This document shows positions 1 through 42,283 of a stretch of DNA of 42,283 nt, piece by piece (the first letter of the stretch is position 1; the number at the start of each line of letters is the position of its first letter). Position numbers and translations under genes: made by a program. Source of the stretch: Phaeospirillum sp. (GTDB lineage: Bacteria > Pseudomonadota > Alphaproteobacteria > Rhodospirillales > Magnetospirillaceae); the NCBI GenBank assembly GCA_030824585.1, contig JAVBXM010000035.1, positions 1 to 42,283 of the forward strand, written 5' to 3'. Under the pieces are notes generated by a model, which had not been told where the DNA came from, did not search any database, and was given only the letters and a program-made list of their open reading frames with translations.

Positions 1-467
1 GTTCGAGAGTTGACGTCCTTGCGGCTTGCGTTGACCGGAATGCGCCTGAGGAGTCGGCGCAACAGTTCCGCTTCATCGTCGGAAAAATCCAGGATCGCCC
101 GCGCCTGGGCCTCGTGGGCTCTTGGAATTGCAAGGTTAGTGATCGCTTGTCCCTCGGTGGTGCTGGAGATCAGCGTGCCTCGCTTGTCGTCGCCGGACTT
201 TTCCCGAATGAGGCAGGATTGCGCTTCAAGTTTCGCCACGACCCGAACCAAGGTGGGGGGCTCCAGGCCGGTGGCTGCGGCCAGGTCCCGAAAGCGCATG
301 AGTCTTCCATCGTGCAATACCGCCAGGACGCGCCATTCCTGCAGGCTTAGGCCGTGTTCGGCCAGGGTTGGGGTGAACAATGTCAGCGCGGCCAGATATG
401 CCTGGTGCAGGAGGTAGGGGATGTACTCTTCCAGCTGGAACATTTGCTTGCCGTCAGTTTCAGCCAT
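1..467 (-). CDS. MarR-family transcriptional regulator (3' end outside window)
   Basis: The reading frame starts at an ATG at 465-467 and stays open to the window edge (155 codons), so the C-terminus is missing. The visible protein begins MAETDGKQMFQLEEYIPYLL and contains a winged-helix core: LSLQEWRVLAVL, then a recognition-helix region around FRDLAAATGLEPPTLVRVVAKLE, then the wing around LIREKSGDDKRGTLISSTTEG. These are typical of MarR-family dimeric repressors, which usually bind small aromatic ligands. It is divergent from the flavin hydroxylase at 839, and the intervening region has repeated AT-rich sites, so control of that hydroxylase is a reasonable inference. The ligand cannot be deduced from sequence. 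Confidence 0.85.
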   Translation of the reverse strand, partial: MAETDGKQMFQLEEYIPYLLHQAYLAALTLFTPTLAEHGLSLQEWRVLAVLHDGRLMRFRDLAAATGLEPPTLVRVVAKLEAQSCLIREKSGDDKRGTLISSTTEGQAITNLAIPRAHEAQARAILDFSDDEAELLRRLLRRIPVNASRKDVNSR

Positions 468-505
468 TTTAATTCCATTTGTATTATTTATTCTAAGGCG
501 TCTGG

Positions 506-589
506 ATAGTTTATACCTCAACCCTGAGGGTGTGATCTAGGGATATCGAGGCATTCCGGAACATAGTTTATATTAATTCAAAAAACTAT
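506..589. promoter_or_regulatory. Repeated ATAGTTTATA sites, possible MarR operator region
   Basis: ATAGTTTATA occurs exactly at 506-515 and again at 563-572. The second copy is followed by AAACTAT at 583-589, forming an inverted repeat with ATAGTTT at 563-569 (7-base arms, 13-base spacer). The sites lie just upstream of the marR start at 467 and in the divergent region towards the hydroxylase at 839, where an autoregulated MarR operator would be expected. Assignment to this regulator is inference. Confidence 0.35.
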
Positions 590-601
590 TGTGATAAAAG
601 A

Positions 602-613
602 TTCCATATGGAA
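602..613. promoter_or_regulatory. Perfect 12-bp palindrome TTCCATATGGAA
   Basis: TTCCATATGGAA is a perfect palindrome in the marR/hydroxylase intergenic region; a shorter related palindrome, TTCCGGAA, lies at 554-561. It may be a second regulator-binding site or a chance palindrome. Confidence 0.25.
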
Positions 614-681
614 CGATATTCCTGTTGGGAGGCTGCTCGGCGTTGCATTTGTGTCGCCGGGGCCCGCTGGGAGGTGTTGCG

Positions 682-816
682 ATGAGTTTGCTGGGAACCC
701 TGAACGAATTGCCTTTGGATTACCGTGAGTCGCTATCCGCGCCCTCCGCTGCTGCTGGATCATCCGGTCCACAGGGCCACGGTTCGGGCGTTCGCCCAGG
801 TCATCGCGTCGGCTGA
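682..816 (+). CDS. Possible 44-aa small ORF or leader upstream of the hydroxylase
   Basis: An ATG at 682 follows a good Shine-Dalgarno sequence (GGGAGG at 669-674, 7-base spacing) and opens a 44-codon frame beginning MSLLGTLNELPLDYRES. The second half is low-complexity (Ala/Ser/Gly/Pro) and looks like out-of-frame GC-rich sequence, so this may be the start of a decayed gene or a short leader peptide. I do not recognise it. It ends 22 bases before the hydroxylase start. Confidence 0.25.
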   Translation: MSLLGTLNELPLDYRESLSAPSAAAGSSGPQGHGSGVRPGHRVG

Positions 817-838
817 TTGCCACTAGGAGGACGTGACC

Positions 839-1975
839 ATGAAGATCAAGATCGTTGGTGCCGGTCCCGCCGGCCTGCATTTCGCGGCGTTGATGAAGCG
901 TGCCGATCCATCGCACGACATCACCATTTACGAACGATCCCCGCGCAATGCCACCTGGGGATTCGGCGTGGTCTTTTCGGATCGGGCGCTGGAGTTCCTG
1001 CGGGCGGACGATCCGGAGCTTTACGACTACCTGACGCCTCATTTCGAGAGTTGGCCGGATATCACCATCGTCCACAACGATGCACGGATCCCTATCGCCG
1101 GCAACGGCTTCACCTCCATCGGCCGACTTGAAATGCTGACCCTGATGTATGCCTTCGTCGAGAGGCTGGGGATCAGGATCGAGTTCGAGACCGAAAAGAC
1201 GTCGCTCGCCGATATTGGCGAGGCCGACCTGATCGTCGGCGCCAACGGGGCATTCTCGTGGATCCGCCAGGAGAACGAGGCCAAGTTCGGCACCACCATC
1301 GACTTGCGCCCCAATCGCTTCATCTGGTACGGCAGCACCAAGCCGTTCAACAGCCTGACCCTGACGTTCCGGAATACGGATGTGGGTGTGTTCTGCGCTC
1401 ATCATTACCGCTATGGGCCGGACCGCAGCACCTTCCTGGTCGAGGTCACGGACGACACCTGGCGCAAGGCCGGCTTCGAGGGCATGAGCCCCGAGGACAC
1501 CATCGCCTACTGCGAGCGCGTCTTCGCCAAGGACCTGGAGGGCCACAAGATCCTCTCCAACAATTCGTTCTGGCGCCAGTTTCCCGCCGTGTGGAACGAG
1601 ACCTGGAGCTTCGACAACGTGGTGCTGATGGGCGACGCCTTGCGGACCGCGCACTTCTCGATTGGATCGGGAACGCGGCTGGCCATGGAGGATGCCATCA
1701 CCTTGTACAAGGCCTTCCAGGAAAAGGGCGGCGACGTTCAGGCGGCTCTGGTCCGCTACAAGGAACTGAGATTACGCCCGATGAAGTCGATCTGGGATGC
1801 CGCCAATGTCAGTATCCGGTGGTACGAGGAAATGGACGAGTTGATGAAGATGGACCCCGTCGACTTCGCCTATTCCTACATGACCCGTACGGGCCGGATC
1901 GACCACGCCGAGGTCAGGCGCCGGGATCCGGAATTGGCCGGGGCTTATGAGAAGCGTCACGGAGTTAAGGGATAA
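839..1975 (+). CDS. FAD-dependent aryl-CoA-type monooxygenase (stand-alone hydroxylase domain)
   Basis: A 378-aa flavoprotein monooxygenase. The N-terminus carries the FAD-binding GAGPAG motif (about residues 7-12), followed by a GFGVVFSD segment characteristic of the hydroxylase half of 2-aminobenzoyl-CoA monooxygenase/reductase and salicylyl-CoA 5-hydroxylase. A second FAD motif (VLMGDA) and the HFSIGSGTRLAMEDA stretch lie near residue 265. In those relatives the domain is usually fused to an Old Yellow Enzyme domain; here it ends after the hydroxylase part, and a separate OYE-type enzyme is encoded at 3788-5758. The ATG at 839 was chosen because AGGAGG at 825-830 gives 8-base spacing; the in-frame GTG at 833 is too close. 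The substrate is inferred to be a CoA-activated hydroxy- or aminobenzoate, not proven. Confidence 0.8.
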   Translation: MKIKIVGAGPAGLHFAALMKRADPSHDITIYERSPRNATWGFGVVFSDRALEFLRADDPELYDYLTPHFESWPDITIVHNDARIPIAGNGFTSIGRLEMLTLMYAFVERLGIRIEFETEKTSLADIGEADLIVGANGAFSWIRQENEAKFGTTIDLRPNRFIWYGSTKPFNSLTLTFRNTDVGVFCAHHYRYGPDRSTFLVEVTDDTWRKAGFEGMSPEDTIAYCERVFAKDLEGHKILSNNSFWRQFPAVWNETWSFDNVVLMGDALRTAHFSIGSGTRLAMEDAITLYKAFQEKGGDVQAALVRYKELRLRPMKSIWDAANVSIRWYEEMDELMKMDPVDFAYSYMTRTGRIDHAEVRRRDPELAGAYEKRHGVKG

Positions 1976-2006
1976 GGAGGGCGCCTACCCCCTTATTCGC
2001 TTTCAC

Positions 2007-2441
2007 TCAGGGGAGAAGTTCCGCCGAGTTCTCGAAGATTCGGGTCAACATGGAATAGAGGGTGTTGATCTCTTCTTCCGAGAAATCCTTGAACGCCGTC
2101 CGCTCGAACTTCAGGGCCCAGGGAATCAGGGTTTTCGTCACCTTCCGCCCGGTCGGCGTCAGGTCGACCACCACGGTGCGGGCATCCAGCTTGCTCCGCT
2201 CGCGCGTGATCAGATCCCGTTCCTCCATGGTGACCAGAAGGCGTGACAGGGTCGATTGTTCGATGGTCGTGTCGACGATGATGTCGCCGACCTTCAACTC
2301 ACCATGATGCCAAAGCACCGCCAGCACCCGCCACATGGGCAGAGTGAGGTTGAAACGCTCCAGCTCCTTGCTGAACGCGCTGGCGAGCCTGACGCCGGTC
2401 CTATTCAGGTGGTAGGGGAGGAAGCGATTGAGGTCGAACAT
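2007..2441 (-). CDS. MarR-family transcriptional regulator
   Basis: A complete 144-aa MarR-type winged-helix protein (MFDLNRFLPYHLNRTGVRLA...). Its core has LTLPMWRVLAVLWHHG, an HTH around VGDIIVDTTIEQSTLSRLLVTME, and a wing with the family DxR signature (SKLDARTVVVDLTPTGRK). It is convergent with the hydroxylase at 839-1975 (31 bases between stops) and lies downstream of the minus-strand ligase/reductase operon, but is separated from it by a strong terminator at 2539-2566, so it probably has its own promoter. A role in controlling the aromatic cluster is inferred from position. It differs clearly from the MarR protein at 1-467. Confidence 0.88.
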   Translation of the reverse strand: MFDLNRFLPYHLNRTGVRLASAFSKELERFNLTLPMWRVLAVLWHHGELKVGDIIVDTTIEQSTLSRLLVTMEERDLITRERSKLDARTVVVDLTPTGRKVTKTLIPWALKFERTAFKDFSEEEINTLYSMLTRIFENSAELLP

Positions 2442-2538
2442 TGTCTGCCATGAACGTGAACAGGGAAACTGCCTAGAGGGCTAATGCCACGCGCATCTCA
2501 AGTTTCCAAGCAGAATGAGAGAATGCCTGGGATTACAG

Positions 2539-2566
2539 AAAAAAGGGCCGGGCCAGGGGCCCGGCC
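2539..2566 (-). terminator. Rho-independent terminator of the ligase/reductase operon
   Basis: A perfect 9-bp stem, GGCCGGGCC (2546-2554) with GGCCCGGCC (2558-2566), has a 3-base loop and is followed on the minus strand by six T residues (A-run at 2539-2544). It lies about 90 bases beyond the stop of the zinc-ribbon gene and ends the operon that begins at 7420. Confidence 0.85.
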
Positions 2567-2657
2567 GCAGTGGGCTCGGTGGGAGATGTCCCGCGAAAGT
2601 GCGTGGCGGGAGTACGGACTGCCGGTGAGCCAATTCGGCGGCCGGATTGAAAAAGGC

Positions 2658-2852
2658 TTATTGCCGTGCGGCGTTGACGGTGATGCCCTTTTCCTTGTGG
2701 AACTGCGCCAAGGCTTCCTGGTAGGCCTGTATTTCCTCGGCCGGAATGGCGGCGCCGCATTCGTAGCAGGTGTTGGTCTGACGGTCGAACCAGCGGCACC
2801 CGCATTCGTTGCATCCCAGTTCCAGGCCGCCTCTTGGGTTGCGGAAAATCAT
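2658..2852 (-). CDS. Small zinc-ribbon protein
   Basis: A 64-aa protein with two Cys-x2-Cys knuckles, CNEC at residues 14-17 and CYEC at 29-32, and one extra Cys at 19, separated by an aromatic/polar loop: a rubredoxin-like or zinc-ribbon fold. The C-terminal half (PAEEIQAYQEALAQFHKEK) is probably helical. The ATG at 2852 has a clear GGAGG Shine-Dalgarno. It is the last gene of the minus-strand aromatic operon, 18 bases after the Cache gene. I do not recognise a specific function; metal-binding regulator, iron-sulfur or electron-transfer accessory protein are all possible. Confidence 0.7.
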   Translation of the reverse strand: MIFRNPRGGLELGCNECGCRWFDRQTNTCYECGAAIPAEEIQAYQEALAQFHKEKGITVNAARQ

Positions 2853-2870
2853 GGGATCCTCCGTTGGCCG

Positions 2871-3338
2871 TTATTTCCTGGAGACGAAATAGCCGACACC
2901 GATGAACACGTCGTCGATCTTTTCCAGGTACATGATCTTGTTCTCGATCGCCTGCTGCACCGGGTTGGAAAAGGCGAACTCAACCCATCCCGAGCCGGGT
3001 CCGGTGGCGATCTTCAACTGCTCCTCGACGAAGTACTTCCCATCGGCATCGCGCAGGCGGGTGACGTTCTTGCCATTGAAGGCCGGGACCTTGGCGTGCT
3101 GGCGCATGATCCCATCCAGCCCGATCACCACGGTGAAGAGATCCTTGGGTTGGAACTCGTCGCTTTGAATGTTGAAGGTCGCCATGGCTTTTTCCGGGCC
3201 GGCGGAGCGATAGAGGGCGACGGCCTTCTTGACCAGGGCGACCGCCTCATCCTTGGTTCCCCGCTCCACGGCCGAGGCAGGGAAAACGGCGAACGTGCAG
3301 ACGATGAGCGCCAGGACGCGAAGCATTCGAACAAGCAT
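2871..3338 (-). CDS. Secreted single-Cache-domain protein
   Basis: A 155-aa protein with an N-terminal signal peptide (hydrophobic LALIVCTFAVFPASA, cleavage probably after ASA near residue 23). The mature part, with KKAVALYRSAG, FTVVIGLDGIMRQHAK, DADGKYFVEEQLKIA and GWVEFAFSNPV, matches stand-alone single-Cache (sCache_2-like) proteins in the periplasm. Such domains bind small organic ligands, often in chemoreceptors or kinases; here no signalling domain is attached. It lies between the coupled unknown gene and the zinc-ribbon gene, so it may bind the aromatic substrate or an intermediate in the periplasm. That role is inference. Confidence 0.75.
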   Translation of the reverse strand: MLVRMLRVLALIVCTFAVFPASAVERGTKDEAVALVKKAVALYRSAGPEKAMATFNIQSDEFQPKDLFTVVIGLDGIMRQHAKVPAFNGKNVTRLRDADGKYFVEEQLKIATGPGSGWVEFAFSNPVQQAIENKIMYLEKIDDVFIGVGYFVSRK

Positions 3339-3377
3339 TTTGACCTCCCTTTGATTTTTGTAATTGGTTCGCTGGAT

Positions 3378-3791
3378 TCAGCGGCAGGCTCCGGCGAAGG
3401 CGACGCCCATGGATTGCAGCACGTCCTCGTAGCCGGCATCGAGCAGTTCGCACTGGCGCTTGAGCACGTAGCAGACAAGGTTGCCGCGCCGGACCAGGCG
3501 TTTAAGCACCGGCAGGGCATCGCCCTCCAATTCCCCGGAAATCTCGGTCATGGCGTCGTCGTCACCCACCAGCAACACGTCGACGCCGGCATCGCGGTAG
3601 CCGGGAAACGGCCGGTCGCCCGCCACCAGGCGACCTCCTATGGCTTCCCAGACCACCATGGCCGCGCCGGGCTGGTTGACGTCGGCCCGGCGCGCGATGC
3701 CGATGCGGCATCCGTCGTCCAATTCGCCGAACAGGGTGCTGTGGCGATCCAGCAGCCCCTGCCAGCGCGAAGGAGGCGGCAGCGCCGTCAT
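3378..3791 (-). CDS. Unknown protein translationally coupled to the OYE-type reductase
   Basis: A 137-aa protein starting MTALPPPSRWQGLLDRHSTLF. Its ATG overlaps the stop codon of the reductase gene (ATGA at 3788-3791), showing translational coupling and suggesting a stoichiometric or functional partner. It has no signal peptide or membrane segment. The middle (GYRDAGVDVLLVGDDDAMTE) is acidic, and the C-terminal part has three cysteines (VCYVLKRQCELLD and the final GAC). I do not recognise the family. A specificity subunit, chaperone or regulatory partner of the reductase is possible. Confidence 0.7.
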   Translation of the reverse strand: MTALPPPSRWQGLLDRHSTLFGELDDGCRIGIARRADVNQPGAAMVVWEAIGGRLVAGDRPFPGYRDAGVDVLLVGDDDAMTEISGELEGDALPVLKRLVRRGNLVCYVLKRQCELLDAGYEDVLQSMGVAFAGACR

Positions 3792-5758
3792 ATCCGGCAG
3801 CCCAGCCGGTAGCCGTCCTGGATGGCGGCGCCAAGGCCCCGCGGCGTAATGGCGTCGCCGCACGGATGGACCTCGTCCACCATCCATTCGAAGGCATGAA
3901 CCAGATCCTGGGCCGGGACCGCTGGCGAGGCAGCGATGATCGTGTCGGCGGGAAGCACGCGCTCCATGCCCTTGCCGTCGATCACATGCACACCCTGGCG
4001 ATCGATCTTGACTGCCTTGGCCCCGGTCACCGAGGGAATGCCAAGTTCGTCGACCCAGGCGGTGTGACGCCACTTCCACGACGGCATGACGTCGCCGGCC
4101 AGACGCTTGTCGGCTTCGACGATGGTCACGTCCATCTTCTGGGTCGCCAGGGATTCCGCCAGGGTCAGGCCGACCTTGCCGCCGCCCAGGATCACCACCC
4201 GGCCGCTCGGCGTTCCACGGCCGCAGGCGACCTCTACCGCCGCCAGCACTTCGACGCCGTCCTCGATGGGCGGCAACTGCGCCCGATCGAGCCGGGCTCC
4301 GGTCGCCACCACCACCACGTCGTAGACGTGCAGCAGTTCGCGCATCAGCTTGGGATCGACGGCGGTGTTGAGCTTCACCTCGACGCCCAGCCGCTTGGCC
4401 ACCGTCTCGTAATAGCGCAGTACCGAGAGCATATCGTCGCGATTGGCCATGTCGTTGGAGGCATAGCCCACCAGGGCGCCGCCGATACGGTCGTTCTTGT
4501 CGTAGACCGTTACCGTGTGGCCACGCTGGGCGGCGGTGAGAGCGCACTCCATTCCCGCCGGGCCGGCGCCGACCACCATGATGTTCTTCTTCACCGCCGC
4601 CGGAGTGATGGAATATTCCGGCTCGACCTCGTGGCCCAGCGCCGGGTTCATGGTGCAGGTGTAAGGCAGGTCGCGGAACAGCCGCGACAGGCAGTTGAGC
4701 GAGCCGACGCAGCGACGCACCTCGTCCATGCGGTCCTCGGCCGCCTTGTGCAGCATCTGGGGATCGGCCAGCAGCGGGCGGCAGACTTCCCAGAAGTCGA
4801 AGATTCCGTCTTGCAGGCATTGGTCGGCCATGGCCGGATTGGGCAGGCGTTGGCCGAAGGCGATGGGGACGTTGGGCAGCAGCTTCTTGGCCCGTTCCGA
4901 CAGATAGTTCCAGTGCCCGGGTTGGATATCGCGGCCGATGGAGGATTCGGGGGCCTCCTGCCAGCCGACGGTGACGCTGATCATATCGACGCCGCAATCG
5001 GCGGCCTGCTGCATCAGCTCGAAGCACTCGTCCTCGGAATTGCCGCCCCACTTGTCCATCAGCTCGGCGCCGTTGAGGCGCACGATCAGCGGGTGGTCCG
5101 GCGTCGCCTGCTTGATGGCGTCGATCAGCTCACGCATGAAGCGGCCACGGTTTTCCAGCGAGCCGCCGTATTCGTCGGCGCGCTGGTTGGTGAATCTGGA
5201 ATTGAAGGTGGCCAGCAGGTAGCCCATGAAGCTGGTGATCTCGGTGCCGTCGAAGCCGGCCTTGATGGAGCGGACGGCGGCTTCCGCGTGTTCCTTGATG
5301 GTCTGCCGGATCTGGTCCTTGGTGATCTCGCGCGGGGCGCGGAAATGGGGCAAGGTCTGCGGAACGATCGACGGCTGGATGCAGTAGCCGAGGTCGATGC
5401 CGCCGTAACGGCCGGCATGCAGGATCTGCTGGATCGCCATGCCGCCATTGTCCTTGATCATGCGGGCGATCATCTCGAACTGCGGCAGGAACTTGTCGTC
5501 GAAGATGGCCACCTGGCGGAAATACGCCTTGCCCTCGCCCAGTGGGTCGGGATAGGCGCCTTGGTTGGTGATGATGCCGCACCCCGTTTCGGCGATCACC
5601 TTGGTCCGAGCCAACTCGCGCGGCGTGATGAAGCCGTCGCGGGTATTGTAGTTGGAGACGCAGCAAGCACCGTACTTCACACGGTTCTTGATCTGCCGCC
5701 CCGCGAATGTGGTCGGTGAGAACAGGGTCTTGAGCTTCGCTTCACCCGGACGTGTCAT
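3788..5758 (-). CDS. OYE/trimethylamine-dehydrogenase-type flavin oxidoreductase with altered active site
   Basis: A 656-aa protein of 2,4-dienoyl-CoA reductase/TMADH architecture: an N-terminal FMN TIM barrel (about 1-345), an Fe-S cysteine region (350-368), and a C-terminal FAD/NAD(P) domain with GAGPAG at 398-402 and VVILGGGKVG near 530. The barrel keeps DEYGGSLENR (195-204). The usual HxxHGYLL active-site motif reads T175-S-F-M178-GYLL, so both histidines are lost. The cluster motif reads C350-x2-S353-x2-C356-x11-C368, with one expected cysteine replaced by serine. The start has a GGAGG Shine-Dalgarno. It lies 12 bases after the aryl ligase gene, suggesting it reduces an aryl- or dienoyl-CoA ring intermediate with NAD(P)H. 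The exact reaction is unknown. Confidence 0.82.
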   Translation of the reverse strand: MTRPGEAKLKTLFSPTTFAGRQIKNRVKYGACCVSNYNTRDGFITPRELARTKVIAETGCGIITNQGAYPDPLGEGKAYFRQVAIFDDKFLPQFEMIARMIKDNGGMAIQQILHAGRYGGIDLGYCIQPSIVPQTLPHFRAPREITKDQIRQTIKEHAEAAVRSIKAGFDGTEITSFMGYLLATFNSRFTNQRADEYGGSLENRGRFMRELIDAIKQATPDHPLIVRLNGAELMDKWGGNSEDECFELMQQAADCGVDMISVTVGWQEAPESSIGRDIQPGHWNYLSERAKKLLPNVPIAFGQRLPNPAMADQCLQDGIFDFWEVCRPLLADPQMLHKAAEDRMDEVRRCVGSLNCLSRLFRDLPYTCTMNPALGHEVEPEYSITPAAVKKNIMVVGAGPAGMECALTAAQRGHTVTVYDKNDRIGGALVGYASNDMANRDDMLSVLRYYETVAKRLGVEVKLNTAVDPKLMRELLHVYDVVVVATGARLDRAQLPPIEDGVEVLAAVEVACGRGTPSGRVVILGGGKVGLTLAESLATQKMDVTIVEADKRLAGDVMPSWKWRHTAWVDELGIPSVTGAKAVKIDRQGVHVIDGKGMERVLPADTIIAASPAVPAQDLVHAFEWMVDEVHPCGDAITPRGLGAAIQDGYRLGCRI

Positions 5759-5770
5759 GACAGAAGCCTC

Positions 5771-7420
5771 CTAAGCTTGATTATTTTCGGCCGCCAGATG
5801 GGCGGTGACCGTTTCACGCAGATTGCGCCGCAGGATTTTTCCCGCCGGCGAGAGAGGGAATTCCGGCACGATTTCAAGACGCTCCGGCAATTTGAACTTG
5901 GCGATGCGCTGCGCCAGCAGGAATTCCTTGAGCCCTTCGAAGCTCAGGGCCTGATTGGGCCTCAGGGTGACGAAGGCACAGGCCTTCTCGCCGAACACCT
6001 TGTCCGGCATGGCCACGACGGCGACCCCGTGAACGGCGGGGTGCTTGAGGATGTAATTCTCGAGCTCGTCGGTACTGATCTTCTCGCCGCCCCGATTGAT
6101 GAGATCGTTCTTGCGCCCCTCGGTGACGACGTAGCGGCCATATTTGCGGACGATATCGCCCATCCGGTAGAAGCCGTCGACGGTGAAGGCCCTGGCGTTG
6201 ACCTCGGGCGCGTTGTAGTAGCCGTGGATGGTGTAGGGGCCGCGGACGATCAGTTCCCCGGGTTCGCCGTCGGGAACTTCCTTGCCGTCGAGGTCGATCG
6301 CCTTGATCTCGTCGTCGTCGCAGATCGGCGCTCCGGAACTGTTGAGGATCTTGTCGTCGGGATCGTCGAGGCGGGTGAGGTTCAAAAGGCCCTCGGCGGT
6401 GCCGTAAACCTCCTGGAACTGACAGTCGAGGCGCTTGCGCAAGCGATCGCGCAGTTCCGGCGACAGGCGGGCGCCGCCATTCTGGACGACCCGCAACGAG
6501 CTTATATCGAACTGGTCGAGCTTGGGATCGTTCAGCCAGTTGACCACCAGCGGAACGGCGGCGGGAATGGCGGTTACCCGCTCGGCCTGGACCAGGGTGA
6601 ACACCGTTTCGCAATCCACCTTGGGGGCGATCACCACCCGTCCGCCCTTGCAGAGCGCGCCCAGCGCGCCGGGCGATCCCAGCGTGTAGTTGTGGGCCAG
6701 CGGCAAGGCCGCCAGCAGGACGGTATCGGGGCCGAAGCCCGCGATTTCCGCGCTGCGCTTGAAATTGTAGATGTAGTCGTTGTGCGTTCTCGGGATCAGC
6801 TTCGGCAGCGCGGTGGTGCCGCCGGATAGCAGCATCAGGACCACATCCTCGGGATCGAGATCGATGGCCACGACGGCATCAAGATCGGCCTGGGCCGGCG
6901 GAGTCCGCAGCAGCGACGTCAGAGAGGTCTGCCCGTCCAGCGCTTCGCCCAGCACCATGATCTGCTTAAGCGATGGGACCTCGGCCTTGACGGTTTCCGC
7001 CATGGGGCGGAAGTCGAAATCACGCACTCTCTCGGGGATGAACAGGGCCGTGGCGCCAGAGAACGAGCCGAAATGGGTCAGTTCCTCTTCCCGATGAGGG
7101 GGCAACGCCATCACCGGAATTGCGCCGATCCGCGTCAGGGCGAGGAACACGGAAAAGAAATCGGTGCCGTTGGGCATCTGAAAGACGACGCGGTCGCCCA
7201 TGCGAAGCCCGAGCCTGTGGAAATGGGCGGCCAGCCGGGTGCTGTCATCCCACCACTGTCCGAGGGTCAAGCGCCTCGCCCCGTCGACGACCGCGACATG
7301 ATCGGGGCGTGCCTTGGCCAACTCCTGGAAGAATTGCGGGATGGTCCGGTCATCCCAATACCCCTTGGCGCGATAGGCGCGCGCAAGCTCATCCGGCCAC
7401 GGGGTGCAGCCCTGCAACAT
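5771..7420 (-). CDS. EntE/DhbE-type aryl-acid AMP ligase, probably an aryl-CoA ligase
   Basis: A 549-aa ANL-superfamily adenylating enzyme. The N-terminus (LQGCTPWPDELARAYRAKGYW) is typical of the 2,3-dihydroxybenzoate/salicylate ligase branch. Motifs: P-loop SGGTTALPKLIPRT, YGTAEG, the hinge region YRMGDIV...GRKNDLINRGGEKIS, and the C-terminal catalytic lysine in PLSPAGKILRR. No peptidyl carrier or siderophore gene is nearby; it heads an operon with a reductase and lies opposite aromatic transporters. CoA activation of salicylate, 2-aminobenzoate or a similar acid is therefore more likely than siderophore synthesis. The start at 7420 has GGGAGGACGTC before the ATG. Confidence 0.82.
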   Translation of the reverse strand: MLQGCTPWPDELARAYRAKGYWDDRTIPQFFQELAKARPDHVAVVDGARRLTLGQWWDDSTRLAAHFHRLGLRMGDRVVFQMPNGTDFFSVFLALTRIGAIPVMALPPHREEELTHFGSFSGATALFIPERVRDFDFRPMAETVKAEVPSLKQIMVLGEALDGQTSLTSLLRTPPAQADLDAVVAIDLDPEDVVLMLLSGGTTALPKLIPRTHNDYIYNFKRSAEIAGFGPDTVLLAALPLAHNYTLGSPGALGALCKGGRVVIAPKVDCETVFTLVQAERVTAIPAAVPLVVNWLNDPKLDQFDISSLRVVQNGGARLSPELRDRLRKRLDCQFQEVYGTAEGLLNLTRLDDPDDKILNSSGAPICDDDEIKAIDLDGKEVPDGEPGELIVRGPYTIHGYYNAPEVNARAFTVDGFYRMGDIVRKYGRYVVTEGRKNDLINRGGEKISTDELENYILKHPAVHGVAVVAMPDKVFGEKACAFVTLRPNQALSFEGLKEFLLAQRIAKFKLPERLEIVPEFPLSPAGKILRRNLRETVTAHLAAENNQA

Positions 7421-7478
7421 GACGTCCTCCCTTGTTTGTATGAGCAGCTTGGCTACCCTGATTTGCCGGGATTATTAA

Positions 7479-7605
7479 ATGCAAAATCATAAAATGCAAC
7501 AGCATTAAAAATGAGCGCAAATTCCGCGATGCAGCATTGAGGTTGCGGCATTTGTGCGGGGTGGGTGGTGTCGCCTTAACCTCGGAATATAAATGCAATT
7601 GCATT
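7479..7605. promoter_or_regulatory. Cluster of ATGC-N4-GCAT palindromes in the divergent promoter region
   Basis: The 307-base region between the divergent ligase (7420) and binding-protein (7728) genes holds AATGC-AACA-GCATT at 7493-7506, ATGC-A-GCAT at 7529-7537, and the perfect palindrome AATGCAATTGCATT at 7592-7605. A degenerate copy (ATGC-N4-TCAT) is at 7479-7490. The region is locally AT-rich. TGCA-containing repeats are known operators of BzdR/BoxR-type benzoyl-CoA-responsive repressors, and MarR proteins also bind such palindromes. These are probably shared operators for both operons; the regulator is not identified. Confidence 0.55.
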
Positions 7606-7727
7606 AAATGTGATTTCATGAGAGTGTCCCGTCATAACGCCGCGAGGGGTCCCCCTTTCAAGCGGCGACAAAATGGGCGGCCATGCTTGGCTCGCCCTTC
7701 GGGATGCGAACGTTAAGGGAGGTCGAA

Positions 7728-8915
7728 ATGACCAGGATATCTCGCCGCGGCGTGTTGCAGGCCGGGGCTGCCTTTGCAACTGCCGGATTGGTGCCGACTC
7801 GCTTTGCCATTGGGCAAACCGCGAAGGTCCGTGTTGGGTTGATGTTGCCCTATTCGGGCACCTATGCCGCGTTGGGTGAGGCGATCACCAGCGGCTTGAA
7901 GATGGCCGTCAACGCCCGTGGCGGAAAGCTGGGGGGGCGCGAGGTCGAGTACATTCTTCTGGATGACGAGTCCAATCCCGGCAAGGGGCCGGAGAACGCC
8001 AGCAAGCTGATCGCCGGCGATAAGGTGGACTTCCTGGTGGGGACCGTCCATTCCGGGGTTGCCATGGGCATGGCCAAGGTGGCCGTCGATACCGGTGCGA
8101 TGCTGATCATTCCCAACGCCGGTGTCGGGGCGGCTACGGGGCCGCTGTGTGCCCCGAACATCTTCCGCACGTCGTTCAGCAATTGGCAGCCGGCCTATCC
8201 CATGGGCAAGGTCGCCTGGGATCGCGGCATGAGGAACGTCGTCACCATTTCGTGGAAGTACGGCGCCGGCGAGGAGCAGTTGGGCGGGTTCGAAGAAGGC
8301 TTCACCCAGCAGGGGGGCAAAATCGTCAAGCGGATCATGCTGCCGTTCCCCAACGAAGAGTTCCAGGCGAACCTGACGGAAATCGCGTCGCTGAAGCCCG
8401 ATGGCGTGTTCGCCTTCTTCGCCGGCTCGGGCGCCCTGAAGTTCGTCAAGGACTATGCCGCAGCCGGCTTGAAGTCCATCCCCCTGATGGGGACCGGCTT
8501 CCTGACGGATGGCGTTCTGGCCGCGCAAGGCGCGGCAGCGGAAGGCGTGCTGACCACGCTTCATTACGCCGATGCCCTCGATACGCCGGAGAACAGGAAG
8601 TTCAGAGCCGAGTTCAAGGCTTTTTCAGGCAAGGAAGCCGATGTCTACGCGGTGCAGGGCTATGACGGCGGCCAGCTTCTGGCCATCGGCATGGATGCGG
8701 TCAAGGGCGATACGGCCGCCGGGTCACGGGCTGCCCTGATCGCGGCCATGGAGGCCGCCGAGATCAAGAGCCCTCGAGGTGCCTTCACCCTGTCCAAGGC
8801 CCATAACCCGGTTCAGGACATCTATCTGCGCCAGGTGAAGAACGGGCAGGAAATCGTGTTGGGCGTTGCTCACAAGGCCTTGGCGGATCCCGCCAAGGGC
8901 TGCAAGTCCGCCTAG
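7728..8915 (+). CDS. Branched-chain/aromatic-type ABC transporter substrate-binding protein (Tat-exported)
   Basis: A 395-aa periplasmic type-1 binding protein of the LivK family. The N-terminus has a Tat-type signal (ISRRGVLQAGAAFATAGL), and the mature part starts near TAKVRVGLMLPYSGTYAALGEAI, the typical first strand and ligand loop. Start chosen at 7728 because AAGGGAGG precedes it at good spacing; upstream in-frame codons would bury the twin arginine. The gene is followed by a hairpin and then the permease genes. Context with had and benE points to an aromatic acid (benzoate or a hydroxy/aminobenzoate) rather than leucine as ligand, by inference. Confidence 0.88.
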   Translation: MTRISRRGVLQAGAAFATAGLVPTRFAIGQTAKVRVGLMLPYSGTYAALGEAITSGLKMAVNARGGKLGGREVEYILLDDESNPGKGPENASKLIAGDKVDFLVGTVHSGVAMGMAKVAVDTGAMLIIPNAGVGAATGPLCAPNIFRTSFSNWQPAYPMGKVAWDRGMRNVVTISWKYGAGEEQLGGFEEGFTQQGGKIVKRIMLPFPNEEFQANLTEIASLKPDGVFAFFAGSGALKFVKDYAAAGLKSIPLMGTGFLTDGVLAAQGAAAEGVLTTLHYADALDTPENRKFRAEFKAFSGKEADVYAVQGYDGGQLLAIGMDAVKGDTAAGSRAALIAAMEAAEIKSPRGAFTLSKAHNPVQDIYLRQVKNGQEIVLGVAHKALADPAKGCKSA

Positions 8916-8924
8916 TCGATTACG

Positions 8925-8963
8925 GAAGAAAAAGCCCTGCCGGAAGCGGCGGGCTTTTTCTTC
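8925..8963 (+). terminator. Hairpin between binding-protein and permease genes
   Basis: A 13-base perfect inverted repeat (8925-8937 with 8951-8963), GAAGAAAAAGCCC paired with GGGCTTTTTCTTC, plus an inner GCCG/CGGC stem and a GAAG loop. It has the stem and T-run of a bidirectional intrinsic terminator but sits inside the operon. It probably attenuates transcription so that the binding protein is made in excess of the membrane proteins. Confidence 0.75.
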
Positions 8964-8982
8964 ATGCCCTGGGGGCGTTGCG

Positions 8983-9843
8983 ATGGATATCTGGTTCTTC
9001 CTGATTCAGGTGCTGAACGGGCTTCAGTATGGGCTGTTGCTGTTCCTCGTGGCCAGCGGTCTGACCCTGATTTTCGGCATCATGGGCATCATCAACCTTG
9101 CCCATGGATCGTTCTACATGCTGGGGGCCTATCTGACCTTCTGGCTCCTGCAGTCGGTGGATAGCCTGCTTCTGGCCATCGTGCTGGCGCTGCCCATTTC
9201 GGCTGCGGTCGGCTACCTGATCGAGGCCTTGCTGGTCCGCGTCCTGTACCGGCGCGACCATCTGGATCAGGTGCTGCTGACCTACGGCCTGATCCTCATC
9301 TTCAACGAGGCGCAACGCATGCTGTGGGGCGGCGACGTCCATGGCATCAAGGTTCCGGCTGCCCTGGACTGGTCCATCCCCCTGACCGACACCCTGAGCT
9401 ACCCGGTCTACCGCATGGCCATTTCGGCGGTTTGCGCGGCCCTGGCCGTCGGCATGTACCTGGTCATCCAGCGCACCCGATTTGGAATGTGGATCAGAGC
9501 CGGCGCCTCGAACCGCGACATGGTCGCCGCGCTGGGCATCAACGTGAATCTGCTGTTCGGTGCGGTCTTCGCGCTCGGAGCCGTTCTGGCCGCCCTGTCG
9601 GGCGCCATTGCCGCCCCCATCAGCTCCATCGGCCCGGGCATGGGCGATACCGTCCTGATCATCTGCTTCGTGGTGGTGGTGATCGGCGGCGTGGGGTCGA
9701 TCAAGGGGGCCTTCCTCGGCGCTCTCCTGATTGGTCTGGCGGATACCTTCGGCAAGGTTCTTGCCCCGGATTTCGCCAGCTTCTCCGTTTACGCGGTCAT
9801 GGCCGCCGTCCTGCTTGTCAAGCCGAGGGGGCTGTTCGCATGA
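8983..9843 (+). CDS. ABC transporter permease, LivH family
   Basis: A 286-aa integral membrane protein of the LivH type (MDIWFFLIQVLNGLQYGLLLFLVASGLTLIFGIMGIINLAHG...). It has about eight hydrophobic segments and the conserved GLTLIFGIMGIINLAHGSFYMLGAY signature. It forms the membrane channel with the LivM-type protein. Its stop overlaps the next gene's start by four bases (ATGA at 9840-9843). ATG 8983 was chosen as the first codon giving a normal LivH N-terminus. Confidence 0.9.
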   Translation: MDIWFFLIQVLNGLQYGLLLFLVASGLTLIFGIMGIINLAHGSFYMLGAYLTFWLLQSVDSLLLAIVLALPISAAVGYLIEALLVRVLYRRDHLDQVLLTYGLILIFNEAQRMLWGGDVHGIKVPAALDWSIPLTDTLSYPVYRMAISAVCAALAVGMYLVIQRTRFGMWIRAGASNRDMVAALGINVNLLFGAVFALGAVLAALSGAIAAPISSIGPGMGDTVLIICFVVVVIGGVGSIKGAFLGALLIGLADTFGKVLAPDFASFSVYAVMAAVLLVKPRGLFA

Positions 9844-10835
9844 GCCGTCTTCCACGCTCCCTTTCCATCCTGTTGTCGGTGGCTATCATCCTGCTTGGAG
9901 CCTACCCGTTGTTCGGAGACGTGCTGTTTCCCAACAAGCACGCCTTCCTGATGCAGAAACTCACCGGCATCATGATCATGGCGGTCATGGCCATGAGCCT
10001 GGACCTCCTGGTCGGTGTCGCCGGTCTGGTCAGCATGGGGCATGCGGCGTTCTTCGGACTCGGCGGCTACATGCTGGCCATGCTCTCGCCGGAATATTCG
10101 GCCGCCAACCTGTGGGTGGTGCTGCCGGCGGCGCTGGTCGTCGTCGCCATTGCCTCGGCCATGGTCGGCTACCTGTCCATCCGCACCTCGGGCATCTACT
10201 TCATCATGGTGACCCTGGCCTTCGGCCAGATGGGGTTCTATTTCTTCAATGATTCGAAGCTCGCCGGAGGGTCCGATGGGGCCTACATCATGGTCAAGCC
10301 CGCCGTGGAGATCCTTGGCGTTTCCCTGTTGAACCTCGGCGACAAACGGACCCTCTACTATGTCGGTCTAGGCGCCCTGGTCGGGGTCTATCTGCTACTT
10401 CGTGTCGTGCTGGCGTCGCCGTTCGGCCGGGTGGTCAGCGCCATCGGGGTTAACGAGAATCGTGTCCGTGGGCTGGGCTTCGACCCGGTCGCCTATAAGC
10501 TGCTGGCCTTCACCATCGGCGGAACGATCGCCGGTCTTGCCGGTTTCCTGGCCGCGATCCAATACGGTTTCGTCAATCCCGCCACCCTGTCCTGGCACCA
10601 TTCCGGCGAAGCCCTGGTCATGGTGATTCTGGGCGGCATGGGCACGCTGTTCGGACCCGCTATCGGCGCCTTCGTCTTCGAACTGGCGAAGATGGGCTTT
10701 GAATCGGTGACCGAGCATTGGCTGCTGCCCATGGGGGCGATGATCATCGGCATCGTGCTGCTTCTTCCCAAGGGGGTCGGCGGCTTGCTGCTTCAGCTGT
10801 TCTCCGGGCGGTCCAAGATGGAGGGCGGGCAATGA
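9840..10835 (+). CDS. ABC transporter permease, LivM family
   Basis: A 331-aa membrane protein with the LivM signature AMSLDLLVGVAGLVSMGHAAFFGLGGYMLAML and about nine hydrophobic segments; the C-terminal region includes the YKLLAFTIGGTIAGLAGFLAA segment that contacts the ATPases. It overlaps the LivH-type gene upstream and the LivG-type gene downstream, each by four bases, so the four transporter genes are translationally coupled. Confidence 0.9.
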   Translation: MSRLPRSLSILLSVAIILLGAYPLFGDVLFPNKHAFLMQKLTGIMIMAVMAMSLDLLVGVAGLVSMGHAAFFGLGGYMLAMLSPEYSAANLWVVLPAALVVVAIASAMVGYLSIRTSGIYFIMVTLAFGQMGFYFFNDSKLAGGSDGAYIMVKPAVEILGVSLLNLGDKRTLYYVGLGALVGVYLLLRVVLASPFGRVVSAIGVNENRVRGLGFDPVAYKLLAFTIGGTIAGLAGFLAAIQYGFVNPATLSWHHSGEALVMVILGGMGTLFGPAIGAFVFELAKMGFESVTEHWLLPMGAMIIGIVLLLPKGVGGLLLQLFSGRSKMEGGQ

Positions 10836-11620
10836 ACAGCATGACTTCCGCCGTTCTGGATGAAGGCAAGGTGGTGCTGGAAACCCGCCAGCTGACCAAG
10901 TCCTTCGGTGGCCTGGTGGCCGTCAACTCGGCGAACTATCGCTTCATCGAGCGCCAGGCCCACGCCATCATCGGACCCAACGGTGCCGGCAAGAGCACCT
11001 TCGTAAACCTGCTGACCGGACATTTCCCGCCGAGCAGCGGCGAAATCCTGTTCAAGGGACAGCGGATCACCGATTTTCCCGCCCACAAGGTTTCCCGCCT
11101 GGGGGTGGGGCGGAGCTATCAGAAGACCAACGTCTTTCCGGTGTTCACCTGCTTCGAGAACTGTCGGCTGGCCGCACAGGCCCAGCTTCCCACCTCCATG
11201 CGCTTCCTGCGCCCCGCGGCGATGTACAAGGAGGTCAACGAGCGAGCTGATTGGGCGCTCGACCTCTGTGGGTTGAAATCGCGCGGTGACCGGGTTGCCG
11301 GCTCCATGTCCTACGGCGAGCAACGGCAGCTTGAGATCGGCATGGTCCTGGCCACGGGGCCGGAGATCCTGGTGCTCGACGAGCCCCTGGCCGGCATGGG
11401 CAAGGAAGAATCCGAGCGGATGGTCGGGCTTCTCAAGGATCTGGCGCGCCGTTTCACCCTGATCCTGATCGAGCACGACATGGATGCCGTGTTCTCCATC
11501 GCCGAGGTGTTGACCGTGATGGTGAACGGCACCGTGCTGGAAAGCGGTCCGGTCGAAACCATTCGCGCCTCGAAGGCGGTGCAGGACGCCTATCTCGGCG
11601 ACGGAGCGGAGGCCTATTGA
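10832..11620 (+). CDS. ABC transporter ATP-binding protein, LivG family
   Basis: A 262-aa ATPase. Walker A is GPNGAGKS near residue 49, the signature motif is the degenerate MSYGEQRQLEIG (YGEQ replacing SGGQ, normal for LivG), and Walker B is ILVLDEPLAGM. The C-terminal extension (AVQDAYLGDGAEAY) is the usual LivG tail. Stop and start codons overlap with both neighbours. It energises uptake by the 8983-10835 permeases. Confidence 0.9.
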   Translation: MNSMTSAVLDEGKVVLETRQLTKSFGGLVAVNSANYRFIERQAHAIIGPNGAGKSTFVNLLTGHFPPSSGEILFKGQRITDFPAHKVSRLGVGRSYQKTNVFPVFTCFENCRLAAQAQLPTSMRFLRPAAMYKEVNERADWALDLCGLKSRGDRVAGSMSYGEQRQLEIGMVLATGPEILVLDEPLAGMGKEESERMVGLLKDLARRFTLILIEHDMDAVFSIAEVLTVMVNGTVLESGPVETIRASKAVQDAYLGDGAEAY

Positions 11621-12324
11621 TGACGACCTTTATCGCCGGCACCGGCCTTCACACCTATTACGGCTCCAGCCATACCCTGCATGGCATCGACTTTGCCGTC
11701 CGGCGTGGCGAGACGGTTGCCCTGATGGGCCGCAACGGCATGGGAAAGTCGACGCTGCTGAAGTCGCTGCTCGGCATCGTCAATCCCCGCCAGGGCAAGG
11801 TGACCATGAATGGTGCCGACGTCACGGGTGCCGACACCCATGCCATCATCCGCCGGGGGATCGCCTATGTCCCCGAGGGGCGGGGGATGTTCCACAACCT
11901 GACGGTTCGCGAGCACCTCGTCATGTCGGCGCGGCCCGGAAACGATGGGCGGCGCGATTGGACCTATGAGCGCATCCTGGAGACCTTCCCGCGGCTGGCC
12001 GAGCGGCTGGGGAGCCTGGGGACGCATCTGTCCGGTGGCGAACAGCAGATGCTGGCCGTGGGCCGCGCCCTGATGACCAATCCCGATCTGCTGATCCTCG
12101 ATGAGGCGACGGAGGGGCTGGCCCCCCTGATCCGGCGCGAGATCTGGCATGTCATCCGCTCCATCAAGGAGACCGGCATCGCCAGCATCATCGTCGACAA
12201 GAACGTCAATGTCCTGCTCGGTCTGGCCGACCGGCACGTCATTCTGGTCAAGGGTGAGGTGGTCTACGACGGCAGTGACCTGACACCAGAATCCGAAATC
12301 CTCAAGCGCCATATCGGAGTCTGA
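11620..12324 (+). CDS. ABC transporter ATP-binding protein, LivF family
   Basis: A 234-aa ATPase with Walker A GRNGMGKS, signature [15 protein letters not shown] and Walker [14 protein letters not shown], as in LivF. The ATG at 11620 overlaps the LivG-type stop; an in-frame TTG one codon earlier is less likely. It is the last transporter gene; 41 bases separate it from had. The whole transporter cassette is complete and undamaged. Confidence 0.9.
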
Positions 12325-12365
12325 CATCCCTCCACCCTTTGATGTTCAAAAAGAAGGAAGTTGAA

Positions 12366-13448
12366 ATGGCAGTTGATGCGTATCGATGGATGATGACCGG
12401 GGTGGGGCAGCCCATGGTCAAGGAGCCGATGGATATTGGTCCGGTCGGAGCCGGGGAGGTCGTGGTGAAGATTGCCGGCTGCGGCGTCTGCCATACCGAT
12501 CTCGATTATTATTACAACGGGGTGCGCACCAACCATCCGCTGCCCCTGGCCCTTGGCCATGAAATCAGCGGTTACGTCCAGGCTGCCGGTGCCGGCGCCG
12601 AGTCCTGGGTGGGCAAGGCGGTCATCATTTCCGCTGTGATCCCCTGTGGTGAATGCGACCTGTGCAAGCGCGGCAAGGGCACTATCTGCCGTTCGCAGAT
12701 GATGCCCGGCTACGATATCCAGGGCGGGTTTGCCACCCACATCAAGGTTCCCGCCAGGGGATTGTGCGAGGTCGACGAGGCCCGCCTCAAGAGTGCGGGA
12801 CTCGAACTCGCCGAGGTTTCCGTCGTGGCCGATGCCCTGACGACGCCCTACCAGGCCGCCGTGCAGGCCGGGATCACCAAGGGTGACCTGGTCATCGTCG
12901 TCGGTTGCGGTGGTGTTGGTGGTTATTCCGTGCAGGTCGCGGCCGCCATGGGGGCCACCGTCGTGGCTCTGGATCTCGATCCGGCCAAGCTGGAGGCCTT
13001 GCGGGCTGCCGGTGTCGTCGGACTGGCCCTGAACCCCAAGGATTTTGCCAGCACCAGGGACCTCAAGAAGGAGATCGGTGCCTTTGCCAAGGCCCAAGGC
13101 CTGCGCTCGACCGAGTGGATCATCATGGAGTGCTCGGGCAGCGTCCCGGGGCAGCAGACCGCCTTCGACCTGATGGTCCACGGCTGCACCGTGTGCGTGG
13201 TCGGCTACACCATGAACAAGGGCGAGTTCCGGCTGTCCAACCTGATGGCGTTCCATGCCCGTGCACTGGGCAACTGGGGCTGCCCTCCGGACCTCTATCC
13301 CGGTGCTTTGGAGCTGGTGCTCTCGGGCAAGATCAACGTGAAGAATTTCGTCGAATGCCGTCCGCTCGACAGCATCAACGAAACCTTTGCCGCCGTGCAT
13401 GACCACAAGCTCACCCGCCGGGCCGTTCTGGTTCCGCCGGCATCGTGA
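12366..13448 (+). CDS. had: 6-hydroxycyclohex-1-ene-1-carbonyl-CoA dehydrogenase
   Basis: A 360-aa zinc-dependent medium-chain alcohol dehydrogenase. It closely resembles, from memory, the Thauera aromatica Had protein, including the N-terminus VDAYRWMM and the segment [19 protein letters not shown]. It has the catalytic zinc site CGVCHTD and GHE, the structural zinc cysteines in [15 protein letters not shown], and the NAD motif GCGGVGG. Had oxidises the 6-hydroxy ring intermediate to 6-oxocyclohex-1-ene-1-carbonyl-CoA in the anaerobic benzoyl-CoA pathway. Its usual partners dch, oah and benzoyl-CoA reductase genes are not in this window. ATG 12366 follows AAGAAGGAAG. Confidence 0.88.
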
Positions 13449-13455
13449 TCGATGG

Positions 13456-13487
13456 ATGGCCGCCGGTCGGCTTTGACCGGCGGCCAT
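13456..13487 (+). other. 13-bp perfect hairpin downstream of had
   Basis: ATGGCCGCCGGTC (13456-13468) pairs fully with GACCGGCGGCCAT (13475-13487) around a 6-base loop. No T-run follows, so it is more likely an mRNA-stability or processing element than an intrinsic terminator; the next gene begins 41 bases later. Confidence 0.5.
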
Positions 13488-13527
13488 GGCCAATCCTGGG
13501 CACCCAGTACTCGAGAGGGATACGTCA

Positions 13528-13782
13528 ATGCCAGCGCCTGAAAGAACGTTGATCAATCATACCATTGCCCTGGCCGAGACCGTCCCGGAGAAGGAAGGCG
13601 GTCGCGCCTGGATGGCGCTCAACATGGCCACCGAAGCGAAGGCCGGCTTCGGCGCCTTTACGGTCGGGACCAAGGAGACCGGCCGGGAGATCGACTTCAT
13701 CGCCTTGCGCAAGGCCCAGGCCGCCGCGACGCCGTGGTCGGAGGAGCTGATCGCCGACCTGATGCCCGGACGGCGAGGGTGA
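13528..13782 (+). CDS. 84-aa unknown protein in the aromatic operon
   Basis: A small soluble protein starting MPAPERTLINHTIALAETVP, with no signal peptide, membrane segment or cysteine. Start at 13528 with GAGAGGG upstream; the stop is 5 bases before the universal stress protein start, so co-translation is likely. Codon use resembles the neighbours, and the frame is intact between two certain genes. I do not recognise the family. Its place directly after had suggests an accessory role in the benzoyl-CoA pathway. Confidence 0.6.
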   Translation: MPAPERTLINHTIALAETVPEKEGGRAWMALNMATEAKAGFGAFTVGTKETGREIDFIALRKAQAAATPWSEELIADLMPGRRG

Positions 13783-13787
13783 CGGCG

Positions 13788-14603
13788 ATGCGCGAGATTC
13801 TGGTCCATCTCGACGATGGCGAACGCAGTTCCGTTCGTCTCGATATCGCCATAGGGCTGGCCGCCAGGTTCAAGGCTCGCCTGACGGGCCTGTTCGCCCG
13901 CAGCGACAGCGACAGATCGAGTGCCGTCGCGCAACGGCCCAGCGATCGCCTGTTGACGGCCCGCGCCTCCGTCGCCCGGGATTTTGAAGCCGGGACGACG
14001 GCGGCGGGGATCGATGCCAGATGGTGGGAATTGTCCTATGGCGCGCCGGACCACGTGGCCAGTGAAACCGCGTTCTGCGCCCGCTATGCCGACCTGGTGG
14101 TCATGGGGCAGCAGGGATCGGACGAGGCGCTTGTGCCCAAGGACCTGGTCGAGCGCACGATCCTGAATTGTGGGCGGCCGGTTCTGGTGATCCCGCACCA
14201 TGGCCATTTCCCGGTGGTTGGCGAGCGGGTGGTGCTGGCCTGGAATGCCAGTCGGGAGGCCGTCCGGGCCATGGCGGATTCCCGCCCTCTTTTGGCCGGC
14301 GCGCGATCCGTCACCGTGTTGTCGGTTCTGGATGGAAAGTCCGGGGAGGAGGCCAACATGGTTGAAGTTCCCCGCGTCGATATCATCGACTATCTGAAAG
14401 CCAATGGGGTCTCCGCCCGGCTGGAGCGGCTGGCGGGTGAAGACGTCGGCAAGATGGATCTGCTGTTATCCAGGATTTGCGATCTGGGGGCAGACCTGAT
14501 CGTGATGGGGGCTCATGGTGGAAAGGGGCTGTCATCAAAGAATGGCGCTGATACCCGCTATGTCTTGGCGCATATGACGGTTCCCGTTCTCATGTCTTGC
14601 TAG
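13788..14603 (+). CDS. Tandem-domain universal stress protein
   Basis: A 271-aa cytoplasmic protein made of two UspA-like domains. Domain 1 begins REILVHLDDGERSSVRLDIAIGLA and ends near CGRPVLVIPHHG. Domain 2 begins VVLAWNASREAVRAMADSRPLL and ends with the nucleotide-binding-type segment LIVMGAHGGKGLSSKNGADTRYVLAHMTVPVLMSC. Universal stress proteins are often encoded beside anaerobic aromatic pathways. Start ATG 13788 is 5 bases after the 84-aa gene. The direct partner is unknown. Confidence 0.82.
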   Translation: MREILVHLDDGERSSVRLDIAIGLAARFKARLTGLFARSDSDRSSAVAQRPSDRLLTARASVARDFEAGTTAAGIDARWWELSYGAPDHVASETAFCARYADLVVMGQQGSDEALVPKDLVERTILNCGRPVLVIPHHGHFPVVGERVVLAWNASREAVRAMADSRPLLAGARSVTVLSVLDGKSGEEANMVEVPRVDIIDYLKANGVSARLERLAGEDVGKMDLLLSRICDLGADLIVMGAHGGKGLSSKNGADTRYVLAHMTVPVLMSC

Positions 14604-14627
14604 TTTCCCGATTACTTTGGATGGTGA

Positions 14628-15920
14628 ATGAACTGGGTGATGGGGCGCCCTGTGACAGGATTGGATGACAAGGCGACCTGCATGTTAGAGCATCTTGAGC
14701 GTCCCCGTGCTAAGGCGGCCAGCCCCGCCGAGGTCCTGGGGGATTCGGGGCCGGCCTATTTCGCCAACGGCCTGATCGGCTTCATCTTCTCCGCCACCGG
14801 GCCGGTGGCCATCATCCTCTCGGTGGGGATGGGGGGCGGGCTCAGCCCTGTCGAACTGGCGTCCTGGGTGTTCGGGGTCTTCTTCATCAACGGCCTGATC
14901 ACCATCGCCCTCAGTTGGCGCTACCGGATGCCTCTGGGCTTTGCCTGGACCATCCCCGGGACGGTGCTGGTTGGCCAGGCGCTGCATCATCTCAGTTTCG
15001 CCGAGGTGGTCGGCGCCTATTACGTGACCAGCGTGCTGATCATGGTGATGGGAGCGACCGGCTGGGTACGGCGGCTGATGGCCTTGCTCCCCATGCCCAT
15101 CGTCATGGGGATGGTGGCCGGCGTCTTCCTGCGGTTTGGTCTGGATCTGGTTCGGGCGGTGCATGCCGACGTACTCATCGGCGGACCGATGGTGGTCGCT
15201 TTCATTCTGTTGCCGGCGTTTCCCGGCTGGGGGCGGCGTATTCCTCCGGTGATCGGGGCATTGGTGGCAGGCGCCCTGGGCATCGCCATTTCCGGACGGT
15301 TCGGTCTGGAGACGCTGGGCTCATTCGCCATTGCCCATCCGGTTGTTCAAAGTCCGGCCTTCTCCGTTGCAGCCCTGGTGGAACTGGTGGTGCCGCTGGC
15401 CATCACGGTGCTGGTGGTGCAGAACGGACAGGGTGTGGCGGTACTGCGCGCCGCGAAGCATGAGCCGCCGGTCAACACCATCGCCTTCGTATCGGGGATT
15501 GGCGCCGCGCTGAGTGCCTCGGTCGGAGCAGTCAGTACCTGCCTCACCGGCCCCACCAACGCCCTGCTGACTTCCTCGGGCGAGTTAGGCCGACACTATA
15601 CCGCCGCACTGGCCTTTGGTGGCCTGGGCGTACTGTTCGGCATCTTCGCCCCCACCTTCACCGGGCTGATGCTGGCGACACCCAAGGAATACATCATGGT
15701 TCTGGGTGGGCTGGCCATGCTGAGGGTGCTGCAGGGCTCGTTCATCTCCTCCTTTGGCGGCGGCAAGTTTACCCTGGGCGCCCTGATCAGCCTGCTGGTG
15801 ACGGTGGCCGACATCAGCCTTCTGAATATCGGCGCCGCATTCTGGGGACTGGTTGCCGGCTTTGTCGTCTCATCGTTCCTCGAACGGCATGATTTTGTCG
15901 AACTGTCCTATAAGGGCTGA
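14628..15920 (+). CDS. benE: BenE-family benzoate/H+ symporter
   Basis: A hydrophobic protein of about 10-12 transmembrane segments with BenE-type features: FANGLIGFIFSATGPVAIIL, GLSPVELASWVFGVFFINGL, a PMPIVMGMVAGVF segment, and the conserved loop VSTCLTGPTNALLTSSGE. BenE proteins import benzoate with protons. The first ATG at 14628 gives 430 aa; an in-frame ATG at 14682 (412 aa, AAGG upstream) may be the true start because the added N-terminus is not hydrophobic and unlike relatives. It is the last gene of the plus-strand operon, a second uptake route beside the ABC system. Confidence 0.82.
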   Translation: MNWVMGRPVTGLDDKATCMLEHLERPRAKAASPAEVLGDSGPAYFANGLIGFIFSATGPVAIILSVGMGGGLSPVELASWVFGVFFINGLITIALSWRYRMPLGFAWTIPGTVLVGQALHHLSFAEVVGAYYVTSVLIMVMGATGWVRRLMALLPMPIVMGMVAGVFLRFGLDLVRAVHADVLIGGPMVVAFILLPAFPGWGRRIPPVIGALVAGALGIAISGRFGLETLGSFAIAHPVVQSPAFSVAALVELVVPLAITVLVVQNGQGVAVLRAAKHEPPVNTIAFVSGIGAALSASVGAVSTCLTGPTNALLTSSGELGRHYTAALAFGGLGVLFGIFAPTFTGLMLATPKEYIMVLGGLAMLRVLQGSFISSFGGGKFTLGALISLLVTVADISLLNIGAAFWGLVAGFVVSSFLERHDFVELSYKG

Positions 15921-16226
15921 TTAGCGAGGATGGCGGCCTGATCATTCGCGACACTGGCCGTTTCGTCCCGCACCTCTTTGCGTGCGGATCTCGCCCTTCA
16001 CGACGGCTTTATGCCTGCCCGCTTAATCCATAGTCCTTAATTTGCACCGGCGAATCAGCCTCAGCGTGTCCTTCATGGGACGGGCCTTGGGAGCGACGCA
16101 GACGGGCCGGGCGGAGAATTGCCCATTCAGGGTGGCGCCGAATTTGCAGTGGCCATGGCGGATATGCAATTGTCAGGTGTCGGAGATGGTGGGTATGGCC
16201 ATAATGCCTTCCGGGGATGCCGTCTC
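15921..16226. other. Intergenic region at the aromatic/perchlorate junction
   Basis: 306 bases without a convincing gene. I see no clear terminator after benE, no repeat and no tRNA-like end. An open frame runs in from 16119 but belongs to the upstream extension of the secreted cupin gene. This is where the content changes from aromatic metabolism to the perchlorate module, so it is a candidate left junction. Confidence 0.4.
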
Positions 16227-17573
16227 ATGGAGTGGGCAGTCGTGACGATGGTAAGTGTCTTAAGGGGCTGGATGGTGGTCTGTGCCGTGCTGGTCGTCGG
16301 CATTGCTCCGACGTTTGCCGCGACACCATCGGATACCTATCAGGCCATTGAGGCGGTCAATGCGGAATTGTCCGCCTTCCACGATGCCAACGGGACCATG
16401 GCGGCCGCCGACCCCCAAGCGCCCCAGTTGACCGAGCGCCTGCCCCGGCACGTGCTGCAGAAGGCGCGCGAGGTGCTGTTGAAGGTCCAGGCGCTGCGCC
16501 AGTTGAACGGTTTGGCGCTCCAGCCCGTGCCGGAAATCCCGGTGCGCGAGGTGCAGCCCGACGACGTCCGGTATTTTGTCGAGCGCATGCGTGACGGGCT
16601 AAAGGATTTGCGGCCGATCTTCGGCAATCCCCCGGTTCCAAAGCCAACGGTGGCGGTACGCCCCATGTCGCCCACCGACAATTTCGCGGCGCTGCGGCGG
16701 GCGGAGTTGCAGTTGGACGGCCTGGGCCTGCCCCAGACGGCTCCCAACGACGTGATGCGCATCGCGCTCAGCGTCGTCAACGATCTGCAACTGGTGCGCG
16801 TTGCCACCGGAGTGGCCGGGGCCGTGGCGCCGTCACCGGTGGTGCCGGCCCGCCGTCCGGTGGATACCTACGAGAACGCCGTCGGGCTGCTGGTCGACAT
16901 CAAGGTGCTGACCGAGAACAATTCCTCCCTGGCCATTCCCATGGGGGTCGTGCTGCCCAACAAGCGGACGGGGACCATCCGGCCGGCCCATGTGCTGGAC
17001 CTGCTGGGGACCGTGCTGGCGGAGATATCGGCTATCAAGGCCAAGGTCGGGGTTACCCAGCCGACGGCCCTGGCGCCGCCGCAGACCAGGAAGACGCCCT
17101 CGGACGTTCATGCCGCCGTATCCTATGCCCGCGCCCTGGTCGCCACCTTGCCGGGGGCCAGGCCCAAGGCCGCCGGCGACGCTCCCCCCACCGAGCCCCG
17201 GCCCGCCGCCGTGGTCAAGGGGCCGGCCGCCGAGCGGGTCTTTTCCGTCATGGATTTTGCCAAGTCCGATCCCAAGATGGTGCACCGGCACGTCATCACC
17301 CAGTCGGAGCACGCCATCGTCACCGGCTGGAACGTGCTGCCGGGCCAAGGGCTCAATTCTCACCGCCATCCCGCCGGCCAGGACACCTGGGTGGTCCTGT
17401 CGGGGGAGGCCGAGTATTTCACCGGCGGCGGCAAGAGCCGCCGGATCAAGGCCGGGGATGTGGCGGTCGCCGGTACCGGACAGGTCCACGGCGCGCGCAA
17501 TATCGGGTCCGAGCCCTTCGTCTTCGTCTCCATCGTCGCGCCGGCCGATGCCGGGCTGGAGTCCGACGAGTAG
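16227..17573 (+). CDS. Secreted protein with C-terminal cupin domain
   Basis: About 448 aa. The N-terminus has a hydrophobic export signal (LRGWMVVCAVLVVGIAPTFA, cleavage near FAA). The middle (about 40-330) is helical, Pro-rich, and of unrecognised family. The last 100 residues form a cupin_2 barrel with metal-site motif HRHPAGQDTWVVLSGEAEY and the second motif GQVHGARN. This domain is strikingly like the stand-alone cupin at 29314-29664 on the other side of the pcr genes. The start at 16227 was chosen for the signal peptide; GTG 16242 or ATG 16248 are alternatives. It is 47 bases ahead of moaA. A periplasmic role with perchlorate by-products is only inference. Confidence 0.75.
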   Translation: MEWAVVTMVSVLRGWMVVCAVLVVGIAPTFAATPSDTYQAIEAVNAELSAFHDANGTMAAADPQAPQLTERLPRHVLQKAREVLLKVQALRQLNGLALQPVPEIPVREVQPDDVRYFVERMRDGLKDLRPIFGNPPVPKPTVAVRPMSPTDNFAALRRAELQLDGLGLPQTAPNDVMRIALSVVNDLQLVRVATGVAGAVAPSPVVPARRPVDTYENAVGLLVDIKVLTENNSSLAIPMGVVLPNKRTGTIRPAHVLDLLGTVLAEISAIKAKVGVTQPTALAPPQTRKTPSDVHAAVSYARALVATLPGARPKAAGDAPPTEPRPAAVVKGPAAERVFSVMDFAKSDPKMVHRHVITQSEHAIVTGWNVLPGQGLNSHRHPAGQDTWVVLSGEAEYFTGGGKSRRIKAGDVAVAGTGQVHGARNIGSEPFVFVSIVAPADAGLESDE

Positions 17574-17620
17574 CACGGTTCTTGCTGTTCCCCCATGGAT
17601 CGCCATGACGGGAGCAGGCC

Positions 17621-18586
17621 ATGTTGACGGACATTTCTGGACGCACCATCCGCTATCTGCGGGTTTCGGTCACCGATCGCTGCAATCTCCGCTGTGTCTA
17701 TTGCATGGCGGAGAATCCCGTCTTCATGCCCCGCTCCGAACTGCTCTCCCTGGAGGAGATGGCCGAGATCTGCCGGGTCTTCGCCGATCACGGAATCGAG
17801 CGCATCCGCCTGACCGGCGGCGAGCCCCTGGCGCGGCGGAACGTCATGGCCCTGGTGAATGATTTGGGGAATCTGGTGGGCGAGGGGCGGCTGCGGGAAC
17901 TGACCCTGACCACCAACGGTACCCTGCTGGAGCGCTTCGCCGCCGGTCTGGCCGCCGCCGGCCTGCGCCGTGTCAACGTTTCCCTGGACACCTTGGACCC
18001 GACCCGCTTCGCCCATCTCACCCGGGGAGGCGACGTGGCCACGGTGATCGGCGGAATCCTGGCCGCCCGCCGGGCCGGCCTGGCGGTGCGGGTCAACGCC
18101 GTCATCGCCGGCCCTCCGGACCGGAATGATCTCGACAGGCTGGTCGCCTGGTGCGGCGACCTCGGCCTCGACCTCTGCCTGATCGAGGCCATGCCCATGG
18201 GGCGGCACGATGCGGCGCCGGTGTTCCCGCTGGCCGAGGTGCAACGAGGGCTGGCGGAGCGCTGGACCTTGCTGCCCTCCGCCCATCGCTCCGCCGGCCC
18301 GGCCCGCTATGTGGAGGTGGCCGAGACCGGACAGCGCATCGGCTTCATCACCCCCATGAGCCACGGCTTCTGCGCTTCTTGCGACCGGTTGCGGCTGACC
18401 TGCGCGGGCATGCTGCACCCCTGCCTGGGACGTAATTTCGGCATCGACCTGCGCAATCCCCTGAGGGACGATTCCTCCGGGGCGGCCCTGCGCGAGGCCA
18501 TCGCCCTGGCGGTGGCGGGCAAGCCCGACGGCCATGACTTCACCCAGGTCCGGCCCAGTCGCTCCATGAGCATGACCGGCGGCTGA
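17621..18586 (+). CDS. moaA: GTP 3',8-cyclase MoaA (molybdenum cofactor biosynthesis)
   Basis: A 321-aa radical SAM enzyme. The N-terminal cluster motif is C21-x3-C25-x2-C28 (TDRCNLRCVYC), with the SAM-binding GGEP motif in RLTGGEPLARRNV. The C-terminal cluster cysteines lie in GFCASCDRLRLTCAGMLHPC, and the protein ends in the family double glycine (MTGG), needed for activity. It makes the first intermediate of molybdopterin. Its place directly upstream of the Mo enzyme PcrA suggests a dedicated extra copy to meet cofactor demand; moaA is a known companion gene of perchlorate reduction islands. Confidence 0.92.
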   Translation: MLTDISGRTIRYLRVSVTDRCNLRCVYCMAENPVFMPRSELLSLEEMAEICRVFADHGIERIRLTGGEPLARRNVMALVNDLGNLVGEGRLRELTLTTNGTLLERFAAGLAAAGLRRVNVSLDTLDPTRFAHLTRGGDVATVIGGILAARRAGLAVRVNAVIAGPPDRNDLDRLVAWCGDLGLDLCLIEAMPMGRHDAAPVFPLAEVQRGLAERWTLLPSAHRSAGPARYVEVAETGQRIGFITPMSHGFCASCDRLRLTCAGMLHPCLGRNFGIDLRNPLRDDSSGAALREAIALAVAGKPDGHDFTQVRPSRSMSMTGG

Positions 18587-18587
18587 T

Positions 18588-18624
18588 ACCAAGTCCTGAC
18601 GAGCCGGACTCATCGGGACTTGGT
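18588..18624. repeat. Palindromic REP-like element after moaA
   Basis: ACCAAGTCC (18588-18596) pairs with GGACTTGGT (18616-18624), and the intervening bases extend the stem with few mismatches, giving a long imperfect hairpin 2 bases after the moaA stop. No T-run follows. It looks like a dispersed palindromic repeat and may also act as a transcription end. Confidence 0.5.
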
Positions 18625-18699
18625 TAGGCCCAAGGGGCCGCGCGCCTTATGGCGCGGGAGGCAAGGGCGCACAGCGCCCGCCCGCCGCCTGAGGGCGCC

Positions 18700-18725
18700 C
18701 CCGATGATCGGTTGCGATCATCGGG
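18700..18725 (+). other. 11-bp perfect hairpin upstream of the pcrA control region
   Basis: CCCGATGATCG (18700-18710) pairs perfectly with CGATCATCGGG (18715-18725) around a GTTG loop. It may insulate the pcrA promoter from moaA readthrough, but no T-run is present. Confidence 0.45.
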
Positions 18726-18760
18726 ATATGGTATGAGGCGGCGGTTATTTCGCAAATGCA

Positions 18761-18805
18761 CATTGAACACTTCGTTCAATGCGAAAAATCCCAATTGAAC
18801 GAAGT
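18761..18805. promoter_or_regulatory. Probable PcrR upstream activator sites
   Basis: ATTGAACACTTCGTTCAAT (18762-18780) is an inverted repeat with arms ATTGAAC and GTTCAAT and a 5-base spacer. A further half-site, ATTGAACGAAGT at 18794-18805, is the exact reverse complement of 18769-18780. They lie about 100-150 bases upstream of the sigma54 element at 18907, where activators of the NtrC class bind. The same TTGAAC-N5-GTTCAA pattern recurs beside pcrR (25894-25949), so assignment to PcrR is likely but inferred. Confidence 0.65.
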
Positions 18806-18828
18806 ATCCAGTCGGTTCCCTCGGGCCG

Positions 18829-18842
18829 CTGATCTGGATCAA
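18829..18842 (+). promoter_or_regulatory. FNR/CRP-family box upstream of pcrA
   Basis: CTGAT-CTGG-ATCAA differs by one base from the FNR consensus TTGAT-N4-ATCAA. Its centre (18835.5) is 41.5 bases upstream of position 18877, and a -10-like GAAAAT (18865-18870) lies at matching distance, so a class II FNR-activated promoter is plausible in addition to the sigma54 promoter. Confidence 0.5.
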
Positions 18843-18906
18843 TTAGCGATGGCTTAAATTCCCTGAAAATCCTTGTGGGTATTGCCGGCAGCCCGTTTTC
18901 GCCCCT

Positions 18907-18923
18907 TTGGCACGCCCCTTGCG
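18907..18923 (+). promoter_or_regulatory. Sigma54 (-24/-12) promoter of pcrABCD
   Basis: TTGGCACGCCCCTTGCG matches the RpoN consensus TGGCACG-N4-TTGCW: GG at 18909-18910, GC at 18921-18922, exactly 10 bases between. Predicted transcription start is near 18933, about 80 bases before the pcrA ATG. The nearby PcrR is a sigma54-dependent activator with GAFTGA, matching this promoter class. Confidence 0.85.
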
Positions 18924-19011
18924 CTTTCCCGATGCGTATCGACTGGCCAATGGCCACCGCCTGCCGGGCTCGCCCCGCCATTCGGACAGGGAAAGAAACA
19001 AGGAGCGCATC

Positions 19012-21807
19012 ATGGCCTTACGTTCACGCCGCTCATTCCTCAAGGCCGCCGCCGCCACGTCCGTGGGTGTCGGTGTCGCCGGGACCCTCTCGTTCCGCGC
19101 CCTTGCCGCCACCGATCCCGGCCGGGATTTCGAGTACAGCGGCTGGGAGCAGTTTCATCGCGAGCAGTGGAGCTGGGACAAGCGGACCCGCGGCGCCCAC
19201 CTGATCAACTGCACCGGCGCCTGTCCCCACTACGTCTACCAGAAGAACGGCGTGATCCTGCGCGAGGAGCAGTCCAAGGACGCTCCCCTGCTGAAGGGCG
19301 TGCCGGAATACAATCCGCGCGGCTGCAACAAGGGCGAGTGCGCCACCGACTACGTCTACAGCGCCACCCGGCTGAAGTATCCGCTGATCCGGGTCGGCGA
19401 GCGCGGCGAGGGCAAGTGGCGCCGGGCCAGTTGGGACGAGGCGCTGGGCATGATCGCCGACAAGATCGTCGACACCATCCAGAAGGACGGTCCCGACGCC
19501 GTCAGCGTCTATTCCCCGGTTCCCGCCGTGGCGCCGGTGTCGTTCTCGGGCGGCCACCGCTTCGCCCACCTGATCGGCGCTCACACCCACACCTTCTTCG
19601 ACTGGTACGGCGACCAACCTCCCGGCCAGACCCAGACCTGCGGCGTCCAGGGCGATACCGCCGAGACCGCCGACTGGTACAACGCCCGCCACATCATCCT
19701 GTGGGGCGCCAATCCGTCGCAGACCCGCATTCCCGACGCCCACTTCCTGTCGGAGGCGGCGCTCAACGGCACCAAGATCGTCAGCGTGGCGCCCGACTAC
19801 AACGCCAGCTCCATCAAGGCCGACATGTGGGTCCACCCCAAGCCGGGCACCGACGTGGCCCTGGTGCTGGGCATGGCCAACATCATCCTCAGGGAAAAGC
19901 TGTTCGACGCCCATAACCTGAAGGAGCAGACCGACATGCCCCTTCTGGTCCGCTCGGACACCAGGATGTACCTGCGGGAATCCGATCTGGTGGCCGACGG
20001 CTCCAAGAACCGCTTCTACGCCTGGGACGGCAAGACCGGCATGCCGGTGCTGATGCGCGGCAGCTGGGGCGACGAGCCCGAGGTCAAGCCCGCGGTGCAG
20101 CCGCCCTTCCTGGCCCGCAACACCCTGACTTTCCCCGACGGCACCCTGGATCTCGGCGCGCTCGACCCGGCGCTGGAGGGCAAGTTCAAGATCAAGCTGC
20201 TCAACGGCAAGACCGTCGAATGCCAGCCGGTGTTCGAGCTTTACCGCACCCGCATCCTGGCCGATTACACGCCCGACAAGGTGGCGGCCATCACCGGCGT
20301 CAATGCCAAGATCGTCGCCCAGATGGGCCGCGAATACGCCATGGCCAAGCCGGCCATGATCATCACCGGCGGCGGTACGGGCCACTGGTTCTATTCCGAC
20401 GTCCTGATGCGGGTGTTCCACTTCCTGTCGTCGCTGACCGCCAACGAGGGCAAGAACGGCGGCGGGGTGAACCACTATATCGGCCAGTGGAAGCCGGTCT
20501 TCGTCCCCGGCGTCGCCGCCCTGTCCTTCCCGCAAGGGGCGGGCAAGCAGCGCTTCTGCCAGACCACCATCTGGACCTACGTCCACGGCGAAGCCTATGA
20601 CGGCATGGAGAAGGTGGGCATCGACACCGCCAAGTACCTGAAGCACGCCCTCGACACCAAGCAGATGCCCATCTATCCCCGCGACGGGCGCGATCCCAAG
20701 GTGTTCATCTGCTATCGCGGCAACTTCCTCAACCAGGCCAAGGGGCAGAAATACGTTCTGCGCAACCTGTGGCCCAAGCTGGACCTGATCGTCACCGCCA
20801 ATATCCGCATGGACAGCCAGGCGCTGTTCTCGGACATCGTGCTGCCCTCGGCCCATTGGTACGAAAAGACCGACCTCAACGTCACCGAGGAGCACACCTT
20901 CATCAACATGACCGAGCCGGCCATCGCGCCCATGTGGGAGTCGAGGACCGACTGGCAGATCTTCAAGGCCCTGTCCAAGAAGGTGGAGGAGGCGGCCGTC
21001 GCCAAGGGCTTCAAGTCCTTCTTCGACGAGCAGTTCAAGTGGAACCGCGATCTTTCCACCCTGTCGGCCCAGTTTACCGACAACGGCAAGCTCGATACCG
21101 ACGAGGCCGCCGCCCAGTTCATCTTGGACAACGCGCCTCAGAGCAAGGGCATCACCCTGGATCAGGTGCGCGAGAAGCCGGTGCGCTTCAAGGCCAACTG
21201 GACCTCGCCCATCAAGGAGGGGGTGCCCTACACGCCCTTCCAGTTCTTCGCGGTCAACAAGCGCCCCTGGCCGACGCTCACCGGCCGCCAGCAGTTCTAC
21301 ATCGACCACGAGGTGTTCTTCTCCCTGGGCGTGGAGCTGCCGGTCTACAAGGCGCCGGTGGAGGCCGACAAGTATCCGCTGCGCTTCAACACGCCGCACT
21401 CGCGCCACGCCATCCATTCCACCTTCAAGGACAATCCGCTGATGCTGCGGCTCCAGCGCGGCGGTCCCATGGTGGAGATCCCCCGCGTCGAGGCCGAGGC
21501 TCGCGGCCTCAAGGACAACGACTGGGCCGAGATCTTCAATGATCACGGCAAGGTCATCGTCCGGGTCAAGGTCAAGGACGGCGAGCAGCCGGGCCGCATC
21601 TCCATGTACCACACGCCCGAGCTCTACATGGACCTGATCGAGGGCAGTTCCCAGAGCGTCTGCCCCATCCGCATCACTCCCACCCATCTGGTGGGCAATT
21701 ACGGCCACCTGCTGTTCCGACCCAACTATTACGGCCCCGGCGGCAGCCAGCGCGACACGCGGGTGGAGATGCGCAAGTACACGGGAACCGTCACCAAGCA
21801 GCTGTGA
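19012..21807 (+). CDS. pcrA: Perchlorate reductase catalytic (molybdopterin) subunit
   Basis: A 931-aa type II DMSO-reductase family protein. Tat signal: SRRSFLKAAAA at residues 5-15, cleavage near residue 32. The FS0 cluster motif is H63-x3-C67-x3-C71 plus a distal Cys (C105 or C110). The Mo-ligating aspartate is D201 in DWYGDQPPG. The following segment, TADWYNARHIILWGANPSQTR, matches NarG-like enzymes. Putative aromatic gate residues are F195, F196 and W493. Start 19012 has AAGGAGCGCATC upstream and places the twin arginines at the N-terminus. It reduces perchlorate and chlorate to chlorite in the periplasm. Nitrate or chlorate reductase are the alternatives; the gene set pcrABCD-napC-cld-pcrRS favours perchlorate reductase. 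Confidence 0.9.
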   Translation: MALRSRRSFLKAAAATSVGVGVAGTLSFRALAATDPGRDFEYSGWEQFHREQWSWDKRTRGAHLINCTGACPHYVYQKNGVILREEQSKDAPLLKGVPEYNPRGCNKGECATDYVYSATRLKYPLIRVGERGEGKWRRASWDEALGMIADKIVDTIQKDGPDAVSVYSPVPAVAPVSFSGGHRFAHLIGAHTHTFFDWYGDQPPGQTQTCGVQGDTAETADWYNARHIILWGANPSQTRIPDAHFLSEAALNGTKIVSVAPDYNASSIKADMWVHPKPGTDVALVLGMANIILREKLFDAHNLKEQTDMPLLVRSDTRMYLRESDLVADGSKNRFYAWDGKTGMPVLMRGSWGDEPEVKPAVQPPFLARNTLTFPDGTLDLGALDPALEGKFKIKLLNGKTVECQPVFELYRTRILADYTPDKVAAITGVNAKIVAQMGREYAMAKPAMIITGGGTGHWFYSDVLMRVFHFLSSLTANEGKNGGGVNHYIGQWKPVFVPGVAALSFPQGAGKQRFCQTTIWTYVHGEAYDGMEKVGIDTAKYLKHALDTKQMPIYPRDGRDPKVFICYRGNFLNQAKGQKYVLRNLWPKLDLIVTANIRMDSQALFSDIVLPSAHWYEKTDLNVTEEHTFINMTEPAIAPMWESRTDWQIFKALSKKVEEAAVAKGFKSFFDEQFKWNRDLSTLSAQFTDNGKLDTDEAAAQFILDNAPQSKGITLDQVREKPVRFKANWTSPIKEGVPYTPFQFFAVNKRPWPTLTGRQQFYIDHEVFFSLGVELPVYKAPVEADKYPLRFNTPHSRHAIHSTFKDNPLMLRLQRGGPMVEIPRVEAEARGLKDNDWAEIFNDHGKVIVRVKVKDGEQPGRISMYHTPELYMDLIEGSSQSVCPIRITPTHLVGNYGHLLFRPNYYGPGGSQRDTRVEMRKYTGTVTKQL

Positions 21808-21882
21808 CCTGACCTCGATCCATCATGTTCCGCCGCCGGGCCCTGAAGGTGGCCCGGCGGGACCGAAAACAGGAGTTCCGAC

Positions 21883-22887
21883 ATGACCACCAAAGCAATG
21901 GCGGTTCCCACCCGGCAGATCGCCTTCGTCGTCGACCTCAACAAGTGCATCGGCTGTCAGACCTGCACCGTCGCCTGCAAGCGGCTGTGGACCGGCCATC
22001 CCGGTCAGGCCTTCATGTACTGGCGCAACGTCGAGACTGCTCCGGGCCAGGGCTATCCCCGCAACTGGACCGCCAAGGGCGGCGGCTACAAGGACGGCGA
22101 ACTGCAAAAGGGCAAGCGCCCCGGCGGCGCCGATTACGGCGTGCCCTTCGACTTCGACTACGAAGGCCGCCTGTTCCAGGGCAAGGCCGACCGGGCGCGG
22201 CCCAGCCCGGCGCCCCACAGCGCCCCCAACTGGGACGAGGAGCAGGGCGCCGGCGAATATCCCAACAACCACTATTTCTTCCTGCCGCGCATGTGCAATC
22301 ACTGCTCGCAGCCGGCCTGCCTGGAATCCTGCCCCAACGACGCCATCTACCGCCGCGTCCAGGACGGCATCAACGTCATCAACCTGGACAAGTGCAAGGG
22401 CACCGGGTCGTGCGTCGAAGCCTGCCCCTACGGCAAGAGCTTCCTCAACATGGCCGATCTCAAGGGCAACAAGTGCATCGGCTGCTATCCCCGCATCGAG
22501 AAGGGCGTGGCCTCGGCCTGCGTCGCCCAGTGCGCCGGCCGCGCCATGCATGTGGGCTTCCTCGACGACATGAACAGCTCGGTCCACAAGCTGGTCAACG
22601 TCTTCAAGGTCGCCCTGCCGCTCTACCCCGAGTTCGGCACCAAGCCCAACGTGTTCTACATCCCGCCGGCCTTCGGCCCCATGGTCGAGGACGCCCAGGG
22701 CAACCCCACCAACCAGGCCAAGATCCCCCTGGCCTATCTCGAGCAATTGTTCGGGCGCGAGGTGGGCTCGGCCCTGGCCCTGCTGCGGTCCGAGCGCAGC
22801 CGCAAGATGAGCGGCATGCCGTCGGACGTGATGGACACCATGATCGGGGCGCGCAGCGCCGACATGATGATCTCTCCCCTGACCTGA
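21883..22887 (+). CDS. pcrB: Perchlorate reductase iron-sulfur subunit
   Basis: A 334-aa NarH/DmsB-type electron-transfer subunit without its own signal peptide, so it is probably exported with PcrA. Four cysteine clusters: CIGCQTCTVACK near residue 26, CNHCSQPACLESCP near residue 138, CKGTGSCVEACP near residue 171, and CIGCYPRIEKGVASACVAQC near residue 194. It carries electrons from PcrC to the FS0 cluster of PcrA. It begins 75 bases after pcrA; the gap includes a GCCGG hairpin but no terminator. Length and motif order are normal for the family. Confidence 0.9.
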   Translation: MTTKAMAVPTRQIAFVVDLNKCIGCQTCTVACKRLWTGHPGQAFMYWRNVETAPGQGYPRNWTAKGGGYKDGELQKGKRPGGADYGVPFDFDYEGRLFQGKADRARPSPAPHSAPNWDEEQGAGEYPNNHYFFLPRMCNHCSQPACLESCPNDAIYRRVQDGINVINLDKCKGTGSCVEACPYGKSFLNMADLKGNKCIGCYPRIEKGVASACVAQCAGRAMHVGFLDDMNSSVHKLVNVFKVALPLYPEFGTKPNVFYIPPAFGPMVEDAQGNPTNQAKIPLAYLEQLFGREVGSALALLRSERSRKMSGMPSDVMDTMIGARSADMMISPLT

Positions 22888-22902
22888 AAAGGCGCCGCCG
22901 CG

Positions 22903-23598
22903 ATGAAAAACCTCTTTTTATTCGTTGTGGCCGTGGGGCTGGCGCTGATGGCGCCAGCCGCCCAGGCGGCCGACAAGGCGACCTTCGAAGGCGCCAAGGT
23001 CTGCGGCAAGTGCCACGATCTCCAGGCGGAATCCTGGCAGACCACCGGCCACGCCAAAGCCCTCGATCTGCTGAAGCCCGGCATCCGGTCCGAGGCCAAG
23101 GCCAAGGCCAAGCTGGACCCGGCCAAGGACTATACCGCCGATGCCAATTGCCTGGGCTGCCACACCACCGGCTATGGCGAGGCGGGGGGCTATGATCCCG
23201 CCATGCCGCCCGCCCAGGCCAAGGTCCTGGCGGTGGTGGGCTGCGAATCCTGCCACGGGGCCGGCAGCGCCTTCAAGAAGGAGCACGGCGACGCCGAGGG
23301 CCGCTTCAAGAAGGGCGGCGCCACCACCGACCGCAAGGTGCTGGTCGAGGCGGGCCAGACCTTCGACTACGAAAAGGCCTGCGCCCGCTGCCACGGCGCC
23401 GCCACGCCCAAGCCCGCCAGCCCGTTCACCCCGGCCATCGATGCCAAATACGCCTTCGACTTCGACAAGGCGGTGCGGGCCGGCGGCAAGGCCAAGGGCG
23501 TGCACGATCACTTCAAGCTGATCGGCGTCTTCGCCGGCGAGCCGGTGCACCGGCTGCGCGGCGAGTTCCAGAAGAACGCCAAGGAAGGTGGAGAATGA
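22903..23598 (+). CDS. pcrC: Tetraheme periplasmic cytochrome c
   Basis: A 231-aa protein with an N-terminal signal peptide (NLFLFVVAVGLALMAPAAQA) and four CxxCH heme-binding motifs: CGKCH, CLGCH, CESCH and CARCH, resembling the cytochrome c554 family. It likely shuttles electrons from the membrane quinol dehydrogenase to PcrAB. A multiheme C subunit in order A-B-C-D distinguishes perchlorate reductase from chlorate reductase, whose C subunit is a heme b protein. It overlaps pcrD by four bases (ATGA). Confidence 0.85.
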   Translation: MKNLFLFVVAVGLALMAPAAQAADKATFEGAKVCGKCHDLQAESWQTTGHAKALDLLKPGIRSEAKAKAKLDPAKDYTADANCLGCHTTGYGEAGGYDPAMPPAQAKVLAVVGCESCHGAGSAFKKEHGDAEGRFKKGGATTDRKVLVEAGQTFDYEKACARCHGAATPKPASPFTPAIDAKYAFDFDKAVRAGGKAKGVHDHFKLIGVFAGEPVHRLRGEFQKNAKEGGE

Positions 23599-24275
23599 CC
23601 CCCGCACCGACCATCGCGGCCTGCCGCGCCGAAGCCTACGGCCTGCTGGCCGAAGCCTTCGCCTATCCCGAGGAAACCCTGTGCCGGAGCATCATCGACG
23701 GCGATCTCCAGGCCGAGTTGTGCGACACCATTTCCCTGGCCTATCCCGGCTCCGCCGTCGCGCTGCTGGCTTTGACCGACGATCTGGCGGTGCCGGCGGG
23801 AACCGGCTGCGACGAGGTGGAGAGCGCCTATCTCTCCAGCTTCGAGCTGGACGCCCCGTCCTCGCCCTGTCCGCTCTACGAGGGCGCCCATGTGCGCGAT
23901 ACCGACCGGGCCGCGATCCTGCTGGAGGTCAAATCCTTCTACCAGCATTTCGGCCTGACCATCGCCGCCGACCTCAACGCTCCCGAGGACCATCTGTCGG
24001 CCGAGCTGGAATTCATGGCCTTCCTGGTCGCCAAGCAGGCCGATGCCGAGGAGACGGGCCGCGATCCGGCCCCCTATCTGCGGGCCCAGCGTGACTTTCT
24101 CGAACGGCATCTGGGCCGTTGGCTGCCGCTCCTGGGGGGCGCCGCCGAGCACAAGGTGGGATTCGGGTTCTATCGCGCCATGTGCCGTCTGGTGGGCACC
24201 TACGTGGCCGGGGACCTGGACCTGGTCCGGCATCTGGCCGCCCAGGTCCCTTCCGCCAGCGCAACGGAGCACTGA
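23595..24275 (+). CDS. pcrD: TorD/NarJ-type molybdoenzyme chaperone
   Basis: A 226-aa helical cytoplasmic protein (ACRAEAYGLLAEAFAYPEETLC...) with the redox-chaperone signature region around SSPCPLYEGAHVRD and the C-terminal ERHLGRWLPLLGG. Such chaperones bind the Tat signal of the catalytic subunit and assist cofactor insertion before export. It is not part of the mature enzyme. Overlap with pcrC and only 3 bases to the next gene show a single operon. Confidence 0.85.
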   Translation: MTPAPTIAACRAEAYGLLAEAFAYPEETLCRSIIDGDLQAELCDTISLAYPGSAVALLALTDDLAVPAGTGCDEVESAYLSSFELDAPSSPCPLYEGAHVRDTDRAAILLEVKSFYQHFGLTIAADLNAPEDHLSAELEFMAFLVAKQADAEETGRDPAPYLRAQRDFLERHLGRWLPLLGGAAEHKVGFGFYRAMCRLVGTYVAGDLDLVRHLAAQVPSASATEH

Positions 24276-24278
24276 GCC

Positions 24279-24860
24279 ATGGGCTGGCCCAAGCTTCCCC
24301 GCTGGATGTTGCTGGGAGCGCCGCTGGGGGCCGCCGCCGCCTTCTTCGTCGCCGGCATTATGTTCTGGGGCGGTTTCAACACCGCCATGGAGGCCACCAA
24401 CACCCTGGGCTTCTGCATCGGTTGCCACGAGATGAAGGACACCGTCTACAAGGAGTATGTGGGTACCGTTCATTACGCCAACCGCAGCGGCGTGCGGGCG
24501 GTGTGCTCCGACTGCCATGTGCCCCATCCCTGGGTCTACAAGATCATCCGCAAGATCCAGGCCTCGGGCGAGCTTTACCACAAGGTCATGGGCTCGGTGG
24601 ACACCCCCGAGAAGTTCGAGGCCAAGCGCCTGGAACTGGCCAAGCGGGTCTGGTCGACCATGAAAACCACGGATTCGCGGGAATGCCGCAACTGCCATTC
24701 CTTCGAGGCCATGTCCAAGGACGCCCAGAAGAACACCGCGTGGCGGCGCCACAGCACCGCCGACGAGAAGGGCAAGACCTGCATCGATTGCCACAAGGGC
24801 ATCGCCCACAAGGACATCTCCTCGCTCTACGAGGAGGACGAAGGGGCTGCCGGCAAATAG
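24279..24860 (+). CDS. NapC/NirT-family tetraheme quinol dehydrogenase
   Basis: A 193-aa membrane-anchored cytochrome c. One N-terminal transmembrane helix (MLLGAPLGAAAAFFVAGIMFW) is followed by four CxxCH motifs: CIGCH, CSDCH, CRNCH and CIDCH. The FCIGCHEM segment and spacing fit the NapC/NirT family. It oxidises membrane quinol and passes electrons to periplasmic acceptors, here presumably PcrC. This is the quinol dehydrogenase gene typical of perchlorate reduction islands. Confidence 0.87.
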   Translation: MGWPKLPRWMLLGAPLGAAAAFFVAGIMFWGGFNTAMEATNTLGFCIGCHEMKDTVYKEYVGTVHYANRSGVRAVCSDCHVPHPWVYKIIRKIQASGELYHKVMGSVDTPEKFEAKRLELAKRVWSTMKTTDSRECRNCHSFEAMSKDAQKNTAWRRHSTADEKGKTCIDCHKGIAHKDISSLYEEDEGAAGK

Positions 24861-25787
<927 letters not shown>

Positions 25788-25856
25788 CCCCCCCCGGTCC
25801 GGCTGTTCCGGTCCGGACTCTCCCCGGCATCCCCCCTGATGGCCGGAACAGCGGAG

Positions 25857-25895
25857 CCCGCCGATCACTCCCACCGTGATCGGCGGGTTCATTTT
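25857..25895 (+). terminator. Terminator after cld
   Basis: CCCGCCGATCAC (25857-25868) pairs perfectly with GTGATCGGCGGG (25876-25887) around a 7-base loop, followed by TTCATTTT. A second weaker inverted repeat (GCTGTTCCGG 25802-25811 with CCGGAACAGC 25843-25852) precedes it. It ends the pcr-cld operon and shields the convergent pcrR. Confidence 0.75.
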
Positions 25896-25910
25896 GAACG
25901 AATCGTTCAA
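25894..25910. promoter_or_regulatory. Perfect 17-bp palindrome, putative PcrR site
   Basis: TTGAACGAATCGTTCAA is a perfect palindrome about its central base and fits TTGAAC-N5-GTTCAA. It lies immediately after the cld terminator. Confidence 0.6.
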
Positions 25911-25922
25911 GTCGTGGTGCGA

Positions 25923-25949
25923 GACGATTGAACGGAACGTTCAATCGTC
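25923..25949. promoter_or_regulatory. 11-bp-arm palindrome overlapping the pcrR stop, putative PcrR site
   Basis: GACGATTGAAC (25923-25933) and GTTCAATCGTC (25939-25949) are perfect inverted arms around a 5-base spacer. The site includes the pcrR stop codon and its last codons. It is the longest palindrome of the family found in this window. Confidence 0.6.
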
Positions 25950-27314
25950 GTCGTGCCGGCCCTTGGGCGAGATCAGTCCGAATTCCTTGATCCGCCGCTC
26001 CAGCCGGGGGCGGGAGACCTCCAGGATGTCGCAGGCCCGTCCCTTGTGCCAGCCGGTTTCCGTCAGGACGCGGCGGATATGGTCGCGTTCCAGTTCGCGT
26101 AGCGAGCACATGGCCGAGGCGCAGGCGGACTCGTCCGTCTCCGGCAGGGACGGGGCTTGGCGCAGCTCGGGCGGCAGGCAGTCGGGAGTGAGCACGTCGC
26201 CGCGCTCCAGCACCGCCGCCTTCATCAGGACGTTCTCCAGTTCGCGCACATTGCCGGGCCAGCGATAGCCCTCCAGGCAGGCCATGGCGTCGCCCGACAC
26301 CCGCCGGATGGTCTTGCGCAGGTCCTTGTTGATCTTCTTCAGCAGGAACTCGGTCAGCAGGGGGATGTCGCCCCGCCGCTCGCGCAGCGGCGGCAGGTTG
26401 ATGGTGGCGACGTTGAGGCGGTAGAACAGATCCTCGCGGAACAGCCCGGCGGCCACCCGTTCCTTCAGGTTGACGTTGGTGGCGGTGATGAAGCGGGCCT
26501 TGCTTTTCCTGGTCTGGGTGCTGCCCACCGGGGTGTATTCCCGCTCCTCCAGGATGCGCAGCAGCTTGCTCTGCATGGGGGGCGACAGTTCGGCGATCTC
26601 GTCCAGGAACAGGGTTCCTTCGCCCACCTGCTCGACCTTGCCCTTGTGGGCGCTGACCGCGCCGGTGAAAGCGCCGCGCTCGTGGCCGAACATCTCGCTT
26701 TCCAGCAGGGTCTCCACCAGGGCGGCGCAGTTGACCGCCACGAAGGGGTGGTGGCGGTCGGCGCTGGCATTGTGAACGGCGCGGGCCACCAATTCCTTGC
26801 CGGTGCCCGATTCGCCCAGGATCAGCACGGTGATACGGCTTTGCGCCACCAGGCCGATGCTCTTGAACACCTCTTTCATGGCGAAGCTGTGGCCGACGAT
26901 CTGGGTGGGCGCGGTGCCCGCCGCCGAGCCGATGATCAGGCCGCCGCCCGACTGGCCTTGCGACAGGGCGCGCTCCACCGCCGCGTCCAGCTCGCCCAGG
27001 TCGATGGGCTTGGGGACGTAGTCGACGGCGCCGCCCTGCATGGCGGCCACCGTGGTCTCGAAATCGTGGAAGGCGGTGATCATGATCACCGGCAACTGCG
27101 GCCGCCGCGCCTTGATGGTCGACAGCAGGCTCATGCCGTCGGCGCCGGGCAGGCGGACGTCGGAGATCACCACGTCGACGCTGTCGTCCTCGGCCTTGTT
27201 GACGCCGTCCTCGGCGGAATGGGCGGTGGTGACGGTGTAGTCGTTCTGTTGGAAATGCAGATGGAGGGTACGGCAGATGGCGCGGTCGTCATCGACCAGC
27301 AGGATGTGCGGCAT
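25941..27314 (-). CDS. pcrR: Sigma54-dependent response regulator
   Basis: A 457-aa NtrC-type activator: receiver domain (D9, D10, phosphoacceptor D52, K102), AAA+ domain with Walker A GESGTGKE (167-174), sigma54-contact loop GAFTGA (214-219) and Walker B TLFLDE (234-239), and a C-terminal Fis-type HTH (RRVLTETGWHKGRACDILEVSRPRLERRIKEFGL). All key residues are present. It faces cld tail-to-tail and is divergent from the kinase gene at 27434. It most likely activates the sigma54 promoter at 18907. In perchlorate reduction islands this regulator is named PcrR. Confidence 0.85.
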   Translation of the reverse strand: MPHILLVDDDRAICRTLHLHFQQNDYTVTTAHSAEDGVNKAEDDSVDVVISDVRLPGADGMSLLSTIKARRPQLPVIMITAFHDFETTVAAMQGGAVDYVPKPIDLGELDAAVERALSQGQSGGGLIIGSAAGTAPTQIVGHSFAMKEVFKSIGLVAQSRITVLILGESGTGKELVARAVHNASADRHHPFVAVNCAALVETLLESEMFGHERGAFTGAVSAHKGKVEQVGEGTLFLDEIAELSPPMQSKLLRILEEREYTPVGSTQTRKSKARFITATNVNLKERVAAGLFREDLFYRLNVATINLPPLRERRGDIPLLTEFLLKKINKDLRKTIRRVSGDAMACLEGYRWPGNVRELENVLMKAAVLERGDVLTPDCLPPELRQAPSLPETDESACASAMCSLRELERDHIRRVLTETGWHKGRACDILEVSRPRLERRIKEFGLISPKGRHDDD

Positions 27315-27433
27315 GTCTCACCTTGGGCGGTGGAGGGTGCGGCATTGGAATTGCAATAACCCGGCCATGTGAAGCATAGCACCGCGCCGGGGCTGTGGCT
27401 AAGCTTCCTGGGGATTGTGTGCAAGGAGCGGGC

Positions 27434-29317
27434 GTGAAGACGTCGCGAAAGATTTTCGGCCTGACCTACCTGATCTCGGTGCTGGCCATCGCCGCCATCG
27501 CCGCCTTCACCCTGTCGCGAACCACCGCGACCCTGCACGATCTGTCGCGCCAGCGCCTGTTCGAGAGCGTCAACCGCGAGGCGCGGATCATCTACAACAC
27601 GCTGGACATGGTGAAAAGCGACATCGGGGTGCTGGCCGACGAGGGCGCTTCCCTGCTGGAGGGGGGGCGCTCCCTGGATGAGGGCGCCCGCCGCAAGTTC
27701 GCCGAGCGCCTGTCCGGCCTGTTGCAGAAGCGGCCGGCCTATACCCGCATCTTGCTGCAGACCGGCGCCGGGCGGGACAGGGTCACCTTTTCTGTGGAGC
27801 AGACCGACCAGGGCCTGCGGGCCAAGGGGGTGGGCGCCGACGTGGATTCCGACCTCATCATGATGATCGACGAGGCCAAGAAGCTGTGGCCGGGCAACGT
27901 CACCCTGTCGCCGGTCCTGGTGCGGGCCAGCCGGGTGGATGCGGAGCAGAAGGTCAAGCTGCTCTATGTGGCCACCCCCATCGCCGCCAAGGACGGCCGG
28001 GTGGAGGGCGCCCTGGTGTTCTCCATGGATTTCGACGTCCTGCTGAGCGGCTTCGGGCGGCCGAAGACCGACATCACCTTCTTCATCGGTGATACGGACG
28101 GGACCTATCTCTATCGCCCGGTCGGGCCGGTCGAGGCCCGCAAGGGGGCGACTTCGGACAATCTGATCCGCGATCTCGGCATCGGCCGCCAATGGGCGAG
28201 GTGGTCCCAGGGCAGCGATCCCCAACTGCGCCTCGACATCCCGGAAAAGCGCCTGGCCGTGGTGCTGTACCGGGTGCTGCTGGCCGACCCGGTGATCAGC
28301 CCCACCGTTCCCATCCTGGTGATCGGCGGCTCCGCCTCGCTCAGCGAGCTGGATCACACCATCGTCAGCTTCCGCACCGAACTGGCCCTGATGGCGCTGC
28401 TGGCCGGCGGGCTGGTGGCCCTGGCCTTGGCGCTGGCCACCAATTACCTGTCGCAGCCCATCCAGGAACTGACCGCCATGGCCGACCGGATCTCCGACGG
28501 CGAACAGGAGATCACGTCGCCGGCTGTCGACCGGCGGGACGAGTTCGGCAAGCTGGCCCGCGCCATGACCCGCATGCTGGACGCCTTGCGCGGCGTGGCC
28601 AAGAACGAGGAGCAGGCGGCGCTGGGCCGCATGGCGACCATGATCGCCCATGACCTGCGCAACGCGCTGTCGTCGGTGAAGATGAATCTCAAGATTCTCC
28701 ATACTCACCACCGAACCGAAGGAGATGACCTGGCCGATGGCTGCAACATCGCGCTGGACCAGGTGGGCTACATGGAGAACATCCTGACCGACATGCTGGA
28801 TTTCGCCCGTCCCAACGATCTGCATCTGGACTGGGTCGATCTGGACGAGGTGATCGGGGTGGCGACGGTCTCCATGCTGCCGGCGATCGAGGCCCAGTCC
28901 ATCACGGTCTGCACCTCGGGGAACTTCACCCTGCCCAAGGTCCAGGGCGACCGCACCCGCCTGATTCAGGTGTTCCAGAACCTGCTGTCCAACGCTATCC
29001 AGTCCATGCCCGACGGCGGCCATCTCACCATCGAGGCCGAGGCCCAGATCCATGAATCCCGCCCCTCGGTGGAGGTGCGGATCATCGACAGCGGATCGGG
29101 CATCGCCGAGGCGATCCGCGACAGCGTGCTCGAGCCGTTCTTCACCACCAGGGCCAAGGGCACCGGCCTGGGCCTCACCATCGTCAACCGGCTGGTGCAG
29201 AGCCATGGCGGCGAGTTGACGCTGGAGCCCAATCCCGAGGGCGGTACCATCGCCCGGGTGATGCTGCCTCTGGTTTCCGCCACCTGGCAGCCGGAAGCGC
29301 AGAAGGAGATTCCATGA
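27434..29317 (+). CDS. pcrS: Membrane sensor histidine kinase
   Basis: A 627-aa kinase. TM1 is near residues 8-28, a periplasmic sensor region (Cache-like, about 30-310) follows, then TM2 near 316-337, HAMP, the HisKA motif with H406 (MIAHDLRNALSS) and an HATPase domain with NLLSNAIQ, DSGSGIAE and GTGLGLTIV. GTG 27434 was chosen as start because AAGGAG precedes it; an upstream in-frame ATG at 27395 has no ribosome site. Divergent from pcrR by 119 bases, it is the obvious partner. Its stop overlaps the cupin gene. The signal sensed is unknown; (per)chlorate or a redox cue is likely. Confidence 0.82.
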   Translation: MKTSRKIFGLTYLISVLAIAAIAAFTLSRTTATLHDLSRQRLFESVNREARIIYNTLDMVKSDIGVLADEGASLLEGGRSLDEGARRKFAERLSGLLQKRPAYTRILLQTGAGRDRVTFSVEQTDQGLRAKGVGADVDSDLIMMIDEAKKLWPGNVTLSPVLVRASRVDAEQKVKLLYVATPIAAKDGRVEGALVFSMDFDVLLSGFGRPKTDITFFIGDTDGTYLYRPVGPVEARKGATSDNLIRDLGIGRQWARWSQGSDPQLRLDIPEKRLAVVLYRVLLADPVISPTVPILVIGGSASLSELDHTIVSFRTELALMALLAGGLVALALALATNYLSQPIQELTAMADRISDGEQEITSPAVDRRDEFGKLARAMTRMLDALRGVAKNEEQAALGRMATMIAHDLRNALSSVKMNLKILHTHHRTEGDDLADGCNIALDQVGYMENILTDMLDFARPNDLHLDWVDLDEVIGVATVSMLPAIEAQSITVCTSGNFTLPKVQGDRTRLIQVFQNLLSNAIQSMPDGGHLTIEAEAQIHESRPSVEVRIIDSGSGIAEAIRDSVLEPFFTTRAKGTGLGLTIVNRLVQSHGGELTLEPNPEGGTIARVMLPLVSATWQPEAQKEIP

Positions 29318-29664
29318 CCAGGACGTTTCATGCCCCCGCCAGCGCCCGCCCCAACCCCGAGGCGGTGGAGCGCACCGTGATCCATCAGACCGCCGAGGCC
29401 GCCCTGGTGGTTTGGCACTTGCTGCCGGGCCAGGAAATTCCACCCCACCGGCATCCGGCGGGCCAGGATACCTGGGTGGTGCTGTCGGGCGAGGCCGAGT
29501 ACCTGATGGAGGGCGGGCGGACACTGATTCTTCGGGCGGGCGACATTGCCGTTGCGGAGCGGGGGCAGATCCACGGGGCTCGCAACCTGTTGGAGGCGCC
29601 GTTTATCTTCACCTCGGTGGTATCGCCCGCGGATGCCGGCTACCAGCTTGAAACGGCAGACTGA
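29314..29664 (+). CDS. Stand-alone cupin_2 protein
   Basis: A 116-aa cytoplasmic cupin. Metal-site motif 1 is H-x-H in PPHRHPAGQDTWVVLSGEAEY, and motif 2 is GQIHGARN. The barrel is almost the same as the C-terminal domain of the secreted protein at 16227-17573, including a run of 17 identical residues (HRHPAGQDTWVVLSGEA) and the shared PADAG tail. It overlaps pcrS by four bases (ATGA), so it is co-translated with the kinase. Its role, perhaps in sensing or detoxifying a by-product, is unknown. Confidence 0.8.
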   Translation: MTRTFHAPASARPNPEAVERTVIHQTAEAALVVWHLLPGQEIPPHRHPAGQDTWVVLSGEAEYLMEGGRTLILRAGDIAVAERGQIHGARNLLEAPFIFTSVVSPADAGYQLETAD

Positions 29665-29756
29665 CGTTGGGGACTTCCCGCCAGTTTGAAGTCCTCCATG
29701 GCGTCAATGCACCGGGCCGACCCTGATCGGGTGGTGCCGCAATGGAGTTGAAACGA

Positions 29757-29796
29757 AGCCGGACAGTCGTGGATCAAGCCCCGGCATGACAAGCGG
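29757..29796. repeat. Fragment resembling an alphaproteobacterial dispersed repeat
   Basis: The segment GTGGATCAAGCCCCGGCATG with following ACAAGCGG recalls one half of the common alphaproteobacterial palindromic repeats that contain GCCCGG...GGCATGACA. The other half is not intact. Only a partial match, judged by memory. Confidence 0.25.
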
Positions 29797-29802
29797 CCCC
29801 CA

Positions 29803-30510
29803 TCATTCGACCATATAGCCCACATGGCGGACTGTGGCGATCAGCGGCCTTCCGGGGTGCGGTGTCTCCAGTTTACGCCGCAGGGCGGCGACGTGTTGGT
29901 CAAGGGCCCGGTCGTCCGGATTCCAGTTCCGCCCCAGCGCTCGCAACGACAGCCTGTCGCGGGTCATCGGCGTGCCGCGATTGTCCAGCAGGGCCGACAA
30001 GACCTTGGCCTCGGTCCGGGACAGCGTCACCAGGGCGCCGTGCGGCAGGCAGACCTGCCGCGACCGTGGATTGAACCGGAAGCCGGACGCCGTGATGGTC
30101 TCCGTCCGCGGTTCCGAGCCCAATTCCTCGCCCGACGACGGGGGATGGAGACGCCTCAGCACGCTGTGGATGCGGGCCAGCAGTTCGCGTGCGAAAAACG
30201 GCTTCGACAGGCAATCGTCCGCCCCCATCTCCAGGTAGATGGTCCGGTCGATGGGGTCTGATCGGGAACTGAGGAGGATGAGGCCGGGGCGGGACGGCCG
30301 GGACATCAGCCAGCGTGCTATGTCCAGCCCCGAAATGTCGCCGAAATTGCTCCCCAGCACCACCAGACTGGGATTGCGCCGACCGATTTCCCGCTGCGCC
30401 GTCGTCCCGTCGTCAAGAAAAACCGCCTCGAACACTTCGTCGGCAAGGCATGCCGCCATGGTTTGCGCCGTCATGCGGTCATTATCGGCGAAGACGATCG
30501 TATGGTGCAT
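29803..30510 (-). CDS. OmpR-family response regulator lacking the phosphoacceptor Asp
   Basis: A 235-aa protein with a receiver domain (1-120) and an OmpR-type winged helix (about 140-235, LSRTEAKVLSALLDNRGTPMTRDRL...HVAALRRKLE...RHVGYMVE). D9 and D11, S81 and K103 fit the receiver fold, but the position of the phosphorylated aspartate is G53 (VVLGSNFGDISG). It is therefore probably not activated by phosphorylation. ATG 30510 has AGGAGGT upstream; an upstream in-frame start adds only five residues. No kinase gene is adjacent. Target unknown; the pcr or che operon are candidates by position. Confidence 0.8.
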   Translation of the reverse strand: MHHTIVFADNDRMTAQTMAACLADEVFEAVFLDDGTTAQREIGRRNPSLVVLGSNFGDISGLDIARWLMSRPSRPGLILLSSRSDPIDRTIYLEMGADDCLSKPFFARELLARIHSVLRRLHPPSSGEELGSEPRTETITASGFRFNPRSRQVCLPHGALVTLSRTEAKVLSALLDNRGTPMTRDRLSLRALGRNWNPDDRALDQHVAALRRKLETPHPGRPLIATVRHVGYMVE

Positions 30511-30986
30511 CGTACCTCCTGTCACGAGACCAAGCCCTACATGAATATCCTGTCGCTAAAATTCAACCGTCATCCGCCACGTGGCCGGCAAAAATCCTAT
30601 TGAGATGTAATCCTGATGTCAACGAATTCAATTAATTGTATACATGTATTTAATATCACCGCCCCATATACCTTGGCTTTCCCGGTGAAATGCCAGACCA
30701 CCGAAGTAAAGTGTAAGAAAATTTACGTATTGCTCACATTTTCCAAACTTCAATCATCGATACCCCTCCACCATATGGCGCCACCTTGGGGCTGCGCCCA
30801 CCAAATATATGTCCGCCAAGGTAGCCGGCAAAGGACGCGATAGTCTCGCCATGTAAAAAATAGCAAAATGGCTACAAAGCCGTGATTGAATATCAAATCA
30901 TTGCGCACAACAATAACGGTTACATCGACGCCGATGGCGATATGCAGTGGATTGCACATTCCACCAGATATTAATTGGCAGTAGTC
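30511..30986. other. AT-richer intergenic region before the chemotaxis operon
   Basis: 476 bases between divergent genes. I see no convincing gene, tRNA or terminator. Base composition is clearly more AT-rich than the coding DNA around it, as in promoter or junction sequences. Short open frames (for example 30616-30843) lack ribosome sites and look non-coding. Confidence 0.5.
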
Positions 30987-31304
30987 ATGGAAACATCTTT
31001 GGAAGAGATGGCGTGCGCAGTCGTTCCCCTGGACGCCGCCGTCGACATACGAAACATCGGCGAGTTGGCCGATCGGATCAAAGCGTGCATCGCCGGGGCG
31101 ATGGCCGTGGTTGTCGATGCGGAAGCCTTCGTGTCCGGTGATGTGACCCTGGTCCAGGTTCTGGCGGCGGCCGGAAGGACGGCGGCGGAGCGGGGTATTT
31201 CCTTCAAGGTTGTCAACGCCGGTCCGGGCTTGACGGCTTTGCTCGATCGCTGCGGCATCGACGCGGTTGGGCGGGGCTTCATTTATCGCCAGCAGGAAGG
31301 GTAA
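30987..31304 (+). CDS. STAS-domain protein heading the chemotaxis operon
   Basis: A 105-aa soluble protein (METSLEEMACAVVPLDAAVDIRNIGELADRIKACI...) resembling a single STAS domain: beta strand VVPLDAAVDI, conserved-type segment VVVDAEAFVSGDVTLVQVLAAAGRTAAERG, and C-terminal FKVVNAGPGLTALLDRCGI. STAS domains bind partners or nucleotides, often as phosphorylated antagonists (Ser/Thr); the usual DSSG serine is here SGD. It is 3 bases from cheY. Small STAS proteins accompany several alphaproteobacterial che operons, but their role is not settled. Confidence 0.72.
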   Translation: METSLEEMACAVVPLDAAVDIRNIGELADRIKACIAGAMAVVVDAEAFVSGDVTLVQVLAAAGRTAAERGISFKVVNAGPGLTALLDRCGIDAVGRGFIYRQQEG

Positions 31305-31307
31305 CCC

Positions 31308-31673
31308 ATGCCCAAAACAGTGTTGTGTGTCGATGACTCGGCCAGCATGCGCCAGATGGTGCGTCTCGCCCTGACCAGCGACGGCTACGTGGTGGTCGAG
31401 GCGGTGGACGGGCGCGATGCTCTCGGCAAGGCCCGAACGATGGTCGCCGATCTCGTGATCACCGATCTCAACATGCCGAACATGGACGGCCTGTCGTTCA
31501 TCCGGGAGTTGCGGGGCATCAGCGACTACAAGGGCATTCCCATCGTCTTCCTGACCACTGAATCGGACGACGACAAGAAGGGTGAGGCGAAAAGCGCCGG
31601 TGCGACGGCCTGGATCACCAAGCCGTTCCAGCCCGAGCGCTTGCTGGCCATCGTCAAGAAGGTCTTGGGATGA
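31308..31673 (+). CDS. cheY: Chemotaxis response regulator CheY
   Basis: A 121-aa single receiver domain: D9, D10, phosphoacceptor D53 (ITDLNMPNMDG), T in FLTTES and K in ITKPF. It carries phosphate from CheA to the flagellar motor, or acts as a phosphate sink. It overlaps cheA by four bases. Confidence 0.92.
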   Translation: MPKTVLCVDDSASMRQMVRLALTSDGYVVVEAVDGRDALGKARTMVADLVITDLNMPNMDGLSFIRELRGISDYKGIPIVFLTTESDDDKKGEAKSAGATAWITKPFQPERLLAIVKKVLG

Positions 31674-33658
31674 CCCCCGGGGCTCCCGATCCCGCCGAAA
31701 CCTTCCGGCAGGAGGCCCACGACCTGCTGATTCAGCTCGAGGATGTGCTGCTCGATCTCGACGGCAATCCCGGCGACCGCGAGCTGATCGACACCGCCTT
31801 CCGCGCGCTGCACACCCTGAAGGGATCGGGGGCGATGTTCGGCTTCGACGATCTCGCCCGTTTCGCCCACACGGTCGAAAACACCTTTGACCGCCTGCGC
31901 CGGACCGGTGCCGAGCCCAGCCGCGAACTGATCGCCGCCACCCTGGCCGCCAAGGATTTCATGCGCCAGCTGATCCAATCCCCCGGCGAGGCGGAAGCTG
32001 CGATCGGCGACGGGCTGGTCGAGGAACTGCTGCGCCACGGGCCGGCCGCCTCGCTGCCCGAGACGGGTCCGTGCGGAGCGGCGCCACGGCCGGCGGAGCC
32101 GAAGGAAGCTCCCGCCATCTACGACATCGTCTTCGCGCTGCCCCCGGACGCCCTGCTGCGCGGCACCAACCCGCTGCGGCTGCTGGACGAATTGCGCGAC
32201 ATGGGCGAATGCACGGTCGCCGCCGATCTTGGCCCGGTCCCGGCCATCGACGGCCTTGATCCCGAGCGCTGCTACCTGAGATGGCGGGTCCGCCTCGTCA
32301 CGCGGCAGCCGCGCTCGGCCATCGACGAGGTTTTCATGTTCGTGATCGACGACATGGAACTGTCGGTGACGACCATGGCGCCCGAGGCGGCGACCTCGCA
32401 CCCCGAGACCCACCCGGCGACGGATGCGACCTCGGCCGCCGACCTGATCCCACCCTCGACCCGGGGCACAGCGGAGCGAGCGGCGGCGGGGAGCAGCATC
32501 CGCATTCCCGCCGAGCGAATCGACAATCTCATGGACCGGGTCGGTGAACTTGTCATCGCGCAGTCTCGGCTGCGCCAGTTGGCCCAGGGCAGCCTCGACC
32601 CGACTCTGCGCTCGGTGTCGGAGGATATCGAGCGGCTGTCGTCGGAACTGCGCGTCACCACCATGGGTATCCGCATGGTCCCCATCGGGCAGTTGTTCGC
32701 CCGCTTCCGCCGCGTTGTCCACGACCTGTCGCGCGACCTCGGCAAGGACGTCCGGCTGGTGACCGCCGGCGAGGAGACCGAGATGGACAAGACCGTCATC
32801 GAAAATCTGAACGATCCCTTGGTCCATCTGATCCGCAACGCCATCGACCACGGCCTGGAGACCGCAGCCGAGCGCGAGGCGGTCGGCAAGCCGCGGGCCG
32901 GGACACTCTCGCTTGAAGCGCGTCACGCCGGAGCGCAGGTGCTGATCACCATCCGCGACGACGGCCGGGGCATGAACCGTCAACGCATCCGCGCCAAGGC
33001 GGTGGAGGCGGGGTGGCTGTCGGAAGCCGGCGACGTCCCCGATGCCGAACTGTTCCAGATGATCTTCCGGCCGGGCTTCTCGACCGCCGCGGCGGTGACC
33101 AACGTTTCCGGGCGTGGCGTCGGCATGGACGTGGTCAAGCGCGCCATCGACGGACTGCACGGCTTCATCGACGTCTCCAGTCCGCCCGGCCGGGGGGCCC
33201 AAGTCACCCTGAGGCTGCCGCTGACCCTCGCCATCATCGACGGGCTGCTGGTTCGTATCGGCCGTGGCCGCTACGTCATTCCCCTGTCGACGGTGGAGGA
33301 ATGCGTCGAGCTGTCCGAGGCCGACAACCTGCGCTCGACCGGCCGCTCCTTTCTCAACATCCGGGACGAGCTGGTTCCCTTCCTGCGCCTGCGCGACCTG
33401 TTCAAGGTCCAGGGGCCCGCCGACCTCTATCCCAAGGTGGTGATCGTCACGGCCGGCGACCAACGGGTCGGGCTGGTGGTCGACCAGATCATCGGCGACC
33501 ACCAGACGGTGATCAAATCGTTGTCCAAGCTGCATGCGGACGTTGCCGCCTTCTCCGGCGCCACCATTCTCGGCGACGGCACGGTGGCGCTGATCCTGGA
33601 CGTGGTCAACCTGATCTCGGCCGGCCGCATTCAAGAGATGCGGATGAAGGCATCCTAG
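31670..33658 (+). CDS. cheA: Chemotaxis histidine kinase CheA
   Basis: A 662-aa kinase. The Hpt domain has H48 in RALHTLKGSGAMFGF. A linker/P2 region runs about 130-240, followed by the dimerisation domain (IRIPAERIDNLMDRVGELVIAQSRL), the ATPase with NPLVHLIRNAIDHG, DDGRGM and SGRGVGMDVV, and the C-terminal CheW-like regulatory domain (LRLPLTLAIIDGLLVRIG...). All kinase motifs are intact. It forms core signalling arrays with the CheW and MCP proteins encoded next. Confidence 0.93.
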   Translation: MTPGAPDPAETFRQEAHDLLIQLEDVLLDLDGNPGDRELIDTAFRALHTLKGSGAMFGFDDLARFAHTVENTFDRLRRTGAEPSRELIAATLAAKDFMRQLIQSPGEAEAAIGDGLVEELLRHGPAASLPETGPCGAAPRPAEPKEAPAIYDIVFALPPDALLRGTNPLRLLDELRDMGECTVAADLGPVPAIDGLDPERCYLRWRVRLVTRQPRSAIDEVFMFVIDDMELSVTTMAPEAATSHPETHPATDATSAADLIPPSTRGTAERAAAGSSIRIPAERIDNLMDRVGELVIAQSRLRQLAQGSLDPTLRSVSEDIERLSSELRVTTMGIRMVPIGQLFARFRRVVHDLSRDLGKDVRLVTAGEETEMDKTVIENLNDPLVHLIRNAIDHGLETAAEREAVGKPRAGTLSLEARHAGAQVLITIRDDGRGMNRQRIRAKAVEAGWLSEAGDVPDAELFQMIFRPGFSTAAAVTNVSGRGVGMDVVKRAIDGLHGFIDVSSPPGRGAQVTLRLPLTLAIIDGLLVRIGRGRYVIPLSTVEECVELSEADNLRSTGRSFLNIRDELVPFLRLRDLFKVQGPADLYPKVVIVTAGDQRVGLVVDQIIGDHQTVIKSLSKLHADVAAFSGATILGDGTVALILDVVNLISAGRIQEMRMKAS

Positions 33659-33672
33659 AAGGAGGGGGGGCG

Positions 33673-34137
33673 ATGGCGGCGTCCGAATCGGCACGGGAAG
33701 TGGTGACCCTGGAAATGCAGGGCGAGGTCTTCGCCATCGATGCCCATTGGGTCCGCGAAATCCTCGACATGGTGCCGGTCACCGAGGTGCCCAATGCCCA
33801 GCCCTTCGTCAGCGGATTGATCAACGTGCGCGGCAAGGTGGTGCCGCTGGCCGACCTGCGTCTGCGCTTCGGCATGCCGCAATCGCCGCCGACCGTCGAT
33901 ACCCGCGTCATCGTCATAGACGCCATGGTCGGCAGCGAGCCGACGGCGGTGGGGATTCTGGCCGACCGCGTCTACGAAGTCACCGAGATCGCCCCCGCCG
34001 CCATCGAGGAAACACCACGCATCGGCTTGCGCTGGCGACCGGAATACATCAGCGGCATCGGCAAGCTGGGGGGCGATTTCATCATCATCCTCGATATGGA
34101 ACAGGTCTTGGCTGTCGGGCCGACAACGACGCAATAG
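33673..34137 (+). CDS. cheW: Coupling protein CheW (copy 1)
   Basis: A 154-aa Che[59 protein letters not shown] is the typical twin SH3-like fold. It links the MCP to CheA. Start 33673 is preceded by GGAGGGGGGG. It resembles the second CheW at 36299 but is clearly divergent. Confidence 0.92.
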
Positions 34138-34177
34138 ACGCCGGCGGCGGGAAATATCCGGGAAAGGAGATCTCGAT

Positions 34178-36271
34178 ATGCGCGTGACGATCAAATTGAA
34201 GCTGGTGGCCGCCTTCGGCGCAATCATCCTGCTGATGGCGGTTTCCGGCATGGTGGCCATCCAGGCGTCATCCGCCATTCGAGACCGTCTGGCCACCATC
34301 GTCGATTCCTCGGCGGAAAAGGTGCGGCTGGCCATGGAGATGCGCGACAACCTCGGCACCGTCGCCCGCAACCAGGCCCAGTTGATCATCGAGGAGACCG
34401 ACGAGGGCATGCAGCGCGAGATCGCCAGCATCGAGGCGCAGGTGAAGGAACTTCGCCAGTTCGGGGCACAGTTGCGAAGTATCTCGAGCACCGATGAGAA
34501 GGGCCGGCTCGACGAGTTCCTCCGGCTGATAGATACCTATTTCGCCGGTGTCTCCAAGGTTCGCGAGATCGCCCTGCGCAATTCGGCGGTCCAGGGGCGC
34601 AAGCTGCTCGACGGCGAGGGCAACCGCGCCTTCGACGCCGTCCGGGAACCCCTCCTCGCCCTGACCGGGCGCGCCGAACTGCCACAGGCGGCTCCCATGG
34701 CCAACCGCATGCTCTCCCTGGTGGATCGTCTGCAGTTGGTCGAACGCGACATGCTGTTGGAAAGCGATGATGCCGGCGTTGTCCGCCTGGACAAGATCGC
34801 GCAGGCAACCCTCATGGAGATCGCCGGCCTGCGTGGCCAGTTGGAGAAGGCGCTGACCGGCGAGGAGGACCGCCGGCGAATGGAGGTGATCAACGAACGG
34901 CTGACCCGCGCCCTCAAGATCGACGAGCAGGTGCGCGTCCTTGGTGCCGACAATTCCAATGCCCGCGCCTACGCCGTCCTGCGCAAGGAGGTCCGGCCGA
35001 TCCGGCTTCAGGCCGAAAAATTGATGGAGGAGGTGGTCGCCCGAGCCGAACAGGGCATGAAGGCGGACAAGGCGGAAAGCGAGCATGCCTACGAAACCGG
35101 CCGCGCCGTGTTGATCGGCGTGCTGCTGGCGTCGCTGGTCACCGCGGTCGGGGCCGGTGCCTGGATCATCACGTCCATCAGCCGCGGCCTGGCTCGGGCG
35201 GGCATGCTGGCGCAGGCGGTGGCGGGCGGCGACCTGACCGAGACCGCCGAGATCGTCTCCCACGACGAGGTCGGCGACCTGCTCGGCCATCTCAACGAGA
35301 TGGTCGGCCGGTTGCGCACGGTGGTCGGTGAGGTGTCCAACGCCGTCGGCAACGTATCCGCCGGCAGCGAGGAGCTCTCATCGAGCGCCGAGGAGTTGTC
35401 GCAGGGCGCCACGGAGCAGGCGTCGTCCACCGAGGAGGCCTCGTCGGCCATGGAGCAGATGGCCGCCAACATCAAACAGAACGCCGATAATGCCGGCCAG
35501 ACCGAGAAGATCGCCCGCCAGTCCGCCTCCGACGCCCAGAACAGCGGTCTCGCGGTGGAGAAGGCGGTGCTGGCCATGCAGACCATCGCCGAGAAGATCG
35601 TCATCGTCCAGGAAATCGCCCGCCAGACCGATCTGCTGGCGCTGAACGCCGCGGTCGAGGCGGCCCGGGCCGGCGAGCACGGCAAGGGTTTCGCCGTGGT
35701 CGCTTCGGAAGTACGCAAACTGGCCGAACGCAGCCAGGCGGCGGCGACCGAGATCAGCTCGCTCTCGTCCGATACGGTAAAGAGCGCCCAGGATGCCGGC
35801 CAGATGCTGGCCCGGCTGGTGCCCGACATCAAGAAGACCGCCGACCTGATCGAGGAAATTTCCGCCGCCTGCCGCGAGCAGGACATCGGCTCCGAGCAGA
35901 TCAACCAGGCCATCCAGCAACTCGATACCGTCACCCAGCAGAATGCCGGGGCGTCCGAACAGATGGCGGCCACGTCCGAAGAACTCGCCGCCCAGGCCGA
36001 GCAACTGCTGAAAAGCATCGCCTTCTTCCACCTCGGCGGCGCCGAGGTGTCGTCGGCGCAGGCTGCGCGGCCGAAGGCGCCTCCCTCCCGTCCTGCCCAA
36101 GCCCCTATCGCCCACGGCAAGACGGTGACGCCCGCGATGAAGAAAAGGCCGCCGATGCCGACGGGACCGGCGAAGCTCAACGGCGGTGGACGAGGAAGGA
36201 AGGCCGGCATTCATCTCGATCTGATCGGAGGAACGCCGGATAGGACCGACGCCGAATTTGAGCGCTACTAG
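34178..36271 (+). CDS. Methyl-accepting chemotaxis protein
   Basis: A 697-aa transmembrane receptor. TM1 is near residues 8-28, then a helical periplasmic domain of about 280 residues (four-helix-bundle type), TM2 near 310-332, HAMP, and the cytoplasmic signalling domain with the conserved tip [36 protein letters not shown]. The C-terminus is basic/Pro-rich and shows no NWETF-type pentapeptide. The ligand is not deducible. It lies between two cheW genes and overlaps none. Its sensor may respond to a respiratory substrate, given the adjacent island. Confidence 0.9.
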
Positions 36272-36298
36272 CCCTCGGCTTTGATCTCGGAGGTTCCG

Positions 36299-36786
36299 AT
36301 GCCGGTCCACGCAGCGACCCTCTCGGTGGATAAATTCGTGACTCTCGGCGTCGGCCGGGAGGTCTTCGCGGTCGGGGTCGATGCCGTTCGTGAGATTCTC
36401 GATCTGCAACCCATGGCCGCGCTGCCCAACGCGCCGCCGTTCCTGATGGGGATCATCGACGTGCGCGGCGAGGTGGTGCCGATCATCAGCTTGCGGCGCA
36501 AGCTGGGATTGTCCGCCGATATTCCCGGCGAACATACCCGCATCCTCGTCGCCGAAATTCCGGTCGAAGGACGGGCATTGCTGCTGGGGCTGATGGCGGA
36601 CCGCGTGTTCGAGGTCACCGCCCTCGACGAAAGCGGCGTCGATACACCGCCCGAGATCGGCGTCCGCTGGCGCTCGGACTACATTCGCGCCATCGGCCGA
36701 CGATCCGGGCAATTCGTCATCGTCTTCGATCTCGGCCGTCTGTTCTCGTCCGAGGATTTCGCCCTGCTGGCGGAAGGGGAGGAAAC

Positions 36787-36790
<4 letters not shown>
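36299..36790 (+). CDS. cheW: Coupling protein CheW (copy 2)
   Basis: A 163-aa CheW (FVTLGVGREVFAVGVDAVREILDLQPMAALPNAPPFLMGIIDVRGEVVPIISLRRKLG). The start has TCGGAGG upstream. It overlaps cheR by four bases. Two CheW proteins in one operon may couple different receptor classes or tune array composition. Confidence 0.9.
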
Positions 36791-40548
<3,758 letters not shown>

Positions 40549-40560
40549 GGAGAGGCCACG

Positions 40561-41853
40561 ATGGACATCCACGCAGATTTCTTCGCCGAATTGGATGCGG
40601 CGGTCACGTCGGCCCGCAACGGCGGGAGGAGGGGAACCGCACTGCTGCTGGTGGGGCTGGGGCGTCTGGATTTCATCGACCGCAACCTCGGTCTCGGCGG
40701 CGGCGACGCTGTGCTGGAATCCGTGCAGGTATTGCTGCGGAACCAGCTTCCCGGCGTCTCGATCCATCGGCTGCGCGATGCCCGTTACGGCATGATCGTT
40801 CCTTGCGACGATTCCGCCGAGGCCATGAACCTGGCCCACCGGCTGGTCGCCCTGTGTTCCTCGCCCCATTGCTTCAACGGACGGGATGTGTTCAGCCCGC
40901 CGTTCATCGGCGTGGCCATGGCTCGATCCGACCGGGAAAACGGGACAACATTGCTAAAAGACGCCCTGGCCGCCATGGACGAGGCCCGCCGCTCCCACCT
41001 CGGCTGCGCCCGTCTCTACGATCCGGCCATGGCCTCTCAAATGGACAGTGATTTCCACATCGAAAACAACATGCGTTCCGCCTTCGAGACCGACCAGTTC
41101 CACGTGGTCTACCAGCCGCTGGTCGATCTGACGTCGCCAGATGCCAACCGTCTGATCGGATTCGAGGCGTTGCTGCGCTGGACCCGCCCGGACCTGGGGC
41201 CGATTCCGCCGGACCGGTTCATCCCGGTGGCGGAAACCTGCGGTCTGATCATCGGGCTTGGGCATTACGTGCTGTGGACCGCCTGCCGCCAACAGGTGGA
41301 GTGGGCCGCCAAGGGCCGGCCGGTCACCATGAGCGTCAATCTCTCCCCCGTTCAGCTGATGTCGGCCGGCATCGAGGACGCCATCACCGAAGTGGTGGCC
41401 GAGACCGGGATCGACCCGACCTTTCTCAAACTGGAACTCACCGAGACGGCCCTGGCCACAGACCCTCTGGTCATGGCGGAAAAGTTGGGTCGCCTGCGAC
41501 GAATCGGCGTGTCGGTGGGGGTGGACGATTTTGGTTCCGGCTATTCGTCCCTTGGGCAACTGGACCTGTTCGGACTGGACTTCATGAAGATCGACAAGAG
41601 CCTGATCCAGCGGCTCGGTCCCAGCGGCCGCCAGACCGAACTGGTCCGTCTCACCGCCGCGCTGGCCAAGCACCTGGGGATGTCGGTCGTCGCCGAGGGA
41701 ATCGAGGATGACGAGCATTTGCAGGCGCTGAGGAAACTGGGAATCGATGTCGGCCAGGGCTATCTGTTCGGCCGGCCGGCGCCTCCGGACCAGATCGTCC
41801 AGTGGCTGCTGCCGAACGGCATGACGCCAAGGGCAAAGCTTTCCGAGGCCTAG
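40561..41853 (+). CDS. EAL-domain protein with degenerate GGDEF domain
   Basis: A 430-aa protein. The N-terminal half (1-160) has a GGDEF-like fold, but the catalytic signature is replaced (LRDARYG at residues 71-77). The C-terminal EAL domain keeps E202-A-L, the LELTETA glutamate, VDDFGSGYSSL with the two aspartates, KIDKSLI, VAEGIED and GYLFGRP, so it should hydrolyse c-di-GMP. It is the last gene of the che operon, 12 bases after the coiled-coil protein, and links c-di-GMP to motility. Confidence 0.85.
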   Translation: MDIHADFFAELDAAVTSARNGGRRGTALLLVGLGRLDFIDRNLGLGGGDAVLESVQVLLRNQLPGVSIHRLRDARYGMIVPCDDSAEAMNLAHRLVALCSSPHCFNGRDVFSPPFIGVAMARSDRENGTTLLKDALAAMDEARRSHLGCARLYDPAMASQMDSDFHIENNMRSAFETDQFHVVYQPLVDLTSPDANRLIGFEALLRWTRPDLGPIPPDRFIPVAETCGLIIGLGHYVLWTACRQQVEWAAKGRPVTMSVNLSPVQLMSAGIEDAITEVVAETGIDPTFLKLELTETALATDPLVMAEKLGRLRRIGVSVGVDDFGSGYSSLGQLDLFGLDFMKIDKSLIQRLGPSGRQTELVRLTAALAKHLGMSVVAEGIEDDEHLQALRKLGIDVGQGYLFGRPAPPDQIVQWLLPNGMTPRAKLSEA

Positions 41854-41861
41854 CTACCTTC

Positions 41862-41951
41862 CAAGAAATCCGCTCGCTGGCCGTCCGGCTCTATGCCGGG
41901 CAGGGTATCGATGCGCAGGCGCTTGCCGTCAATGCTCCGTGCAGACCATAG
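41862..41951 (+). pseudogene. Remnant of a phage-type tyrosine recombinase (C-terminal end)
   Basis: The frame reads QEIRSLAVRLYAGQGIDAQA followed by LAVNAPCRP and a stop. It matches the catalytic-box region of P2/P22-type integrases (HEIRSLAxRLY...QGxDAQxLLGH), but lacks the rest of the protein, the upstream His is changed or cut off and the following GH is lost. There is no start codon and it begins 9 bases after the EAL stop, so this is debris of an integrated element. Confidence 0.65.
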
Positions 41952-42175
41952 AGGCGCGAGAGGCTGGGGGATTTATTCGTAAATTCAATGTGGTGGCCGA
42001 AATTCGTGGTGGCCGGAAACATCAGGAAACGGCAGTTTTCACCTCAATGAAATCAGATGGTTATGGGATGGTTTTGGACGGGGTTACCGGAGTTGGACTA
42101 CGTAACGGGAGTTTGTATGCCCTGGAATGGTGGCATGATTTGACCCGTTCTGATGGCGGAACCAACGAAGCCTAG
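41939..42175 (+). CDS. Doubtful small ORF after the integrase remnant
   Basis: A 78-codon frame from a GTG at 41939, product beginning VQTIEAREAGGFIRKFNVVAE and ending GTNEA. It overlaps the integrase remnant, has no good ribosome site and lower GC than its neighbours. The sequence FTSMKSDGYGMVLDGVTGVG looks protein-like, so it could be a small accessory protein acquired with the element. I do not recognise it. Confidence 0.25.
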   Translation: MQTIEAREAGGFIRKFNVVAEIRGGRKHQETAVFTSMKSDGYGMVLDGVTGVGLRNGSLYALEWWHDLTRSDGGTNEA

Positions 42176-42283
42176 CCATATAATTGGTTGTTGTGTGGGC
42201 GTGTCGCGTATTAACATAATTGTCGAGCTGACTGCCGTCTGGCGGGCTCCAGGGGAATAACTTAGAGATAACTAGGAATTATG

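Follow-up and report, generated by a model that had tools for sequence, protein, structure and literature searches.

Putative PcrR operators and a sigma54 promoter upstream of pcrA in a perchlorate reduction island, and an operator pair at the 3′ end of pcrR

The region upstream of pcrA in a perchlorate reduction island of Phaeospirillum sp. combines a tandem pair of putative PcrR operators with a sigma54 −24/−12 element, a classical layout through which, judging from sequence comparison, PcrR and sigma54 very probably control pcrABCD-pcrQ-cld. The island lies within a contig stretch of 42,283 nucleotides (the window) that belongs to a 4.94-Mb genome in 262 contigs, in which an RpoN gene is present. 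In the arrangement that we propose, PcrS would be the kinase, and phosphorylated PcrR would occupy a pair of palindromes separated by about three turns of the helix (18763-18811). Bound PcrR would then loop to sigma54-RNA polymerase at the −24/−12 element, and pcrABCD-pcrQ-cld would be transcribed as one RNA, with an FNR/CRP-family protein probably contributing oxygen or redox input at a box between the operators and the promoter. An earlier note had proposed PcrR-sigma54 control of pcrABCD; the comparison of islands supports this model, and the target is probably wider, taking in pcrQ and cld, which the note had overlooked in the same gene string. A further finding, which is new, is that in many copies of pcrR the stop codon of the gene lies inside an operator.

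Table 1 Features of the perchlorate reduction island in the window.
Feature	Position	Strand	Remark
moaA	17621-18586	+	
PcrR operator 1 (UAS, putative) TTGAACACTTCGTTCAA	18763-18779	.	upstream of pcrA
PcrR operator 2 (putative, degenerate) TTGAACGAAGTATCCAG	18795-18811	.	32 bp from operator 1; scores 10/14
FNR/CRP-like box CTGATCTGGATCAA	18829-18842	.	1 mismatch to TTGAY-N4-RTCAA
sigma54 −24/−12 promoter TTGGCACGCCCCTTGCG of pcrA	18907-18923	+	start predicted near 18934
pcrA, perchlorate reductase catalytic subunit (type II DMSO reductase family)	19012-21807	+	
pcrB, Fe-S subunit	21883-22887	+	
pcrC, multihaem cytochrome	22903-23598	+	
pcrD, NarJ-type chaperone	23595-24275	+	
pcrQ, NapC/NirT-type quinol dehydrogenase	24279-24860	+	
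cld, chlorite dismutase	24897-25787	+	
strong hairpin after cld, 12-bp stem, 7-nt loop	25857-25887	.	possible transcription end
PcrR operator 4 (putative) TTGAACGAATCGTTCAA	25894-25910	.	orphan pair
PcrR operator 3 (putative) TTGAACGGAACGTTCAA	25928-25944	.	orphan pair; contains pcrR TGA stop (25941-25943)
pcrR, NtrC-type response regulator (receiver, sigma54-activating AAA+ with GAFTGA, Fis-type HTH)	25941-27314	−	
pcrS, histidine kinase (HAMP, HisKA, HATPase; weak dCache)	27395-29317	+	

The pcr core and pcrS are encoded on the plus strand and pcrR on the minus strand (Table 1). With its receiver, Sigma54_activat and Fis HTH domains, PcrR belongs to the NtrC-type enhancer-binding proteins, and the GAFTGA loop that the earlier note had read in it is located at residue 214. 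The true start of pcrS may lie downstream of the annotated one. Gene spacing and order suggest that pcrABCD-pcrQ-cld form a single transcript. The hairpin after cld went unflagged by a terminator scan; folding of 25840-25915, a stretch that also takes in an operator, gives a z of −4.9. Two cupin-domain genes (16119-17573 and 29314-29664), alike in their cupin regions, flank the pcr core, and relatives of them also occur in Dechloromonas-type loci. Just past the perchlorate genes, at 31308-41853, the window holds a chemotaxis set identified by Pfam, with a CheY-like receiver, CheA, an MCP with a 4HB sensor and CheR.

The inverted repeat TTGAAC-N5-GTTCAA of operator 1 is found where the earlier note had placed it, with arms that extend to 8 perfect base pairs (18761-18781). 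The extra half-site mentioned there, TTGAAC at 18795-18800, is likewise present and forms part of the degenerate second site. Exactly three copies of the repeat occur in the whole genome, all of them inside the island, and the reversed control yields none; with up to two mismatches, the palindrome is found six times in the window against 0.67 expected, a count far above chance that none of 100 shuffles reached. A tandem partner lies 30-32 bp from the main palindrome in each of 11 pcrA promoters, taken as the best 17-mer at 28-35 bp and with L018 omitted as a duplicate of L006. Partner-site scores range from 8 to 12 of 14, the lowest of which mean little individually; 0.7% of window positions are expected to have a site of at least 10/14 located 28-35 bp downstream. 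The downstream member of the pair has the exact left arm TTKAACG in nine of these promoters (the exceptions being L004 and G344), and the operator consensus is about TTKAACG-N3-CGTTMAA.

The −24/−12 element also stands at the position assigned to it earlier; its fit to the consensus is not exact, as had been claimed, since the final W of TTGCW is a G. The core TGGCACG-N4-TTGC, with GG and GC at the fixed spacing, is exact at 18908-18922, and this is the sole exact match to TGGCAYG-N4-TTGC in the window. Because 0.13 matches are expected and at least one appears in 13 of 100 shuffles, the core alone is only mildly unusual, and its weight rests on conservation. Allowing up to two mismatches, TGGCAC-N5-TTGCW has 13 matches in the window against 19.8 expected, no excess over chance. 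The predicted start of pcrA transcription follows from the spacing to this element. A sigma54-like sequence, TAGCACGGTTCTTGC, occurs at 17571-17585, 50 bp before moaA, and is identical in G011. We did not adopt moaA as a PcrR target, since no site within 420 bp scores above 9/14, and keep it as a lead; palindromes with one or two mismatches at the moaA start in L004 and L005 were taken as coding sequence.

We compared the upstream regions of 20 pcrA loci, comprising 16 from a pcrA scan, three from genome searches (G011, G344 and G158) and the window. The loci are related overall, L006 and L018, which look identical, do not count as independent, and the operator consensus was drawn from part of this set. 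Presence of PcrR was set at E ≤ 1e-130, and absence, here and in the genome-wide searches below, means none among the matches listed per genome. A palindrome of at least 12/14 together with a −24/−12 core with 0-1 mismatch is found at 12 of the 20 loci, 11 of which have PcrR. All 11 loci with PcrR place the palindrome at −213 to −285 from pcrA and TGGCAYG-N4-TTGC, with 0-1 mismatch, at −81 to −138. For each element at the 12 positive loci, no more than one of 300 mononucleotide-shuffled versions of the same upstream region was equally good. The eight loci without PcrR (three Rhodoplanes, two gammaproteobacterial MAGs, the Sulfuricella MAG L017, Azospirillum L019 and L007) have palindrome scores of 9-10/14 and promoters with 2-4 mismatches, no better than 24 or more of 300 shuffles. 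The search of other perchlorate islands that the earlier note had called for thus came out positive at 11/11 loci with PcrR and at 0/8 without it. Both elements are also present in L004, a MAG with no PcrR among the matches listed at E ≤ 1e-130, which counts against the model. L007 encodes another response regulator, 37% identical to PcrR and with a different recognition helix, and has the palindrome ACGGTCA-N5-TGACCGT at 9841-9859 before pcrA, with a poorer −24/−12-like element (two mismatches); this locus would appear to use another regulator and another palindrome in the same place. The TGACCG half-site also seems to include the stop codon of the L007 regulator.

Genome-wide searches used the pattern TTKAACGNNNCGTTMAA, drawn from the window and the loci of the first island comparison. 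Among 15 pcrA genomes (all but that of L005 of the 16 in the scan), the pattern occurs once each in six, inside the island, and PcrR at E ≤ 1e-130 is present in exactly those six; as they helped to draw the motif, the new information is that the pattern is found nowhere else in those genomes. Of 79 relatives, eight have PcrR (E ≤ 1e-150), and the exact pattern is present in 5/8 of these versus 3/71 of the others; the PcrR genomes without it (G011, G020 and G036) carry near-exact copies next to pcrR, off by one base. The family of Dechloromonas hortensis (genome G092), covered by 297 genomes, has PcrR in five, every one of which contains the pattern, versus 8/292 others. Once the training genomes (G000, G020, G086, G089 and G092) are excluded, the exact pattern is found in six of eight PcrR genomes (G005, G017, G053, G071, G158 and G344) versus 11/363 others, so that the palindrome accompanies PcrR beyond the genomes from which the motif was derived. 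With the training genomes added back, the counts are 13/16 versus 11/372 (Fisher p = 2e-15, with relatedness ignored).

What is informative is the identity of the genomes with the pattern and its location in them, not its overall frequency. Reversed controls, counted by hand, were more frequent than the pattern itself, at 25 versus 13 of the 297 genomes and about 44 versus 19 in a set of 385 genomes of the class. Two genomes of the latter set have PcrR and 19 have the pattern, and its background of 17/383 was used as the chance level. Exact operators in three relatives (G007, G019 and G068), with no PcrR-like match in the surrounding 15-16 kb, were taken as chance. In G388, a PcrR relative (61%) and the exact pattern lie on different contigs, the sequence after the pcrR stop has no site above 10/14, and the 19 kb retrieved has none with up to two mismatches, which counts against a universal PcrR-operator rule. 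The searched plasmids have no PcrR at E 1e-100, and their PcrA relatives are all under 60% identity. The palindrome thus co-occurs with PcrR across genomes, with G388 and L004 as exceptions, and because operator and promoter track PcrR across loci and genomes, PcrR-sigma54 control is well supported at the sequence level.

The same operator is found at genes other than those of perchlorate reductase. In G005 and G017 it stands, together with an exact −24/−12 core, ahead of cld and of a type II molybdoenzyme distinct from PcrA (about 32% identity). At L042 (1752-8982) and L043 (4631-9799), cld is joined to that type of molybdoenzyme, with a PcrR operator and a −24/−12 element, possibly as a chlorate-type reductase island. 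G053 and G071, whose PcrR relatives are 58% and 63% identical, have the exact operator before multihaem cytochrome genes, with a −24/−12 element that has one mismatch in G053 and none in G071. These cytochromes, of 792 and 810 residues, match ExtM models well below the cut-off. The stretches fetched from both genomes contain no PcrA- or Cld-like match, and that from G071 has a pcrQ-like gene; the operator therefore appears to follow the regulator and not the metabolism. In L005 (Magnetospirillum sp. UT-4), a second pcrA-pcrB-pcrD-like set (62% to PcrA) lies between cld and pcrR at 16857-21177, and similar paralogues adjoin pcrR in G017 and G036, with operators directly before them and no adequate −24/−12 element. 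That operators immediately precede the gene at three pcrA2 loci, with no adequate −24/−12 element in between, counts against the model.

A box with one mismatch to the FNR/CRP site TTGAT-N4-ATCAA, overlooked in the earlier note, lies between the putative enhancer and the promoter of pcrA. With up to one mismatch the wider pattern has two matches in the window versus 2.31 expected, so the box is not significant alone; it gains weight from its recurrence between enhancer and promoter in 7/12 pcrA promoters (window, G011, L006, L018, L008, L014 and G158). One of the two cytochrome promoters (G071) has it as well, and at the same threshold it is absent from three pcrA2 and two cld promoters. Its presence in some promoters and absence from others make oxygen or redox co-control through this box likely in certain lineages and not a general feature.

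Two perfect copies of the palindrome at the 3′ end of pcrR (25894-25944) had likewise escaped the earlier note. Among 17 pcrR genes, a site of at least 10/14 includes the TGA stop in ten (window, G011, G005, G020, G017, G036, G053, L012, L015 and G344). Nine of these sites begin one base before the stop, as T or C followed by TGA-A; in G020 the stop falls four bases further on within the same palindrome. The stop-overlapping site is followed by another after 30-34 bp (22 bp in G017). Seven genes have no stop-overlapping operator (L006, L018, L008, L014, G158, G071 and G388), and in six of them, G388 being the exception, an operator is found before the target operon instead. Of these ten, scans allowing 0-1 mismatch show only L012 and G053 with a −24/−12 element no more than about 300 bp downstream, leaving eight stop-overlapping operators without a close sigma54 promoter. 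The orphan pair of the window has no such element within 1.3 kb, and the scan has no match between 23686 and 27340. Two sigma54 candidates with two mismatches in the pcrR-pcrS intergenic region, at 27340 (+) and 27367 (−), are too weak to claim. They face pcrR and pcrS, both are identical in G011 and one is similar in G017; together with the operators at the 3′ end of pcrR, they might allow autoregulation.

17-bp palindromes are common for MarR and TetR proteins, which fits the length of the operator, and a MarR gene lies in the window at 2007-2441. A lysR-type regulator is also reported from Magnetospirillum islands in PMC4623255. The palindrome could on these grounds be the operator of another island regulator of MarR, LysR or TetR type, with PcrR binding elsewhere, but the sites track PcrR over alpha- and betaproteobacteria, adjoin non-perchlorate genes, stand in tandem about 30-34 bp apart upstream of −24/−12 elements and often overlap the pcrR stop, all of which makes this reading very unlikely. 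The FNR-like box raises another alternative, in which an FNR/CRP-type activator would mainly drive pcrA from a sigma70 promoter, as at Ideonella dechloratans cld, for which PMC7349173 describes a class II FNR box with −10/−35-like elements. In both systems (per)chlorate genes are preceded by a box of the type TTGAY-N4-RTCAA; the box in the window, however, sits between the PcrR enhancer and the sigma54 promoter. A simple scan upstream of pcrA found no sigma70-like promoter, and the box is missing from 5/12 pcrA promoters, whereas the −24/−12 core with 0-1 mismatch is present in 12/12. We consider FNR-driven sigma70 transcription highly improbable and favor PcrR-sigma54 control.

The orphan pair itself might merely survive from an ancestral pcrR-pcrA order and do nothing in the window. 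The same pair still precedes a −24/−12 promoter in L012 and G053, and L015, which resembles L012, now has about 7.5 kb of uncharacterised DNA between pcrR and pcrA, as such a history would have it. In an ungapped comparison of the window with G011, both of which have the orphan arrangement, however, the arms agree at 22/24 positions, the spacer at 7/17 and the next 30 bases at 8/30. Near-perfect arms next to a diverged spacer and diverged downstream DNA suggest that selection holds the arms; the pair appears to have been kept by selection, and an inert remnant is accordingly the rather doubtful reading. A retained pair might serve autoregulation or act as a distal enhancer. We tentatively suggest, as a possibility somewhat short of probable, that pcrR is a portable regulator-enhancer cassette with an operator pair at its 3′ end and the TGA inside the first half-site. 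If so, moving pcrR beside any operon with a −24/−12 promoter would bring control along, the 3′ pair would still work, by autoregulation or as a distal enhancer, where no promoter follows, as in the window, and operons for perchlorate reductase, the PcrA paralogue, the cld-linked molybdoenzyme and the multihaem cytochrome would have come under one operator code in this way.

The layout resembles that of NtrC-type sigma54 systems, with which the island shares an activator of receiver, AAA+ (GAFTGA) and Fis HTH domains and paired sites spaced by about 30 bp, which in the window precede the −24 element by about 105 and 137 bp. PcrR scores below the cut-off of the NCBIfam NtrC model (436.4 versus 558.6 bits), and its operator differs from the NtrC site, TGCACC-N5-GGTGCA. 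PcrR-PcrS are known from Azospira suillum and relatives, and in a clade described in that literature pcrS and pcrR lie on opposite strands, as in the window (Melnyk et al. 2011, 2014, as cited in PMC5845722 and PMC4623255). PMC4623255 states that pcrPSR are each required in A. suillum and groups pcrSR of Magnetospirillum and several betaproteobacteria in one clade, and the arrangement in the window, with pcrS and pcrR on opposite strands beside pcrABCD and cld, matches the one described for that clade. That PcrR probably induces the pcr operon together with RpoN was proposed by Melnyk et al. 2014, as cited in PMC5845722, which also describes the signals that induce the operon through PcrPSR as unknown; the model of the earlier note is therefore a known proposal. 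The operator sequence, the tandem spacing, the pcrR 3′ copies and the non-perchlorate use were not found in the open-licence literature searched, and within that literature our analysis adds the operator together with its layout and distribution.

A defined operator makes the regulon searchable, provides exact bases for footprints and reporters and renders PcrR targets outside perchlorate islands predictable. With an operator fused to the stop codon of its own regulator, respiratory genes that move horizontally could take their control with them by simple means.
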